Shown: piece after piece, positions 1 to 64,000 of the stretch
How the letters are laid out: each line of letters opens with the position of its first letter
Position numbering within the stretch: position 1 is the stretch's first letter
Assembly (NCBI RefSeq): GCF_963665445.1
Contig: NZ_OY762276.1
Span: forward strand, 3,113,501 to 3,177,500
Origin: an uncultured Desulfobulbus sp.
GTDB lineage: Bacteria; Desulfobacterota; Desulfobulbia; Desulfobulbales; Desulfobulbaceae
DNA length: 64,000 nucleotides
Direction of reading: 5' to 3'
Position numbers and translations under genes: made by a program
The notes under the pieces: model-generated
Databases searched by the model: none
Told to the model about the DNA's origin: nothing
Seen by the model: the letters and a program-made list of their open reading frames with translations, nothing else

Positions 1-1
1 C

Positions 2-436
2 GATGCGCGGCTCGACGCTCCGTTCCTATTAAAAATCGAAGGCTTACGCAACGGTTGTCATGAGTTGTCTACCCACATGAACACCATGCAACTGGGCCAG
101 CTCTGCTGCCGCTGTGGTTCGCAGCCGGGGGGGGGCTGCTGCAGCGCCTACATGGCCGACAATACCGACAGCATGCAGATGGTGATCAACCTGCTGCTCG
201 GGGTGGAGCTGTCCCCACGGGAACCGGCGGATAACGACTGCTGTTTCCTCGGGCCCCGGGGCTGCCTGTTCATGGCCAAACCGATCTTCTGCCTCAATTA
301 CAACTGCACCCACATTCTCACGGGTGGTGCCCCGACGGCACTGGTCGTGCTGGAGCAGTGCACGGCATCGGTGCTCACGCTGCAGATCGAAATCGAGACC
401 CTGCTCCTCGAGATTCTTCGCCACGGCGATCGGTAA
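2..436 (+). CDS. YkgJ-like cysteine-cluster protein (5' end cut by window edge)
   Basis: The frame is open to base 2, so the gene probably starts upstream of the window; an internal TTG at 65 and ATG at 77 are weaker options. The product has two Cys groups: CCRCGSQPGGGCC near the start, and later CCFLGPRGC followed by KPIFCLNYNC. The arrangement (a Cys cluster ending in CC, then a C-x-F-L segment, then KPxxCxxYxC) is that of the YkgJ/UPF0153 family, small cytoplasmic proteins thought to bind zinc or an iron-sulfur cluster. No enzymatic role is established for the family. The gene ends 10 bases before ogt, so they may be co-transcribed. Family assignment is by motif only. Confidence 0.6.
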   Translation, partial: DARLDAPFLLKIEGLRNGCHELSTHMNTMQLGQLCCRCGSQPGGGCCSAYMADNTDSMQMVINLLLGVELSPREPADNDCCFLGPRGCLFMAKPIFCLNYNCTHILTGGAPTALVVLEQCTASVLTLQIEIETLLLEILRHGDR

Positions 437-446
437 AAAAAGCGCC

Positions 447-944
447 ATGCTAGCCTTTTCCCGAATCAGTTCGTCCCTTGGAATTTTCACCCTTGCCATC
501 GACAACCAGGGCCTCTGTGCCCTCCACCTGCCAAGCACGGGACCTCGCCTCCTCGTTGAGCCCACGGAGGAAATCGATCTCCAGGCCCATCCCCTGCTCG
601 CCGAGGCCGGGCGGCAACTGCAGGCTTACCTTGCCGGAGAATTGCACGTCTTTGATCTGCCCCTGTCCCTCACAGGCACCCCATTTCAACAGCAGGTCTG
701 GCGGGAACTGCTCTCCATCCCCTATGGCGAGACACGGACCTACGGAGAACTGGCCAAGCGTCTCGGCAACCGGGGCAAGGCCAGGGCGGTGGGCGGAGCG
801 GCCCATGCAAATCCCATTGCCATTGTCGTCCCCTGCCATCGGTTGCTCGGCGCCGGGGGCAAACTCACCGGGTTCGGCGGCGGCCTGCCGATGAAGCAGG
901 CCCTGCTCGATCTGGAAAAAAACAGCCTGCCACGGCGCAAATAA
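447..944 (+). CDS. ogt: Methylated-DNA--protein-cysteine methyltransferase
   Basis: 165 residues, usual for Ogt/AdaB. It repairs O6-alkylguanine by irreversible transfer of the alkyl group to its own cysteine. The active-site motif VVPCHRLLG and the downstream GFGGGLPMKQALLDLE block of the DNA-binding domain are clear, and a typical GTPFQQQVWRELLSIPYGETRTYGEL-type segment (split here: GTPFQQQVW, then IPYGETRTYGEL) precedes them. The frame is open further upstream, but the ATG at 447 gives a normal N-terminus (MLAFSRISSSLG) just downstream of the previous stop. No strong Shine-Dalgarno sequence precedes it, which fits translational coupling to the upstream gene. Confidence 0.93.
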   Translation: MLAFSRISSSLGIFTLAIDNQGLCALHLPSTGPRLLVEPTEEIDLQAHPLLAEAGRQLQAYLAGELHVFDLPLSLTGTPFQQQVWRELLSIPYGETRTYGELAKRLGNRGKARAVGGAAHANPIAIVVPCHRLLGAGGKLTGFGGGLPMKQALLDLEKNSLPRRK

Positions 945-1008
945 CACGCGAATTTTTGATAAAAATAGGCTAGGTAGGGGGGCAAAAGAATATCAAGGAG
1001 GAAATTGC

Positions 1009-1281
1009 ATGGTCGATATTATCATCGGCTCAATCGAGCCCATTACCCCATCCCCCACGCAACCGCCCCCCAGCCCCAAAACGGTGGAAGCGGAATTGCT
1101 CAATATTCGGGAACCACGACAACGGGTCATCGGCCCCCTAGGACAGGAACGGCGACGACAGCCACGACAAGATCCGCAGCGGGGGAGAGTACTCACCCTG
1201 CTCATTCCCGATGGTTCTTCCCTGCCCAAGGACCTGGACATCAAAAACTATAAGGTCATGCTTCGATTCATGAAGAAGTGA
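1009..1281 (+). CDS. Small hypothetical protein, Pro/Arg-rich middle
   Basis: 90 residues, no family recognised. The start is well supported: AAGGAGG lies 7 bases before the ATG, and a strong terminator follows the stop within 10 bases, so this is a self-contained expressed unit. The N-terminus (MVDIIIGSIEPITP) is followed by a proline-rich stretch (residues 14-23), an Arg/Gln-rich stretch (about 36-59) and a more ordered C-terminus (VLTLLIPDGSSLPKDLDI, then YKVMLRFMKK). There is no signal peptide or membrane helix. It is probably cytoplasmic; function unknown. Confidence 0.65.
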   Translation: MVDIIIGSIEPITPSPTQPPPSPKTVEAELLNIREPRQRVIGPLGQERRRQPRQDPQRGRVLTLLIPDGSSLPKDLDIKNYKVMLRFMKK

Positions 1282-1288
1282 TCCCCCA

Positions 1289-1327
1289 AAAAAAGCCCCC
1301 GACAGAGGTTCTGTCGGGGGCTTTTTA
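1289..1327. terminator. Intrinsic terminator, probably bidirectional
   Basis: A perfect 15-bp stem (left arm 1291-1305, right arm 1311-1325) has a 5-base loop. It begins with an A-run and ends with a T-run, so it can stop the small + strand gene as well as the convergent lapD transcript. Confidence 0.85.
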
Positions 1328-1369
1328 CTGTGCACTCCGCCGTGATTGGATCACTGCTAGGCCTGGTTT

Positions 1370-3343
1370 CTAGGCAGGCTCCACCAAAACCGGCTCCTGG
1401 AGAGCGTTTCCCTGCAGGGCATCGATATTGAGGGGAGAGAGCATCTCAACCTGCTGCACCGTCTCGACATTTTTCATGATCACCTTCACCCCGATGCTGT
1501 GGGCAACTGAACACAGGGCATTAATGAAAAATCCGACCTCATGGTTCTGCCGCAGAAGATCATCGGTTATTGCGCGATCCAATTTGACATAATCAGGCAT
1601 GAGCCACTGCAGGTAGGTCAAGCCGGTCCCTCCCTGACCGAAATGATCCACACCGATGCCATGCCCTGCGGTTTTTACTGCCGCGGCAAAGTCCTTGACC
1701 AGACCGCCATGGGTTGTGAGGGATGTTTCAGGCAGCTCAAGGGTGAAATGCAGACCGGTGTTGCCGCACTTGACCAACTGCTCGCAGATCCAGGAGAAAA
1801 AGGAGGGGTCGGCAAGTGAGCTCGGCGAAATATTGAGTGTAATGGGTTGAGCAAACAGCTGTTGCAGGGGAAGCTGCAGCAGCTTCTCGACAATCATCTG
1901 CTCCAGATCGGCGGTCAAACCGAATTGTTCGGCCACGGCCAGGTACATCCCCAGGGAAACATGTGCACCAGAGGAGTCCACCACCCGGGTAAAGACTTCC
2001 TGGGCAAAGGGAAGCTGTGTATTGCCCTTCTCAACGGTTGGTTGCGAGTAGAATACGATATTTTTTTCAGCAATGAGTTCCAGGATCGTTTCCTTCCAGT
2101 GCATCCGCCCCTGCATCGAGAGTTCCCCTGCCCGGCCCAAAGAGACGATCTGCAGGTTGCATCCGCCCGCGGTTCGGGCCTTTGCAAGGGCCATATCTGC
2201 TGCAGCCAGGAGCTCCTGCAGGGAGGCTGCCTGCTCGAAAGAGACAGCGCCACCGATGAGCGACACACTCTGCAGAACATCACCCAAATCGTGCGAGCTC
2301 CCGCCATAAGCGGGCACCAGCTCCTCTTCCCAGAGTGTGCGCACCTGCAGGGCATCGGTTCCCGGTAACAGCAGGGCCAGGTCTCCCCCCCCCAGGCGGG
2401 CAAGCAGGCTATCTGAGATTTTCTGACAGCCTTCCCGCACTCGACGGGCGAGTTCCTGGAGGACCCGGTCTCCCTGCTGATAGCCGCACTGTTCATTAAG
2501 CTCTTTGAGGGACTGCAACTGAAGCAGAACAAAGCTGCCCAACAATCGATGTTCCGCGTCCGCCGATCTGGCTGCGAACTGCGACTCCAGGTAGCGCCTG
2601 TTGCCAAGTCCGGTCAGGGGATCCTGATACACCTCCTGGTTGAGACGATCGGCAATGGCCGCATGCTCGCGAAAGATCTGTGCGATTCGGGCCGTCATCA
2701 CGTTCATGGCCTCCACGACCCGACGCAGTTCCCGTGTCTTTGGGACTTCCTGCCGGATATCAATTTGCCGTTCGCAAAGCGCCGTGGCCTGCTCTTCAAT
2801 ACGCTTGAGCGGAAGCAGGATGGATCGAAGCACAAGCCCACCAAGGGCGGTAAAGACAAGCCATGCGACCCCACACCAAATTGCGGTGTTTTTTGCCCCC
2901 CCCCACAAGTTGAGATAGGCGATATCGGTTTGGTTCTCGATCCGTACGGTTGCGGTCTGCACCCAGCCCTGCATTATTTTCGCCGATGCCTGAGGGATGG
3001 ACAACTCGACTGTCCGCCGAAACCACGCAGGGACCGGGAGGAGGGAGACTTCGTCGATGCTTCGTGCAACAAGGACGCGCCCTTCCAAATCACGGACCTC
3101 AATGAGGCGATAGGTTCCACTGTCAAAAAGTGCGTCAACCATGGTCTGCATGATCGGACGCTCACTGCCCCCCTGAACCGTGGAGAGGGAAAGACCAAGA
3201 AAGTTGGCGCTCTCCTGGGTCTCGGTTGTCATCTGCAGGGTGAGATAATCGCGGGTCCGCTTCAGCTCACCAATCCACAGGGCTGAACACAAACAAAGGA
3301 GAATTGCGAAGGTACTGAGCAGTAATTGCTTATATAAACTCAT
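1370..3343 (-). CDS. lapD: LapD-type c-di-GMP receptor with degenerate GGDEF and EAL domains
   Basis: 657 residues. Order: membrane helix 1 (about 7-26), periplasmic LapD/MoxY_N-type domain (27-150, with the GW at 126-127 expected for the LapG-binding loop), membrane helix 2 (about 152-178), HAMP-like linker, GGDEF domain (240-390) and EAL domain (about 405-650). Both catalytic motifs are lost: the GGDEF position reads GGGDL (318-322), and the EAL motif position reads QEV in FAQEVFTRV. In LapD proteins the dead EAL domain binds c-di-GMP, and the signal passes through HAMP to the periplasmic domain, which then sequesters the LapG protease. The lapG gene lies directly upstream in the same orientation, which supports this reading over an active cyclase or phosphodiesterase. 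Confidence 0.88.
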   Translation of the reverse strand: MSLYKQLLLSTFAILLCLCSALWIGELKRTRDYLTLQMTTETQESANFLGLSLSTVQGGSERPIMQTMVDALFDSGTYRLIEVRDLEGRVLVARSIDEVSLLPVPAWFRRTVELSIPQASAKIMQGWVQTATVRIENQTDIAYLNLWGGAKNTAIWCGVAWLVFTALGGLVLRSILLPLKRIEEQATALCERQIDIRQEVPKTRELRRVVEAMNVMTARIAQIFREHAAIADRLNQEVYQDPLTGLGNRRYLESQFAARSADAEHRLLGSFVLLQLQSLKELNEQCGYQQGDRVLQELARRVREGCQKISDSLLARLGGGDLALLLPGTDALQVRTLWEEELVPAYGGSSHDLGDVLQSVSLIGGAVSFEQAASLQELLAAADMALAKARTAGGCNLQIVSLGRAGELSMQGRMHWKETILELIAEKNIVFYSQPTVEKGNTQLPFAQEVFTRVVDSSGAHVSLGMYLAVAEQFGLTADLEQMIVEKLLQLPLQQLFAQPITLNISPSSLADPSFFSWICEQLVKCGNTGLHFTLELPETSLTTHGGLVKDFAAAVKTAGHGIGVDHFGQGGTGLTYLQWLMPDYVKLDRAITDDLLRQNHEVGFFINALCSVAHSIGVKVIMKNVETVQQVEMLSPLNIDALQGNALQEPVLVEPA

Positions 3344-3581
3344 AGTACGGGATACTCCATAATGGACATCTCAACTGCTCTTTGCAACGGTGATCGGTCC
3401 TGTTCACGGACAGTAGGAAACAAGTGTTCACAAAATTGCCCCTTGGGGCGATAGCGTCATAATGGCAGGCTATGCCTCGGGGCATCTGCAGGTGTGCTCA
3501 TTACCAAGTCTTTGGCAAAATTGCCAGAAGACGACATGCGGAATGTTGGCACCATGATTTCTCTCATAAATGAACAGCCCA

Positions 3582-4235
3582 TTATCGCTTCATCCGCGTC
3601 AACAGTTCACGCCAGGGCCGGATGCGACGACTGTTGCCGATCTGTTTTTCCCTCTCCATCGCTTTGCCCTCCCACAGGGTATTGGCGTTGAAACTGTAGA
3701 TGGGGACGAGGTCGGTTCGCTGGGATGCGGGCTTGATGGCATCCATCAGATTATCAAGGACCCAGGGTTCCTTGCCAGGCAGAGGGTAATAGGCGAGAAC
3801 GAGATGGCTCTGGTTGAGGCGGGAGGCAAAAACGTAGTTGAGGGCGAGTCTGTCGCTGGAAATTCCGAGACTTTTGAGGGAAAAGAATTTGGCTATGGCA
3901 AAATCTTCGCAGTCTCCGCCACCACTGGCGATAAACTCGGTTGGCGTGGCCCAATAGTCAGACCGCCTCCAGTGTTGCGCGTCACTGACAAAAACAAAGG
4001 AATTGAAGAAGGTATTGACCTGTTCGACAAAGACGAGCTCATCTCCATCGACTCGGCGCATGAAATCCTGCCACGCCAACAGCCGACGACGGCCTTCTAC
4101 CCCGTAATGCTGTTGGGCCCAGAGCAGTGATTGCTGGTCTATGGTAAACGGTTGTGCAGCGTGAAGTGCTCCCGAGAGGCATGCCAACAGAGCGGTGGCA
4201 ATAAACGCGCGCAAGGTCAAACAACAGATCCGCAC
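3582..4235 (-). CDS. lapG: LapG-type periplasmic cysteine protease (BTLCP family)
   Basis: 217 residues from the GTG at 4235, which has AAGGAAGG just upstream and gives a clean signal peptide (about residues 1-26, ending ALHA). The frame also opens at 4334, but that would bury the signal peptide. The transglutaminase-like catalytic triad is visible: Cys109 in GGGDCEDFA, His144 in SHLVLAYY and Asp161 in WVLDNL. LapG cleaves the N-terminus of a type-1-secreted adhesin when free of LapD, releasing cells from surfaces. No LapA-like adhesin or type 1 secretion gene is in the window. Calcium dependence is known for the family and inferred here. Confidence 0.88.
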   Translation of the reverse strand: MRICCLTLRAFIATALLACLSGALHAAQPFTIDQQSLLWAQQHYGVEGRRRLLAWQDFMRRVDGDELVFVEQVNTFFNSFVFVSDAQHWRRSDYWATPTEFIASGGGDCEDFAIAKFFSLKSLGISSDRLALNYVFASRLNQSHLVLAYYPLPGKEPWVLDNLMDAIKPASQRTDLVPIYSFNANTLWEGKAMEREKQIGNSRRIRPWRELLTRMKR

Positions 4236-4418
4236 CCCCCTTCCTTGTATCCTGATCAAGGGCCTGTCGGGAGCCAGCACGGATGGTTGTCCATAGGTGA
4301 TAACCTCGTAAAAAGCCAAAAAACCAAAGGTCACATATCGTGAAATCAGTGTGTTCCGAAGCTCAAAAGGTCATTCTCGAGGCTATTTCACGAGAACAAC
4401 GGAGGTGAAAACCGAAAA

Positions 4419-5261
4419 TTATTTGTTTCGACCAACCGCAGCCAGAGCAAGCAGGCCAACTCCCATAAGGAGCAGCGTTCCCGGTTCAGGAACCGGGGGA
4501 GAAGTTGAATCTTTGGGCGGAGAATCAGGGGTCCGGTCGTAGACGATATTTCCAGGACTGTTGGAGAGTAAAGGATAACTAGGTATCGTCAAGGGCAAAT
4601 GCTGCGGTGCAAGTAACTGAGGCAACGCACCAAGGGGATCAACCGGAGGAAAAACCGAAGATCCTGGAGTGGGGCTTCCTGCGGAAGGTGTCAATTCAAT
4701 GTCATTACAGCAATAGGTTCGAGCCGTACGAACACCATCGGTGATGAAGCCGTCCCCTTTGGGCAACTTGATCGGCTTTGCGGTTTGCGCAATAACCTCT
4801 CCTTTTCTGTGGGAAACGTATGCCATGACGTCTTCCTTCAAACTGCCGAGTTTCGCCTCTTCCCAATTAAAGCCAGCGTAATAGACAGAAAGTGTCGGGT
4901 CATTTTCAACGGTTCTCCGAAAATCCTCTATGCTCTTTATACTTTGTTTTTGACAAAGTCCCAACCATTTCCCATCTTTTTCGCTACTGGCATCCTCAAT
5001 TTGTGATATTTCCTGCTTGACACGGACAAGCTCTCTCTCGTTCGGCTGAGGTTGTCCTGTGGGAGTCGTTGTCCTGTCTGCCGAGCCCCTGCTTATTGCT
5101 GAACGACTGACAACGCCATCATTGGCTGCACGGTCAACAAGAGCGATACCTCCCCAAACAAGACAACTCACCCCAACAGCCGCAGCGAGGAATTTCCGTG
5201 CCGTCAAAAAGGCGAGCCATGTTGATGCGTTGTTATCGATGAACCTGTATAGTTTTTTCAT
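4419..5261 (-). CDS. PEP-CTERM sorting-domain protein
   Basis: 280 residues. The C-terminus is a textbook PEP-CTERM tail: PEP at 258-260, a hydrophobic helix (GTLLLMGVGLLALAAV) and a basic end (GRNK). Such tails are removed by an exosortase during export. The N-terminus has a hydrophobic segment (about 27-44) after a charged stretch, so it is exported or anchored. The body has no recognised domain: a Ser/Thr/Gln-rich linker, a charged coiled region (about 76-150), two adjacent cysteines (TYCCND) and a Pro/Leu-rich stretch before the tail. The DNA is AT-richer than its neighbours. No exosortase gene is in the window. It lies upstream of lapG in the same orientation, 183 bases away. Confidence 0.8.
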   Translation of the reverse strand: MKKLYRFIDNNASTWLAFLTARKFLAAAVGVSCLVWGGIALVDRAANDGVVSRSAISRGSADRTTTPTGQPQPNERELVRVKQEISQIEDASSEKDGKWLGLCQKQSIKSIEDFRRTVENDPTLSVYYAGFNWEEAKLGSLKEDVMAYVSHRKGEVIAQTAKPIKLPKGDGFITDGVRTARTYCCNDIELTPSAGSPTPGSSVFPPVDPLGALPQLLAPQHLPLTIPSYPLLSNSPGNIVYDRTPDSPPKDSTSPPVPEPGTLLLMGVGLLALAAVGRNK

Positions 5262-5805
5262 ACCCTACCACCACAACCTTGAAGCCATCTGTATTGGAGT
5301 CATGGCATCTGTCAATCCGTTGCCCTATGCCCCCGTCCCCCCGACATAACAGGTTGGGGAACCATTATTTTGAACTGTAGAACATGCTGAAGCTACGGCC
5401 ATGCCTCGCCTCAACTTTCGTTTTAATGCCGAGACGAAATTTCCAGTGTGTTATGGCTGGATTTTTTACAAAATATCCGTCATTATCTCAGGAAGCTAGC
5501 CAATCCAACCTTTAAAAATTCCTTTTTTCTGAATTTTTAAAACTCAGTTCCGATTCACAGGAATTATATGGCGTAATTTAGGCGAAGAAAAGAGCCAAAA
5601 GACTCCTTTTTCGGATTTTTTCAAAGTTTTCCAAGTTTGCGGGTGACAGGGGCAACAACCCGCCCAATTTAATCACTGTCGCCTTAAAGCGACAACAATG
5701 TGCGCCACCACGCATTGACCAAGGTTGTACCTGATTGCACGGTTCGCAGTAAGAATGGGGAGGATAACGCTCCCTAACCTCTCAATCTTCATCCAAGGAG
5801 AACTG
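5262..5805. other. AT-rich intergenic region between divergent genes
   Basis: 544 bases without a credible gene. The DNA is markedly richer in A/T than the flanks (long A and T runs at 5500-5640). It must hold the promoters of the PEP-CTERM gene (leftward) and the zinc-ribbon gene (rightward). I looked for a c-di-GMP-I riboswitch because such genes often carry one, and found no convincing conserved core. Confidence 0.5.
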
Positions 5806-5979
5806 ATGATGGACGATAAAGTGCTTGAAGTGACCTGTCCCAAATGCGGTATCAAGATCAAAAATAGCGCTGCCTGGTTCAAGAAACCGGGAACATGCTG
5901 CCCGGGATGCCAGTTACGCCTTTCGACCGAACGATTCAAACGCTGCATTGAAGAGGCTGAAAAATCGATTCTGGCATAA
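5806..5979 (+). CDS. Tiny zinc-ribbon protein
   Basis: 57 residues. AAGGAG lies 5 and 8 bases before two consecutive ATG codons (5806, 5809); either may be used. The protein has two Cys pairs, CPKCG (near residue 14) and CCPGC (near residue 33), the spacing of a zinc ribbon of the MJ0042/FYDLN-like type. The C-terminus is a charged helix (ERFKRCIEEAEKSILA). Such small ribbons often bind nucleic acid or act as partners, but nothing more specific can be said. A strong terminator follows. Confidence 0.7.
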   Translation: MMDDKVLEVTCPKCGIKIKNSAAWFKKPGTCCPGCQLRLSTERFKRCIEEAEKSILA

Positions 5980-6016
5980 CACGGGAACAAACGGAAAAAA
6001 CAGGGAGTCAAACGTC

Positions 6017-6052
6017 AAAGCCCCGGCCTGCTGAGCAGGCCCGGGGCTTTGT
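6017..6052. terminator. Intrinsic terminator between convergent genes
   Basis: A G/C-rich stem (about 6018-6030 paired with 6036-6050) is flanked by AAA and TTT, lying between the zinc-ribbon gene (+) and the end of the glutamate synthase operon (-). It could serve both. Confidence 0.75.
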
Positions 6053-6074
6053 TGTGGTGAGCTGAGGGGACGCC

Positions 6075-8435
6075 TTAAAACGGACGCATCACCCAGATAC
6101 CGCAGGGACAGGTATCGGCACAGAATCCGCAAGCGATACACTTGTCGTCATCGGAAACATACTCATAGTTCACACCATCGGGCCCAGGAACAATCTCCCG
6201 TCGGGAAATGGCACCGGGGGGACAGATGGTTTCGCAGAAATGACAATCACGGCAGGAACCACAGCTGAGACAGCGAGCGGCCTGCTGATCCTCGGTCACA
6301 CCGCGGTCCGTAACCGGGTCATAGTGGGCCAGGGTCAAGGCCTCATAATCGATCATCCGCTGCCGGAACGGCAGCCAATCTTCTCCCTTGAAGGTGGCAA
6401 TGAGATAGTCGGCACTTCGTTTCCCGGCTCCCAGGGCATTGGTGGCCAAACCGGGCTTCTCAACGTCACCCACCGCAAGAATCTGAGGATCCGAGGTCCG
6501 TCCGGCCTCATCGGTCTTGATCCAGGAGGCGCCTGCGACCTGGACCACATCCACAGAATCCGGCAGAAAGGGCAGACTCGGGATGTCGCCGATGGAGATG
6601 ATGACCGTCTGCGCAGGCAGAAGAGTTCCGTCGGCCCCGACAACGCCCTCTGCAGTCACCTCGCGGGTCATAAACGGCCACTTGAAGGTGGCGCCAAGGG
6701 CCTCGGCCGCTGTACGCTCCTTACCAAAGGCCAGCGGCTTACGAACATCGACCAGGGTCACCTGATCGGCACCGAGACGATAGGCTTCGGCGGCAACGTC
6801 GCAACCGACATTACCGGCACCAATGATAACCACCTGCTTGCCGGTGGCCATGGGGCTGTCGCTTTTGGCGGCCTTGAGGTAGTCCAGGGCCGGAATCACC
6901 CGTTCGTGCCCAGGGAAGGACAGGGTCCGCGGTTGGTGGGTACCAACGGCGATGAGCACATAGTCGAACTCTTTCTTCAGTTCCTCAACCTTGTCTTTAC
7001 TCAAGCTGACGCCGAGGTTGACATGCAGGTTCTTGGTCTTGAGAAAGCGTTCGATCTCCACGTCCCAAACCGCCTGGGACAGACGTTCCCAGGGAATGGT
7101 TTGGGCAAGCTTGCCGCCAAGACGCTCGTCGCGTTCAAAGATATGGGCTTCCACACCGTTGAGGGCCAGATGCCAGGCGGCTGACATACCGGCAGGGCCA
7201 CCACCGATGATTGCCACCTTCTTGCCGATGGGATCCTTGGAGGTGGGCGGATCGACCGCATGGATCGCCCGACCGAGCACCGAGGCATCGATCGAGTAGT
7301 CGATCTTCTCGCGTGAACAGTTCTGGATACAGAGGTTCGGACAGATGGCACCGCAGACCGATGCCGGCAACGGGGTGTAGCGCAGCAGCATCTCGTAGGC
7401 TTCTTCGGTCCGGCCTTCACGGATCAAACGGAGGCGATCGATGGTCGGGATATGAATCGGGCAGAAAAAGGTACAAGGGGCGGCGGAATCCCGGTTGGCC
7501 CAGAACGGTTTTTTCCGGCGGGCATCACCGGTTTCGATCACGCCGATGAGATCACGTTCCAGGCCGGGGGCCAAGTCACGCAGAGGATCGCCGCCACCGA
7601 ATCCACGATCCCAGATACGTCGCCGAAACTCGGCCATGGGCATGGGACCGGAAAACATCAGGGCCCGTTCCTGCGGGGTAATCGAGGCAAGCACGTTCCA
7701 CTCTGCCCGTACAGAAAGCACAGGCAACAACTCGCTGCGGTCGATTTTCTCCAGATATTCGGGCAACCGCTCGATCAGCCACTGCCACTCTTCATCGGTG
7801 GGGGGGGCCAACTTGGCGTTGGTTTGCGCGTAGGTGCCGTCGGTCTCCCCACGGTAATAGATCTTGCCGCCGACCATGCCAACACAGGGCCGGTAACCAA
7901 GTACATTGGCCGGATTTTTCGGTTCGACACCACAGACAACACCTAATCCACCGCAGTTGAACTCGGCAAAGGTGTCGCCCACCGAACCCAGAACCCACAT
8001 CTCGGGACGCTCGTAGTCCGGGTTCCACTTGGTCATGGTCAGACCACGGGCACCGATGGAGCCACCGATCATGACCCGACCGCCGGCCATGGCGTTACAG
8101 GCGCCGTTGGAGGCATCGCCCTTGACGATGACGTCCGCGCCGATATTGAGATACCCGACATCATCTGAGGTGGACCCCTCGCAGATGATGGTGGAGCCGG
8201 GCATTCCCATGCAGCCCAGACGCTGACCGGCAGGGCCTTTGACACGAATGGTCAGGGGGCGTTCCACGGATCCCAGGCGCAGTCCGATATTGTGCTGCCC
8301 AAAGGATTCCAGGATCAGCTCGTCAGCTTTTTTTGCAGCCTTGCGGACCGCCTCTTCGAAGTCTTTTGATGATATCCGCTTCCCCTGTGCATCAAGGCCG
8401 CGGACAGTGGTCACTGATTGCTTTGTATCGCTCAT
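6075..8435 (-). CDS. Glutamate synthase GXGXG domain fused to the GltD-type small subunit
   Basis: 786 residues. The N-terminal 240 residues are the GXGXG beta-helix domain (repeats such as GGRVMIGGSIGARG) normally at the C-terminus of GltB. From about 320 onward it is GltD-like: a Cys-rich FeS region (CTFFCPIHIP, then VCGAICPNLCIQNC), an FAD site (VAIIGGGPAGMSAAWHLAL) and an NAD(P)H site (VVIIGAGNVGCDVAAEA). A C-terminal two-cluster ferredoxin tail follows (CLSCGSCRDCHFCETICP and CIACGFCADTCPCG). It would pass electrons from NAD(P)H or ferredoxin to the FMN subunit encoded just upstream. It is the last gene of the operon. The fusion is characteristic of archaeal/clostridial-type GltS sets. 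Confidence 0.88.
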   Translation of the reverse strand: MSDTKQSVTTVRGLDAQGKRISSKDFEEAVRKAAKKADELILESFGQHNIGLRLGSVERPLTIRVKGPAGQRLGCMGMPGSTIICEGSTSDDVGYLNIGADVIVKGDASNGACNAMAGGRVMIGGSIGARGLTMTKWNPDYERPEMWVLGSVGDTFAEFNCGGLGVVCGVEPKNPANVLGYRPCVGMVGGKIYYRGETDGTYAQTNAKLAPPTDEEWQWLIERLPEYLEKIDRSELLPVLSVRAEWNVLASITPQERALMFSGPMPMAEFRRRIWDRGFGGGDPLRDLAPGLERDLIGVIETGDARRKKPFWANRDSAAPCTFFCPIHIPTIDRLRLIREGRTEEAYEMLLRYTPLPASVCGAICPNLCIQNCSREKIDYSIDASVLGRAIHAVDPPTSKDPIGKKVAIIGGGPAGMSAAWHLALNGVEAHIFERDERLGGKLAQTIPWERLSQAVWDVEIERFLKTKNLHVNLGVSLSKDKVEELKKEFDYVLIAVGTHQPRTLSFPGHERVIPALDYLKAAKSDSPMATGKQVVIIGAGNVGCDVAAEAYRLGADQVTLVDVRKPLAFGKERTAAEALGATFKWPFMTREVTAEGVVGADGTLLPAQTVIISIGDIPSLPFLPDSVDVVQVAGASWIKTDEAGRTSDPQILAVGDVEKPGLATNALGAGKRSADYLIATFKGEDWLPFRQRMIDYEALTLAHYDPVTDRGVTEDQQAARCLSCGSCRDCHFCETICPPGAISRREIVPGPDGVNYEYVSDDDKCIACGFCADTCPCGIWVMRPF

Positions 8436-8465
8436 AGTTCAATAAGTCCTGTGCTGAAGCCTATC

Positions 8466-10106
8466 TCAGCAGATGTAATTAATCTGCAGCCGGTCCGCGA
8501 TGGCCTTGTCGTCAACCCCCAGGGCATCGGACATGCCGATGGGCAGACTCTGCGAGCGACCAAGCGGTGCCATGATCTTCTTCATTTCGGTACGGATAGA
8601 CATGAACACGTCGACCACGCGCTGGGCCACATCATCCGGATCAAGGCGGCGATAGAGTTTCGGATTCTGACTGGTGATACCTTTGGGACAGAGGCCGACG
8701 TTGCAGACGTTGCAGCGTCCCATCTCGTTGCCCAGACAGCCGGCACAGGCCTGCATGATGTACTTGCCGATGTGAACACCGGAGGCGCCGAGCATGATCA
8801 AGGCCATTCCGTTTTGGGTCACGTTGCCGTTTTTGCCCACACCACCGGCGGCAAAGAGCGGGATTTCGTTCTGACGTCCCTGGCGGACCAGATCGAGATA
8901 GCATTCGCGCAGGTTGGAGGCGATCGGGTGACCGGTGGCGTCCATGCTGACGTTGTAGGCCGCACCGGTCCCACCGTCGATACCGTCGATCAACAGACCA
9001 CCGGCATAGGGGTTCCGCACCAGGTTGTTGAGCACAGCCTTGGCCGAAGTCGAACCGGAGATCTTGGGATAGACCGGCACCCGGAAGCCAAAGGCCATGG
9101 ACATGGTCTGGATCATCTTCATGACGCTCTCCTCAATGGAGTAGAGTGTCTGATGAACCGGCGGGGAAGGCAGGTCGACCCCTTCGGGGACACCGCGCAG
9201 GCGGGCGATCAACTTGCTGACCTTGAACCACATCAACAGACCACCGTCGCCGGGCTTGGCGCCCTGGCCGTACTTGATCTCGATCGCGGCGGGATCGCAC
9301 TGCATCTCGGGGATGGCGCGGATGATCTCGTCCCAACCAAAGTAGCCGGAGGCGATCTGGAGAATGATGTACTTCAAGAAGGGACTCTTCAGGACCCAGG
9401 GCGGGCACCCACCCTCACCGGTCGCCATGACCACCGGTATGCCGAGGACCTCGTTGCAGTAGGCAACCCCCTGCAGCAGACCGAGCCACATATTGGGTGA
9501 AAGCGCACCAAAGGACATCGAACCGATAACGAACGGGAAGATCTCGCGGGTCGGCGGAATCCACTCACCGGCGAGCTTGCGGCGGAGGAACTCCTCCGGC
9601 GAGAGCACACGGCCGAGGATAGTGTTGATGTTGAACTCGTGACGTCCGGCATCGAGCGCCGGATCGGTCAGCATCGAAATACGGCCAAAGGAGATCCGGT
9701 CGAGCACGGTTTTTCCCGGCGCGTTGCGGCGACCGCCACGCTTGAAGGCATCGCCCTTCTGGTTCAGATGAAAAACGGCACGATGCTCGTTGTCGTTAGC
9801 GTGCGGCCCGATCGCCTCATTGGGGCAGACCGAGGCGCACATACCGCAACCGATGCAACGCTTGGCGATATCCGTACTCTGATGAATGCCGGTAAAATGG
9901 CGGTATTCATTGCCCCGTTTCTTCTGCAGCACATCGAGTTTCGGTACGCGCTGACGGAAATAGGACAGCGAAATGGCACCAGTCGGGCAAACAGAGGTGC
10001 ACCGCCCACACAGGGTGCAGCGATCTTCCCGATGCTCGATGATCCAGGGAAGATCGTGGTAACTTAAGCTGCTTGGGGAAGTGTAAATTGATCGAACTGA
10101 GACCAT
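8466..10106 (-). CDS. Glutamate synthase FMN-binding central domain with N-terminal ferredoxin
   Basis: 546 residues. Two 4Fe-4S motifs come first (CTLCGRCTSVCP near 31 and CIGCGMCASVCP near 82), then the FMN-binding alpha/beta barrel that adds ammonia to 2-oxoglutarate. Its landmarks are GGDGGLLMWFKVSKLIA-type KPGDGG, GIDGGTGAA, and the 3Fe-4S cysteines CAGCLGNEMGRCNVCNVGLC. The start overlaps the upstream amidotransferase gene by 43 bases; it is chosen because AAAGGA lies 9-10 bases before the ATG at 10106. The overlap suggests translational coupling. This is the GltB domain-2 protein of the split enzyme. Confidence 0.9.
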   Translation of the reverse strand: MVSVRSIYTSPSSLSYHDLPWIIEHREDRCTLCGRCTSVCPTGAISLSYFRQRVPKLDVLQKKRGNEYRHFTGIHQSTDIAKRCIGCGMCASVCPNEAIGPHANDNEHRAVFHLNQKGDAFKRGGRRNAPGKTVLDRISFGRISMLTDPALDAGRHEFNINTILGRVLSPEEFLRRKLAGEWIPPTREIFPFVIGSMSFGALSPNMWLGLLQGVAYCNEVLGIPVVMATGEGGCPPWVLKSPFLKYIILQIASGYFGWDEIIRAIPEMQCDPAAIEIKYGQGAKPGDGGLLMWFKVSKLIARLRGVPEGVDLPSPPVHQTLYSIEESVMKMIQTMSMAFGFRVPVYPKISGSTSAKAVLNNLVRNPYAGGLLIDGIDGGTGAAYNVSMDATGHPIASNLRECYLDLVRQGRQNEIPLFAAGGVGKNGNVTQNGMALIMLGASGVHIGKYIMQACAGCLGNEMGRCNVCNVGLCPKGITSQNPKLYRRLDPDDVAQRVVDVFMSIRTEMKKIMAPLGRSQSLPIGMSDALGVDDKAIADRLQINYIC

Positions 10107-11206
10107 ACTGTAAGTTCCTTTCGCTCGGGTGAAATAATAACGGAGTGTTCCCGCATGGGCTGAAAGTCAAGGGACGGATCGCGATCCGGAACAAGGGCAT
10201 CAACGCCGCACATTTCCGAGGCAATGGCCCAGGCTCCGGGTCGACCGCCGACGGTGGCGGGACGCATTTTCTTTTGATCCATGACCAGCATGCAGGTTTC
10301 ATCGGGCAGAGTCGCGATCACCGCGTTGGGGCCGTCGATGATCAGGCGGCGGCAGGCGGTGCGCAGCCCTTTGAGAAAATCGCCGTTGGGATGCACATCC
10401 AACTCTTCGGTCTTCAGCGGGGTGATGACGTGTTTGTACAACTCCAGCGGCAGCTTCAGCTTCTTGGTCACATAGTGGAGGATATGGGTGAAGGTCTCCG
10501 AGTCACTATGATACCCCATGTATCCTGGAATATTCTTCCCCAAAAGCCATTCCTTGATCGGCACGAAGGCGGTGTTTTCACCGTTGGTCATGGTGCCGAT
10601 TCCCTGAATGAAGAAAGGATGGCAGGCATAGAGGTTGATGCCGTAGTTGGTGTTCTGACGTCCCTGGGCCATGACCACCCGAGCCTTGATGCGGCCGTCG
10701 TTGAGACCAAGGGCATCACCGACCTCCAGAGGCCAACCGACCTCCTTGATCATGACCACATCCCGATAGAGGGAAAAGACGGTCACGTCCCCGCCGTGGG
10801 CGTCGCCGTCACGACGGATCGCCAGACGGGTTTGGAGCAACTTGTCGTCGATCTCTTCAGGGCTGAGATTGATCCAGGCTTCCGGCATCCGGTAGACCCG
10901 GACCATATAATTAAACCGGTCCTTGGCTTCGATCAGCTGCGGACGACGCTCGAACTCGTGGGCGTACTTTATTTGAAAACCCTGATTACCCATCCAGTCG
11001 GTGAGACGATGGAAGGCGGCGTCGGTATGGGCAATACCGGAGAGGACCACATGGTGGGGCTTGAGTTTGAATTCATCAAATTCCACCCCTCGCAGCAACA
11101 GGCCAAGCCCGCTGCCGTCGTACCCTTCCTGCATGGCCTCCATGGCCGTGAGGACTTCATAGGGCGAAAAGGGTGTATCTGCGCTTTTTAAGGCTAATCG
11201 GCACAT
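10064..11206 (-). CDS. Glutamate synthase glutamine amidotransferase domain (class II)
   Basis: 380 residues. It begins MCRLALKS, so Cys2 becomes the N-terminal nucleophile after Met removal, as in class II (Ntn) amidotransferases. The segment TNYGINLYACHPFFIQGIGTMTNGENTAF, read in pieces as NYGINLYACHPF and MTNGENTAF, matches the ammonia-binding region of such domains. It would hydrolyse glutamine and deliver ammonia to the FMN subunit encoded next. First gene of the three-gene operon; the upstream 200 bases hold an 18-bp palindrome that could be the operator. Confidence 0.88.
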   Translation of the reverse strand: MCRLALKSADTPFSPYEVLTAMEAMQEGYDGSGLGLLLRGVEFDEFKLKPHHVVLSGIAHTDAAFHRLTDWMGNQGFQIKYAHEFERRPQLIEAKDRFNYMVRVYRMPEAWINLSPEEIDDKLLQTRLAIRRDGDAHGGDVTVFSLYRDVVMIKEVGWPLEVGDALGLNDGRIKARVVMAQGRQNTNYGINLYACHPFFIQGIGTMTNGENTAFVPIKEWLLGKNIPGYMGYHSDSETFTHILHYVTKKLKLPLELYKHVITPLKTEELDVHPNGDFLKGLRTACRRLIIDGPNAVIATLPDETCMLVMDQKKMRPATVGGRPGAWAIASEMCGVDALVPDRDPSLDFQPMREHSVIISPERKELTVWSQFDQFTLPQAA

Positions 11207-11274
11207 GAACGGCTCCTGAAAGGTCTATCTTGATCAGACGAGACAACCGGGACGGAAAACACAAAAATGTAGAT

Positions 11275-11300
11275 ATCACACAATTTTGTGATCACAAAAT
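11275..11300. promoter_or_regulatory. Possible operator: perfect 18-bp palindrome with extra half-sites
   Basis: Bases 11283-11300 read ATTTTGTGATCACAAAAT, a perfect palindrome 77 bases upstream of the glutamate synthase operon start. An overlapping second inverted repeat, ATCACA at 11275-11280 and TGTGAT at 11287-11292 with 6 bases between, adds to it, and a further ATCACA lies just downstream. TGTGA/TCACA halves recall the CRP/FNR family, but spacing is not that of a standard CRP site. The cognate regulator is unknown. Confidence 0.45.
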
Positions 11301-11361
11301 CACAGAATTGACAATGGTTGCGAGGAAAAGCATTTACTGAAAAGGGAAAAAGTTGTCAAGA

Positions 11362-11425
11362 ACAAAGGACCCCCTCGCAAAGAGCGGCAACAGGTCAAGC
11401 CTTTGCAACTCTCTCCGAGGGGGCC
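11362..11425 (-). terminator. Probable terminator of the tatA pair
   Basis: An 8-bp G/C-rich stem (11370-11377 with 11416-11423) encloses a 38-base loop that can itself pair (gcaaag with ctttgc). Reading leftward it is followed by a short T-rich stretch. It lies just after the first tatA stop. Confidence 0.45.
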
Positions 11426-11438
11426 AGGAAGGAAGGAA

Positions 11439-11687
11439 TTATTTTCCGAGAACGGAGGTGAGATCTTTCGCCTTATCCAGGGTTTGTTTCACTTCTGAAA
11501 TTTCCTTGACCATGGGGATGCTGTTTTTCAGCTCACCACCGGCCTCTTCCACATCGCTCAGGCCCTTTTTAAACGAACCGATCGCCTTGCCCAGTCCGGA
11601 TCCGATCTCCGGCAGCTTCTTGCCGCCAAAGAAAAGAAAGGCAATGACCAGGATAACAATCAGTTCAGGTGTTCCAAGTCCAAACAT
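11439..11687 (-). CDS. tatA: Sec-independent translocase subunit TatA/E (copy 1)
   Basis: 82 residues from the ATG at 11687; a GTG one codon earlier is too close to GGAG to be the start. The TatA pattern is complete: one N-terminal membrane helix ([20 protein letters not shown]), a G-K-K-L-P-E-I-G hinge, an amphipathic helix (GLGKAIGSFKKGL) and a charged tail. TatA oligomers form the pore through which folded, often cofactor-containing, proteins cross the inner membrane. A second tatA lies 34 bases upstream; tatC is not in the window. Confidence 0.92.
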   Translation of the reverse strand: MFGLGTPELIVILVIAFLFFGGKKLPEIGSGLGKAIGSFKKGLSDVEEAGGELKNSIPMVKEISEVKQTLDKAKDLTSVLGK

Positions 11688-11721
11688 CACTTACTCCTCG
11701 CAGGTAACAGGCACCCTCTTA

Positions 11722-11907
11722 TCAGGCATCCTTTTTTGTCTCATCCTCAATCGATTTGGCGGCCTCTTCCTCTTTCTTGGTCGCATCTTTAAAGTTGCGG
11801 ATGCCCTTCCCAATACCGGTACCGATCTCGGGCAGCTTGCCTGCCCCGAAAATGATGACAATAATGACCAAAATAACAATCAGTTCAGGCATTCCGAGTC
11901 CGAACAT
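11722..11907 (-). CDS. tatA: Sec-independent translocase subunit TatA/E (copy 2)
   Basis: 61 residues, shorter than copy 1 but with the same layout: helix [20 protein letters not shown], then [20 protein letters not shown] and a Lys/Glu-rich tail. The two copies are alike over the membrane and hinge regions and differ in tail length (copy 1 carries about 20 more residues), which suggests an old tandem duplication. A T-tail cannot be used to tell TatA from TatE here. Confidence 0.92.
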
Positions 11908-12080
11908 GGTGACACCTCGTGCAAAATTGGCGGATTTGTCTCAAGCAAAAATCCAAAAAGCGCCCTGCAGAGAAAATTCCCTTGCAAAGCAGGTACATCG
12001 ACCCCGCAGTATCTGTGGAGAACGAAAAATCAACGAAAAACAACGAAGAAATTGATAATAGCACCAGCACTCCGTGCCTG

Positions 12081-13409
12081 TCAACCGCCTTTGCGGCTCT
12101 TGCGAAAACCGGTGCCGATCTCGGCTGCGCGGGCCAGGACCCCCTGTTCGTCGATGGTGAGGAGCCGACGATTTTCCATCACTACGCACCCGTTGATCAC
12201 CGAATGGATCACGTCGCCGCCGCGGGCCGCGTACACCAGATGGGAAACCGGATTGTAGATCGGCGTGAGATGCGGCTGATCCAGATCAAGGACGATACAA
12301 TCGGCCTTTTTTCCCGGCTCCAGGCTGCCGATCATCTGTTCTGCGCCAAGCACGCGGGCGCCGCCCATGGTGGCGGCATGGAGGGTGGTGGTCGCATTCA
12401 TCACCGTGGGGTCCATGCGGTCCACCTTATGAATCTTGGCGGCGGTGTTCATCTCGCCAAACATGTCCACATCGTTGTTGGAAGCGCTGCCGTCGGTACC
12501 GATCCCCACACAGAGACCGGCATCCAGCATCTGTACCACCGGTGCAATCCCCGAGGCCAGCTTCAGGTTCGACTCCGGGCAATGGGCCACCTTCACCCCG
12601 CGCTTGGCCAGGAGCTCGATCTCGCTGTTGGTCAGCATAACGCAGTGGTCCGCAACCACATGCGGTCCCAGCACCCCAAGGGATTCGAGATGATCCACCG
12701 GACTTCGACCGTAGCGCTCGCGGCAGGTGCGGACCTCGGCCTCGTTTTCCGAGAGGTGAATCACGTACAGCGCTTGCTGCTCGCGGGCCAGGACACTGAG
12801 ATTGATCAGAAGCTCAGGGGAACAGGTATAGACCGCGTGGGGATCGACCGTGATGGTCACCAGGGGATGGTTGCGATAGCGGGCGAAAAGTTCCCGGGTG
12901 TAGGCGAAACCGTTTTCCAACTCGCCGTAGTTGGGCGAGGGAAAATCATAGAGGACCTCGCCGATCCAGGCTCGCATGCCCGCCTCCGTAGCGGCCCGGG
13001 CCACATCGCCGGCAAAGAGGTACATGTCGCAAAAGGAGGTGGTGCCGGACTTGATCATCTCGGCAATGGAGAGCAGGGCCCCCTGATTGACGATCTCCGC
13101 GGTGAGGGTCGCCTCCAGCGGAAAGATGTACTCCTGCAGCCACTGCATCAGCTCAAGGTCATCGGCCAGTCCGCGAAAGAGCGACATGGCTGCATGGGTA
13201 TGGGTATTGACCAGGCCGGGCATGATCAGGCCATGGGGCTCGGCCATCACCCGTGCCTGAGGATAGCGGGCCTGCAGCTCACTGCCCTTGCCCACCTCGA
13301 CAATCGAATCGCCGCAGATCGCTACCCCGCCCTCTGGAATGACACGCTGTTCCGCGTCCATGGTCAACAGGTACTGACCGGTGAGAATCAACTCCGCCGT
13401 TGCGTTCAT
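12081..13409 (-). CDS. mtaD: 5-methylthioadenosine/S-adenosylhomocysteine deaminase
   Basis: 442 residues, the usual size for the amidohydrolase family. The metal ligands are visible: H70 and H72 in NTHTHAAM, a His in YVIHLSENEAEV, a further His in VVADHCVML and the Asp in GIGTDGSASNN. It deaminates MTA or SAH to methylthioinosine or S-inosylhomocysteine. It overlaps the upstream phosphorylase by 4 bases, so the next step (release of hypoxanthine) is probably made with it. A broader deaminase role (8-oxoguanine, other purines) cannot be excluded from sequence. Confidence 0.85.
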   Translation of the reverse strand: MNATAELILTGQYLLTMDAEQRVIPEGGVAICGDSIVEVGKGSELQARYPQARVMAEPHGLIMPGLVNTHTHAAMSLFRGLADDLELMQWLQEYIFPLEATLTAEIVNQGALLSIAEMIKSGTTSFCDMYLFAGDVARAATEAGMRAWIGEVLYDFPSPNYGELENGFAYTRELFARYRNHPLVTITVDPHAVYTCSPELLINLSVLAREQQALYVIHLSENEAEVRTCRERYGRSPVDHLESLGVLGPHVVADHCVMLTNSEIELLAKRGVKVAHCPESNLKLASGIAPVVQMLDAGLCVGIGTDGSASNNDVDMFGEMNTAAKIHKVDRMDPTVMNATTTLHAATMGGARVLGAEQMIGSLEPGKKADCIVLDLDQPHLTPIYNPVSHLVYAARGGDVIHSVINGCVVMENRRLLTIDEQGVLARAAEIGTGFRKSRKGG

Positions 13410-14245
13410 AGGCCCATCTCCGCCAAAATATTGATGATCAGCTGCTGCAGGCGCGGTTCAGCCTTTCGTGCTGCGGCAATGACGTCTTCGATCAGGATCG
13501 GCTGAAAATGATCAGGGTCGTTGACGTTGGCCACCACCGACAGTCCCAGTACTCGCATGCCGCCATGGAGCGCCACCAGGATCTCCGGCACGGACGACAT
13601 GCCCACGGCATCGGCGCCGATCATGCGCAGGTAACGGGTCTCGGCCGGTGTTTCCAGACTGGGCCCGGGTATACAGACGTAGGTGCCAGTGACGACCTCA
13701 TCCAGGCCCATGCATTTGGCACGTTCCAGTGCCAGTTGCCGCAACTCCGGGGCATAGGGGGTGGAGAGATCGGGGAAGCGCTCCCCCCAGGCATCGATAT
13801 TGGGGCCGCGCAGGGGATTGTCGCCCAAGAGGTTGAGATGGTCCGCAAAGACCATCAGTGTCCCGGGCCGATAACTCGGGTTCAACCCACCGCTGGCGTT
13901 GGTGATAATGGCGGTTTTGACGCCAAGCAGCGAGAGGACACGGATGGGAAAGGCAACCTCACGGGCCGAATAGCCTTCATAAAAGTGGAACCGCCCCTGA
14001 AGGATGACCGTCGATTTCCCGGCCAATCGGCCAACAACCAGATTGCCCGCATGGCTGGTTACGGTGGAGCGGGGAAAATGGGGAATCTCCTCGTAGGCGA
14101 TGGAGGTGGCCCCCTGCATGGCCTTGGCCAGTTCTCCCAGGCCGGTCCCCAGTTGAATCAACACCTCCGGCGTGTTGCCGATACGGGCCTGTAAAAAGGC
14201 AACCGCTGCCTCAACCTGGGCCTTATGCTCGGCAATGTCGATCAT
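13406..14245 (-). CDS. Purine nucleoside phosphorylase (trimeric, class I)
   Basis: 279 residues. Typical PNP landmarks: the phosphate-binding GTGLGEL and FHFYEGY segments, ITNASGGLNPSYRPG, PGPSLETPAETRYLRMIGAD read as GPSLETPAETR, and GADAVGMSSVPE. It cleaves purine nucleosides with phosphate. The 4-base overlap with mtaD suggests that its substrate may be methylthioinosine or inosine made by that enzyme. A strict MTA phosphorylase is possible but would make the adjacent deaminase redundant. Confidence 0.88.
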   Translation of the reverse strand: MIDIAEHKAQVEAAVAFLQARIGNTPEVLIQLGTGLGELAKAMQGATSIAYEEIPHFPRSTVTSHAGNLVVGRLAGKSTVILQGRFHFYEGYSAREVAFPIRVLSLLGVKTAIITNASGGLNPSYRPGTLMVFADHLNLLGDNPLRGPNIDAWGERFPDLSTPYAPELRQLALERAKCMGLDEVVTGTYVCIPGPSLETPAETRYLRMIGADAVGMSSVPEILVALHGGMRVLGLSVVANVNDPDHFQPILIEDVIAAARKAEPRLQQLIINILAEMGL

Positions 14246-14272
14246 GGCTGCTCCGGTTTTCCCCTGGTCGTC

Positions 14273-15664
14273 TCAGCGCAAGGCGTTCTGGGCGACAAAG
14301 GCCTTGATCGCCTCCATGTCGGCGTCGAGCACCTCGCAACGGCTCTCGCGGCTCTCCAGATCGGCAAGCGCCGGCGGCAGCGGCGGCTCGGAACCGATCG
14401 CCTTGGTCACGGCAGCACCGAACTTGGCCGGATGGGCCGTTGCCAGACAGATTACCGGCCGGGAGGGATCGCGTAGTTCCTGGGCCGCCTTGACACCGAC
14501 CGCAGTATGGGGATCGAGCAGATAGCCGTACTCCTTATGGAAGGTGCCGATGGTGGCAATGGTCTCCTCCTCGGAAACCGAACGGGAACAAAAATCACCA
14601 GCCACCTGGGCGGTAAAGGCGGAAAGATCGAGCCGACCGCTGGCGGCAAATCCCTCCATGTCGGCCTTGACCGCGGCACCGTTCTCCCCGCGCAGATAAT
14701 AGAGGTAGCGCTCGAAGTTGGAGGCGATCTGAATATCCATCGAAGGGCTGCTGGTGACCTGCACCTGACCGCGGGAATAATCGCCGTGGGTCACGAAGCG
14801 GGTGAGGATATCATTGGCATTGGTGGCAAGAATCAGGGTGTTGATCGAGCCCTCGGGCAGCAGCTTGCGGGCAATGAACCCGGCGAAGATGTCGCCGAAG
14901 TTGCCGGTGGGCACGGAAAAATCAACGCTCTCATTGCCCAGTTTGCGCAGCTTGAGAAAGGCATAGACATAATACACCACCTGGGCCAGGACCCGTGCCC
15001 AGTTGATCGAGTTGACCGCACCCAACTTGTAGGTATCGCGGAAATCGAGGTCATTGAAGATGGATTTGACGATACTTTGGGCATCGTCGAAGGTGCCGCG
15101 GACCGCGATGTTGAACACGTTGGGATCGAGCACGGTGGTCATCTGCAGGGCCTGGATCGGGCTGGTCCGGCCATGTGGATGGAGAATGAAGATGTTGATG
15201 TTGTTCTTGCCGCGCACGCCGGCAATGGCCGCACTGCCGGTATCGCCGGAGGTGGCGCCGAGGATGTTCATGAAACCGCCGCTGCGGGCAAGGACATACT
15301 CGAACAGGTTGCCCAGAAGCTGCAGGGCCACGTCTTTGAAGGCCAGGGTCGGGCCATGGAACAACTCCATGATGTACACATCGCCCTGCTTGGTAACCGG
15401 GGTCACCTGGGGATGGCGAAAGGTTCCATAGGAACGCTCGACCAGTTCCTCCAGATCCAGGGCGGGAATATCATCGATGAACAGGGAGAGAATCTCGCGG
15501 GCAAGATACTGATACGGCAGGTGCTGCCAGCGATCAAGCATCTCGCGACTGACCGTGGGCAGGTGCTCCGGCAGCAACAGCCCTCCGTCGCGGGCCAGGC
15601 CCATCATCACGGCATCCTGAAATTTCAGGGGCTCGATCCCGCCCCGAGTACTGATATAGCGCAT
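14273..15664 (-). CDS. thrC: Threonine synthase
   Basis: 463 residues, the long (E. coli/yeast-like) form. The PLP lysine is K110 in HGPTLAFKDVALQ, and the phosphate loop is LGATSGDTGSAA. It converts O-phosphohomoserine to threonine. The N-terminus (MRYISTRGG) is characteristic. It lies 27 bases upstream of the phosphorylase and 81 bases downstream of gpmI in what looks like one long minus-strand transcription unit. Confidence 0.95.
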   Translation of the reverse strand: MRYISTRGGIEPLKFQDAVMMGLARDGGLLLPEHLPTVSREMLDRWQHLPYQYLAREILSLFIDDIPALDLEELVERSYGTFRHPQVTPVTKQGDVYIMELFHGPTLAFKDVALQLLGNLFEYVLARSGGFMNILGATSGDTGSAAIAGVRGKNNINIFILHPHGRTSPIQALQMTTVLDPNVFNIAVRGTFDDAQSIVKSIFNDLDFRDTYKLGAVNSINWARVLAQVVYYVYAFLKLRKLGNESVDFSVPTGNFGDIFAGFIARKLLPEGSINTLILATNANDILTRFVTHGDYSRGQVQVTSSPSMDIQIASNFERYLYYLRGENGAAVKADMEGFAASGRLDLSAFTAQVAGDFCSRSVSEEETIATIGTFHKEYGYLLDPHTAVGVKAAQELRDPSRPVICLATAHPAKFGAAVTKAIGSEPPLPPALADLESRESRCEVLDADMEAIKAFVAQNALR

Positions 15665-15745
15665 GGTTGTCTTCCTTGTTCAGGCAATACGTCAATAAAG
15701 CTGAGGCCGGTAAGTTTCCCACAGGAGCTTCCCGGCCAAGTGAAT

Positions 15746-17305
15746 TTAGAGAATGAGGCTCTCCCCTTCCATTTCCCGAGGAATGGGCAACTCCATCAGG
15801 CTGAGGATGGTGGGGGCAATGTCCTTGAGGGCTCCACCGCTGCGCAGCGAGCCCCCTTTGCACCGCTCGCTCACCACGATAAAGGGAACCGGACTGAGCG
15901 TATGAGCGGTGTAGGGACCGCCGTTTTCCGGGTCAAGCATCTGCTCGGCATTGCCGTGGTCCGCGGTAATGAGCAACACCCCGGACCGTTTACCGACAAA
16001 CTCCTCGATGCGACCGATACAGCGATCAACCGTCTCGCAAGCCGCCACCGCCGCGGCCATGACACCGGTATGGCCAACCATGTCGCCGTTGGCAAAATTG
16101 AGGATGATTGCATCATAGGGCGTGCCTTCCTCTTCCTTTCTGGTCAGTGTCTCCAGCAGGGTGTCGGTCACCTCGACCGCGCTCATCTGCGGTTTCTGGT
16201 CGTAGGTGGCCACATCGCGGGGCGAGTTGATCAGGATGCGATCTTCGCCTGCAAAGGGGACCTCATTGCCGCCATTGAAGAAGTAGGTCACATGGGCATA
16301 CTTCTCGGTTTCGGCGATGCGCAGCTGCCGCTTGCCGTGGACACTGAGCTCCTCGCCCAGGATATGGGTCAGGGGCACTGGAGGAAAGGCGACGGGAAAG
16401 GTGAAGTCCGCCTCATACTCGGTCATGGTTGCCAGACCGGTCAACTGGGGCCGAACACCGGGATCAAAGCCGGTGAACTCGGCATCGCCAAAGGCATGGC
16501 AGAGTTCACGCACGCGGTCGGCGCGGAAGTTGAAAAAAAGCACGCCGTCCCCGTCTTGAATCCGTCCCAGCGGCTGTCCTGCTTCATCGACGAGCACCGT
16601 GGGAAGAATGAACTCGTCGGTGACCTCCTTTTCGTAGGATTCGCGCACCAGGGCAAGGGCATCTTGGGCAGTTGTTCCCTCCCCGAGGACCATGGCATCC
16701 CAGGCCTTCTTGACCCGATCCCAGCGTTTGTCGCGGTCCATGGCATAGTACCGGCCGGAGACGGTGGCGATCCGGCCGCAGTCGATGCGATCAAGCGCCT
16801 GCTGCAGTTCGCTGAGGTAGTCGATCCCGCTGTGCGGCGGCGTATCGCGGCCATCCATGAAACAGTGAATCAAGACCTCGATCCCCTTGGTCTGCGCCAG
16901 TTCCACCAGGGCGATCAGATGGCGAATGTGACTGTGCACCCCGCCGTCGGACACCAGGCCGCAGAGATGCAGGCGGGAGCCAGCCCCCTTCACCTGCTCC
17001 ATCAGCTGGGCGAAGACCGGGTTGGCGGCAAACTCGCCCTGATCGACCGCCCGGTTGATGCGGGTATAGTCCTGATAGACAATACGGCCGGCACCGATGT
17101 TGAGATGACCGACCTCGGAGTTGCCCATCTGTCCTTCGGGGAGTCCGACCAGACCGTTATGCGCCACCAAGGTGGTCATGGGATACTCGGCCATCAGCCT
17201 GTCCATATTGGGGGTTTGGGCCACGGACACCGCATTGGTGGCCGAGGGCTCGGCCAGGCCCCAACCATCGAGGATGGCAAGAATGACAGGAACAGGAACA
17301 GACAT
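15746..17305 (-). CDS. gpmI: 2,3-bisphosphoglycerate-independent phosphoglycerate mutase
   Basis: 519 residues. Mn-dependent interconversion of 3- and 2-phosphoglycerate. The first metal Asp (D13 in ILDGWG), the catalytic Ser63 in QMGNSEVGHLNIGAG and the second metal cluster (ITADHGNAEQM) are intact. The start MSVPVPVILAILDGWG follows rsfS by 12 bases, indicating co-transcription. Confidence 0.96.
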   Translation of the reverse strand: MSVPVPVILAILDGWGLAEPSATNAVSVAQTPNMDRLMAEYPMTTLVAHNGLVGLPEGQMGNSEVGHLNIGAGRIVYQDYTRINRAVDQGEFAANPVFAQLMEQVKGAGSRLHLCGLVSDGGVHSHIRHLIALVELAQTKGIEVLIHCFMDGRDTPPHSGIDYLSELQQALDRIDCGRIATVSGRYYAMDRDKRWDRVKKAWDAMVLGEGTTAQDALALVRESYEKEVTDEFILPTVLVDEAGQPLGRIQDGDGVLFFNFRADRVRELCHAFGDAEFTGFDPGVRPQLTGLATMTEYEADFTFPVAFPPVPLTHILGEELSVHGKRQLRIAETEKYAHVTYFFNGGNEVPFAGEDRILINSPRDVATYDQKPQMSAVEVTDTLLETLTRKEEEGTPYDAIILNFANGDMVGHTGVMAAAVAACETVDRCIGRIEEFVGKRSGVLLITADHGNAEQMLDPENGGPYTAHTLSPVPFIVVSERCKGGSLRSGGALKDIAPTILSLMELPIPREMEGESLIL

Positions 17306-17317
17306 GGGCGGGTCTCC

Positions 17318-17761
17318 TCAATTTTTCTTGGTCGTATCGGCCAGGAGCGTATCGACATCGATTCGGGGGGCATCGTGCCACAACCCTTCCAGGTCGTAGA
17401 AACTTCGTTTTTCGTGGTAGAAGACGTGCACCACCACATCACCGAAGTCGGACAGCACCCACATGCCCTCCTGCAACCCCTCGCTATGTTTGCTGTTGAC
17501 CCGTTTGGCGCTCAGCTCCCCCTCGATGGCCTCGGCCAAGCCCTGTACATGCCGGGTCGAGCGGCCGCTCATGATCACAAAATAATCGGTAAAGGAGGCC
17601 AGTCCACGGACATCCAACACAACCACATCCTCAGCCTTGGTCTCCAGGGCAATGCGGACACATGCCGCTGCCAAATCACGGCCGTCTTGATGGGCAAACT
17701 CTTTTTTTAATTTTCTCATACATCCTGTAGGGTAATGACGGTCTTCTTCTGTTGGACGCAT
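17318..17761 (-). CDS. rsfS: Ribosomal silencing factor RsfS (Iojap family)
   Basis: 147 residues from 17761; an ATG at 17719 would give 133 residues, closer to the usual length, and neither start has a good ribosome-binding site. The family core is clear: KAEDVVVLDVRGLASFTDYFVI (read as VVVLDVRGLASFTDYF), SGRSTRHVQGLAEAI and the C-terminal VVVHVFYHEKRSFYDLE. RsfS binds ribosomal protein uL14 and blocks subunit joining in starvation. The pairing with gpmI and topB is an operon arrangement rather than a pathway. Confidence 0.92.
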   Translation of the reverse strand: MRPTEEDRHYPTGCMRKLKKEFAHQDGRDLAAACVRIALETKAEDVVVLDVRGLASFTDYFVIMSGRSTRHVQGLAEAIEGELSAKRVNSKHSEGLQEGMWVLSDFGDVVVHVFYHEKRSFYDLEGLWHDAPRIDVDTLLADTTKKN

Positions 17762-17803
17762 GTTCTGCCGTCACGGAACTGCGTTTTCCCCGCGATCATG
17801 GCA

Positions 17804-20269
17804 TCAGCCCTGGTCGTCTTCCTTGGCCGCACCCTTTTTCTTGCGGGGGGGGAATTCAAAACTCAACTTGCCCTTGGCATCCAGCAGTAAAAAGGCGTCA
17901 AAGGGTTTTTTCTTTTTCGATATGAATCCGGTTATCAACTCGGTGCGCCCCTCTTTGAGCAGTTGGCCGATATGCTCCGGATCAAGGCGTCTGCCAAGGA
18001 TCATCTTGGAGATACGCAGCCCATTTTTCTGATCGCCTTCAAGGGCGGATTCGGAGAGGAACCCGGCCGGGGTTTCAAACACCCTGGTCTGATCAATGGG
18101 CGAAATACCCAAGGGTTCCTGGGCCCGGATCGCATCCAGATCCAGCTCTTCGGTGGAGTCGGCAAAGAGAAACTCGACCTTGGAGTTGGCCAGATGAATC
18201 GAGGCGGTGAAGGGCTTGCCCTTCTTCGAGCGAAAATCACTGAGTGGCCCCAGGGTTTTGCCCTTGATCAATTCGACAATTTCCGCGGGTTCCATCACCC
18301 GCCCGCCGAGGACCTTGCGGATCATCACTTTTTTATCCTCGGATTCAAAGGCGGAGGCGGTCTCGAAATAGCGAACGCCATTGACCGGCGAAAACGACGC
18401 CTCGTGGCGCTCATCCCCGCCGCCGCTGCGCACCTTCTCGACAATGGCTCCGGTCATGTCCCGAATCTCGCGCATGAACTGGGGCCGGGTCATGGCACCG
18501 CTGATGATCTGGTTGAGCTTAAACTCCCACTCCCCGGTCAACTCCGGGGAGGCGAGCACATCGATCTTGCGTGCCTCCAAGAGACTGAGCAACTCGAATG
18601 CCTTCCCCGTGGGCACCAGTTCACGCTGTTCACGGACAATGTACTTTTCGTTGATCAGCTTCTCGATGATCGCCGCCCGGGTGGCCGGCGTGCCCAGACC
18701 ACGCTCCTTCATCGCCTCGGCCAGCTCTTCATCCTCAACCAGTTTGCCCGAATTTTCCATGGCCGAGAGCAGGGTCGCCTCGCTGAATCGTGGCGGCGGT
18801 TTGGTCTGGTGCTCCTGCTGTTCGATTTCGCTGCAGTTGACCGGCGTGTTCTCGGGGAGGGCCTGCAACTCCTTGTCGCCGTCCTCCTCGCTCATCGCAC
18901 CGTAGATGGCCCGCCATCCGGGTTCCACCAGGATTTTGCCCTCGGTGAGAAAGGTCTCGCCCTCCACCAGCGAATGCCGGGTGGTGTTATGATACACCGC
19001 GGGCGGGAAGAAGACGGCAAGAAAACGCTGCACGATCATCTGGTAGATCTTCATCTCCGGCTCGCTCAGGGTGGTGGGCAGGCCTGGGGTGGGAATGATG
19101 GCAAAGTGATCGGAGATCTTCTTGTTGTTGAAGATGCGTTTGTCTTTTTTGAGGTACTTCTTTTCCAGTGCCTCGGTGGCGAACCGGCCGAACTGCCACT
19201 GCTGCTGCTGCCGCACAACCTTTTCCACCGTGGGCAGATAATCCTCGGGCAGGCAGCGGCTGTCGGTACGCGGATAGGTGATCAGTTTATGCCGCTCATA
19301 CAGTGCCTGGGCAAGGCCCAGGGTGTTTTTGGCGGAAAAACCGAAGCGGCTGTTGGCCTCGCGCTGCAAGAGGGTCAGATCATAGAGCGGAGGCGCGCCC
19401 TTGGTCGATTTCTTGCTGCTCTCTTCCACCTTGGCCGGCTTGCCGCTGCAAAGCGTATGAATCGCAGCCGCCTTGGCTGCATCCCAGAGCCGGTTGCGGC
19501 GAGCGTGCGCATTGCTCTCATCCTTGGTAAAGCTCGGGTCGATCCACACACCTTCATACTGCACCGGACCGCAATCAAAGCGGGCATGGAGCTCCCAGTA
19601 GGTGGTGGCCACAAATTCGCGCCGCTCGGTTTCCCGCTTGACCAGCATCGACAGGGTCGGGGTCTGCACCCGGCCGCAGGGGGTTTTCTTGAATCCGCCA
19701 AAACGGGAGTTGTAACAGGTGAGCGCGCGGGTCGCGTTGATGCCGATCAACCAGTCCGCCTCGGAACGGCAGAGGGCGGTGTCCTCGAGCGGCCGCATCT
19801 CCTGGTCATCCTTGAGCCTTCCGAGTCCGTCGCGGATGGCATCCAGGGTCATCGACTGCAGCCAGAGGCGCTGAATCCGCTTGCTTTCCACACTGCGGTT
19901 ATGGGCCTGCTTGAGGATGTACTTAAAAATCAACTCTCCCTCGCGCCCGGCGTCGCAACCGTTGACGATCACCTCCACATCCCGGCGGCGAATCAATTTG
20001 GTCAGGGCATTGAATTGCGCCTTGGTGTCCGGCAGGACCGCCAGGGGAAACTCCTCGGGCAGAATGGGCAGGTTGTCGAGGGTCCATTTCTGGAATGCGG
20101 GGTTGATTTCCTCCGGATAAGCAATGGAGACCAGGTGGCCGATGGCGTACGAGACCACATAGTCATCACTTTCGAAGTGGGTTTTGGCATTGGTAAATTT
20201 TCCGGGAAGGGCTTTGACGATGTCTGCGGCAACGCTCGGCTTCTCGGCGATAATCAGTGTTTTTCCCAT
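17804..20269 (-). CDS. topB: DNA topoisomerase III (type IA)
   Basis: 821 residues, longer than E. coli TopB (653). The Toprim domain carries AEKPSVA (8-14) and the metal triad DAGREGE (106-112). The active-site tyrosine is Y332 in ITYPRTDSR. After the core, the C-terminus has two repeats of about 95 residues, each with a conserved G-F-x-S-K-x-G/K-K-x-F-x-A block (SDFRSKKGKPFTA and TGFISKKKKPFDA), the Toprim_Crpt-type repeat that replaces zinc fingers in many TopB proteins. It relaxes and decatenates single-strand-containing DNA. Confidence 0.92.
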   Translation of the reverse strand: MGKTLIIAEKPSVAADIVKALPGKFTNAKTHFESDDYVVSYAIGHLVSIAYPEEINPAFQKWTLDNLPILPEEFPLAVLPDTKAQFNALTKLIRRRDVEVIVNGCDAGREGELIFKYILKQAHNRSVESKRIQRLWLQSMTLDAIRDGLGRLKDDQEMRPLEDTALCRSEADWLIGINATRALTCYNSRFGGFKKTPCGRVQTPTLSMLVKRETERREFVATTYWELHARFDCGPVQYEGVWIDPSFTKDESNAHARRNRLWDAAKAAAIHTLCSGKPAKVEESSKKSTKGAPPLYDLTLLQREANSRFGFSAKNTLGLAQALYERHKLITYPRTDSRCLPEDYLPTVEKVVRQQQQWQFGRFATEALEKKYLKKDKRIFNNKKISDHFAIIPTPGLPTTLSEPEMKIYQMIVQRFLAVFFPPAVYHNTTRHSLVEGETFLTEGKILVEPGWRAIYGAMSEEDGDKELQALPENTPVNCSEIEQQEHQTKPPPRFSEATLLSAMENSGKLVEDEELAEAMKERGLGTPATRAAIIEKLINEKYIVREQRELVPTGKAFELLSLLEARKIDVLASPELTGEWEFKLNQIISGAMTRPQFMREIRDMTGAIVEKVRSGGGDERHEASFSPVNGVRYFETASAFESEDKKVMIRKVLGGRVMEPAEIVELIKGKTLGPLSDFRSKKGKPFTASIHLANSKVEFLFADSTEELDLDAIRAQEPLGISPIDQTRVFETPAGFLSESALEGDQKNGLRISKMILGRRLDPEHIGQLLKEGRTELITGFISKKKKPFDAFLLLDAKGKLSFEFPPRKKKGAAKEDDQG

Positions 20270-20408
20270 GGAACGGATGGTGTGGTCTCAGGTGTTGTCT
20301 GTCGTTCCCGCACAGGTAGAGGGAACAACCTTTCAAGCCCGAAGAATTCTTGATATGCGCTCGGACTTGTCGTATCTCGTATAAAAGTCTCGGATAGTCT
20401 CAGGTCAA

Positions 20409-21008
20409 CTACCGATTCAGATCGGTAAAAAACCTTTGCAAGCTCGCGTGCCACCGATCAGGCTGCCCCAGATAACAGGGATGGGGGGCCTGGGGATAGA
20501 TTTCCCGCCTGGCGTCGGCGAGCTCTCGGACCAGGATATCGCTGTTGCTCAGGGGCGAGACTTGATCCTCTTCGCCCCAGACGACCAGGACCGATGCGCT
20601 GATACGCGACAATCCGGATTGGTTTTCGGCAACCCCCACCGCACCAACCAGCACCAGGCCAGTGATCATCTCCGGGTGGGCAATAGCAAACTCCAGGGCA
20701 ATGCGGCCGCCCATGGAAGGACCGATAAGTGCCGCCCGGGTCCACTGCTGCTGCGCAAACAGACGGGCAAGGACCTCGACCGGGGCAAGGTCGCTGGCCG
20801 CACTCTTGCCAAAGCCCGGCATATCGATGGCCAGCACATGCAGGCCAAGCTCGGCCAGGGCCGCCAGCGTCCCCAACTCACGCCAGGTTTCGGCCTGGAA
20901 TTTCATCCCGTGCAGGAGCACCACCGTTGTCCCGCCTACGGAGCCGGCCTCCAGCGCATGGACGGTGCAGCCATCCAAATCAATTGTCTTCTCAAGTATC
21001 TGTGCCAT
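20409..21008 (-). CDS. Alpha/beta hydrolase, ABHD14-like
   Basis: 199 residues from the ATG at 21008, chosen because GGAGG lies 5 bases upstream; the frame is open further but that part is not hydrolase-like. Catalytic triad: Ser98 in IGPSMGGRIAL, Asp148 in WGEEDQVSP and His176 in QAPHPCYLGQPDRWH. The oxyanion region is LLHGMKFQAETWRELGTL. The HxCYL...P...H ending and HGxxFxxxTWxxLGTL start resemble the ABHD14/CIB family rather than lipases or epoxide hydrolases. The substrate is unknown. No signal peptide, so cytoplasmic. Confidence 0.8.
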   Translation of the reverse strand: MAQILEKTIDLDGCTVHALEAGSVGGTTVVLLHGMKFQAETWRELGTLAALAELGLHVLAIDMPGFGKSAASDLAPVEVLARLFAQQQWTRAALIGPSMGGRIALEFAIAHPEMITGLVLVGAVGVAENQSGLSRISASVLVVWGEEDQVSPLSNSDILVRELADARREIYPQAPHPCYLGQPDRWHASLQRFFTDLNR

Positions 21009-21173
21009 ATTTTCCTCCGGTGGGCTTATCGGCAACGAACGGCATAAGACAGCGACAGAAGTAAGCGACCCGGCTGGCTTTGTCAACGACGAGAAAAAAT
21101 TCTTGTCCTCCTGACCAGGATTTCCCGCCCCCCTCTGCCATGGGACATCTCCCTGCAATGGGTTGAGGGGCAA

Positions 21174-21217
21174 GCAACAAAAGCCCTTCCGCCAGGGGCA
21201 GGAAGGGCTTTTGTTGC
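21174..21217. terminator. Strong hairpin terminator
   Basis: A perfect 17-bp stem (21174-21190 with 21201-21217) and 10-base loop. Leftward it reads into the T-rich strand of its arm, so it ends the lipoprotein transcript on the minus strand just 20 bases after the stop. Confidence 0.8.
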
Positions 21218-21236
21218 GAATCGTTTTTTCTGAAAT

Positions 21237-22937
21237 TTATCGCATGGTCCCGCCACTCTGGGGCGGCACGTAGGCTCCGCCGGAATAGGGACTGGAACTT
21301 GCCCCATCAAGGGCGTTTAAGTCGGCATTGATCCGCGCCAGGTTCTTCTGGACCTTTTCATCCAACCCGGACTGGGGATATTTGCTGAGAATGCTCTGTA
21401 AAAGATCACGGGAGGAGAGCAGCATTTTCCGTTTCTCCTCCGTATCGCGACTGTTGCGGGCGCGAACAAAGAGCTCGGCCGCCTTCTGGCGAATGGCCTG
21501 GCCGGCCTGTTTCGAAGCCTCAACAATCATCGGCTGGGCCTTGGCATCCATTGCGGTGTTCTGCAGTCCTCTGAACTGACCAAGGGCCTGGTCATACTCC
21601 TTGGCATTGAGCAGGGCCACTCCCTTGTCGTACTGCGCCTGAAGCGACGGGGTATCCGTGGATGCCGGAACAGCACTGTTTGGCTGCACATTGGTTGGCT
21701 GCACATTGTCAACAGCAGGTGTGGCAGGTGGAGTCGCCGCAGTTACCGGCTGCACCGGAGTGACGCTCGGCCCCGCGGGAGGCTGCTCGCCCTGCTGTGG
21801 CTGCCCGTCGCCACTGGCCTGCACCTGATCAACGCTGCGATTCAACCAGGCATCGGCCTGACTGCGTGCATTTTTCCCCAGGAAATTGACGTTGGGCGCC
21901 ATGGTCGTATAGGGGTGCTGTTGGCGAAAGCCGTTGACCGCCTCGACCACGGAAAACCCGTCGCGCTTGGGCACGTAGCTCAGATAATTTTTCAGCACCC
22001 CGCCGAAGTCCCTCAACTCCGCAGGCTGGGCCACTCCCGGTTGCAATGCAGCCAACTGCAGCCCTGCCCACTCGTCCTTTTGCGCCCCCTTTTCAATGGA
22101 GACGCGAATCACCTCTTCATAGTTTTTGCGGGCATCGTCGTAGGCTTCGCGGGTAAAATCCAGATCGCCCACAAGCTGCAGCAGGGGCAGGTACGGGGCG
22201 TCCTTGGTCGGTTGCTGGCGCATCCTCTCCAGCAAGGCGGAAAGCTCTCGAAAGGCTTCACCGTCCTGATGATTCTTGACCAGGGCCTGGCCATACTGAA
22301 ACGCAGTGACCGGGGACGGCGTCACCCCGGGGGTCTGAGCCATCTGATTGTAGAGATTGATGACCTGGGCATAATCGCCGTTGTTGAACGCGGCATTGAT
22401 TTGCGGATCCGCCGGGGCAGCCGCGGTGGGCGTCTGCACCTTGTTCAGTTCCGCCAGAAAGTTGCCGCAGCCGCTCTCCAGATAGTCGATATCTTGCTGA
22501 TTCAACTGTAAAAGCGAATTTGCTGCAAGCAACTGAGCAGTGTCGACGCGTGTCTCCTGCTGCAGCTGCTTCTGCAGGCCGGTATACTCGAGGAGGATAT
22601 CCTCCAGTTGGGAACGACACTGGTTGATTCGGTTCTGCTGATCGGACGGAAGCCCCATGGCGCCTGCCCGACGCTCGACATCCTGCCAGTTCTTGAGTTT
22701 TTCCTCATAGGCATGGATACGGGTATTGATGGAGGTCATGGCCGGCATCAACACGTCCCGGTTGGCGGCCTTGGGCGAAGCCTGACCGGCTCCCCCCTGC
22801 TGCATGGCGGCTTCACGCTGTGCCCGGGCCTGATAGGGATCAATGTATTGACTGTCCCCGGCACAACCGGAAAGCAGAGCTCCGCAGACACAGGAGACAA
22901 TCACCAGATTTTTTCTGGAGGTATTTTGCAAGAACAT
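21237..22937 (-). CDS. Outer-membrane-type lipoprotein with TPR-like helical body
   Basis: 566 residues from the ATG at 22937, which begins a lipoprotein signal (LVIVSCVCGALLSGC); the open frame upstream to 23264 lacks coding character. After the lipid cysteine comes a coiled helical region (about 45-150), a helical repeat region (about 165-300), a Pro/Gln/Thr-rich linker (about 385-440) and a final TPR-like block (AQYDKGVALLNAKEYDQAL onward, cut here). No catalytic motif. It may be an envelope assembly or scaffold factor; the position beside a class A PBP hints at the cell wall. Function inferred only. Confidence 0.7.
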   Translation of the reverse strand: MFLQNTSRKNLVIVSCVCGALLSGCAGDSQYIDPYQARAQREAAMQQGGAGQASPKAANRDVLMPAMTSINTRIHAYEEKLKNWQDVERRAGAMGLPSDQQNRINQCRSQLEDILLEYTGLQKQLQQETRVDTAQLLAANSLLQLNQQDIDYLESGCGNFLAELNKVQTPTAAAPADPQINAAFNNGDYAQVINLYNQMAQTPGVTPSPVTAFQYGQALVKNHQDGEAFRELSALLERMRQQPTKDAPYLPLLQLVGDLDFTREAYDDARKNYEEVIRVSIEKGAQKDEWAGLQLAALQPGVAQPAELRDFGGVLKNYLSYVPKRDGFSVVEAVNGFRQQHPYTTMAPNVNFLGKNARSQADAWLNRSVDQVQASGDGQPQQGEQPPAGPSVTPVQPVTAATPPATPAVDNVQPTNVQPNSAVPASTDTPSLQAQYDKGVALLNAKEYDQALGQFRGLQNTAMDAKAQPMIVEASKQAGQAIRQKAAELFVRARNSRDTEEKRKMLLSSRDLLQSILSKYPQSGLDEKVQKNLARINADLNALDGASSSPYSGGAYVPPQSGGTMR

Positions 22938-23282
22938 AGTTGTAGTATGGAGTGATGGTGATGACCGCAAAAATAAGCGACAATCGGGTCCGTTGGGCTT
23001 TTGGGACAACATGCACGGGCTCAACGCCCTTGCGAGATGCTCGTGAGCGAGCCGTACCTGGTTGAACAGAGAACGGAAACATCCCCTGTACCTCATCCCG
23101 GTTCGGTCAAAAGACGCAACTGGCATGGATTCTCTCGCAACACGCATAAAAATTGCCGTAACAATAGCAAATAAGCCCTGGGGGAACAATCGCTTTCTCG
23201 TCTGCCCCGGAAAAAGATCGGAGGAGGCACGCCGACACGGATTCCTTGAGCCTAAGATCCTCACAGGAAGCTTTTTTGGGGA
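22938..23282. other. Intergenic leader of the lipoprotein gene
   Basis: 345 bases between the PBP stop and the lipoprotein start. A possible leftward -35 (TTGACC) lies near 23112-23117. No gene, strong hairpin or repeat was seen. Confidence 0.4.
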
Positions 23283-26200
23283 TTACCTGTTTTTCCAGTA
23301 GGGCATGAACAAACGCTCCGGCACGAAGCGACCATTGTCACCAACCGCCCCGAAACACAAACTGGCCGGACGACCGGGCGGCGTATTCTGTTTGTACGGG
23401 TTTGCCCCATAGACCATGGCGCCGCCTGCGGCAGGGTTCACCGGCACAAAGACCTCTCCCACACTGGGGTACTGCAGACTCAGCCCGTTGAAGCTCAAGT
23501 CAACCGAATCGATCCGGTCGGCGACCTTTTCCACATCAAGAATCCCCTGGGCGATATCGCTCCACACCGGCAGTGCCCCCTGGGCACCGCTCACATGGAA
23601 GCTGCCCTTGACCATCGGCATGTTGGCATCAAATCCGGTATAAACCCCGACCACATAGCCGGATTGGAGGTTCAGCCCCGACTGATCCTGAGCCAGAACA
23701 GGGACATAGCCGAGAAAGGCTGCGTTGCGGTAGTCGTTGGCGGTCCCGGTCTTGCCCAGAAGCGGATACGACTGCCGGAGCTTATCCAGCATCTTCTGCC
23801 GCTCGGGATCATCGCTGCGCAGTTGCACATGGCTCTGGGCATAACGCCCGGTACCATAGGGAATGACGTTTTGCAAAATATTGCAGACAGCCGCCGAACT
23901 CTTGGGATCAACCACCCGGGTCTTGACCACCTGTCGGGTGTAGACCACTCTCCCCTCCGGGGTCTCGATTCGCTCGATGATCGACGCCGCATCCGGATCC
24001 ACATGGCCGTCGAGCTCAGCCGCAGCCAGGGTGCCAGCATCGGCGGCATCATGGCGGCTTCCACTGACTATGGATTCGTACAGGCGTGTCATCTCGGAAA
24101 GCGTCACCACGTTGGAACCAAGCGGCATGGACAGGACCGGCTCGAAGTTGCTGTCGACGCCGCAGGCCTTGGCCATATGGACCATGTACTGCAGCCCCAG
24201 CATCACCCGAAATTCCTGAATAGAACTCAGCACATCCAAGGTATAAAGCTTGTCGCTGTCGACCTTGCTCCGCTCCTGCTGGATCTGAGCCTCGATCTGA
24301 CGTACGGTGTTGCAGGAGAGCACGCCTTCCAGCTGCACCTGCTCATTCCAGAACCTATCATACTGTCCTGACGGTAAGGAAATCAGGTAATCGGAGAGCG
24401 TGATGGCATCCAGCATCTGCCAGTTGGGCGGCAACTCGGTGCGCTGGGTGAAGATGAAACGGCCCAGGCTGTCCCGGACGAGTCGCCCCCTGCTGGCCGG
24501 CAGGACTCCACCGGGATTGTCAAAGGCGCTGTCGGCATCGACAACCCCTCCCTGCAAGGGCGACTGCCTGAATTCGTTGAGACGATCGACCAGTCCCCGC
24601 AGTTGCGTGAATTCGCCATAACTGAGCTCTTCGATCCGGGCATACTCGTCGGTACGGTTGTCAAAGACAAAATCCGGTTTCAAGGCATTGATGGCCGAAG
24701 CGTAGACCCCAGAACCGATGGAACTCTGGGTGACGATGATGCCGAAATTATCGCGCATCCGCTGTTTGTAATGCTGGTAGGATTCGATTGCACCTTCGCG
24801 CATCCGCGGTGCCATATCGAGATGGGCGGCCAGCTCTTTGATCTGGTCGGTGGTGAGGTGGTCGGTCAGATGATAGAGCAGCCAGACCGATGCCACGTTC
24901 TCCGAGGTAACCCCGGCCCAACTCAAACTGACCTCGGAGAAGGGACTGCGATGGTCAGGCTGCGGTGTGTAAGATTGGCGCATGAAGGTGAAGGTCTGCC
25001 GATTGTTGTCGATCATATCCACCGGACTCCACCCAAGCTGCATTGCCGCGGTAAAAAGAAAGATCTTGAAGGTCGACCCCATCAACCGTTTGGCCGAAGT
25101 TGCGCGGTTGTAGTTTTTATTGGACATGCCGCCGCCCATGGCGCGAACCGCCCCTTCCTGGAGCACATAGGCTGCCCCCTCCACCTGCGGATACTTCTCC
25201 AGATCGAGCTCCAGAGACCCGTCCTCATTGACCGAACGGATGGAAACATAAATCCGATCACCGGGTTGCAGCTGCTGCAGCAACCCCTTGCGATCGTTCG
25301 CACTTGCCCGGCTGGCGCCACGGGTAAACTTTGCATAGGCATCGGCAATGCGGCCGAAGCCCTCTTGAGATAGGTGGCCGATTTCCCCTGCCCCATTGCA
25401 CTGCACCTCGACCGAGGTTTCTTTGTCGCGCGCAGAGGAAACCGAAGCAATGGTACCAAAGACAAAGTTGCCCGGCAGGGTGGTATCGTCCCCGGAATAA
25501 CTCAAGGCCTCGTACTCTTTCTGGACCGCATCCCGCTTGTATCCCCGCAGGCGAACATCGAGCTGGGAGAGTTGACGCCTCAGCGCCTGCAGGGTGCTCG
25601 CCTGCAGATCCTTATCCAGGGAGGTGATGATCCGGGCACCGGACGTCGATATGTTGGAGATACCGTTTTCCTCCAGAACATCGGCGATGAAGGGCGTTTC
25701 CAGACCTTCCTTGACCAGGTCTATGACCGTATTATGCACATAGGCCATGCGTCCTTGGTTGAACACGAGATCACTGGCCTTCAACTGGGCAAATTCGGCC
25801 GCGGAAATCATGTTTGCCTTGTGCATCTTGCCAAGAACGTAATTGATCCGCTCCTCGTCCCGCAACCGCACCTCCTCGGCGTTTTCTCTATTCTTTCGGA
25901 GAAAAGGATTGTAATAGTTGGGCCGCTTGACGCTGCCGGCGATGAAGGCGCACTCAAGAAGGGTCAGATCCTGGGGATCCTTATCGAAAAAATAGCGGGC
26001 TGCCACCCCGAGGCCATGGCCGTTGCCACTGACAAAAAATTGGTTGCAGTAAAATTCGAGGATCTTTTCCTTGCTGTATCGGTGCTCAAGCCGCAAGGCA
26101 TAGAGCAGTTCCTTCAGCTTGGCCTGAATGGAGCGGGATTCACGCTTGAACAAATTTTTGGCCGTCTGCTGGGTAATGGTGCTGCCGCCCTGGACCACAT

Positions 26201-26555
26201 GACCGGCGCGGAGATTGGCCACCATGGCCCTGAGGATACCGGGCACATCGACACCGAAATGATTGAAGTATTCATCATCTTCGGAGGCGATCAGGGCATT
26301 GATGAAGTTTTGCGGGATTTCCCCGTATTTCAGATACTGGCGGTGAATCCCCTCGAACAATACGCCAATTTTGGTTGTTCCGTCACGGTAGTAGACCGGA
26401 CTTTCCCGGCTGAGGATAGCGGCAATCGCCGACTCATCCATCTCCGGACAGGGCGCAATGGCCACCAGATAGTACAGCCCGGCTACTCCGGCCAGCCCAG
26501 CGAGAAGAGAACAGAGCAGGAGAGTGACAAAACAGTATTTAAAAAATTTCAGCAT
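23283..26555 (-). CDS. Class A penicillin-binding protein (bifunctional PBP1A type)
   Basis: 1090 residues, longer than typical PBP1A (about 850). One N-terminal membrane helix (about 6-32), then the GT51 glycosyltransferase with Glu92 in ASEDDEYFNHFGVD and the QGGSTITQQTAKNLF motif, then a transpeptidase domain with the SxxK serine in MGSTFKIF (near 490) and KTGTAND (near 940). Between the two lies an insert (about 360-460) with a VEVQCNGAGEIGHLSQEGF stretch that looks like an OB/S1-like fold. Residues 560-800 add a large loop. It polymerises and cross-links peptidoglycan. The lipoprotein downstream could be a partner, as LpoA is for PBP1A, but this is only a suggestion. Confidence 0.9.
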   Translation of the reverse strand: MLKFFKYCFVTLLLCSLLAGLAGVAGLYYLVAIAPCPEMDESAIAAILSRESPVYYRDGTTKIGVLFEGIHRQYLKYGEIPQNFINALIASEDDEYFNHFGVDVPGILRAMVANLRAGHVVQGGSTITQQTAKNLFKRESRSIQAKLKELLYALRLEHRYSKEKILEFYCNQFFVSGNGHGLGVAARYFFDKDPQDLTLLECAFIAGSVKRPNYYNPFLRKNRENAEEVRLRDEERINYVLGKMHKANMISAAEFAQLKASDLVFNQGRMAYVHNTVIDLVKEGLETPFIADVLEENGISNISTSGARIITSLDKDLQASTLQALRRQLSQLDVRLRGYKRDAVQKEYEALSYSGDDTTLPGNFVFGTIASVSSARDKETSVEVQCNGAGEIGHLSQEGFGRIADAYAKFTRGASRASANDRKGLLQQLQPGDRIYVSIRSVNEDGSLELDLEKYPQVEGAAYVLQEGAVRAMGGGMSNKNYNRATSAKRLMGSTFKIFLFTAAMQLGWSPVDMIDNNRQTFTFMRQSYTPQPDHRSPFSEVSLSWAGVTSENVASVWLLYHLTDHLTTDQIKELAAHLDMAPRMREGAIESYQHYKQRMRDNFGIIVTQSSIGSGVYASAINALKPDFVFDNRTDEYARIEELSYGEFTQLRGLVDRLNEFRQSPLQGGVVDADSAFDNPGGVLPASRGRLVRDSLGRFIFTQRTELPPNWQMLDAITLSDYLISLPSGQYDRFWNEQVQLEGVLSCNTVRQIEAQIQQERSKVDSDKLYTLDVLSSIQEFRVMLGLQYMVHMAKACGVDSNFEPVLSMPLGSNVVTLSEMTRLYESIVSGSRHDAADAGTLAAAELDGHVDPDAASIIERIETPEGRVVYTRQVVKTRVVDPKSSAAVCNILQNVIPYGTGRYAQSHVQLRSDDPERQKMLDKLRQSYPLLGKTGTANDYRNAAFLGYVPVLAQDQSGLNLQSGYVVGVYTGFDANMPMVKGSFHVSGAQGALPVWSDIAQGILDVEKVADRIDSVDLSFNGLSLQYPSVGEVFVPVNPAAGGAMVYGANPYKQNTPPGRPASLCFGAVGDNGRFVPERLFMPYWKNR

Positions 26556-27242
26556 AACGTGGATGAGTTTGCAGTGGTTGCCTGCTCAGGCAGACAGCCC
26601 GTGAAAGAGGTACACCAATTCACCGGTGTTGCATACCATTGGTCTTGATAGTCCAAATTCGTGAAGTCGCCTATGGGCAGTTCCCTCGATGAGGAAAATC
26701 GGAACATTGTTGACGATGCGTTCGCCGGAGACCGCTCATGATCGCTTGGGATAGAATCGGCAAAGATACCAGACTCGGGTATTGACAGAAAGAAAAACCT
26801 CGTTTTGCATTCTCCTTCGCCCCCATCTTTTTTTTGTCGGCAATAACCAACAACCTTTCTTTTTCCATGAAAAACAGCTGGGGAAAAGGCCTGCCTGGGC
26901 GGGTCAACCACTGCGGTCGGCAGCAGAAAGGGTGCAGCTGAAAAAAGATAAAATTACAGTGAGTTATTAACACTCACCACCATCGACTGCCTCAACCAAT
27001 GACCTGGAGGCACCATCGCTCCCCCAATCCGTAAAACCGGAAAAACAATGGCCATTCAGTCAATTAGCCCACAGAGCTCTTCCGGAAAAGTATGGGATTA
27101 AAGACTTTTTCTTGTTTTCCTGTGAAAATTAATGTTAAAGGAAACAGTTTGTATTTTTTATTGTGTTCACTGTTATGTTGATCGCAGAAAGCCCAATATC
27201 CCTTCATTGCATCCCTAGGTTGCATAGACCGGAAATCATTCT
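26556..27242. other. 687-base intergenic region between divergent envelope genes
   Basis: No convincing gene. It carries the promoters of the PBP gene (leftward) and mltD (rightward). The last 130 bases before mltD are AT-rich, with a plausible -10 (TATGTT) near 27174-27179. No ribosome-binding site of note precedes mltD. No riboswitch or repeat recognised. Confidence 0.4.
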
Positions 27243-28997
27243 ATGAAAATATTGCCAGTTCTGCTGACCCCGTGTTGTATCGCCCTTCTCTGCCTCTCCC
27301 TCACATCCTGTTCTTCCCACAACTCTAAATTCGCCACCCGCAACGGACATCAAATCGGGTCCGGCATCAATGGCGAGGATGAGATCTCGGCATCGGAGCC
27401 CGAAGAAAGCGCCAACGAGGAACTTGCAGCCCTCAAAGGCCTGAGCGCCGAGCAACGAATGACCCTGGAGCAGGCGGGAATCGACGCCAGTAAATATGAT
27501 TTTCCCATCGTGCTCAACGATCAGGTCCAATATTATCTGGACCTCTTCCAGGGGAAGCAACGCAACTATTATGCGCGCTGGCTTGCCCGGTCAACCGCAT
27601 ATCGTCCCCATATCGAGGCTGAACTGAAAAAAGCCGGCCTTCCCAGGGATCTGGTGTTCCTGGCCATGATCGAATCAGGCTACAATCCCTCGGCCTACTC
27701 CCCGGCCAACGCCTGTGGCTTGTGGCAATTCATCGCCGGAACAGGGCGCACCTACGGCCTGACCATCGACCCCTGGATTGACGAGCGGCGTGAACCGGTC
27801 AAGGCTACCCAGGCCGCCATCGGCTACCTGTCCAAACTGCACCGCCAGTTCGACAACTGGTACCTGGCCGTGGCCGCCTACAACACCGGCGAAGGAAGAA
27901 TCGCCGATGCCATTGAGACCTACAACACCAAGGACTTCTGGGCGATTTCCGACACGGAAAGCCTGTACATGGAAACCAAGCGCTATGTGCCCAAGCTGAT
28001 CGCGGCCATCATTATCGGACGGGATCCGGAGCGGTACGGGTTTACCGACATCAAATACCAGGCCCCCGAACGCTACGAGCAGATTTCCGTTCCCGGCGGC
28101 TCCTCCCTGGCCGCGGTTGCAGAACTCGCCAATATTGATCTCAAAGAGCTGCGAACCCTCAACAACGAACTGCGCAAGAATCAAACGCCGCCCGATGGCC
28201 GGTATACCCTGCGTGTTCCCCTGGGGACTAAAGAACTGGTCGCCGCCAATATTCACAATCTCAAACCTGTCAGCCACACCGTCTATGCGACCCATACGGT
28301 GAAGCGCGGCGATACCTTGACGGCGATCTGTCAGCGTTACCATGTGAGCATGACCAACATCCTCAAGGCCAACAATCTTCGCAGCGCCGGTCTGCGTACC
28401 GGCCAACGGCTGCAGATTCCAACAACAACCTCCCAATATGTTGTTGCCAAGCAGGATGCCCCCAGCCGCAGCAACCAGGCAAGGGCAACGACGATCCAGC
28501 AGAGCGTCAAACATCAACTGAAATCCAAGGAAACCTTGGCCTCTGTAGCACGTAAGTACGGGGTTTCGATCAAAGACCTGATGCGCTGGAACAAGATCAG
28601 CAACCAAAACAAGATCCGCCAGGGCCAACAGCTTGCAGTGTTTGTGACCCGACAGGTTCCCACCGTCACCGTTGCCCGCGCCTCCCAGGGGAGCAAAAAA
28701 GCAGTTGCAGCAGCTTCCAAGGCAGCTGCCGCTCCCAAGGCCACGGTAGTCCTTGCTGCCGCAAAAAAGAAAAACGTGGCAAGTTCCTCTCCCATTACTC
28801 CGGCCAAAAAGAAGGCGGCCGTGGTTGTCGCCAAGGCAGCTGTACCCCAGCCGACCTGGTATACCATCAAAAACGGCGATACACTCAGCACCATCGCCCG
28901 TCGTTTCAACACATCCACCACCGATCTACGTAAACTCAATAAACTCAGCGACAACACCGTTCGTACCGGCAATAAACTGCTGGTCAAGAAGAGCTAA
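27243..28997 (+). CDS. mltD: Membrane-bound lytic transglycosylase with LysM repeats (MltD type)
   Basis: 584 residues. Lipoprotein signal ending LSLTSC (Cys23). The SLT domain has catalytic Glu144 in AMIESGYNPSAYSP and the companion motifs GLWQFIAGTGRTYGL and AAYNTGEGR. Three LysM domains follow (about 350-395, 425-470 and 537-583); the last two are separated by an Ala/Lys-rich linker. It cleaves peptidoglycan to 1,6-anhydro products at the outer membrane inner face. Two LysM are usual for MltD; three is a modest extension. Confidence 0.93.
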   Translation: MKILPVLLTPCCIALLCLSLTSCSSHNSKFATRNGHQIGSGINGEDEISASEPEESANEELAALKGLSAEQRMTLEQAGIDASKYDFPIVLNDQVQYYLDLFQGKQRNYYARWLARSTAYRPHIEAELKKAGLPRDLVFLAMIESGYNPSAYSPANACGLWQFIAGTGRTYGLTIDPWIDERREPVKATQAAIGYLSKLHRQFDNWYLAVAAYNTGEGRIADAIETYNTKDFWAISDTESLYMETKRYVPKLIAAIIIGRDPERYGFTDIKYQAPERYEQISVPGGSSLAAVAELANIDLKELRTLNNELRKNQTPPDGRYTLRVPLGTKELVAANIHNLKPVSHTVYATHTVKRGDTLTAICQRYHVSMTNILKANNLRSAGLRTGQRLQIPTTTSQYVVAKQDAPSRSNQARATTIQQSVKHQLKSKETLASVARKYGVSIKDLMRWNKISNQNKIRQGQQLAVFVTRQVPTVTVARASQGSKKAVAAASKAAAAPKATVVLAAAKKKNVASSSPITPAKKKAAVVVAKAAVPQPTWYTIKNGDTLSTIARRFNTSTTDLRKLNKLSDNTVRTGNKLLVKKS

Positions 28998-29011
28998 GGC
29001 ATCTGTCCATC

Positions 29012-29037
29012 CCGCCCGGAGCATCTTCTCCGGGCGG
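29012..29037 (+). terminator. Intrinsic terminator of mltD
   Basis: A 10-bp G/C-rich stem (29012-29021 with 29028-29037) and a 6-base loop, followed by a pyrimidine tract rich in T. Confidence 0.75.
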
Positions 29038-29132
29038 TTCCCTCCTTTTCCCTCTCTTTCCCCCCTCGTCTTTTGCCCAAGTTTTCTACCTTTGATTCCT
29101 AGGCTATTATCTCTTCTGAGGAGGGGAATTGG

Positions 29133-30568
29133 ATGCACACAGTGTTACTAACCGGGGCTACCGGCTACATCGGCAGAAGACTTGAGAGGATTCTTCGTGC
29201 AGACAAAAAGATAACCCTCAAGCTGCTGGTACGCGACGCACGAAAACTTTCGAGCATGACCCGCAGTCATGCCGAGGTCATAGAGGGCGACACCTTTTCC
29301 CGGGACACCCTCCACCAGGCCCTTGAAGGGGTGGACACCGCCTTTTACCTGATCCACTCCATGGCAACCGGAGATGATTTCAGCCGGCTTGACCGAATCA
29401 GTGCGGAAAATTTTCTTGCTGCCTGCCGAGAATGCAAGGTACGCCGCATTATCTACCTGGGCGGCCTCGGCCAGCCGCAGTCGGCCTCCAAACATCTGGC
29501 CAGCCGTATCGAAACCGGTGATATTCTCTCGAGCTGTCCCCAGGAGGTACAGACCATCTGGTTTCGTGCCGGCGTGATCATCGGCTCCGGCAGCACCAGC
29601 TTTGAAATCATCCGCCATCTGGTGGAAAAGTTGCCGCTCATGATCACCCCGCGCTGGGTCCATACGCTGCCCCCAGCCGATTGGTATCAATGATGTTCTT
29701 GCCTACCTTTCGGCAGCCATCAATCTTGAGGACACCGGAAACATGGTGGTTGATATTGGAACGGAGCCGATGTCCTTTTTGGCAATGCTCAGCCAGGCTG
29801 CTCAGACAATGGGGCTGCGACGCACTATTTGTTCCGGTCCCCTTGCTCAGCCCCAAGCTGAGCTCCTATTGGCTGGCCCTGGTCACGCCGGTTCCCTACA
29901 GGGTCGGCTTCGCCCTGGTGGAAGGGCTCAAATCCCCTACCCTTGTGCCCAATGACCGGGCACAAATCGCTTTTCCCCAGATTAAACCCGCCTCCTTTGT
30001 CCAGTGCGTGCACCAGGCTCTGCGGGAACTGGAAAACGATCAGGTCCTGAGTCGCTGGTGTGATGCAAGCCCCGGCGCGGTCTGCGATATCAGCGAGCAG
30101 GAACGGGCCAATGCGCTTGTTTTTCGCGATACTCGCATTACCTCTTTTTCCGGCATTACGGCAAAAAAAGTCTTTGCCAGCCTCTGCGCCATAGGAGGGC
30201 AACAGGGGTGGCTGAGCTATGACAGCCTGTGGCGATTGCGTGGTTTTATCGATAAAATGATCGGAGGTTGCGGCCTTAATCGGGGACGCCGCCATCAGGA
30301 GAAACTGCGCATCGGTGATGCTCTCGATTTCTGGAACGTGGTCGATCTGGTTCCCGACAAACGGCTGCTGCTCCAGGCACAAATGAAACTCCCGGGGAAG
30401 GCCTGGTTGGAGTTTGACGTCCAGGCGGAGCGTCTGGTACAAACCGCCCATTTCATTCCTCAGGGACTCTGGGGGCGCGTATACTGGTATGCGGTGCTTC
30501 CCTTTCATGCCCGTATCTTCCCCATGCTCAGCAAAAAAATCATTGAACGGACAACAACGCTGCCCTGA
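29133..30568 (+). pseudogene. SDR/NmrA-like protein with DUF2867, broken by two frameshifts
   Basis: Three reading frames carry consecutive parts of one protein. Frame A (29133 to about 29670) is an NAD(P)-binding Rossmann domain starting HTVLLTGATGYIGRRL. The next part, PIGINDVLAYLSAAINLEDT, is in a second frame beginning about 29677. The last part, from LFVPVPLLSPKLSSYW (about 29825) to the stop at 30568, is in a third frame and includes the DUF2867-like region. Removing one C from the run at 29670-29674 and one base near 29824 restores about 477 codons, the usual size of this family. Start has GAGGAGG upstream. Either a decayed gene or two assembly errors. Confidence 0.8.
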
Positions 30569-30751
30569 AGGCGCAGCAGCCGCGCAATCTGCTTTACAGA
30601 TTTTTTTACCCAAACAAGCTTAAAATGCGGTATAGTGGCGGCCTTTCGACCACATGCTCGTTTTTGAAACCTTGTAAAACGCCAACAACCTGGAAATCAC
30701 CTTCTGCGAATTTTCGCGACTTTTTCCGAGAACGACCTTTTTCTCGCAACT

Positions 30752-31948
30752 ATGGCAGCAGATACCTTTCCCCGACAGACCTATCCCGATGATGTGGTAG
30801 TCCTCCAGCAGGGGGGCAAAACTATCCTTCTCGTTGGGACGGCCCATATCTCCAGGCAGTCAACGGACCTTGTCCAACAGGTCATTGAACAGGAGCAACC
30901 CGATGCCGTCTGCATCGAACTCGACGAGAAACGTTACACCGCACTCTCCCGTCCCAATGCCTGGGAAAACCTCGACTTGAAGCAGGTCATCAAAACACGG
31001 CAACTGGCCACACTTTTGGTCAACCTCGTGCTTGCCACCTACCAAAAGAAACTGGGTGGGCAACTGGGAATTATGCCGGGGACCGAACTCCTGACCGCTG
31101 CCCAGGCTGCGCAACGGTTCAACATTCCCATAGCCTTGTGCGACCGGGATGTCCGCGTGACCCTGCGCCGCGCCTGGAAAGCCACCTCCCTCTGGAAAAA
31201 AGGCCTTCTTCTCGCAACCCTGGTAACCTCGCTCTTTGACCGCACCGAGCTTGACGAGGACAAGCTAACGGAGATGCGTAGCAAGGATGTGCTCAGTCAA
31301 CTGATTCAGGAGTTGGGGACCGCCCTGCCGCAAACAAAGGCGGTGCTCATTGATGAGCGCGACATCTTCATGGCGGAAAAGATCAAACAAACGGATGGCC
31401 AACGATTGGTGGCCGTGGTAGGAGCCGGACACATGGAAGGGATCAAGCGGTCCCTGCAGGAGGACAACCGCCACCTTCTGGAGGCGATCAGCTCGGACTT
31501 TCCGGGATCACGCATGGGCAAGATTCTCGGCTGGACCATCCCCGCGCTCATCCTCCTGGCCCTGCTGAGCATCGGTCTTGTTCATGGAGTGCATGAACTG
31601 AGCGCCAATGCCCTCTACTGGGTTCTGGCCAACGGCATCCCCACCTCAATCGGCGCGGTCCTGGCCATGGCCCACCCTCTGACTGTCCTCTCCGCCTTTG
31701 CCGCCTCCCCCATCACCAGCCTCACGCCCCTGATCGGCGCCGGCTATGTCTGCGCCTTTATCCAGGTCATGGCCAAGCCACCGGTGGTCAAGGAGTTCGA
31801 GCAGGTCAGCGTTGATATCGGTTCGGTGAAGGGGTGGTGGCACAACAAACTGCTTCGTATTTTTCTTGTTTTTCTGCTCACCACCCTGGGCTCGGTCGCT
31901 GGAACCTGGGTGGGCGGCTATAAAATTTTCAGCACACTCGCCCAATAG
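30752..31948 (+). CDS. TraB-family membrane protein
   Basis: 398 residues. The N-terminal domain holds the TraB/TIKI signature GTAHIS (29-34), the CIELDEKRY segment, and later ERDIFMAEKI and VGAGHMEGI. After residue 265 there are three or four membrane helices (ILGWTIPALILLALLSIGLV onward). TraB homologues include pheromone-shutdown proteins and are related to metal-dependent proteases of the TIKI group, but the bacterial role is unclear. No clear Shine-Dalgarno. It is 28 bases upstream of yhbY, so they may be co-transcribed. Confidence 0.85.
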   Translation: MAADTFPRQTYPDDVVVLQQGGKTILLVGTAHISRQSTDLVQQVIEQEQPDAVCIELDEKRYTALSRPNAWENLDLKQVIKTRQLATLLVNLVLATYQKKLGGQLGIMPGTELLTAAQAAQRFNIPIALCDRDVRVTLRRAWKATSLWKKGLLLATLVTSLFDRTELDEDKLTEMRSKDVLSQLIQELGTALPQTKAVLIDERDIFMAEKIKQTDGQRLVAVVGAGHMEGIKRSLQEDNRHLLEAISSDFPGSRMGKILGWTIPALILLALLSIGLVHGVHELSANALYWVLANGIPTSIGAVLAMAHPLTVLSAFAASPITSLTPLIGAGYVCAFIQVMAKPPVVKEFEQVSVDIGSVKGWWHNKLLRIFLVFLLTTLGSVAGTWVGGYKIFSTLAQ

Positions 31949-31976
31949 GGGCGGTAGACCTTTTCACACCATCGCT

Positions 31977-32306
31977 ATGAGTACAACGGAAAAAATCGAC
32001 ATCAGGCCGGAGCTGACCAGCTCCCAGAAGAAAAAATTGCGCAGCCTTGGCCATCATTTGGAACCGGCTGTCTATGTGGGCAAAGAGGGGTTGTCCAAAC
32101 CGCTGCAGCAGTCGGTGGAGGCCTCGCTCACGGCCCATGAACTGATAAAAATCAAACTGGGGCAGAATTGCCCCCTCGAACGGGAAACTGCGGGAGAGCA
32201 GCTGGCGGGGCTGTGTCAGGCCGCCCTGGTGCAGGTCATTGGACGCATGGTCCTCCTTTATCGACCCAACACCGATTTACCGGCGGCAAAAAGGATTGCG
32301 TGGTGA
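31977..32306 (+). CDS. yhbY: YhbY-type CRM-domain RNA-binding protein
   Basis: 109 residues from the ATG at 31977. CRM landmarks: LTSSQKKKLRSLGHHLEPAVYVGKEGLS (read as LTSSQKKKLRSLGH and VYVGKEGLS), the HELIKIKL segment and the C-terminal VQVIGRMVLLYRP. YhbY binds the 50S precursor and is thought to aid large-subunit assembly. The frame extends upstream into the TraB gene, but the start chosen matches family length. Confidence 0.92.
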   Translation: MSTTEKIDIRPELTSSQKKKLRSLGHHLEPAVYVGKEGLSKPLQQSVEASLTAHELIKIKLGQNCPLERETAGEQLAGLCQAALVQVIGRMVLLYRPNTDLPAAKRIAW

Positions 32307-32316
32307 GGAAGTGGTG

Positions 32317-32350
32317 CCCTGGTCTTTCCGCCCAGACGGAAAGACCAGGG
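32317..32350. terminator. Perfect hairpin between convergent genes
   Basis: A 14-bp perfect stem (32317-32330 with 32337-32350) and 6-base loop lies between yhbY and the convergent gene. No T-run follows on either strand, so it may act as an RNA end-stabiliser or weak terminator. Confidence 0.55.
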
Positions 32351-32369
32351 ACGCGCAGGCGGATAGTGT

Positions 32370-32810
32370 TTACAGATCGCCCCGGTCAAAAAGATCGCGG
32401 CGATCCTCAACAAACCAGTGAATGAATTTTTCCAGCCCATACTGCATAAAACGATCAAAATCCCAAGGATCGTCGGAAAGCATCTTTTTACAGTCATCCT
32501 TAATGGCATAGGCCCAGGCATCCATGATGGTACCGTCGGCCATGGTCACCTCGACAATGACCCTCTCGTATTTTTCCCCTTCAAATTCGTCGAGCATCTC
32601 CATGGTGGGCTCATCAAGATCCCAGTAGACCTTGCCAGGGACGGCTGACTCCTCTTTGCGTATAATTCCCGGATATTCCGAACCGCGGACGCGAAAACGG
32701 GCCCAGTTATTCAGAGTTGCTTCCTGTCCGTTGTAGGACTGCCCGGTCACGGCCTTCATTACAAGTGGCGATTGTAATGTCCCATAACAAAATAACGCTC
32801 TCTTTTCCAT
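32370..32810 (-). CDS. Gamma-glutamylcyclotransferase-like (AIG2/GGCT fold) protein
   Basis: 146 residues. The fold signature YGTLQSP is at 9-15, followed by GKVYWDLDEPTMEMLDEFEG, with the usual LDEFEGxxYxR block. Related proteins form 5-oxoproline from gamma-glutamyl amines or peptides. The C-terminal 40 residues are acidic and aromatic-rich (DDPWDFDRFMQYGLEKFIHW). The substrate cannot be told from sequence. Confidence 0.78.
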   Translation of the reverse strand: MEKRALFCYGTLQSPLVMKAVTGQSYNGQEATLNNWARFRVRGSEYPGIIRKEESAVPGKVYWDLDEPTMEMLDEFEGEKYERVIVEVTMADGTIMDAWAYAIKDDCKKMLSDDPWDFDRFMQYGLEKFIHWFVEDRRDLFDRGDL

Positions 32811-33437
32811 TATCCTTACCTGGTTATTCGATAGCTTTGAATTTGGTCAAACCAAGACGTTCCCCCTGACGAGCGTCGAGGCAAAAGGGCAACAGCACCC
32901 AACTGTCACACCGATACCACGTGCAACACACGGCCGTTCACCATGTGCTGTGTTCTTCACTGTCTAACCTTGTTTCAATTCCCCTCTACTCCACTTGAAA
33001 TTAGCGTTGCCCCCTCTTGTCGTCACCATGTGAGGATCACCATCCGTTCCTCATGGCTATCAGCCACTGTGCTGCTGCAAATTGTGAACGCGAAAGATAC
33101 TCCACTGGCGCAGTTTTTCCAAGGGGAGAAGATTTATATCAGTAAAATCTCAACCACATCTTCATCCTTAACGATGAGGCTCACCGTTCCTCTCCGTGGA
33201 TTGCCGCAATAGCATGCCCCCCTGAAGTGGACGAGGCGGCTACCATGAGAAAAACTGCAGATTTTCTACTGTTCAAGAGCAGACAGGTTGAGTAAAGTGA
33301 TTATTTTTCAGCGGCAGGCCCGAACCCCACAATCCATCGCGGGAACACGGACCTAACCGAGATCACCGCATCACCCAGCAAATGGTTCGTCCGGTACTGT
33401 TGACCGGGCCACCCTTTCAGACATCGAAGGAGTCAAC
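32811..33437. other. 627-base region upstream of glyA
   Basis: No credible gene in either direction. It must hold the promoters of the cyclotransferase-like gene and glyA. I looked for glycine, THF and ZTP riboswitch cores and saw none I could defend. AAGGAG precedes glyA by 7 bases. Confidence 0.4.
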
Positions 33438-34688
33438 ATGCATACCCTACAACAGCAAGATCCGGATATTTTCAGCCTGATCCAGCAGGAAGAGTTTCGT
33501 CAAAAGGATAAAATCCGTCTGATCGCCTCGGAAAATTATGTGTCCAAAGCCGTCATGGAGGCCACCGGTTCGGTTTTAACCAACAAGTACTCCGAAGGCT
33601 ACCCGGGTAAACGCTACTATGAGGGGCAGCAGTATATCGACCAGGTCGAGAGCCTGGCTATCCAGCGCGCCAAGGATCTGTTCGGTGCCGAGCATGTCAA
33701 TGTGCAGTCCTATTCCGGCTCACCGGCCAACCTGGCTGTCTACCTGGCCTTCATGAGCCCTGGCGATACCATCCTCGGCATGGCCCTGCCCCACGGCGGC
33801 CATCTGACCCACGGTGCCAAGGTTTCAATTTCCGGCAAATATTTTAATGCCGAATCGTACTCGCTGGATGAACAAACCGGTCTGCTCAACTACGACACCA
33901 TCCGTGAAAAGGCCCTGGCCTGTACACCGAAAATCCTTATCGCAGGCCATTCGGCCTATCCGCGCGTGCTTGATTTCGCCAAGTTCCGCGAGATCGCCGA
34001 TGCCTGCGGTGCCATGCTCATGGTCGATATGGCCCACTTTGCCGGCCTGGTCGCCGGTGGCGCCCATCCGTCGCCCTTTCCCTATGCTGACATCGTCACC
34101 ACCACGACCCACAAATCCCTGCGCGGCCCGCGCGGCGCGATGATCATGTGCAAACAGGAATATGCGGCCGCAATCGACAAGGCGGTTTTTCCTGGCCTGC
34201 AGGGTGGCCCGCACAACAATACCACCGCGGCCATTGCCGTGGCCCTTAAAGAGGCCGCCACCGACGAGTTCAAGGGGTATGCGGCACAGATTGTGAAAAA
34301 TGCCCAGGCCCTGGCCAAAACCCTGATCGACAAGGGATTCAACCTGGTCACCGGCGGCACCGAGAACCACCTGATGCTTATCGACCTGACCAACAAGGAG
34401 GTCACCGGCAAGATCGCTGCAAAGGCCCTTGATGCGGCCGGCATCGTCCTGAACTACAACGCCGTACCCTACGACAAGCGCAAGCCCTTTGATCCCAGCG
34501 GCATTCGCCTGGGGGCTGCGGCAGTCACCTCCCGCGGCTTCAAGGAGGAGCAGATGGTTCAAATCGGTCTGTGGATCGATGCCATCATCGCCGACCCGAA
34601 CAATACCGGACTGCAGGCAGAAACTGCCGAGGCAGTCAAGGCCCTCTGCGCCCAATTCCCTGCTCCCGGCCTGGATCATCTGATGTAA
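33438..34688 (+). CDS. glyA: Serine hydroxymethyltransferase
   Basis: 416 residues, full length. PLP lysine K226 in TTTTHKSLRGPRG, substrate motifs SENYVS (31-36) and NKYSEGYPGKRYYEGQ (49-64). It interconverts serine and glycine with tetrahydrofolate, feeding one-carbon metabolism. Single gene with its own ribosome-binding site and terminator. Confidence 0.97.
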   Translation: MHTLQQQDPDIFSLIQQEEFRQKDKIRLIASENYVSKAVMEATGSVLTNKYSEGYPGKRYYEGQQYIDQVESLAIQRAKDLFGAEHVNVQSYSGSPANLAVYLAFMSPGDTILGMALPHGGHLTHGAKVSISGKYFNAESYSLDEQTGLLNYDTIREKALACTPKILIAGHSAYPRVLDFAKFREIADACGAMLMVDMAHFAGLVAGGAHPSPFPYADIVTTTTHKSLRGPRGAMIMCKQEYAAAIDKAVFPGLQGGPHNNTTAAIAVALKEAATDEFKGYAAQIVKNAQALAKTLIDKGFNLVTGGTENHLMLIDLTNKEVTGKIAAKALDAAGIVLNYNAVPYDKRKPFDPSGIRLGAAAVTSRGFKEEQMVQIGLWIDAIIADPNNTGLQAETAEAVKALCAQFPAPGLDHLM

Positions 34689-34712
34689 CCTGGCATCGCC
34701 ATCAAGGCAAAA

Positions 34713-34742
34713 AAAAGGGGACGCTGATCAGCGTCCCCTTTT
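34713..34742. terminator. Bidirectional terminator between glyA and nuoN
   Basis: A nearly loopless palindromic stem (34713-34727 with 34728-34742), A-run on the left and T-run on the right, shared by the convergent glyA and nuo transcripts. Confidence 0.9.
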
Positions 34743-34759
34743 GTATTTGCAGGCAAATG

Positions 34760-36208
34760 TTATTGCAGCGTCTGCACAACCGTCCCGGCGAAGTCGACGA
34801 ACTTGGCCGGAAGCGCTCCCATGAGGCAGATGGCTACCACCAGGACCACACCGGTGACCTGAATCACGGGGTGGACCAGGATATCGGGCCGCTCACCGGG
34901 CTCACCGGTATAGGCTGCCTTGACCACGGAGAGATAGTAGTAGATGGCAATGGCGGTATTGATTGCCGCAAGACAGACCGCCACCAGATGATCGGCCCGC
35001 AGGGCCGAGGTCAGGATCATGAATTTTCCCATGAAGCCGACAAAGGGTGGGATACCGGCCAAGCCGAACAGACCGGCAGCAAGGACAAAAGCCATCACCG
35101 GCTGGCGCTTGTACAGCCCGTTGAAATCTTCGATGGTGAGATTCTCACCTTTCTGCGAGACGTTGCTGATCACCAGGAAGCAGGCAAGGTTCATCACCAC
35201 GTAACCGGCGATGTAGTAGATTGCCAGTCCGTACCCTTCACTGTCCAGCGACAGCAGGCCAAGGACGATAAAGCCTGCATGGGCGATACCCGAGAAGCCG
35301 AGCATACGCTTGATATCCTTTTGCACCAGGGCACTGAGGTTGCCGTAGAACATGGAGGCCAGTGCAAGTACCGCCAGCAGTTGGATAAGAAAGGCGGAAT
35401 GATCGGTGGGCAGGGAGAGAAAACGAATCAACAGGGCCACAGCACCGAATTTGGGGATGGTGGCAATGAAACCGGTGGTTTCATTGGATGCCCCCTGATA
35501 GATATCCGGTACCCAGAAGTGCATGGGGAAGACCGCCAGCTTGTAGAGAAAACCGGCGAGCACCATCACCAGGGCGACAACCACGGTGGGCTGAAGGTTG
35601 CCCTCGCCGAGAAATGCAAAGATGCCCTTGAGGTAGGTGGTCCCGGTGAGGCCAAAGAGCAGGCTCATGCCGTAGAGCATGAAGCCGGTTCCCATGACGC
35701 CAAAGAGGATGTACTTGATGCCCGCTTCCATCTGCGACCGTGTACCGGTGCTGTCGTCGCGCATCGGCACCAGCAGGTACAGAGCAAAGGAGGAAAGTTC
35801 GAGCGAGATGAAAATCGCCATCAACTCTACCGAGCTGACCAGCATCATCAGGCCAAGCACGCTGAGGAAAAGGAACATGTAGTACTCAGGCCTTATCTTA
35901 CGATCGATCGCCTTGAGGTTCTGGCTGAACAGGAGAAAGATGGCCAGCGCCGAACCTATCATCATCTTGAACAGCTGGGAATACTGATCAACAGAGTAGG
36001 CTCCGTAAAACAAGGTTGCCTGTTTATTAAAGGCAAGCAGCGTAGCGGCAAAGGTTGCGAGCCCAAAGGTGAGGGCCACCGATTTGGGTGCCTGTTCGGA
36101 GACATTTTTTCCAAGGCTGAGCAAAAAGAGCGCAAGCGCGCCGATGGTCAGCACAAGTTCGGGAAGAATAACCATAGGAAGTGCCTTTCTTCGGGTTTCC
36201 CCAAACAC
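34760..36208 (-). CDS. nuoN: Complex I subunit NuoN
   Basis: 482 residues, about 14 membrane helices. It keeps the antiporter-type charged residues: the helix-5 Glu in ISLELSSFALYLL, the helix-7 Lys in GFLYKLAVFPMHFWVPDIY, a helix-8 Lys in ATIPKFGAVALL and a late Lys in GFMGKFMIL. Proton-pumping subunit nearest the hydrophilic arm. Last gene of the operon; the start is 54 bases from the nuoM stop. Confidence 0.95.
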   Translation of the reverse strand: MFGETRRKALPMVILPELVLTIGALALFLLSLGKNVSEQAPKSVALTFGLATFAATLLAFNKQATLFYGAYSVDQYSQLFKMMIGSALAIFLLFSQNLKAIDRKIRPEYYMFLFLSVLGLMMLVSSVELMAIFISLELSSFALYLLVPMRDDSTGTRSQMEAGIKYILFGVMGTGFMLYGMSLLFGLTGTTYLKGIFAFLGEGNLQPTVVVALVMVLAGFLYKLAVFPMHFWVPDIYQGASNETTGFIATIPKFGAVALLIRFLSLPTDHSAFLIQLLAVLALASMFYGNLSALVQKDIKRMLGFSGIAHAGFIVLGLLSLDSEGYGLAIYYIAGYVVMNLACFLVISNVSQKGENLTIEDFNGLYKRQPVMAFVLAAGLFGLAGIPPFVGFMGKFMILTSALRADHLVAVCLAAINTAIAIYYYLSVVKAAYTGEPGERPDILVHPVIQVTGVVLVVAICLMGALPAKFVDFAGTVVQTLQ

Positions 36209-36262
36209 CGCCTCCCGGTCAGGGAGACGGGTTGGTCAGAGTAACGGGTTAGGAAAATATCG

Positions 36263-37780
36263 TTATCGCAGCAGGGTGGCGGCTACCTGGGGATGCTGCT
36301 GCCAGGCATGGAACTGATCCAGCAGGTGGCCAACCGAACCATGGATCAGATCGATAAAGGGCTGCGGACCAAGACCGATCCAGAGGACAAAAAGAAGGAA
36401 AGGGGTCAGCACGATGATCTCGCGCACGCCCAGATCCTTCAGGTAGGACTGGTCGGGATTGTCGGTTCCACCCCAAACGATCTTCTGCAGCATGCGCAAC
36501 ATATAGGCTGCCGCCAACACCGCACCGGGAATGGCTGCCAGGGCCATGAAAATGTTGTGTTCAAAGGTTCCGGCCAGCACCAGGAACTCACCGATAAAAG
36601 AGTTGGTTCCCGGGAAGCCGAAGGACGACAGCGAGAAAAAGGCGAGAAAGGTGACAAACCAGGGCATGTACTTGCCCAGCCCCGTGGCCAGCGACAGTTC
36701 GCGGCTGTGGGTCCGTTCGTAGATCATGCCCACGCAGAGAAAGAGGCCACCGGTGGTCACACCGTGGTTGATCATCTGCAGGATGGCACCTTCAAGGCCT
36801 CGAGTGTTGAGCACGAAAATACCGAGGGTGACAAACCCCATGTGGCCCACCGAGGAGTAGGCGATCAGTTTTTTCATGTCATGCTGGGCAAGCGCGGTAA
36901 AACCGCCGTAGATGATCCCTGCAATGGAGAGCCACAGGATCGGCTGCGCCAGCAGCACGGTCGCATCGGGGGTAATCGGCAGACAGAAACGAAGCAGACC
37001 GTAGGTGCCCATCTTCAGCAGGATCGAGGCCAGAATGACCGAACCGGCGGTCGGAGCCTCGACATGGGCTGCCGGCAACCAGGTGTGAAAGGGAAACATC
37101 GGCACCTTGATCGCGAAGGCGAGAAAGAAGGCCAAAAACACCAGCAACTGGAAGGTCTGTGAGTAGGGCTGCCACATCATCTCCGGAATGAAGAAGGAGC
37201 CGGTCTTGAGGTAGAGCGCGATGATCGCCACCAGCAGAAGGACAGATCCGGCCAAGGTGTAGAGGAAAAACTTGATCGACGCATAGACCTTACGCGGTCC
37301 GCCCCAGATGGCAATCAACAGATACATCGGGATCAGCATGAACTCCCAGAAGACGTAGAACAGGATGAAGTCAAGCGCAACGAACACGCCGATCATCGAG
37401 GTCTCCATAATCAGGAGGCAGAACATGAATGGGGTGACCCGCTTCTGAATGTATCTCCAACTCGCCAGCACGCAAAAGGGCATGATGAGTGTGGTCAACA
37501 GCACTAGCAGAATGGAAATCCCGTCCATGCCAACGATGTAGTTGATATGGAACTGGGGAATCCATTTATACGCCTCGGCGAACTGGTACTTGTTGCTGGA
37601 TGCATCAAAGCCGAACAGCAACGGAATAGAGCAGATCGCGGTGATGCTGGTGATGGCCAGAGCCCACCGACGGGCAAAATTCTCCCCCCGGAAAAAGAGC
37701 AGGACGAAGGCGCCCGCCAGGGGGAAGAAGATAAGAAAACTGAGCAGGGGAAATCCCTCTTGAATGACTAATAAATCCAT
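36263..37780 (-). CDS. nuoM: Complex I subunit NuoM
   Basis: 505 residues. Standard NuoM residues: Glu in FWEFMLIPMYLLIAIWGG, Lys in AFAIKVPMFPFHTWLPAAHVEAP, Lys in ASILLKMGTYGLLRF and the NuoM-specific Glu in SFIGEFLVLAG. Middle antiporter-like proton pump. It begins 13 bases after the upstream NuoL-like gene. Confidence 0.96.
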   Translation of the reverse strand: MDLLVIQEGFPLLSFLIFFPLAGAFVLLFFRGENFARRWALAITSITAICSIPLLFGFDASSNKYQFAEAYKWIPQFHINYIVGMDGISILLVLLTTLIMPFCVLASWRYIQKRVTPFMFCLLIMETSMIGVFVALDFILFYVFWEFMLIPMYLLIAIWGGPRKVYASIKFFLYTLAGSVLLLVAIIALYLKTGSFFIPEMMWQPYSQTFQLLVFLAFFLAFAIKVPMFPFHTWLPAAHVEAPTAGSVILASILLKMGTYGLLRFCLPITPDATVLLAQPILWLSIAGIIYGGFTALAQHDMKKLIAYSSVGHMGFVTLGIFVLNTRGLEGAILQMINHGVTTGGLFLCVGMIYERTHSRELSLATGLGKYMPWFVTFLAFFSLSSFGFPGTNSFIGEFLVLAGTFEHNIFMALAAIPGAVLAAAYMLRMLQKIVWGGTDNPDQSYLKDLGVREIIVLTPFLLFVLWIGLGPQPFIDLIHGSVGHLLDQFHAWQQHPQVAATLLR

Positions 37781-37793
37781 GTCCTATTTCCCC

Positions 37794-39584
37794 TTAGAGC
37801 AGCTGAAAAGAGATGAAGGTTACCAGGAGAACGGCGGCAAGGGAGAATGCGTAATACAGGGAAATTTGAATCTGGCCGCTTTGCAGCAGACGCACCTTGC
37901 TGCCGAGTCCACGCACTAAACGGGCGATACCGTCTACTACGCCGTCAATGGCGTTCCAGTCAAACCAACTCCAGAACCGGCTCAGGGACATCAGCGAGAA
38001 AAGTCCGACAACCCGGTAGGCCTCGCCCCAGGCCGTATCCACTCCCTGAATCGGCTTTTTGATGCACCACATGAATCCGCAGGCAGCCTTGCGATAGAGC
38101 CAGTCGATATCCAGACAGATCCGATCCACAGGTTCCACAGAGCGTTTCAAGACAAAGAAGGCCAAGGCGGCAAAACCGAGCAACTGCAAGGTCTCCATGA
38201 AATGGTACATGGTGTGCGGATTGTATTCCACATGGTAAGGCAGCAGGTCGTAGAGAAATCCCGGTGCAGTGCCGACAACAATGCAGAGGGTCGAGCCCAG
38301 GGTCATGGCTATCATCATGTTCCAGGGCGGGTCACCAGCGCGATCAAAGGTTTCCTCGCTGCAGTTGTTTTTGCCGAAGAAAAGAAAATACGGCAGTTTG
38401 AGACCGTTGTACATGAAGGTGCCGGTGGCCCCGAACATCAACAGCCAGGAGGCCCAGTTGAGGTGATGTTCAAAACCTGCGGTGATGATCATCGACTTAC
38501 TGGCGTAGGCCGCAAAAAAGGGCGCCGCCGATATCGACAGACAGCCGACCATGGTGAAAAAGAAGGTAAACGGCATTTTTGCATAGAGCCCCCCGAGTTC
38601 GGTGAACTTGGTTTTGCCGGTCATGTAGAGCACCGTCCCGGTTCCCATGAACAGCAGGCTCTTATACAAAATGTGGGCAACTGCGTGTGCAACCGCACCG
38701 TTGATCGCCATCTCGGTGCCAATACCGATGGCCGCGACCATGTAACCGACCTGGGAGACAATCGACCAGGCGAGCAGTTTGCGGATATCGTTCTCCATCA
38801 CCGCGTAGATGACGCCGTAGAGGGCCATGATTACGCCAAGCACGACCAAGATTTCCATGCCGGCGCAGGCGCGGGCCAGGGTGTAGACAGCGGTCTTGGT
38901 GGTGAAGGCGCAGAGGAAGACCGCACCGTTGAAGGAGGCCTCGGAGTAGGCCTCGGGCAACCAGGAATGCATCGGGACCATGGCGGCGTTCAAACCGAAG
39001 CCGATCATGATCAGCCAGGTGTAGAACTGCGGATGGGTGACATCGAGAAGATCAAAGGTGATGTTGCCCATTGCCTTGTAGCGCAGCATGATACCGGCAA
39101 GAAGGATGATTCCGCCGATGGTATGAATCAGAAGGTAGCGATAGCCAACTTGCAGCGACTGCGGTCCCCGTCGAAACCAGATGAGAAAGACAGAGGCAAA
39201 GGCCATCATCTCCCAGAAGAAAAACAGGCTCAGGTAGTCGCCACAGTAGATGGTTCCCAGGGAACCGGCAGCGTAGAACCAGGCCGCCATGTGTTCTCCG
39301 GCACGTTCGACCTTCAAGCCGTACAGGGTACCGATAACCGCCATCAACCCCATGATCAGGGCAAAGACAGTGGAAAGCTTGTCAACCCGGCCGAACACCA
39401 GTTGCCAGTCCATGAACTGAACCAGGCCGAAGGTACCGGACAAGGTGGTGTTGAGCGCAATGGCACTCAGGGCCAGGAGCGGCACGAGAAAGAGATAGGG
39501 CTTACGCAACGGCCCCTGAATAAAGGGCAGGAGCAACGCCCCCCCTATCAGGAGCAATGAGGGATGAATGAAACCAGGGGTCAT
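37794..39584 (-). CDS. NuoL/MrpD-like antiporter subunit of complex I
   Basis: 596 residues. About 14 membrane helices, then a C-terminal extension with the NuoL-type ending (FDWNAIDGVVDGIARLVRGL, then LLQSGQIQ and a last helix), so it likely occupies the distal NuoL place. It retains the helix-5 Glu (FFFWEMMAF), helix-8 Lys (AFTTKTAVYTL) and late Lys (AYASKSMII). The helix-7 Lys found in NuoL/M/N is Asn here (GFGLNAAMVPMHSWLPEAY). It overlaps the small membrane gene by 4 bases. The closest-looking relatives are Mrp-D-like proteins, so an MrpD name would also be fair. Confidence 0.85.
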   Translation of the reverse strand: MTPGFIHPSLLLIGGALLLPFIQGPLRKPYLFLVPLLALSAIALNTTLSGTFGLVQFMDWQLVFGRVDKLSTVFALIMGLMAVIGTLYGLKVERAGEHMAAWFYAAGSLGTIYCGDYLSLFFFWEMMAFASVFLIWFRRGPQSLQVGYRYLLIHTIGGIILLAGIMLRYKAMGNITFDLLDVTHPQFYTWLIMIGFGLNAAMVPMHSWLPEAYSEASFNGAVFLCAFTTKTAVYTLARACAGMEILVVLGVIMALYGVIYAVMENDIRKLLAWSIVSQVGYMVAAIGIGTEMAINGAVAHAVAHILYKSLLFMGTGTVLYMTGKTKFTELGGLYAKMPFTFFFTMVGCLSISAAPFFAAYASKSMIITAGFEHHLNWASWLLMFGATGTFMYNGLKLPYFLFFGKNNCSEETFDRAGDPPWNMMIAMTLGSTLCIVVGTAPGFLYDLLPYHVEYNPHTMYHFMETLQLLGFAALAFFVLKRSVEPVDRICLDIDWLYRKAACGFMWCIKKPIQGVDTAWGEAYRVVGLFSLMSLSRFWSWFDWNAIDGVVDGIARLVRGLGSKVRLLQSGQIQISLYYAFSLAAVLLVTFISFQLL

Positions 39585-39853
39585 GCTTCTTCCTCACTGG
39601 ATTGGGAACGGGTATAAAAATCGGTCGGCGCCTGGATTCCGGAACGTCCGAACCAACGTGCCGCACCGATAATCACGGCAGCCGCCGCAAAACCAAACAG
39701 AGACCAAAAACAGGGAACGTGCTGCTCCACCCAGGTATGGGCGTGATGGGTGTCCACCAGGTTGGAGCAGGCGGCTATGACCGCGAGCAACACGTAGCAG
39801 ACCACCACCACGGTTTTCAACCGGGCTTGCAGGTACTTGATTACACCAATCAT
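39581..39853 (-). CDS. Small two-helix membrane protein inside the nuo operon
   Basis: 90 residues. Two membrane helices (about 11-31 and 49-65) joined by a His-rich loop (DTHHAHTWVEQHVPC), with a charged tail. It overlaps both neighbours by 4 bases (ATGA-type), so translation is coupled to the two antiporter genes. No known complex I subunit has this sequence. It is probably a structural or accessory subunit that fits between the two extra membrane proteins; this is inferred from position. Confidence 0.75.
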   Translation of the reverse strand: MIGVIKYLQARLKTVVVVCYVLLAVIAACSNLVDTHHAHTWVEQHVPCFWSLFGFAAAAVIIGAARWFGRSGIQAPTDFYTRSQSSEEEA

Positions 39854-41349
39854 CCTATGACCATCCTGACAAATTGCATCATGAAGTTGGGATAGATACC
39901 GATGATGACCGAGACGGTTGCAGCGATCAAAAGCGGTATCAACATGCTCAGCGGCGCCTCTTTAATGCCGGTCTCGGCCTGACCACTGGGCCGCTTGCCG
40001 AAAAAGGCCTTGAAGGTGATCGGGGCAAAATAGGCGACGTTGAGCACCGTGGAGGCGATCAGGATCAAGAGGATCCCTATCTGATGCGCTTCCATGGATC
40101 CGACCAACAGGTACCACTTGGAGACGAACCCGGCCACCGGAGGAGCACCGATCATGGAGAGCGAGGCCACGGCAAAGGCACCGAAGGTAAAGGGCATGGT
40201 CCGCCCCAGCCCGCTCATTTCGGAGATATATTTCTTGTGGGCGGCGATATAGATCGCACCGGCACAGAAGAACAGGGTGATTTTGGAAAAGGCGTGATTG
40301 ACGATGTGGATCAGACCGCCTTCGATCCCATGGGGAGTGAGCATGGCTACACCAAGGATAATGTAGGACAACTGGCTGACCGTGGAGTAGGCCAGACGCG
40401 CTTTCAGATTATCCTTGGACAGGGCGATCATCGAGGCGACGATGATCGTGAATCCGACGAAATAGGCGGTGGGTATTCCGAGATGCAACCGGGCCATGGT
40501 GTCCACGCCAAAGACGTAGAGCATGGTGCGGGTGGTGCAGAACACACCGACCTTAACAACGGCCACCGCATGGAGGAGTGCGGAAACCGGGGTGGGCGCG
40601 ACCATCGCTCCAGGCAGCCAGTGGTGAAACGGCATCACACCGTTTTTGGCAAAGCCGAAGATGCAGAAGACATAGAGCATGATCACCACCCAATCCTTGG
40701 CCGTGGTGGGAATGATCCCCGCGCTGATGGAGTGCGGAAAATCGAGTGTCCCGGAGAGCACATAGATGAGGATGATCGCCGGCAGGAGAAAGAATTTCGC
40801 CGTGGTCGTCAGATAGATGATGTATTTGCGGGCGCCGTCATAGGACTCCGCATCCTGATGATGGGCAACCAGCGGATAGGTGCAGACCGAGACGATCTCG
40901 TAGAAGAGATAGAGGGTCAGCAGGTTATCGGAAAACGCCACACCGATGGCACCGAAGATGGCCAGGGCAAAACAGGCGTTGAACCGAGTCTGGCAGGGTT
41001 CATCGTGGGCGCGCATGTAGCCCATCGAATAGTAGACCGCGATGATCCACAGGGAGGAGGCCACCAGGGCAAAGATCATGGAAAAGCCGTCTGCCCGCAG
41101 GGTGATGGACAGTCCCGGCAGCAGGGTGAACAGGGTGTACTTCAGGGTTTCACCGGCCCTGATGGCCGGAATGAAGGACAGGACCATGATAAAAAGCAGA
41201 ACCGAAGCGGCGGAGGAGACGAACTCCCGCAGATTGGGTTGCTTTTTCAGGTTCATCACCACCAGGCTGCCGGCCAGGGGGATAAGCACCGCCAGCAGCA
41301 GGTTGGCATTTTCAACGACTCGGGCAAGATCAGGGGTAACAGCGTGCAT
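39850..41349 (-). CDS. MrpD-like antiporter subunit (fourth antiporter-type subunit)
   Basis: 499 residues, about 14 membrane helices and no NuoL-type C-terminal extension. All key charges are present: Glu in FYEIVSVCTYPL, Lys in GFAKNGVMPFHHWLPGAM, Lys in AVAVVKVGVF and Lys in GFVSKWYLLVG. Sequence style is Mrp-D/NuoL. It sits between nuoK and the small membrane gene, i.e. where nuoL normally begins. Ordinary complex I has three such subunits, so this is an addition. Confidence 0.88.
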   Translation of the reverse strand: MHAVTPDLARVVENANLLLAVLIPLAGSLVVMNLKKQPNLREFVSSAASVLLFIMVLSFIPAIRAGETLKYTLFTLLPGLSITLRADGFSMIFALVASSLWIIAVYYSMGYMRAHDEPCQTRFNACFALAIFGAIGVAFSDNLLTLYLFYEIVSVCTYPLVAHHQDAESYDGARKYIIYLTTTAKFFLLPAIILIYVLSGTLDFPHSISAGIIPTTAKDWVVIMLYVFCIFGFAKNGVMPFHHWLPGAMVAPTPVSALLHAVAVVKVGVFCTTRTMLYVFGVDTMARLHLGIPTAYFVGFTIIVASMIALSKDNLKARLAYSTVSQLSYIILGVAMLTPHGIEGGLIHIVNHAFSKITLFFCAGAIYIAAHKKYISEMSGLGRTMPFTFGAFAVASLSMIGAPPVAGFVSKWYLLVGSMEAHQIGILLILIASTVLNVAYFAPITFKAFFGKRPSGQAETGIKEAPLSMLIPLLIAATVSVIIGIYPNFMMQFVRMVIG

Positions 41350-41364
41350 GGTAGTCTTCTCCCC

Positions 41365-41691
41365 TTATCCTTGAAGATCAGTGAGGTCGTCGGTTTCTAT
41401 CGACTTGTAATTGCGATAGACTGCGATCAAAATACTGACGGCAATCGCCGCTTCAGCCGCAGCGATGGCCATGATGAACAGGGTAAAAATCTGGCCGACC
41501 GTCGGATCGGGCGAGGTAAAACGGCTGAAGGCCATGAAGTTGGTTGAGGCGGCAGCCAGGATGAACTCCGAGGAGACCAGCATACCGATCACGGTTCGGC
41601 GCACCACCATGCCGTACACCCCAAAGGAGAACAGCACGGCGCCGATCACCAGGTAGGTGGTGAGGCAATTGTGAAGATTAAGCAGTTGCAT
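41365..41691 (-). CDS. nuoK: Complex I subunit NuoK
   Basis: 108 residues, three helices. The conserved Glu residues of helices 2 and 3 are in SSEFILAAASTNFMAF and AIAAAEAAIAVSILI. It belongs to the E-channel linking quinone chemistry to the pumps. The stop lies 15 bases before the MrpD-like gene start. Confidence 0.95.
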   Translation of the reverse strand: MQLLNLHNCLTTYLVIGAVLFSFGVYGMVVRRTVIGMLVSSEFILAAASTNFMAFSRFTSPDPTVGQIFTLFIMAIAAAEAAIAVSILIAVYRNYKSIETDDLTDLQG

Positions 41692-41694
41692 CGG

Positions 41695-42249
41695 TTAATT
41701 TCTCCCTCTCTGTGCAAGCACCAAGGCGCCGATGATGGCCAAGAGCAGGACGACGGAAATAAGTTCAAACACAAAACCGTAGTTGGTTAAAAGGGCCAAA
41801 CCAACAGCCTTGATGTCGCCGGCCCCCTGTCGGGTGAAGACCTGCCAATCGGTTTTCAGTCCGAGCAGGGTCAGCGCAGCAAAGAGCAGACCGGCAACAG
41901 AGGCGGCAAGCGGTCCCGCCAGGGCGGAGCGGCTCTTCATGCCGGTGGACTGCTGCTCCTCGGGGGTGGCCATCATGATACCGAAGGCAATCAGGATGGA
42001 GACCGCACCGACATAGATCAACATCTGCATCATGGCCAGAAAAGGACTCAGCAGAAAGTAATACACCCCGGCCAAACCGGTAAAACAGACGGCAAGACCG
42101 GCAACGGCACGGACCAGCCGATTGGCATTGACCGCAATCATTGCGCCGCTGATGACCAGGGCCACGGTCAGCAAAAAGATGACGCCTACCACGCCCTCCG
42201 GGGAAAACAGGCTGGGGGCAGCACCCGTCTGACAGACTAACGTTTGCAT
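41695..42249 (-). CDS. nuoJ: Complex I subunit NuoJ
   Basis: 184 residues, five helices. The helix-3 segment MQMLIYVGAVSILIAFGIMM, whose middle forms the pi-bulge, is recognisable (MLIYVGAVSILIAF). It is 3 bases from nuoK and overlaps nuoI by 13 bases. Confidence 0.94.
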   Translation of the reverse strand: MQTLVCQTGAAPSLFSPEGVVGVIFLLTVALVISGAMIAVNANRLVRAVAGLAVCFTGLAGVYYFLLSPFLAMMQMLIYVGAVSILIAFGIMMATPEEQQSTGMKSRSALAGPLAASVAGLLFAALTLLGLKTDWQVFTRQGAGDIKAVGLALLTNYGFVFELISVVLLLAIIGALVLAQRGRN

Positions 42250-42689
42250 GAATTCTGATCCTCCAACCGTTTCATCAGATCGATGATAAAGTCATTTTTG
42301 TCAAAGCTGGCCAAATTGTAGACCCTGGAGTAGCGGATGGCATTGAAATTACAACTTTCCACGCATGAACCACAGAGACTGCATTTGGTAAAATCCAGTA
42401 CATAGGAAGTGAGAACCTTTCCCTTGCCATCCTCGTTTTTCTTGCTGGAGAGGCTGATGCATCCGGAGGGACAGGCGCGCTGGCACATACCGCAGGCAAC
42501 GCAGTTGGGTGCACCGGTCTCCTCGTTGCCAATCAACTCGATGTGCCCCCGGAATTTCGGTGTCATGGTCGGCACCTCCCAGGGATAGTGTTCGGTCACC
42601 ACCGGTTTAAAAAACTCCCGGGCGGTGATCATCATGCCGGTGATCAGGCTTTTACCGCCGGTGATTATATCGCTCCAATAGCCACTCAT
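42237..42689 (-). CDS. nuoI: Complex I subunit NuoI (two 4Fe-4S)
   Basis: 150 residues. Motifs CVACGMCQRACPSGC and CSLCGSCVESCNFNA bind clusters N6a and N6b. It carries electrons to NuoB. In complexes without NuoEFG it is the likely docking face for a ferredoxin or other soluble donor. It starts 1 base from the nuoH stop. Confidence 0.95.
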   Translation of the reverse strand: MSGYWSDIITGGKSLITGMMITAREFFKPVVTEHYPWEVPTMTPKFRGHIELIGNEETGAPNCVACGMCQRACPSGCISLSSKKNEDGKGKVLTSYVLDFTKCSLCGSCVESCNFNAIRYSRVYNLASFDKNDFIIDLMKRLEDQNSCKR

Positions 42690-42690
42690 G

Positions 42691-43683
42691 TCAGAACACC
42701 TTGATCAGGGCTGCGGTAATCAACAGATTAGCCAAGGAAAAGGGAATCAGGATCTTCCAGCTCAGGTTGAGCAGTCGATAGATCTGGACACGCGGGAAGG
42801 TCCAACGGATCCAGATAAAGGTGAAGATCAGGATGTAAATTTTAATCAAGAACCACCAGATGCCGGGTGTCATGCCAAAGGGGCAGTCCCAGCCGCCGAG
42901 AAAGAGGGTCGCTGTCAGACAGGCGCCGACCACGATGTTGAGATACTCCCCCATCATGAAGAGGCCAAAACCCATGGAGCTGTACTCGGTCATGAAGCCA
43001 GCCACCAGCTCGCTTTCCGCCTCGGCCATGTCAAAGGGTGCGCGGTTTGTTTCCGCCACCGAGCAGATAAAGAAGATGATGAAGGAGATCCACATGGTGA
43101 TGAAATGGCCATTCTCCACCCGGAAAATGTTCCAGTGCCAGAATCCACCCTGCTGATCGAGGGCAATATCCCGCAGGTTCATGGAACCAGAGATCATGAC
43201 CACCGTGATTACAGTGAGCAGCATGGGAATTTCATAGGCCAGGTTCTGCGACACCGAACGGGCGCCGGAGATGATGGCGTACTTATTGCCCGAGGCCCAG
43301 CCGCCGAGGAGGATAGCGATCATCCCTATGGAGGCCAGGGCAAAGAGCAACAGGACGGACAACTCCATGTTGCGGGCGCCGACATTTTCCGAAAAGGGAA
43401 TGACCGCCATGGAGGTGATCGCCGGGATCATAGCCAGAACCGGGGCCACCCGAAAAAGAATCCCATCAACCCCCTGGGGAACGAGCAGCTGCTTGCTCAA
43501 AAGCTTCAGGCCATCGCACAGGGGTTGCAGGAGTCCGGCAAAACCGGCCTCGGTGGGACCGGTACGACGTTGAATGCGGGCAGCGCCTTTACGCTCGCAC
43601 CACCCTAGCCATGCGGCGTTGACGCCGGCAAAAGCGAGTATGCCCACCCAATACAAGAGGGCGCGCCAAATACTTGTTTCCAT
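42691..43683 (-). CDS. nuoH: Complex I subunit NuoH
   Basis: 330 residues, eight helices. It forms the quinone-access channel; the signature ETNRAPFDMAEAESELVAG is intact, as is RTGPTEAGFAGLLQPLCDGLK (read as RTGPTEAGFAG and LQPLCDGLKLL). The start is 20 bases from the nuoD stop. Confidence 0.97.
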   Translation of the reverse strand: METSIWRALLYWVGILAFAGVNAAWLGWCERKGAARIQRRTGPTEAGFAGLLQPLCDGLKLLSKQLLVPQGVDGILFRVAPVLAMIPAITSMAVIPFSENVGARNMELSVLLLFALASIGMIAILLGGWASGNKYAIISGARSVSQNLAYEIPMLLTVITVVMISGSMNLRDIALDQQGGFWHWNIFRVENGHFITMWISFIIFFICSVAETNRAPFDMAEAESELVAGFMTEYSSMGFGLFMMGEYLNIVVGACLTATLFLGGWDCPFGMTPGIWWFLIKIYILIFTFIWIRWTFPRVQIYRLLNLSWKILIPFSLANLLITAALIKVF

Positions 43684-43703
43684 ATAACTCTTACCTCACA
43701 TGA

Positions 43704-44822
43704 TCAGCGATCAATCTCGGGAATAACAAGGTCAAGGCTGCCCATAAAAGCCAGGGCATCGGCAATCAGCATGCCTTCGGCCACCTCGCCGAACAGACTG
43801 AGGTTGCAAAATGTCGGCGAACGCAGTTTGAGCTTGTACGGATTCTTGTCCCCTGTGCAGACCAACCGATGGCCCAGGGCACCACGGGCAGTTTCAACTG
43901 CGGAGTAGTAGTATCCGGCTTCGGGCTTAAGTACCTTGGGCACCTTGGCCATGACCGGTCCGTCGGGCAGTTTGTCCAGGGCCTGTTCAATGATGCGCAA
44001 CGACTGCTCCACCTCATCCATGCGCACCATGTAGCGGGCCATGGAGTCGCACTCGTGATACACTGGAATATCAAAGTCGAATTCGGAGTAGACCGAGTAG
44101 GATTCGTTCTTACGGACGTCGTAATTGATTCCGGATCCACGGGCAACAGGCCCGGTGGCCCCGTAACGGCGGCACTGCTCCGCAGAGATGAATCCGATAT
44201 CCTTGATACGTTTGATCAGAATAATATTGCCGGTCACCAGGTCGTGGTACATCCGCTGCCAGCGACTGCGCAACCGTTTGATAAAGGCGCGGGTACCGGT
44301 GATGAACTCGTCATCGATATCGTTGTACACCCCACCAAAACGCATATAGCAGTAGGTCAGTCGCGATCCGGTGATGCGTTCGAGCAGATCAATGATCTGT
44401 TCGCGATCGTCAAAGGCATAGAGCAGTGGGGTGAACCCACCGAGGTCGAGGAGAAATGCGGCCCACCAGAGCAGATGACTGGCAATGCGGTTGAGTTCAA
44501 CGGTGATGACCCGGATGTACTCAGCCCGTTCGGGCACCTCGATGCCGGCGGCTTTTTCCACCGCCAGGGCCCAGCCATGGTTGAAGGCAAGCGCATGGAG
44601 ATAATCCATGCGAGCGGTATTGGGCATAAACTGCGCATAGGTACCAGCTTCGGCCAGTTTCTCATGCATGCGGTGAATATAGCCCAGGACCGGCTCTGCC
44701 TTGACGATATACTCGCCGTCCATGGTCATTTTTACTCGCAGGACGCCGTGGGTGGCAGGATGCTGTGGCCCTACATTGAGGACAAAGGTTTCATCATGCC
44801 GTGGTGCTACTGGTACGGTCAT
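43704..44822 (-). CDS. nuoD: Complex I subunit NuoD
   Basis: 372 residues, separate from NuoC. Quinone-site residues are in NVGPQHPATHGVLR (His pair) and the Asp/Tyr region GYIHRMHEKLAE; the C-terminal FGEVAEGMLIADALAFMGSLDLVIPEIDR (ending SLDLVIPEIDR) is family-typical. It overlaps nuoC by 4 bases. Confidence 0.97.
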   Translation of the reverse strand: MTVPVAPRHDETFVLNVGPQHPATHGVLRVKMTMDGEYIVKAEPVLGYIHRMHEKLAEAGTYAQFMPNTARMDYLHALAFNHGWALAVEKAAGIEVPERAEYIRVITVELNRIASHLLWWAAFLLDLGGFTPLLYAFDDREQIIDLLERITGSRLTYCYMRFGGVYNDIDDEFITGTRAFIKRLRSRWQRMYHDLVTGNIILIKRIKDIGFISAEQCRRYGATGPVARGSGINYDVRKNESYSVYSEFDFDIPVYHECDSMARYMVRMDEVEQSLRIIEQALDKLPDGPVMAKVPKVLKPEAGYYYSAVETARGALGHRLVCTGDKNPYKLKLRSPTFCNLSLFGEVAEGMLIADALAFMGSLDLVIPEIDR

Positions 44823-45307
44823 GGCATATAATCCTTACGAAGGGGGAAAAAGTCAGCGTCTTCCGGCAGGAGAATGCGGATCAGATTGGGATGATCCTGG
44901 AACAGGACGCCATAGAAATCAAAGGTTTCCCGCTCGTGCCAGTCGGCAGAGGGGAAAACACCAGTAATGGTGGGAATTGCCGGAGTCTCGCGTGGAATAC
45001 GGGTCCGGACCATCACGCGGCAGTGCTCGCCTCCCAGGCGGTTGAAATCGTACACCACCTCCAACTGCTCTTGGTCAGGCCAGTCCACGCCGGAAATTGA
45101 TTCCAGAAAATAACCGTCCCGGTTCATTACCTCGGCAAGGGCAACCACCTGCGGGGAGGGGCAGAGCACCTCGATATGGTGGCCGTGCTTGACCGGGTCG
45201 GTCACCCGTATCCCGGGAGCCTCGACGAGCCCTTCTTCCTGGGCTGGGAATGCAACTCCGGGAAAAAGCTCTTGCAGAGCATTCAGTGTAGTCTCTTGTA
45301 ATGCCAT
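44819..45307 (-). CDS. nuoC: Complex I subunit NuoC
   Basis: 162 residues. The signature WHERETFDFYGVLFQDHPNL is clear (ERETFDFYGVLF). It scaffolds NuoD and NuoB. A 116-base gap separates it from nuoB, the largest within the operon. Confidence 0.95.
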   Translation of the reverse strand: MALQETTLNALQELFPGVAFPAQEEGLVEAPGIRVTDPVKHGHHIEVLCPSPQVVALAEVMNRDGYFLESISGVDWPDQEQLEVVYDFNRLGGEHCRVMVRTRIPRETPAIPTITGVFPSADWHERETFDFYGVLFQDHPNLIRILLPEDADFFPLRKDYMP

Positions 45308-45423
45308 GAATTTCGATGGGTTCGTTATAAATAAAAGATCAAAAGCCGCCTACCACCAGCTCGATACGTCCATGCGAGGTTCGTCGTTCTCACTATTTTT
45401 CAAAGAGCGACAACGTTTGCCTC

Positions 45424-45921
45424 TCAGTCAGGCTGTATCCGTGGCCAGCGACGTTTTCCAGTTATCTTCTCCTCCAGGGTCATAATCCCCTCGAGAAGCG
45501 CCTCAGGACGGGGGGGACATCCGGGAATGTAGACATCCACCGGAAAGAGCTTATCCGCCCCTTCGACAACGTTATAGTTTTCCTTCACCTTGAACGGCCC
45601 ACCGGAAATGGCGCAGTTGCCCATGGCAATAACCCACTTGGGCTCCGGCATCTGGTCGTAGAGGGTTTTAACGGCCAACTCCAACTTCTTGTTGATGGTT
45701 CCAGCAACGATCATGACATCACTCTGACGGGGCGAGGGGCGAAAAACCTCGGCGCCGAAGCGTGAAATATCGTAGCGGGAACCACCGGTGCACATCATTT
45801 CAATTGCACAGCAGGCCAACCCGAAGGTCATCGGCCAGAGGGAGTTGGCCCGCCCCAGGTTGAGCAACTGATCAAGCTGAGCAAACTGGACTATTGATGA
45901 AGGTACGATTTCTTCTCCCAC
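45424..45921 (-). CDS. nuoB: Complex I subunit NuoB (cluster N2)
   Basis: 165 residues from the GTG at 45921, preferred because AAAGGAG lies 7 bases upstream; an earlier GTG at 45942 lacks a site. N2 ligands: Cys37-Cys38 in [10 protein letters not shown], Cys in MGNCAISGG and Cys in IPGCPPRPE. It overlaps nuoA by 31 bases. Confidence 0.95.
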
Positions 45922-46298
45922 GAGAACACTCCTTTGCGCCACGCATAGACAATGGCGAGCGATAGAATAGCGACGAACAGCAGGACCTCATAGAAATCCC
46001 GCAGCCCCAGCTCCGGGCTATTGTAGGCGACGGCGACCGGAAAAAGGAAAAGCACATCCACATCAAAAGCGAGGAAGATGAGGGCATAAAGATAGTAGAT
46101 GATACCAAAACGAATCCAGGCACTGCCGATGGGCTCCATACCGCACTCGATCAGTTGCCCGGTACGGCCGACAGTCTGACGCGTGTGCGATGAAGGACTC
46201 AACAGTTTGACGATGATGATCGGGCCAAACCCGAACAACAGTGCCCCGATAAGAAACAGGGTCACATAGATGATATTGGTTTGAACAACTTGGTCCAT
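45891..46298 (-). CDS. nuoA: Complex I subunit NuoA
   Basis: 135 residues, three helices, with the family segments [20 protein letters not shown] ([10 protein letters not shown]) and [21 protein letters not shown] precedes the ATG by 6 bases. First gene of the operon, with a possible promoter just upstream. Confidence 0.95.
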
Positions 46299-46366
46299 TT
46301 TCTCTCCTCAACAGCGAAACCTATCTGCATCAATCCAACTGATGCGTTTGATCAGCACATCTTATC

Positions 46367-46395
46367 AAGCTACTGAAATAGATCCTTCATGTCAA
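46367..46395 (-). promoter_or_regulatory. Possible nuo operon promoter
   Basis: Leftward, a perfect TTGACA (46390-46395) is followed after 17 bases by a poor -10 (TAGCTT). It lies about 70-95 bases upstream of nuoA. Confidence 0.35.
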
Positions 46396-46447
46396 GCATA
46401 ATTCGCCTAAATAACGAATTAATTCTCGATTCCACACGAGGGACCTT

Positions 46448-46496
46448 TTGACCCGTTTCATGGGAATATTTGACCCGCCGTTAAAAATCATTGACC
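46448..46496. promoter_or_regulatory. Three phased TTGACC direct repeats
   Basis: TTGACC occurs at 46448-46453, 46470-46475 and 46491-46496, at steps of 22 and 21 bases, i.e. two helical turns. The block is 83-131 bases upstream of the LysR gene and about 150-200 bases upstream of nuoA, in the shared divergent region. Likely sites for a protein binding one DNA face. Confidence 0.45.
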
Positions 46497-46578
46497 TATT
46501 CTCTCCAGATGTTAGGGTAGCGATGCTTCAATTCAGGTCATACAAATAATCAATAAGGCTGATGCCAAAAGAGATCCC

Positions 46579-47580
46579 ATGGCGATAACCTTCAGACAAC
46601 TGGAAATCTTCATTGCCGTTGCCGAAACCCAACAGGTGACGAGGGCCAGTAAAAAACTGCTGCTGACCCAGTCCGCCGTGAGCATGGCTTTGGGAGAGTT
46701 GGAAAACCAACTCGGCGGCCCGCTCTTTGACCGACATGGCCGCAGCCTGCTGCTCAACGATCGCGGCCGCTATCTCCTGCCCCTCTCCAAGGCCATCCTG
46801 CACCAGGTGGCGAACATCGAAACCATCCTCACCGAACAACAGGACACGGTGGCCGGGGTGCTTGAGATTGTGGCCTCCACCACCATCGGCAACTACGTTC
46901 TCCCCTATTTGATCGGCGCCTTCATGCGTCTCCACCCCGAGGCCCACATCAACATGCTGGTGGTCAACACCATGACCGCCGAAAAACTGGTGGCCACCGG
47001 CCAGGCCGACCTCGGTTTCGTCGAAGGCGATATCAACGTGGATTCCCTCGTTGCCACCTCCTGGTTCGAAGACGAATTGGGCATCGTCATCAGTCCGCAC
47101 CACAAGTTGGCCGAGCGGGAGACGTTCATCATCCCCGATGATCTGAAGGAAACCAGCTGGGTCATGCGCGAGGAAGGATCGGGCACAGCGGAAATCTTCA
47201 CAAAAAAGTTGGGGCGTTATGCCTCGCTGCTGAAAGTCGTCACCAAAACCGGCCACACCGAGGCGATAAAAAAAGCGGTGGAATCGGGCGTCGGTGCGGC
47301 CTGTCTGTCCATGCTCACCGTTTGCCGCGAGGAAGAGGAGGGATGGCTGAAGACACTCCCCATCGAGGGCATCGACATGAGCCGGCAACTCTGGATCATC
47401 CAGCACAAGGACAAGATCATCACCCGCCTCATGTCGGAGTTTCTCCAGTTCTGCAATGTAGTGGCCAAAAATCACCTGGGACGCGAGTGCCTCGCCTCCC
47501 CCTGGAAACTGCAGTCGCTTCTGGCCCAGAGCAAACTGGAAAAAGAAGCAGCTCGCCCCGGCAAGGAAAAAACCGCCTAA
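46579..47580 (+). CDS. LysR-family transcriptional regulator
   Basis: 333 residues. Winged helix-turn-helix at the start (FRQLEIFIAVAETQQVTRAS, then LTQSAVSMALGELENQLG) and a periplasmic-binding-like effector domain (about 90-295). It lies divergently beside nuo, the classic position of a LysR regulator acting on its neighbour, but the target is not proven. The last 35 residues form a Lys/Glu-rich extension. Confidence 0.9.
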   Translation: MAITFRQLEIFIAVAETQQVTRASKKLLLTQSAVSMALGELENQLGGPLFDRHGRSLLLNDRGRYLLPLSKAILHQVANIETILTEQQDTVAGVLEIVASTTIGNYVLPYLIGAFMRLHPEAHINMLVVNTMTAEKLVATGQADLGFVEGDINVDSLVATSWFEDELGIVISPHHKLAERETFIIPDDLKETSWVMREEGSGTAEIFTKKLGRYASLLKVVTKTGHTEAIKKAVESGVGAACLSMLTVCREEEEGWLKTLPIEGIDMSRQLWIIQHKDKIITRLMSEFLQFCNVVAKNHLGRECLASPWKLQSLLAQSKLEKEAARPGKEKTA

Positions 47581-47628
47581 CCCTCCGGCCAACGTACCTT
47601 CAGCCCCACCCCACATCACCGTAAACAT

Positions 47629-47668
47629 GCAAAAACGGACAGAGAGTGAACTCTCTGTCCGTTTTTGC
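47629..47668. terminator. Bidirectional terminator
   Basis: A perfect 18-bp stem (47629-47646 with 47651-47668) and a 4-base loop, with A- and T-runs in the arms, between the LysR gene (+) and the aminotransferase (-). Confidence 0.9.
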
Positions 47669-47692
47669 CTGGCACAACCCGCAAGCGCTTCT

Positions 47693-48901
47693 CTATTTCA
47701 GCGCAGCCAGGGCAGCAGTAATACGCTCCATCCCCTTCTTGATCACATCCATGGATGTGGCAAAAGAAAAACGGATAAAGGCATCCGCACCAAAGGCAGC
47801 GCCCGGTACCGAAGCGACATTGGCCTCACTGAGGAGGTAGTCTGCCAGGGCAAGCGATCCGTCAATGACCTGCCCGTTGAATGTCTTTCCGTAATAGGCG
47901 GAAAAATTGGGGAAGACATAAAACGCGCCCATGGGATTCACACAGCTTACTCCCGGGATCGAGCGCAGGGCCTCGACAAAATAGGTCCGGCGGGGAACGA
48001 AGGCCTTGAGCAACTGACGCGGAAAATCCTGGGGCCCGGTGAGAGCGGCCAACGCGGCATATTGGGAAGGGGCCGCCGGATTCGAGGTCGATTGGCTTTG
48101 AATCTTGTTCATCGCCTTGATGACCTCGATCGGGCCAATGGACCAGCCAATACGCCATCCGGTCATGGCAAAGGATTTGGAGACGCCGTTGGAGAGGACG
48201 ATCTGGTCCCGCAGACGGGGAATGGCATGTAGAATATGCGGAATCTTGCCATCGATGTAGGAGATCTCCTCGTACATGTCGTCGGTGATCACCAACCAGC
48301 CATTGTCATAGGCCATCTTCCCGACGGCGGCCAGGGACTCCTGCGAGAAAACCGACCCTGTCGGGTTGGAGGGACTGTTGAGCACGATCGCCTTGGTTTT
48401 TGGCGTCACGTACTGCGCCAGCACCTCGGTGTCGAAATCGAAATCGTTTTCCTCCTTGAGGGGAACAATGACCGGCGTTCCGCCGGCCAACTGAACCATG
48501 GGCGGATAGGAAACCCAGTAGGGCGCCGGAATCAGAACCTCATCCCCAGGATTCAAAATCGCCTGGAATATGTTGTACAGTCCGTGTTTGCCACCACAGC
48601 AGACCTGAACCTGATCGGCCTCATACTCCCAGCCCTTATCCTGCTTCAGCCTGGCGACAATGGCCTCCCGCAATTCAACAATACCCGACACCGGAGTATA
48701 ACGGGTATGCCCATCGTCGATGGCTTTTTTACCAGCCTCGCAGACGTGGGCAGGGGTCGACATATCCGGCTCCCCTACGCTAAAGTTCAAAATATCCGCA
48801 CCAGCGGCCCTGAGTGCCTTCGCCTTGGCATTGACGGCAAGCGTCGGCGAGGGAGCGACTTGCAGCACTCTCTCCGCAAGTACAAACTTTTCTGGCAACA
48901 T
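47693..48901 (-). CDS. Class I aspartate aminotransferase
   Basis: 402 residues, subfamily I-gamma (AspAT of many bacteria). PLP lysine in SNGVSKSFAMTGWRIGW; PLP contacts in NSPSNPTGSVFS; an Arg at FIRFSFATS near the C-terminus binds the substrate carboxylate. It moves amino groups between aspartate or a related acid and 2-oxoglutarate. Prephenate or aromatic substrates are possible in this subfamily. Confidence 0.92.
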   Translation of the reverse strand: MLPEKFVLAERVLQVAPSPTLAVNAKAKALRAAGADILNFSVGEPDMSTPAHVCEAGKKAIDDGHTRYTPVSGIVELREAIVARLKQDKGWEYEADQVQVCCGGKHGLYNIFQAILNPGDEVLIPAPYWVSYPPMVQLAGGTPVIVPLKEENDFDFDTEVLAQYVTPKTKAIVLNSPSNPTGSVFSQESLAAVGKMAYDNGWLVITDDMYEEISYIDGKIPHILHAIPRLRDQIVLSNGVSKSFAMTGWRIGWSIGPIEVIKAMNKIQSQSTSNPAAPSQYAALAALTGPQDFPRQLLKAFVPRRTYFVEALRSIPGVSCVNPMGAFYVFPNFSAYYGKTFNGQVIDGSLALADYLLSEANVASVPGAAFGADAFIRFSFATSMDVIKKGMERITAALAALK

Positions 48902-49238
48902 CTTCTCAATACTCCTTCTGTGAACCCATGTTCTCCGGTTAATACAAAAAACAGTGCGCTGTAACGCTTTTACGCAATTTTAACAAGTCCAAAAAATTAA
49001 ATCCGGAAAAATTTCGCTATTTGAAGTGATTTTTTCTCAATGCCCTCTGTCATGCCCTTTGCAGAAATGGCGACCAATGCCTTCAGCAGCGCGTAAAGCC
49101 TCTTGATTACCCAAAACGTACCTGGCCACACCTGCCCTATCCCCGGCCACAGCCTCACAGAGCCCCCTTTCATCTTTACAAACGCTCTGGGGGACACGTA
49201 AGGCCGTTGCCCTCGATGCCTGCACACCTGCCCCTGCT
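48902..49238. other. Intergenic region upstream of the aminotransferase gene
   Basis: 337 bases. The half next to the aminotransferase is AT-rich and should hold its promoter. The other half (49037-49238) is G/C-rich and open in one leftward frame, but I do not call a gene there. Confidence 0.35.
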
Positions 49239-51011
49239 TCAGGGTTCGACAAAAACAGGACAGGGGCGATCCGGGGAATAGTTGCGATAGGCCGCATCAT
49301 CCGCTTGGGTATGGCACTGCAGGCATAGACCGACACGAAGAATACGATGCAGCTCCTCCCGGTTGAAGGGGCGGAGATTTTTGCGCGAACCATACTGCAG
49401 CGCAGTACCGTCGATTGTGACAAAGGTGTCAAAACCGGGGGTCCGCTCGCGATCCCCTGCAACGCCTTGATCAACCGGGGTGAACTGCCACTTGCCTTCC
49501 TGCTTGACCACCGTCCCCTTGCCCAGGCCCACGGTCTTGGTCGAGGCATGACAGTCGCGGCAACTGCGCCCTTTGCCCTGAATGGTGTGGGGATTGATCG
49601 CGGCCATGGTAAAGCGGTCGAAACCACCCTCCTCTTTCCCCTTTTCGTCGATCAGGGTCACCAGATCCTGGCAGCCTGGGGTGACAATGACCACCTCGTC
49701 ATTCCAGACCGCCAGCATCGGTTCTTCATAGCGGATGTAGGAACGCCCTTCTTCCCACCAGCCAGGCGTATTCTTCAGGGTCAGTTTATCAAGATGCGTA
49801 TCCCGCTTGTCCCGCTTGACATGGCAGCCGTAACATTGCGGCACCCAGGTGGAATGGCAGGCAGCACAGGTTACCCGCCTGTGAAAAGGCGCATCACAGG
49901 CGGATGCATCGGGTTGCTTCAGGGAATGGAGTTTGCCGTCGATCTTGCCCTTGAGCAGGTACCTCTCACCGTCGTTCTCCACATTGGTCAGGCGATTATT
50001 CTTGCGGGTCAACCCAGGCGTGGCACTGTGGCAACTCTCGCAGGTGATCTCCAGCTGTTCTTCATAATGCGCATAGCTGGTGCCGTCTCCCATGATCTCG
50101 TCACGGGTGTGGCAATCGATACAGGCCATGCCTTTTACATGGTGGATATCCGGAGAAATCTTGAGGTAAAAGCGATCTCCGGGAAGCCCCTGCGAACTTT
50201 GCTCACCGTGCTCATAGGGAGTGCCGTAGCCTTCGGCCTCGTAGACACCGATATAGGAGATGCCGATTCGTCCTGAGCGGTTGTGGCAACGGATACAGTT
50301 TTCCTCGGGCACCTGCTTGACCACCAGCGGATGGGGACGGTCTTTGTCAAGGGCCTCCTGTTCTGCTGCAGTCAGCTGCCTGGTCACCGTGTTGCGGGGC
50401 GTGCCCGGCGGAAGAATGTAATGGCAGGCAGAGCAACCGCCCCCCTTTTCATTGAAAAAGGCGGGAGCTCCGGCCAGGTCATTCTTCTGCTTCCACAGAT
50501 GACAGGTGGCGCAGAGTTTGCGGTAATAATCGAGGGCCAGGGAGGTTTCCCCGGATTTCAGCAGTTGTTCAACCGTAATATCGGCATTCTGATGCTCACG
50601 TTCGCCCCAGTAATAGAGCAGGGTTGAAAGGATGCCGCGGTTGGTGGCCATGAGCGAATGTTTGACCTTGGTTATATCGGTCGGGTGGCACCCTTCTACG
50701 CCGCAGGTTCTGGGAGCGACCCGCAGATCCCCTGGATTGAGCACCATGCCGGCATGGGCCTTGTTCTTCTCGATTGCCAGGGGATCCCCCAGATGACAGG
50801 GTGAGCAACCAATGACCAACCCGTCGTGGGCACCGTCGAGTTTTTCCTTCTTATGACAGTTGAGGCACATGTCGACCATGCCCGAGGTGGTTACGGCCAA
50901 CTGGGCAGGACGCTCGGTCTTCTGCTCTCGATAGACCAGGAAGCCGACCAACAGCAGGCTGGTGACAATAAAGAGAATAAGCGGTGCAAGATGGCGGGCG
51001 GGCCGGGTCAT
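49239..51011 (-). CDS. Twelve-haem c-type cytochrome
   Basis: 590 residues. An N-terminal membrane anchor or signal (LILFIVTSLLLVGFLVY) is followed by 11 CxxCH motifs and one CxxxxCH (CGVEGCH, near residue 103). The order is CLNCH, CSPCH, CGVEGCH, CATCH, CSACH, CIRCH, CIDCH, CESCH, CAACH, CYGCH, CRDCH, CLQCH. It works on the periplasmic side in electron transfer. No partner (cytochrome b, NrfD-like or porin) is adjacent, and no sulfite- or nitrite-reductase signature was recognised. The gene stands alone, with its own start 241 bases from nadE. Confidence 0.9.
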   Translation of the reverse strand: MTRPARHLAPLILFIVTSLLLVGFLVYREQKTERPAQLAVTTSGMVDMCLNCHKKEKLDGAHDGLVIGCSPCHLGDPLAIEKNKAHAGMVLNPGDLRVAPRTCGVEGCHPTDITKVKHSLMATNRGILSTLLYYWGEREHQNADITVEQLLKSGETSLALDYYRKLCATCHLWKQKNDLAGAPAFFNEKGGGCSACHYILPPGTPRNTVTRQLTAAEQEALDKDRPHPLVVKQVPEENCIRCHNRSGRIGISYIGVYEAEGYGTPYEHGEQSSQGLPGDRFYLKISPDIHHVKGMACIDCHTRDEIMGDGTSYAHYEEQLEITCESCHSATPGLTRKNNRLTNVENDGERYLLKGKIDGKLHSLKQPDASACDAPFHRRVTCAACHSTWVPQCYGCHVKRDKRDTHLDKLTLKNTPGWWEEGRSYIRYEEPMLAVWNDEVVIVTPGCQDLVTLIDEKGKEEGGFDRFTMAAINPHTIQGKGRSCRDCHASTKTVGLGKGTVVKQEGKWQFTPVDQGVAGDRERTPGFDTFVTIDGTALQYGSRKNLRPFNREELHRILRVGLCLQCHTQADDAAYRNYSPDRPCPVFVEP

Positions 51012-51252
51012 GACTCGAAATGATCGCCTCGAAGAGGATGGAAATTCACGAAGATCGGGCTACGATAATAAAAAACTTGGTTGCCGTCAAAGAAAGAACG
51101 CGGGGCCCGCGGAAAAAGAAAGGTCGTTATCCGTTGGCATACTCAGATAACGACTCCTTCCCTGTTTCAACCGCATGCAACCAGGAGGCCTTGCCCACTG
51201 CGCTCATGCCCTTACAAGCGTTGGCCTGGACGGCTTGGCCGCTCTTTCTTCC

Positions 51253-52878
51253 CTACTCGACAAATCCCTGCACAACCGGATAACGACGGCCGGGACCAAA
51301 GGCCTTGGTGGTCACCTTGATGCCCAGCGGTGCCTGTTTGCGCTTGTACTCGTTGAGCTTTATCCGACGGACGATATCGCGAACCAGTCCGATATCAATG
51401 CCGCCCTCGGCAATGGCCTCTATACTCTTGTGCTCTTCCAAATAGGCCTGCAGGACCACATCCAGCACCTCGTAGGGGGGAAGATCGTCCTGGTCGCACT
51501 GGTCGGGCTTGAGTTCGGCGGTCGGCGGGCGGGTGATGATCCGATCAGGAATGACTTCCTTGCCCCTATTCATCAGCCTTGCCAGCTGATAGACCATGAT
51601 CTTGGGGACATCGGCAATGACCGCCAACCCACCGCTCATGTCGCCATAGAGGGTGCAGTAGCCCACGGCCATTTCCGACTTGTTGCCGGTGGTCAGCAGC
51701 AACCGGTTGAACTTATTGGACAGGGCCATGAGCAGGTTGCCGCGAATGCGCGCCTGAATATTCTGCTCGGTGGCATCTTCGGCAAGGCCTGCAAAGAGTG
51801 GCTTAAGACTGTCGCGGTAGGCCTCCATGGCCTTGGAGATGCCGATCAGTTCAAAGTCGCAGCCCAGGTTTGCCGCCAATTGGCGCGCATCGTCCACGGA
51901 ATATTGCGAGGTATAGGGCGAGGGCATGGCCACGCAGAGCACGTTTTCCGGCCCCAGGGCCTTGCAGGCCAAAACAGCGGTGACTGCGGAATCGATCCCA
52001 CCGGAGAGCCCAAGCACGGCCTTGGTAAAACCGGTTTTGTGCAGGTAGTCGCGTACCCCCAAAATGAGGGCCTGCTCGACATCGGCCACCTGGTCGGTCA
52101 GGGTGAGATTTCCGGCCTGATGCCACTGTTCGCTGTCAACCACCAACATCTCTTCGCCAAAACCGCCTGCCAGTCCATGCAACGCACCATCAGGCGTGAT
52201 CACCATGGAATGCCCGTCAAAGATCAGCCCATCCTGACCGCCGACCTGGTTGACATACAACAGCGGCACATTGTTTTCCCTGCACAGGCGGGCAAAAATC
52301 CGCTGCCGCTCTTCAAGCTTGCCGTAATAATAGGGTGAGGCGGAAATATTGATCAGACAGTCTGGAACAATCGGCCCCACGGCGAAATTCCCGATAGGAT
52401 TGACCCCGTAGTTCTCGCCGCTCCACCAGATGTCCTCGCAGACCGTCAGGCCGCACTGCAACCCATGAAAGGGAAACACCGTGGAAGAGGATCCGGGCTC
52501 AAAGTAGCGGGTTTCATCAAAGACGTCATAGGTGGGCAACAGCTGCTTGCGGGCACGGCAGGCGATCTTGTCCCGCTCGAGCACCAGGGCGGAATTATAC
52601 AGCGGTTTTCCAGCCCCTGAGCGACGCTCGGGTACGCCGATGATACAGGTGATATCCTCTAAATGTTTGATCAGTTCGACCAGCGCCCTGTCGTGCGCCT
52701 CAAGGAAGGAAGGCCTTTCGAGCAAATCCTGGGGAGGATAGCCGCAAAGGGTTAACTCAGGGAAGACAACCAGATCACAACCGGCCTGCCGAGCCTCTCC
52801 GACCCAGTGAAGGACCTGGCGGAGATTCCGCTCAAAGGCCCCTATGGTCGGATTTGTTTGAACAAGAGCGACTTTCAC
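51253..52878 (-). CDS. nadE: Glutamine-dependent NAD+ synthase
   Basis: 541 residues from the GTG at 52878, which begins the family N-terminus (KVALVQTNPTIGAFERN). The open frame upstream is not family-like. The N-terminal nitrilase-type amidase has Glu in VVFPELTLCGYPP, Lys in RKQLLPTYDVFDE and Cys in LTVCEDIWW. The C-terminal synthetase has the PP-loop SGGIDSAVT and the NAD+ contacts LTTGNKSEMAVGYCTLYGD (TGNKSEMAVGY). It makes NAD+ from deamido-NAD+. Confidence 0.95.
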   Translation of the reverse strand: MKVALVQTNPTIGAFERNLRQVLHWVGEARQAGCDLVVFPELTLCGYPPQDLLERPSFLEAHDRALVELIKHLEDITCIIGVPERRSGAGKPLYNSALVLERDKIACRARKQLLPTYDVFDETRYFEPGSSSTVFPFHGLQCGLTVCEDIWWSGENYGVNPIGNFAVGPIVPDCLINISASPYYYGKLEERQRIFARLCRENNVPLLYVNQVGGQDGLIFDGHSMVITPDGALHGLAGGFGEEMLVVDSEQWHQAGNLTLTDQVADVEQALILGVRDYLHKTGFTKAVLGLSGGIDSAVTAVLACKALGPENVLCVAMPSPYTSQYSVDDARQLAANLGCDFELIGISKAMEAYRDSLKPLFAGLAEDATEQNIQARIRGNLLMALSNKFNRLLLTTGNKSEMAVGYCTLYGDMSGGLAVIADVPKIMVYQLARLMNRGKEVIPDRIITRPPTAELKPDQCDQDDLPPYEVLDVVLQAYLEEHKSIEAIAEGGIDIGLVRDIVRRIKLNEYKRKQAPLGIKVTTKAFGPGRRYPVVQGFVE

Positions 52879-53024
52879 AATGCTATACCTGGGGAAAAAC
52901 TGAACAACCGACTGCTGCTTTGACAGGTTTTCGGTGCATGGACAGCCACCGGAAAGAGGAGAAAATGGAACCACATCAAAAACACGCGACACCGACCGAC
53001 AGCGTCTTTAATCATGAACCGACG

Positions 53025-53072
53025 ATAAAAAAAACAAAAAAAAAAAGCCCGGCAGGAACTTCCTGCCGGGCT
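53025..53072 (-). terminator. Terminator of the cold-shock gene
   Basis: Leftward, a 13-bp G/C-rich stem (53060-53072 with 53046-53058) is followed by a long T-run (53025-53046 on the minus strand). Confidence 0.9.
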
Positions 53073-53089
53073 CAAACGAACACCGTCTC

Positions 53090-53290
53090 TTATTGTTTCA
53101 TAACGTTGGCGGCGGCCGGACCTTTGGGTCCGTCAACAATTTCAAATTGAACCTTGTCGCCTTCGTTAAGGGTTTTAAATCCTGTTCCACTGATTGCAGA
53201 GTAGTGGACAAATACATCCTTGCCTGCTTCCTGCTCAATAAAACCAAAACCTTTTGCTTCGTTAAACCACTTTACTGTACCTGTCAACAT
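53090..53290 (-). CDS. Cold-shock-domain protein
   Basis: 66 residues. RNP1 is KGFGFIEQE and RNP2 is VFVHYSAI, with the family start [12 protein letters not shown]. It binds single-stranded RNA and DNA as a chaperone. AAGGAG lies upstream of the ATG and a roughly 300-base leader separates it from mltG, in keeping with the long leaders of csp genes. Confidence 0.96.
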
Positions 53291-53601
53291 TGCTCCCTAT
53301 TTCTCCTTGTCTTGGGCTGAATGTTTGTCCCATGCAGTATCTTTCTCGGCATGTCCTTTGAATTCTCTAACGAGATTCAAAATTGTAACCAATGAAAATG
53401 CCACATGTTCTACTCCTGGTCGGCGAACATAACACTAATTGAATTAAAAACAAGGAAATTGATGTCGCATGGGCGACAGTTGCGAAGAATTTCACAGATG
53501 CAAGGAGTTAACGAAGCTTACCAAAACTACTTTCGACCAAGAAAATAAAGGCTCATCCCCTGGAAAAGACGGGGACAATCGACTTGTCAGACAAATTTCA
53601 G
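53291..53601 (-). other. Leader and promoter region of the cold-shock gene
   Basis: 311 bases without a gene. Leftward, TTGTTT (about 53448-53453) and TTATGT (about 53427-53432) are a possible weak -35/-10 pair, which would give a leader of about 130 bases. The AT-rich content matches csp leaders, but no cold-box could be fixed. Confidence 0.3.
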
Positions 53602-54588
53602 CTAGCGTTGATAGCGATGCACCGCCTGATTGTGGTCACGAAGGTTGGTGGAAAAAACGTGGGTGCCGTCATTGCGGGAGACAAAATAGAGCGCATCCGA
53701 ACTGGCCGGATGGACCACCGCCTCCAGGGCGGCACGCCCCGGATTGCAGATCGGACCTGCGGGAAGGGCTGGAATGACGTAGGTATTATACGGGGTTTCC
53801 CGTTTGAGATCAGCACTGGTAATGTTGCCGTTGAAATCGACGAGACCATAGATCACGGTCGGATCCGACTGCAGCCGCATCTTCTTTTTCAGCCGATTGA
53901 GGAACACGCGGGCAATGAGGGGCCGTTCCTCGACAGCGGCGGTCTCCTTTTCCACAATGGAGGCGAGGATGACCACTTGATGCCGATTGAGGCCATGCAC
54001 GGTTGCCGGAACGGCCAGCTGCTGCCAGACCTGTTGAAAATGCGCCACCATCAATGCGATCACCCGTTTCTCGTCCACCTCGTGGCGCACCAGGGTGTAG
54101 GTTTCCGGAAACAGGTAGCCTTCCAGATTGGAAACATTGAGACCGAGACCGGCAATGAAGGCCGGATCGCGAGTCAGTTGCAGAAACCGCTCTTTCTTGA
54201 TCCAACCGTCCCGGGCAAAGAGATCGGCAACCTGGCCAGCATCCAGCCCTTCGGGAATGGTGACATGATGCCGCAGGGTCGTACCGTCGATCAAGAGCCG
54301 CAGAACCTCCGGCGGGGTCAGTCCACGGGGGATGCTGTATTCTCCTGCCTTAAGCTTGCTGCCCTTGCCGCTGAGAGCAACGAACAACAGATAGCGGGTA
54401 TCGTTGTGCAGCAGCCCGTTGGCAGCCAAAAGCCTACCAATGCCGCGCACGCCCATCCCCTTGGGGATGGTGACCACGACTTCTCCCGTTCCTCCAGCAG
54501 GAGTTCGCAGATAGGTGCCATACCACAGGCCGCCCCCTCCGATACAAACGATAAAAATTGCCAAGGCTATCAGGAGAACACGGCGCAT
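53602..54588 (-). CDS. mltG: Endolytic murein transglycosylase MltG
   Basis: 328 residues from the ATG at 54588; an upstream TTG (54612) is possible. One N-terminal membrane helix (VLLIALAIFIVCIGGGGLWY), a LysM-like domain, then the catalytic YceG domain with Glu in ASIVEKETAA and the motifs LEGYLFPETYTL, LQSDPTVIYGL and PYNTYVIPALPAGPICNPG (PAGPICNPG). It cuts growing glycan strands at the inner membrane. It lies directly downstream of lon with a terminator between. Confidence 0.95.
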   Translation of the reverse strand: MRRVLLIALAIFIVCIGGGGLWYGTYLRTPAGGTGEVVVTIPKGMGVRGIGRLLAANGLLHNDTRYLLFVALSGKGSKLKAGEYSIPRGLTPPEVLRLLIDGTTLRHHVTIPEGLDAGQVADLFARDGWIKKERFLQLTRDPAFIAGLGLNVSNLEGYLFPETYTLVRHEVDEKRVIALMVAHFQQVWQQLAVPATVHGLNRHQVVILASIVEKETAAVEERPLIARVFLNRLKKKMRLQSDPTVIYGLVDFNGNITSADLKRETPYNTYVIPALPAGPICNPGRAALEAVVHPASSDALYFVSRNDGTHVFSTNLRDHNQAVHRYQR

Positions 54589-54640
54589 GGAGATGTTACC
54601 AGGTCGGAGCAAGAGTCATCAGCGTAAGGGGAATAAACGA

Positions 54641-54670
54641 AAAAAAAAGCGGCCGGGAAACCCCGGCCGC
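54641..54670 (-). terminator. Terminator of lon
   Basis: A 9-bp G/C stem (54662-54670 with 54649-54657) and 4-base loop, followed leftward by an eight-base T-run. Confidence 0.88.
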
Positions 54671-54675
54671 CTCGA

Positions 54676-57135
54676 TCACTTGGTCTCGATTTCCGCCCGA
54701 GGCTTAACCGCGGCCTTCTTGGCTGGCACCTCCTTGGCAGATCCCTTACGCGCTATCGCCTTGCCCAGGGTCAATTCGATGACCTCGTCCATGTGCTTAA
54801 CCGGATAGAAGGTGATCTTCTTGCGCAACTCCTCCGGGATTTCCACCAGGTCTTTCTGGTTTTCAAGCGGTATGATGACCTTGTTGATTCCGGCGCGCAG
54901 CGCTGCCAGGGCCTTGTCCTTCAACCCGCCGATCGGCAGGACCCGCCCGCGCAGGGTGACTTCGCCGGTCATGGCTATCCCCTTTTTCACCGCTTTGCCG
55001 CTGATCGCGGAAAACAGCGCGGTGGTGATGGTGATGCCCGCCGACGGGCCGTCCTTGGGAATGGCTCCGGCCGGAACATGGATATGGATATCCACGTTGT
55101 CGAAATAATCGGGCTCAACGCCGAGCTCCTTGTTGCGGCTGCGGCAATAGCTGAGCGCAGCGTGGGCGGACTCCTTCATCACGTCGCCCAACTGACCGGT
55201 AAGCTGCAGCCGCCCCTTGCCTGGCAGAATCGAGGTCTCGATATGAAGCAGTTCACCGCCGACCTCGGTCCAGGCCAGGCCGATTACCAGACCGGGCTGG
55301 CCGCTGGTGTCGAGCTCGGTCTCGGGCAGAAACTTGGGAGGTCCCAAATATTTCTCCACGGTGTTGGCGGAAATCGCATACGGTCCTTTGCCGCCTTCCG
55401 CCACCTTGCGCGCGATCTTGCGGCAGATTTTCCCCAAGGCCCGTTCCAGGTTACGCACACCGGCCTCATGGGTATACTTGCTGACGATCAACTCCAGGGT
55501 ACCATCGTCGATCTTGATCTGGTTGGGTTTGATCCCGTTTTCCGAGATCTGGCGCGGCAACAGATACTTGTTGGCGATCACCATCTTCTCCTCAAGGGTG
55601 TAGCCGGAGAGCTGAATGACCTCCATCCGGTCCAAAAGCGGCCCAGGAATGGTGTCGGTCCGGTTGGCGGTGGTGATGAACATAACCTTGGAAAGATCAA
55701 AGGGCAGGTTCATGTAATGATCGGAAAAGGTATTGTTCTGCTCTGGATCAAGCACCTCCAGCAGGGCCGAGGAGGGATCGCCGCGGTAGTCGTCGCCGAT
55801 CTTGTCGATCTCGTCCATCATGAACACCGGATTGTTGGTGCCCACACTTTTGAGCCCCTGGAGAATACGGCCAGGCATGGCGCCGATGTAGGTGCGGCGA
55901 TGGCCACGAATCTCCGCCTCGTCGCGCATACCGCCAAGAGAGAGCCGGTAGAACTTTCGGTTCATGGCCTTGGCGATCGCCTGGCCAAGCGAGGTCTTGC
56001 CCACGCCGGGAGGACCGGCAAAACAGATGATCGGCCCTTTGGTATCGGCGTTGAGCTTGCGCACGGCCAGATATTCGAGGATGCGCTCCTTGATCCGATC
56101 AAGGCCGTAGTGATCCTCGTCAAGGACCTGGGCCGCCACCTGGAGGTCGAGCATATCCGTGGAACAATCCTTCCACGGCAGATCGAGAAACCACTCAAGA
56201 TAGGTACGGACGATGGTGGCCTCCGAGGCATCCGGATGCATCATCTCCAGCCGACGCAGCTGCTTGCGCGCCTCCTTCTTGGCATACTTGGGCATCTTCT
56301 TTTTGCGCAGCTGCTTGGCCAGGTCCTCGATCTCCTGGGAGTAGCTGTCCTCATCGCCCAGTTCCCGCTTGAGCGCCTGAATCTGTTCGCGGAGAAAATA
56401 TTCGCGCTGACTGCGGGACATCTCCTCCTTGGCATCCGACTGAATCTTGGCCTGCACGGTGGAAACCTCAAGCTCCTTGTGGAGCAGGTCCGCCACCAAA
56501 CGCAACCGCTCCACGGGATCGGTGGTCTCGAGAATTTTCTGCGACTCCGAAATCTTCAGCCGCAGGTTTGAGCCGACCAGGTCGGCAAGACGTCCGGGTT
56601 CCTCGATGTTGTTGATGATCATCATCAGATCCGAGGAGAGGATGCCGCGCAGCGACATGATCTTCTCGGTCTGCTCGCGCACGGTACGCATCAGCGCTTC
56701 GGTTTCCACCGAAATCTCGGTCGGCTCCTGCTCCTCGAGCAGATCGATCTCCACCCGGTAATGGGGTTTACTTTGCAGCACCTTGCGAATCTTGGCCTTG
56801 GACAGTGCCTGCACCAGGACTTTGAGACGGCCGTCGGGCAACTTGAGGGTGCGCATGATCATCGAGACCATGCCGACCTCATAGAGATCCTTTTCCTCGG
56901 GATCGTCTTTGGTGGGATCTTTCTGAGTCACCAGCATCAGCAGTTTGTTGCTGTTCAGTCCCTCGTTCACCGCTTCTATCGAACCGGGCCGACCGACAAA
57001 CAACGGGATGATCATATAATTAAAGACCACCACATCGCGAACAGCCATCATGGGCAGCGATTCAGGGATTTCCAGATCCTGCGTCTGTTCTCCGAAATCA
57101 CCCATACTGGTTGATAATGAATCATCAAATTCCAC
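54676..57135 (-). CDS. lon: ATP-dependent protease Lon
   Basis: 819 residues from the GTG at 57135, set by a strong AAGGAGG 5 bases upstream (minus strand, 57141-57147); an open frame continues to 57207. N-terminal substrate domain (LPMMAVRDVVVFNYMIIPL), then the AAA+ module with Walker A GPPGVGKTS and Walker B VFMMDEIDK, then the Ser/Lys protease domain with the Ser in KDGPSAGITI and the Lys in GGLKDKALAALRAG. It degrades damaged and regulatory proteins. The Lys/Ala-rich tail (about 25 residues) is an addition. Confidence 0.96.
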   Translation of the reverse strand: MEFDDSLSTSMGDFGEQTQDLEIPESLPMMAVRDVVVFNYMIIPLFVGRPGSIEAVNEGLNSNKLLMLVTQKDPTKDDPEEKDLYEVGMVSMIMRTLKLPDGRLKVLVQALSKAKIRKVLQSKPHYRVEIDLLEEQEPTEISVETEALMRTVREQTEKIMSLRGILSSDLMMIINNIEEPGRLADLVGSNLRLKISESQKILETTDPVERLRLVADLLHKELEVSTVQAKIQSDAKEEMSRSQREYFLREQIQALKRELGDEDSYSQEIEDLAKQLRKKKMPKYAKKEARKQLRRLEMMHPDASEATIVRTYLEWFLDLPWKDCSTDMLDLQVAAQVLDEDHYGLDRIKERILEYLAVRKLNADTKGPIICFAGPPGVGKTSLGQAIAKAMNRKFYRLSLGGMRDEAEIRGHRRTYIGAMPGRILQGLKSVGTNNPVFMMDEIDKIGDDYRGDPSSALLEVLDPEQNNTFSDHYMNLPFDLSKVMFITTANRTDTIPGPLLDRMEVIQLSGYTLEEKMVIANKYLLPRQISENGIKPNQIKIDDGTLELIVSKYTHEAGVRNLERALGKICRKIARKVAEGGKGPYAISANTVEKYLGPPKFLPETELDTSGQPGLVIGLAWTEVGGELLHIETSILPGKGRLQLTGQLGDVMKESAHAALSYCRSRNKELGVEPDYFDNVDIHIHVPAGAIPKDGPSAGITITTALFSAISGKAVKKGIAMTGEVTLRGRVLPIGGLKDKALAALRAGINKVIIPLENQKDLVEIPEELRKKITFYPVKHMDEVIELTLGKAIARKGSAKEVPAKKAAVKPRAEIETK

Positions 57136-57550
57136 GTTTTCCTCCTTAAAATTGCCGTGAACGGCACTCATAGCCCAATTGTCCCACGACAGTAAACACA
57201 ACCCCAAGCGAAGTCAAGACGCGGTCTCGGGCCGATCCCCGAAGAAAATTTTCACTTGAAGAAAAAGCAGTTGATCAATATAGAAAGGAAGTTTTCGTCC
57301 CTTTTGTTGTCCTGTTCCTGCAGCATAAGCATGCATGGCCGCCGAGGGTACCCTGCTCCTGACAATTCGATGAAAGAACCTATTCTCGGCTTGTTACGAT
57401 CAAAAAAAGACGGCGGACCGTTGACTGCACGCAGGGCGGCGGGTGAAGAGAAAAAGGACGCGAATCGTCGATGAACACACTGTAGATACGACAAAAACAT
57501 TTCACACGCCACCTGCCGTGACGAACCCAGGTTGTTGCCCGGAGCCTCTT

Positions 57551-58351
57551 ATGCTGACCCTTGGATCATTTTTCGACCTCGCCGATTTTCCCGAACGCGC
57601 CCTCTTTGTCGATTGCCCCCATGTCTGGGACCCGCTGAAAAAATTGAAGCAGTACATTGCCGACAACACGGCCCCGACCTTTCAACATGTCCTGATCCGC
57701 GACGCCGTCCCCCTGGACAGCGCATACATCTGGTACAACGGCAAACTGCGCAACGCCCGCGAGTGCGTCATTACCTACGGTGACACCACCAAGGGCGGAC
57801 TCAGGGTATGGGAAAACGGCCAGTTCCTCAACGGCGCCTCGGTCATCATGGGCGGCGCCGTCTTGCTCGGCAAAAACATCAAAATCGGTCAGGGCGTGCT
57901 GATCGAATCCGGGGCGATGATCAAGTCCCCGGCAATCATCGGTGACCACACCGAAATCCGCCATGGTGCCTACCTCCGCGGCTACACCCTGATCGGGCAT
58001 CGCTGCGTGGTCGGCCATGCCACCGAGGTCAAACACTCCATCTTCCTCAACGATGCCAAGGCAGGACACTTTGCCTATTTAGGTGATACCATCCTCGGCA
58101 ATCGAGTCAACCTCGGTGCGGGCACAAAATGCGCCAACCTGCGATTTATCGAAGGCAATGTCGCCATCAAGACCAGTATCAGCAAAGTCGACACCGGTCT
58201 TCGCAAATTCGGCGCCATACTCGGCGACGACTGTCAGACCGGCTGCAACTCGGTGACCAGCCCGGGAACGATCCTCGGCCCACGCAGCCTGCTGCTGCCC
58301 AACGTCACCGCAGCTTCTGGATTACACCCTCGTAAAACCGTTCTACGGTAG
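57551..58351 (+). CDS. Left-handed beta-helix (LbH) transferase-like protein
   Basis: 266 residues from the ATG at 57551 (GGAG 6 bases upstream); the open frame before it is not coding-like. Hexapeptide repeats fill about 90-260 (VIMGGAVLLGKNIKIGQGVLIE, then IIGDHTEIRHGAYLRG and GHRCVVGHATEVKHSIF). The C-terminal DDCQTGCNSVTSPGTILGPRS is that of GlmU C-terminal or glucose-1-phosphate nucleotidyltransferase C-terminal domains. No nucleotidyltransferase domain is present, so it may act as an acyltransferase or as a lone subunit. Its 3' end overlaps the convergent membrane gene by 47 bases. Confidence 0.8.
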   Translation: MLTLGSFFDLADFPERALFVDCPHVWDPLKKLKQYIADNTAPTFQHVLIRDAVPLDSAYIWYNGKLRNARECVITYGDTTKGGLRVWENGQFLNGASVIMGGAVLLGKNIKIGQGVLIESGAMIKSPAIIGDHTEIRHGAYLRGYTLIGHRCVVGHATEVKHSIFLNDAKAGHFAYLGDTILGNRVNLGAGTKCANLRFIEGNVAIKTSISKVDTGLRKFGAILGDDCQTGCNSVTSPGTILGPRSLLLPNVTAASGLHPRKTVLR

Positions 58352-58670
58352 AAGGGTTCTTCTTGGCCTGCTCCTCCGGCGGCAGCCCCTGTGCGGCATA
58401 CTCATAGAGGGCGAAGAAAAAAGCAAAGAGAATGCCAACCGTGAAAAAAACGCGCATCAGCCGGTCCCACGGCAACCAGCCTTTGCCGGTGAGGCGGCGA
58501 AAAACCACGGCAACGATGTAGGTAAAGCCCAGGGCATAGGGAGCGGTGAGCAGTACCTGATAGGCCGTCCCCATAAGGGTGGCGTTGATATCCGAGCCCA
58601 GGCGCAAATGAAACAGCACGTATGCCAGTGCTGTCAGAATAAATGAAATTTTTTCCCGTAACGTTTTCAT
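58305..58670 (-). CDS. Hypothetical membrane protein
   Basis: 121 residues with three hydrophobic segments (about 9-25, 35-58, and 69-92). No family recognised. Its start codon lies 3 bases from the start of the divergent gene, and its 3' end overlaps the convergent LbH gene by 47 bases. No Shine-Dalgarno is visible. The coding call is moderately supported by the regular hydrophobic pattern. Confidence 0.6.
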   Translation of the reverse strand: MKTLREKISFILTALAYVLFHLRLGSDINATLMGTAYQVLLTAPYALGFTYIVAVVFRRLTGKGWLPWDRLMRVFFTVGILFAFFFALYEYAAQGLPPEEQAKKNPSTVERFYEGVIQKLR

Positions 58671-58673
58671 ACT

Positions 58674-59753
58674 ATGAATACAACTCTAGCCTGCGTGTTT
58701 CCTGAAACCCTGCCTGATGCGGGTCTTCTTTCCCCCCTTGTACAGGTTTTCGCACAGGTTGTCCACATGCAAGCCGTTGAAAACGAGCCCCTGCAGACAG
58801 ACTCGGAATTTGTCCGCCTCTGCCTGCAACAGGGGCGCCTGCAGACCTTCACGCCCGCACCGCTTGGTGAAGATCGTCAGCGTTTCATGGCCCTTGTCGA
58901 GGATATGCGGCGCCACGGCGCCGATTACACTACCCAGCTGAGTATGCTCACCCTGGCCGGGCTCAATCGCGGCGGGGAACAGCGGGAATCGACCCACGCC
59001 CTGATCGCCGATCTGCTGCAGCGAACCGACATCCGGGAAAAGGAGGAACAACAGCTCCAGCTGTGGCAGTCACGCCTGGTGTTGAAGCTTGGTGAGTGGT
59101 TTGACCAGCAACAGGCCGATATCGACCATGCCCTTGAACGTATTGTCTCCCGCCAGAATACCCTGCTGCAGGAACTGCGGGAGGAGGAAGAGGACAATCC
59201 CTTCAGCCTCACCGCCGGGCTTGGTGAATCTTCCCGCGCAAGCGACCCCCTGCTCCGCCACCGGCTCAAAGCCTGGGCACGGCTCTGTTTTCACGACCAG
59301 CAAAAGCCCCCCGGTCTGTTGGTGACAGGCGAGGCCATGGCCATGGAGGTGCTGCAGGAGGTCTATGAAAAACTCTGCAAGCAGGCGGCTCCCACCTTGC
59401 TGCGCCTTGCACTGCCACTTACCGCTGGAGAGAAAACCAAATCGCCAGTGCCCCTGGTCAGTTCCCTGCCTGAGTTGGAAGCACTTGTGCAGCAACTCAG
59501 CGAGCCGCTGTCCGCAGCCCGGGCAGGAGAAATTTCCACGGCATGGGCTGCACTCAGCAACTCCTGGCAGTTGCTCCTTGAGCGTCATTTCCCCGCTGCA
59601 GACACGGCAAGGGGCACTCTTGAGCTTGTCTATTTTCCGGGGATTTCAGCAAAACGGCTCCTTCTGGAGGGCTTTGCTGGATCGATGCGCATAGCTGCGT
59701 CCACCGACGAGGAGACAGAGACCGGGTGTTGCATCGGTCTGGTGAAGAGATAA
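58674..59753 (+). CDS. Hypothetical protein, helical, cytoplasmic
   Basis: 359 residues, Leu/Gln/Glu-rich. No known domain. A long helical, probably coiled region spans about 105-185 (IREKEEQQLQLWQSRLVLKL, then LERIVSRQNTLLQELREEEED read in pieces). The C-terminal third looks globular (LELVYFPGISAKRLLLEGFAG). No signal or membrane helix. No ribosome-binding site, and the start sits 3 bases from a divergent ATG; it may be leaderless, or one start is wrong. The PilZ gene is convergent 16 bases downstream. Confidence 0.7.
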   Translation: MNTTLACVFPETLPDAGLLSPLVQVFAQVVHMQAVENEPLQTDSEFVRLCLQQGRLQTFTPAPLGEDRQRFMALVEDMRRHGADYTTQLSMLTLAGLNRGGEQRESTHALIADLLQRTDIREKEEQQLQLWQSRLVLKLGEWFDQQQADIDHALERIVSRQNTLLQELREEEEDNPFSLTAGLGESSRASDPLLRHRLKAWARLCFHDQQKPPGLLVTGEAMAMEVLQEVYEKLCKQAAPTLLRLALPLTAGEKTKSPVPLVSSLPELEALVQQLSEPLSAARAGEISTAWAALSNSWQLLLERHFPAADTARGTLELVYFPGISAKRLLLEGFAGSMRIAASTDEETETGCCIGLVKR

Positions 59754-59769
59754 AAAAAGGAGAAAAGGC

Positions 59770-60093
59770 TCAGATGAACAGTCGTTGTGATTCCAACCTC
59801 CTGACATAGGCGATCCAGTGCAGGGGGGCGTTGTCGATCTCGAGCCCGATCTTCTTGTTCCAGTTGCTGAGTCGCTCCCAGCGCGGTTTGACCTGGAACT
59901 TGAAATGATCCTCGCCCGTGGTGGCCACCACGGTGAACCTGTCACTTTTTTTGCCAAAACGTTTCCCCAAGTCGGCCAGACACAGGCCTCCACGGGAAAC
60001 ATCACTCACCGATGCCGAGCAGCAGCCGATACCGTCCGATATGTCGATGCTCATGCCGCGAACCCGTACACGAGGATGTTTTCGTTGATCCAA
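59770..60093 (-). CDS. PilZ-domain c-di-GMP receptor
   Basis: 107 residues, one PilZ domain. Both binding motifs are intact: RKHPR at 4-8 (RxxxR) and DVSRGG at 31-36 (D/NxSxxG). A single-domain PilZ protein acts by binding a partner; the partner is not evident here. It shares a signal with the LapD/LapG pair near the left of the window. Confidence 0.88.
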   Translation of the reverse strand: MDQRKHPRVRVRGMSIDISDGIGCCSASVSDVSRGGLCLADLGKRFGKKSDRFTVVATTGEDHFKFQVKPRWERLSNWNKKIGLEIDNAPLHWIAYVRRLESQRLFI

Positions 60094-60130
60094 GATAAAC
60101 CTCCTCTTAATTCAGCCGAACCGTACTCCG

Positions 60131-60162
60131 GCAAGGCGCCTTCAGGCTCGAGGGCGCCTTGC
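60131..60162. terminator. Hairpin between two minus-strand genes
   Basis: A 10-bp stem (60131-60140 with 60153-60162) downstream of the universal stress gene. No T-run follows, so it is a weak candidate. Confidence 0.4.
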
Positions 60163-60185
60163 CCAATCCATCAAGTCAGCCTCTG

Positions 60186-60671
60186 TTAAACTGTGTTTCC
60201 CTCACATTCTTCGCGATAGGGGTTGATGGTCATCACCGGGCAGCAGGCGGTCTTCACCACCTTGTCGGCCACGCTGCCAAACATAATCCGCTCCAAGCCT
60301 TTGTAGCCGTGGGTGCCCATGACGATGAGCTCCACCTTTTTCTTGGCGGCATAGGTCAAAATCTCCTCCGCCACATCACCGGAGAGCACTTTTCCGGTCA
60401 CGGTGGTGACACCGGCCTCGGCAAACATGGCCTTGTTCTCCTCCACATAGGTCTCCATCTGCTGCTGGGCCGAGGCGAACAACTCCTCTTCCAGATTGGG
60501 CAGACTGACGGGAGGAACAAAAAATCCGCTGTAATCCTCAAAACTTTGCACCACGAACACCAGGTGCAGCTCAGCCTTGAAGGTTCCGGCCACGTACGCA
60601 GCCGCCGTGACGATCTTGCCAGCGTTGTCGGAAAAATCAATGGGAGTCAGGATGCTTTTGATTGCCTGCAT
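60186..60671 (-). CDS. Universal stress protein (UspA family)
   Basis: 161 residues from the ATG at 60671, with GAGGAGG 5-6 bases upstream; the longer open frame to 60704 is not family-like. Motifs: the start IKSILTPIDFSD, and the ATP-loop VMGTHGYKGLERIMFGSVAD with the G-x2-G-x9-G-S pattern, so it should bind ATP. The role in stress or redox adaptation is inferred from family. It is divergent from the haem genes, with about 265 bases between them. Confidence 0.92.
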   Translation of the reverse strand: MQAIKSILTPIDFSDNAGKIVTAAAYVAGTFKAELHLVFVVQSFEDYSGFFVPPVSLPNLEEELFASAQQQMETYVEENKAMFAEAGVTTVTGKVLSGDVAEEILTYAAKKKVELIVMGTHGYKGLERIMFGSVADKVVKTACCPVMTINPYREECEGNTV

Positions 60672-60935
60672 ATCGTACCTCCTCGCACGAAAGTCGATGA
60701 ACACCTGCTGTACATACCTCTACGATATATCAATCACAGAAATTTTCACCAAGATAATTGCCGGAAGGCAAAACGCGCCCCCCAGAGCCGACAAAGCAGT
60801 TGACCCTCGGTAGCATCAAGAATATATTCCAGACTCTTTTATTGACTTCGAGCGCTTATTGCCGATTCGGGCTGCGCCCGGGATCCCGCCCCCGAGCACT
60901 CCAGCCCCCTTTTCTCGACGGGACTTATACCTGCC

Positions 60936-61988
60936 ATGGAATTCACCCCAAAATGGATCGCCTGGGAAATCACCCGCCGCTGTAACCTGCGCTGTGTCCA
61001 CTGCCGTTCTTCATCGGAGCTCGAGCTCCAGGGCCATCCTGATTTTTCCTTTGACGAGGCCAAGCGGATCCTCGATGAAATTCGCGCCTATGCCAATCCG
61101 GTGATGGTGCTCTCCGGCGGAGAACCGCTGTTGCGGCCGGATGTGTTTGACATCGCCCGCTACGGGACCAGTCTTGGCCTGCGGATGTGCATGGCCACCA
61201 ACGGCGCGCTGGTAACGACTGAGATCTGCAAGGAAATCAAAGACTCGGGCATCAAGATGGTCTCCTTGAGCCTTGATGGCGCCACCGCGGCAGTGCATGA
61301 CGACTTCCGCAGCCAGTCCGGCGCCTTTGACGGGGTGATGAACGCGATCAACCTGTTCAACGACCATGGGATCGACTTTCTCATCAACTCCTCCTTTACC
61401 AAACGCAACCAGGAGCAGATCCCACAGATCTATCAGCTGGTCAAATCCCTGGGGGCAAAGGCCTGGTACCTGTTCATGATCGTGCCCACCGGCCGCGGCG
61501 AAGAGATCATGGAGGAGTTGATCCCCGCGGAGGAATACGAGGATATCCTCAACTGGCATTACGACATGGAAAAGGAGGAAGACCAGCTGCTGGTACGGCC
61601 GACCTGCGCCCCCCAGTACTACCGCATCGTTCTCCAGCGGGCCAAGGCCGAGGGGGAGCAGTTCAAACGGCGCAGCCTCAAATTTTCCACCGGCGGCTCC
61701 AAGGGATGCCTTGCCGGGCAACTGATCTGCCTGATCAATGTCGACGGCGACGTGCTGCCCTGCAGCTATTTTCCCCTCTCCGCCGGCAACCTCAACAAGC
61801 AGAGTTTTCAGGATATCTGGGAGAAGTCTCCGCTCATGCTCGACATGCGCAACTTCGCCGGCTACAAGGATAACTGTGGCCGCTGCGAGTATGTCAATGT
61901 CTGCGGCGGCTGCCGCGCTCGCGCCTATGCCGTGACCGGCGACTACATGGCGGGCGAACCCTTTTGCACCTACCAGCCCAGAGGCTAG
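60936..61988 (+). CDS. ahbD: Radical SAM haem b synthase AhbD-like (SPASM)
   Basis: 350 residues. The SAM cluster motif is C16-x3-C20-x2-C23 in [12 protein letters not shown]; the GGEPLLRPD segment is the SAM-binding part. The C-terminal SPASM-type Cys set runs from [12 protein letters not shown] through LPCSYFP and [19 protein letters not shown] to FCTYQP, the pattern of AhbD, which decarboxylates Fe-coproporphyrin III to haem b. hemE begins 62 bases downstream, strongly supporting a porphyrin role. AhbC/NirJ relatives are the alternative. Confidence 0.75.
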
Positions 61989-62050
61989 TTTTTTCTTCCT
62001 CTCGCCTTATCGACAACCGGCCCTGCCGACAACCCCTTGATCAAACGACA

Positions 62051-63076
62051 ATGAACGACACCTTTCTCCAAGCCTGTCGAGGCGAACGCACCGCCTACAC
62101 CCCGGTCTGGTTCATGCGCCAGGCGGGCCGTTATCTGCCCGAGTACCAGAAAGTTCGCGGCAAGGTCAGCTTTCTTGAACTGTGCAAAACGCCGGAACTG
62201 GCCGCCGAGGTCACCCACCAGCCGATCGACATCTTCGACTTTGACGCCGCCATCCTCTTCTCCGACATCCTTATCCCCATGGAGGCGATGAACCTGGAGC
62301 TGGCCTTTCACGAGGGCAAGGGACCGATCTTTGCCCATCCGGTGCGCAGCCAGAAGGCGGTGGACGAGCTGGTGGTACCCATCCCCGAGGAGACCATGCC
62401 CTTTGTCCTTGAGACCATTCGCCTCCTGCGCAACTCGCTCAAGGTGCCGTTGATCGGTTTTGCCGGGGCGCCCTTTACCCTGGCCACCTACCTGATCGAG
62501 GGCGGCAGCTCCAAGGTCTTTTTGAACACCAAGAAGATGATGTTCCAGGAGCCCAAGCTCTATCACAACCTCATGGCCAAGATCACCGCCTGCACCAGCG
62601 CCTACCTCCAGGCCCAAGCCAGGGCCGGCGCCCAGGCCCTGCAGATGTTCGACTCCTGGGTCGGCATTCTTGCGCCCCAGGATTACGAAGAGTTTGCCCT
62701 GCCCTACGTCAAATCGATCATCTCCGACCTGCGGGCGGTGACCGATGTGCCGATCATCTACTTTGCCAACAACGGATCCACCCTCACCCGCCTGACCACC
62801 ACCGTTGGTGCCGATGTCCTTGGCTTCGACTGGCGCCTGCCCATCGGCGATGCGATCGCACGCGCGGGCAACCATGCGGTCCAGGGCAATATCGACCCGA
62901 TCGCCCTCTTCCTTCCCCAGCAAAAACTGGAAGCGCGGATCAGGGCCATGCTTACCGAGGCCCGCGATGCCAAGGGCTATATCTTCAACCTCGGACACGG
63001 CATCCTTCCGGAGACCCCTCCGGAGCAGGTCCGGATCGCGGTTGATGCGGTGCACCGTTTCAGCGGCAAGCCCTGA
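62051..63076 (+). CDS. hemE: Uroporphyrinogen decarboxylase
   Basis: 341 residues from the ATG at 62051, which starts the family N-terminus. PVWFMRQAGRYLPEY is the canonical UroD signature, followed by DAAILFSDILIPMEAM and FAGAPFTLATYLIEG. It converts uroporphyrinogen III to coproporphyrinogen III. It is a true HemE and not one of the corrinoid methyltransferase relatives, as the MRQAGR motif is complete. Confidence 0.95.
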   Translation: MNDTFLQACRGERTAYTPVWFMRQAGRYLPEYQKVRGKVSFLELCKTPELAAEVTHQPIDIFDFDAAILFSDILIPMEAMNLELAFHEGKGPIFAHPVRSQKAVDELVVPIPEETMPFVLETIRLLRNSLKVPLIGFAGAPFTLATYLIEGGSSKVFLNTKKMMFQEPKLYHNLMAKITACTSAYLQAQARAGAQALQMFDSWVGILAPQDYEEFALPYVKSIISDLRAVTDVPIIYFANNGSTLTRLTTTVGADVLGFDWRLPIGDAIARAGNHAVQGNIDPIALFLPQQKLEARIRAMLTEARDAKGYIFNLGHGILPETPPEQVRIAVDAVHRFSGKP

Positions 63077-63094
63077 AACCTTCCGCAGTCTGCC

Positions 63095-63667
63095 ATGGAC
63101 ACCCCGCTTCCTCGCCCCTCGCTCCATGAGTGCATCCGCCTCATGGATCAGTACGCCATGCTCGACAACATTCGCCACCACTCCCTGGTGGTGGCACGGC
63201 TGGCTGCCCAGATTCAGGAAGGGTTGAGTACCTTTGCGCCGAACCACGCCCAGGCCGACCGCAACCTGGTGATCAGCGGGGCCCTCCTCCATGATATCGC
63301 CAAAACCCCCTGTCTGAACAGCACCTGCGACCATGCCAAGGTCGGCGGAGAGATCTGCCGCAGCCACGGCTATCCTGAGATCGCGGCCATTGTCGAGCAG
63401 CATGTCCTGTTGTGGGAGTACGAACCCGGCCGTTATGCGGACGGGATCTTCACCGCCCGGGAAATCGTCTACTACGCCGACAAACGGGTGCGCCACAATA
63501 TGGTGGTCAACCTCGACCAGCGGCTGGAGTATATTCTTAAGCATTACGGTAAGGGCAATCCAACCCGTGAAGCACTCATCCGCGAGAACTTTGAGAAGTG
63601 CCTCACCTTTGAGCAGTACCTGTTTCACTGGCTCCCCTTTGCCTCTGCTGACCTGGGCCGCTTGTAA
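63095..63667 (+). CDS. HD-domain phosphohydrolase-like protein
   Basis: 190 residues. HD metal residues: His28/His29 in DNIRHHSLVV, His66-Asp67 in ALLHDIAK, His of EQHVLLWE and Asp in YYADKRV. This is the HDIG-type layout seen in small HD hydrolases often next to other metabolic genes. The substrate is unknown. It follows hemE by 18 bases and the PAS-like gene follows 21 bases on, so these are probably co-transcribed. Confidence 0.82.
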   Translation: MDTPLPRPSLHECIRLMDQYAMLDNIRHHSLVVARLAAQIQEGLSTFAPNHAQADRNLVISGALLHDIAKTPCLNSTCDHAKVGGEICRSHGYPEIAAIVEQHVLLWEYEPGRYADGIFTAREIVYYADKRVRHNMVVNLDQRLEYILKHYGKGNPTREALIRENFEKCLTFEQYLFHWLPFASADLGRL

Positions 63668-63688
63668 TCCTGAACAAAACGAGACCCG

Positions 63689-64000
63689 ATGAACACCACT
63701 TCCTTTGACTGGGCAGAACACTACCCGGCTGCAGTCAGCGTCTGCGATAGCGAAGGCACGATCGTGGCCATGAACCAGAAGGCGGCAGCGATGTTTGCCA
63801 AATCCGGCGGCATGAACCTGATCGGTGCAAGCCTCTTTAGCTGTCATCCGCAGCCGGCCAACGACATCATCCGCGCACTGCTTGCCGAGCAGCGGGCCAA
63901 CACCTATTGCATTGAAAAAAACGGGGAACGGAAACTGGTCCACCAGGTCCCCTGGTATGATCAGGGCCACTTTGCCGGACTGGTGGAAACGGTGATTGCC
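63689..64000 (+). CDS. PAS-like domain protein (3' end cut by window edge)
   Basis: 104 codons visible before the edge. The N-terminus has a PAS-like fold pattern (YPAAVSVCDSEGTIVAMNQKAAAMF, shown in part) and GHFAGLVETVI at the end, a common finish of short single-PAS proteins, so perhaps only a few codons are missing. A signalling or redox/light-sensing role is suggested by family only. Confidence 0.6.
   Translation, partial: MNTTSFDWAEHYPAAVSVCDSEGTIVAMNQKAAAMFAKSGGMNLIGASLFSCHPQPANDIIRALLAEQRANTYCIEKNGERKLVHQVPWYDQGHFAGLVETVIA

Follow-up and report, generated by a model that had tools for sequence, protein, structure and literature searches.

An operon with the layout of green complex I in a Desulfobulbus species, in which one of four antiporter-type subunits lacks the TM7 lysine

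Whether complex I moves one proton per antiporter-like subunit for each electron pair is a long-standing question. It is raised anew by a 13-gene operon in the DNA of an uncultured Desulfobulbus sp., which encodes four such subunits. The operon lies on the minus strand of the window (the whole stretch of DNA analysed, 64,000 nucleotides) in the order A-B-C-D-H-I-J-K-X-S-L2-M-N, where X and L2 denote antiporter-type subunits and S a small membrane protein. The ORF list returned all 13 genes with the boundaries given in a preliminary description of the locus:

46579..47580, plus strand: LysR-type regulator, divergent, directly upstream of the operon (PF03466, PF00126)
45891..46298, minus strand: nuoA (PF00507, 1.3e-27)
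45424..45942, minus strand: nuoB (PF01058); cysteine positions CC, C and C kept in the alignment with E. coli NuoB
44819..45307, minus strand: nuoC (PF00329)
43704..44822, minus strand: nuoD, 372 aa (NF004739, over cut-off)
42691..43683, minus strand: nuoH (NF004741, over cut-off)
42237..42689, minus strand: nuoI (TIGR01971, 6.5e-30, below its cut-off); both four-cysteine groups kept in the alignment
41695..42249, minus strand: nuoJ (NF005168, 6e-28, below its cut-off; alignment)
41365..41691, minus strand: nuoK (NF004320, over cut-off); both membrane glutamates kept in the alignment with E. coli NuoK
39850..41349, minus strand: X, antiporter-type, 499 aa (NF006236, 817 bits); full pumping residue set
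39581..39853, minus strand: S, membrane protein of 90 aa (ORF; conserved between X and L2)
37794..39584, minus strand: L2, antiporter-type, 596 aa (NF009310, 706 bits)
36263..37780, minus strand: nuoM (TIGR01972, 612 bits); E146, K225, E398
34760..36208, minus strand: nuoN (TIGR01770, 351 bits); E137, K223, K395

Gene content and relation to known complexes

NuoN, M, K, J, I, H and D were assigned with NCBIfam, the NuoJ and NuoI matches lying below the curated cut-offs of their models, and NuoC, B and A with Pfam; the models matched by X and L2 are both named cation/H+ antiporter subunit D. Together, the ORFs and family matches bear out the layout first described, with four antiporter-type subunits of which two, X and L2, precede M and N. 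The absence of NuoE, F and G was likewise confirmed: the window has no NuoF-type gene (PF01512), and six lie elsewhere in the genome. The same genome also carries a canonical complex I set (NuoA-N, E, F and G included) and a second set of 11 genes, which has an ordinary NuoL and starts with formate dehydrogenase-like genes. The divergent LysR-type gene is a possible regulator of the operon.

In its content of A-D, H-K, M and N without E, F and G, and in the quinone-module residues that are kept, the operon corresponds to the 11-subunit complex I without an N-module, with NuoL substituted by X-S-L2. It has the composition neither of canonical 14-subunit complex I, with NuoE/F/G and one each of NuoL, M and N, nor of an Mrp antiporter with its partners MrpB, E, F and G; 12 of the 13 genes were assigned otherwise and S matched no family.

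The layout had been called unusual, a judgement that did not survive comparison with the green complex I of rhizobia, for which PMC9040806 and PMC7415380 describe the layout and with which the gene order of S. meliloti agrees. On pSymA of S. meliloti, two MrpD-like genes and a small ORF likewise replace nuoL between nuoK and nuoM. The X counterpart is 53% identical to X, and the small ORF between the two genes, a feature of the class that we drew from S. meliloti itself, encodes an 84-aa hypothetical protein there and the 90-aa S here. The S. meliloti set differs in including NuoE and NuoF, whereas the window has no E, F or G, and in its order, K-X-S-L2-M-N standing ahead of A-B-C-D-E-F instead of the A-to-N order of the window. 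Two green-type MrpD-like subunits with M and N also occur in Complex_I_3 of Ca. Manganitrophaceae; according to PMC9040806, this complex has a second NuoM, which brings its pump-type subunits to five, and the lateral helix of its MrpD2 is lengthened by an insert of 26 residues. The 2M complex I of Nitrospira, according to published accounts, has four antiporter-type subunits as well, and N. moscoviensis lacks some of the N-module genes, as the window lacks E/F/G; the extra subunit of the 2M complex, however, is a second NuoM, with NuoL kept and lengthened, whereas in the window NuoM is single and NuoL absent.

At a threshold of 0.001, S had no match among the Pfam and NCBIfam models. We regard it as a real gene because it overlaps both X and L2 by 4 bases and lies between them in all of the 30 best-scoring loci; with weak matches counted, S was matched in 108 of 395 genomes of the window's phylum (that of the window among them), from which these loci come. 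From its sequence, read by eye, S is probably a two-helix hairpin. Long open frames hinted at X-S or S-L2 gene fusions, and none was present in the nine loci inspected.

Key residues of the antiporter-type subunits

In antiporter-like subunits, LysTM7 is described as conserved, essential and paired with GluTM5, and the pair adjoins the TM12 residue of the neighbouring subunit (PMC7419157 and PMC10212512). Counted over fetched genes, which are not independent genomes and whose sets share some contigs, X has TM5 Glu, TM7 Lys and TM12 Lys in 118/118 each (the full set in the window being E151, K235, H260, K266, K316, K356 and K411), M has TM5 Glu and TM7 Lys in 105/105 and TM12 Glu in 104/105, and N has TM5 Glu and TM7 Lys in 96/96 and TM12 Lys in 95/96. 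The TM7 lysine is also kept in all 15 MrpD genes of the same residue count. Of the 130 L2 genes, by contrast, 129 have Asn at this site (N199 in the window), one has Ser and none has Lys, whereas TM5 Glu, TM8 Lys and TM12 Lys are each invariant (130/130). These L2 sequences are distinct in 127 of the 130 cases over their last 500 residues, and one contributing set kept 80 of 587 confirmed matches. The X-S-L2 layout is already known; the loss of the TM7 lysine, as seen in these sequences, is apparently a new observation, no earlier report having been found in the literature searched, outside which the likeliest sources lie.

These residues bear on the idea, raised in the preliminary description, that all four subunits pump, of which the subunit count stands and the pumping of L2 has become doubtful. 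About 5 H+ per two electrons would then be moved, the TM8 and TM12 lysines of L2 compensating for the TM7 Asn. The invariance of GluTM5, LysTM8 and LysTM12 speaks for such compensation, and PMC9040806 proposes 5-6 ions for green and 2M complexes from one or two extra pumping subunits. In a Bacillus model, moreover, NuoL K229A and the matching MrpA mutant hardly altered growth and sodium handling (PMC4938563), a mild effect; the same source cites a report that K229A in E. coli NuoL lowered pumping and activity. According to a further proposal, the pathways are controlled by the TM7/TM5 pair, which is not itself part of them (PMC7419157). Since the lysine is absent from every L2, yet present in every X, M, N and MrpD gene counted, we consider pumping by all four subunits unlikely. 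Instead, L2 is most likely not an ordinary redox-driven proton pump, because the TM7 lysine is gone from its Glu-Lys coupling pair, which is expected to face X. It retains GluTM5, LysTM8 and LysTM12, and a proton path may therefore survive, which counts against this reading.

TM8 of X bears both His348 and Lys356, the pattern of MrpA and NuoL; its earlier description as MrpD-like agrees with the database names but not with this residue set. A quick tree with several long branches (SH-aLRT only) placed X outside the NuoM clade and did not separate X from L2 as the nearer to NuoL/MrpA. The residue after the TM12 lysine of X is Trp in 111, Leu in five and Tyr in two of the 118 genes, and never Asp or Glu. 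The inner subunits MrpD, M and N likewise have no Asp/Glu after the TM12 residue, whereas the tip subunits NuoL (of E. coli and both of this genome) and this genome's MrpA have one after the TM12 lysine. Because X lacks this acidic residue, we would place X inside the arm and L2 at its tip.

Occurrence of the block and the lateral helix of L2

The X-S-L2 block is portable between complex I and Mrp operons. Comparison of gene order in relatives, as had been proposed for this locus, found it mostly in complex I operons (104 of the 130 fetched L2 genes, in three gene orders), with 15 L2 genes in Mrp antiporter operons and 11 at contig ends or in unclear context. X was found before L2 in 124 and S in 100 of the 130 loci, the missed genes lying off the contig in some cases and masked by an overlapping frame in others (as at locus L105, where S is annotated). 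In the Mrp operons of the window's relatives, X-S-L2 takes the usual place of mrpA; extra mrpD-like genes are comparably described for Group 3 Mrp antiporters in PMC7784846 and PMC5703873. Of 99 fetched complex-I loci (partial contigs included), 6 had E/F-like genes in the neighbourhood of the block, and S. meliloti strains account for two of these. Many relatives share a conserved gene of about 480 aa upstream, which was considered as an electron-entry partner and rejected because its sequence looks like that of a MurC/Mpl-type ligase.

The 15 genes in Mrp operons would fit a block that is a separate Mrp-like sodium/proton antiporter, merely co-transcribed with complex I, a case that the preliminary description had set against its own reading. 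We consider this very unlikely: further Mrp subunit genes and NuoL are both absent from the window operon, a complex minus X-S-L2 would have no lateral helix, and the block stands directly before nuoM in 100 of 130 loci. Group 3 antiporters, unlike the window, have no quinone or iron-sulfur subunits, and L2 there is without the NuoL-type helix motif. This motif argues in the same direction. DxDWxYR and the IDGVVDG-type motif were 54 apart in 95 and 55 apart in one of 100 L2 from K-X-S-L2-M-N operons; among the other four, one had odd spacing and three escaped the search pattern although the motif was visible. The same pattern failed in 14 of the 15 Mrp-context L2, with one stray match, and a stricter one matched 84/100 against 0/15. 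The NuoL-type lateral helix motif tracks the complex I context, and L2 in Mrp operons is without it; residues 521-573 of a modelled Mrp-context L2 have pLDDT <50, too low to argue for or against a lateral helix there.

In the AlphaFold2 model of L2, which among PDB entries is most similar to antiporter chains of Mrp and complex I, a single continuous helix (494-568) precedes the final TM helix (572-595), with modest confidence over the helix region (block means 54-81). The IDGVVDG-type motif is separated from the end of the hydrophobic stretch before it, picked by eye, by 65 residues in the window's L2 as against 54 (NuoL2 of this genome), 53 (NuoL of Paracoccus) and 52 (NdhF of Thermosynechococcus), the last two counted by eye. 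Hydropathy peaks were 111 apart in S. meliloti L2 versus 99 in E. coli NuoL and 105 in each of this genome's two NuoLs, the last TM helix of the window's L2 falling under the threshold and only part of 78 relatives giving a usable pair. The lateral helix of L2 thus exceeds that of canonical NuoL by only about 6-13 residues. For arms with an extra pump, PMC9040806 reports a lateral helix insert of 26 residues; we dropped the claim that motif spacing makes the L2 helix one whole subunit (about 26 residues) longer because of the smaller extension measured. A near-canonical helix would suit an L2 that sits in NuoL's third place and spans M and N, with X elsewhere, for example beyond L2. X, however, has the MrpA/NuoL residue set and an inner-type residue after LysTM12, and L2 is without the lysine that would pair opposite the TM12 glutamate of NuoM, making this arrangement rather improbable.

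A proposed arrangement and its meaning

On balance, we think it probable that the product of the operon is a quinone-reducing complex I of the green (X-S-L2) type that has no NADH module, with X as an inner pump, L2 as a strap at the tip and three equipped pumps. Electrons would enter through NuoB/C/D/I from a low-potential donor, for which ferredoxin is the usual guess, and pass to quinone. In NuoL's stead, X would lie next to NuoM and pump like NuoL or MrpA, L2 would strap the arm from its tip with the lateral helix, and S, translated between the two, most likely joins both. Three antiporter subunits (X, M and N) would be fully equipped, and the expected stoichiometry therefore lies closer to 4 than to 5 H+ for every two electrons. 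As modelled, the L2 helix looks short for a tip subunit spanning three subunits, which counts against this arrangement. More tentatively, X-S-L2 could be a split, portable NuoL/MrpA with the pump in X and the bracing helix in L2, a retired pump kept as cap and strap; the block would have been plugged into complex I and Mrp alike, with the C-terminus of the strap fitted to the host.

A natural four-subunit complex in which one subunit has no TM7 lysine and keeps its other key sites invariant uncouples pump count from subunit count, calls published estimates based on subunit counting into question, and opens the stoichiometry to measurement in S. meliloti or in a culturable Desulfobulbus. If X-S-L2 is indeed a split NuoL, the number of antiporter-like genes would be no guide to proton stoichiometry, and the values of 5 and 6 protons proposed in print for green-type complexes would each overshoot by one.

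The operon, its flanks and electron transfer

In the operon, nuoL is replaced by three adjacent genes, designated X (antiporter-type), S (a small membrane protein) and L2 (antiporter-type). All operon genes except S could be assigned to families using NCBIfam and Pfam, intergenic gaps do not exceed 116 bases, and X/S and S/L2 overlap by 4 bases each. No NuoE, NuoF or NuoG was found in the operon, which confirms the gene content and the absence of these subunits reported in the preliminary description; the six NuoF-type genes of the genome all lie outside it.

34760-46298, minus strand: nuoA, B, C, D, H, I, J, K, X (499 aa), S (90 aa), L2 (596 aa), nuoM, nuoN
46579-47580, divergent: LysR-type regulator (Pfam match), directly upstream of nuoA
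49239-51011: multihaem cytochrome-like protein of 590 aa (Pfam match), upstream of the operon

The LysR-type lrhA of E. coli also adjoins nuoA but lies on the nuo strand, whereas the regulator found here is divergent. The ORF between the operon and the cytochrome gene (47693-48901) is presumably an aminotransferase, and we take the ORF on the other flank (33438-34688) to be a serine hydroxymethyltransferase. For NuoD (43704-44822), the PF00346 match falls into two segments that leave out profile positions 176-197, whereas the alignment of NuoD with archaeal FpoD forms one continuous stretch.

Because key residues of NuoB, NuoI and NuoK are kept, electron transfer to quinone, and its coupling, are plausible for this complex. 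At two related loci, L070 and L091, genes of 165-171 and 466-467 aa are located upstream of nuoA; those of L070 presumably resemble NfnAB (NfnA/NfnB), a weak hint at ferredoxin/NADPH as a possible donor link.

The genome contains two additional complex I sets, a canonical one with E, F, G and NuoL and another with its own NuoL and head genes that, as read from sequence, resemble formate dehydrogenase, as well as sets resembling group 4 hydrogenase and Mrp antiporter; PF00361 matches occur in 14 places. The named relatives place the organism in Desulfobulbus or adjoining it; window L2 shares 92% identity with its D. rhabdoformis counterpart.

A layout known from rhizobia

The preliminary description regarded the layout as unusual. 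This view does not hold, as the layout is already published for rhizobia. Gene-order comparison gave K-X-S-L2-M-N for 100 of the 130 L2 genes fetched. In green complex I, NuoL is replaced by two MrpD-like subunits, as described in PMC9040806 and PMC7415380. The S. meliloti pSymA set is a green complex I, with the order nuoK, X, a gene for a hypothetical protein of 84 aa, another subunit D gene, nuoM, nuoN and then nuoA-F; its X, an antiporter subunit D gene, is 53% identical with 93% of the query covered. Whereas nuoA-F follow K-X-S-L2-M-N on pSymA, nuoA-K come first in the window, without E, F and G. The window operon is an NADH-module-free variant of the green layout, common in its phylum.

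Among plasmids, X matched 124 of 72,556 records at 1e-50 (Sinorhizobium 67, Rhizobium 19, Ensifer 11). Within the window's phylum, S matched in 108 of 395 genomes at 0.001, weak matches counted in, and the last 115 residues of L2 matched in 144 of 395 at 1e-5. Counted by eye, roughly 108 among the matches listed were L2-type, starting within the first 10 query residues; the NuoL-type ones among the matches listed, likewise judged by eye, mostly started at query residue 40 or later and mostly had longer frames. In the genome collection 587 loci were confirmed, and the 80 retained carry mainly titles of Desulfobulbales, other delta-type bacteria and Verrucomicrobiota. MAGs titled Verrucomicrobiota (Opitutia, Limisphaerales and others; loci L145, L152, L153, L156-L158, L162-L165, L167-L169, L175) contain all or part of this operon. 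L2 of Verrucomicrobiota-titled MAGs is 53-59% identical to window L2, and the operon's occurrence there suggests lateral transfer or mis-binning.

X-S-L2 in complex I and Mrp operons

Two further L2 genes (L141, L142) stand in the order K-M-X-S-L2-N, with the block between M and N, two (L068, L089) in K-M-N-X-S-L2, and 11 at contig ends or in unclear context. The complex I of L141 is headed by formate-dehydrogenase-like genes, and M and N of L068 and L089 are closer to those of the window genome's second complex I. The other 15 of the 130 L2 genes lie after mrpD in Mrp operons, two of them (L093 and L171) apparently on one and the same contig, and X-S-L2 occupies the expected MrpA position there.

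X-S-L2 in Mrp operons: L063, L065, L067, L073, L076, L080, L081, L082, L084, L088, L090, L093, L094, L170, L171

Judged by gene order, the X-S-L2 block is portable between two hosts, complex I and Mrp operons. Extra mrpD/mrpA-like genes adjoining a group 3 Mrp cluster were noted earlier (PMC7784846).

Residues, C-terminal helix and proposed roles

GluTM5, LysTM7, HisTM8, Lys316, His348, Lys356 and LysTM12 are kept in all 118 X sequences, and LysTM8 in 116. His and Lys together on TM8 are the MrpA pattern, according to the Mrp structure paper (PMC7419157). LysTM12 is followed by Trp, Leu or Tyr in 118/118, residues of the inner-subunit type; in contrast, the NuoLs and MrpA compared have Asp/Glu at this position, which X never does.

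L2 keeps GluTM5, LysTM8 and LysTM12 in 130/130, and its TM7 lysine position holds Asn in 129 and Ser in one (L110). The local alignment is gap-free at this site, where all three solved relatives aligned have Lys. Asn is also found in S. meliloti L2 and in 15/15 Mrp-context L2. The literature, covered in part, yielded no earlier account of this lysine loss or of the two-host portability of the whole block.

The C-terminal segment of L2 in complex I is akin to the NuoL lateral helix (the strap) and last TM helix. Among 100 complex I L2 genes, the spacing of two motifs was 54 in 95, 55 in one and an odd value in one, with three unmatched by the pattern; a stricter pattern gave 54 in 83 and 55 in one, with 16 unmatched. 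The spacing in S. meliloti L2 is likewise 54. The C-terminus differs between the two operon types: in the 15 Mrp-context L2, the strict pattern matched none and the relaxed one gave a single stray match. AlphaFold2 predicted a single helix at 494-568 and a TM helix at 572-595 for window L2. Mean pLDDT was 87 for the whole model, while block means within the long helix ranged over 54-81; the best PDB matches were antiporter chains of Mrp and complex I.

One published mechanism (PMC7419157) places the coupling points at the GluTM5/LysTM7 pair plus the TM12 residue of the neighbouring subunit. Several points count against the model preferred here: the rest of the L2 channel is invariant, lysine mutants were mild in a Bacillus system (PMC4938563), and the L2 helix is only slightly longer than that of NuoL, yet would have one more subunit to cross. 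With this short helix, either the strap would stop before the usual anchor or the arm order would differ. Because the L2 pair that would face X is broken, and couplings as far as X, if it adjoins M, would be those of ordinary complex I, we nevertheless prefer a model in which X would pump, L2 would brace and S would form the joint between them.
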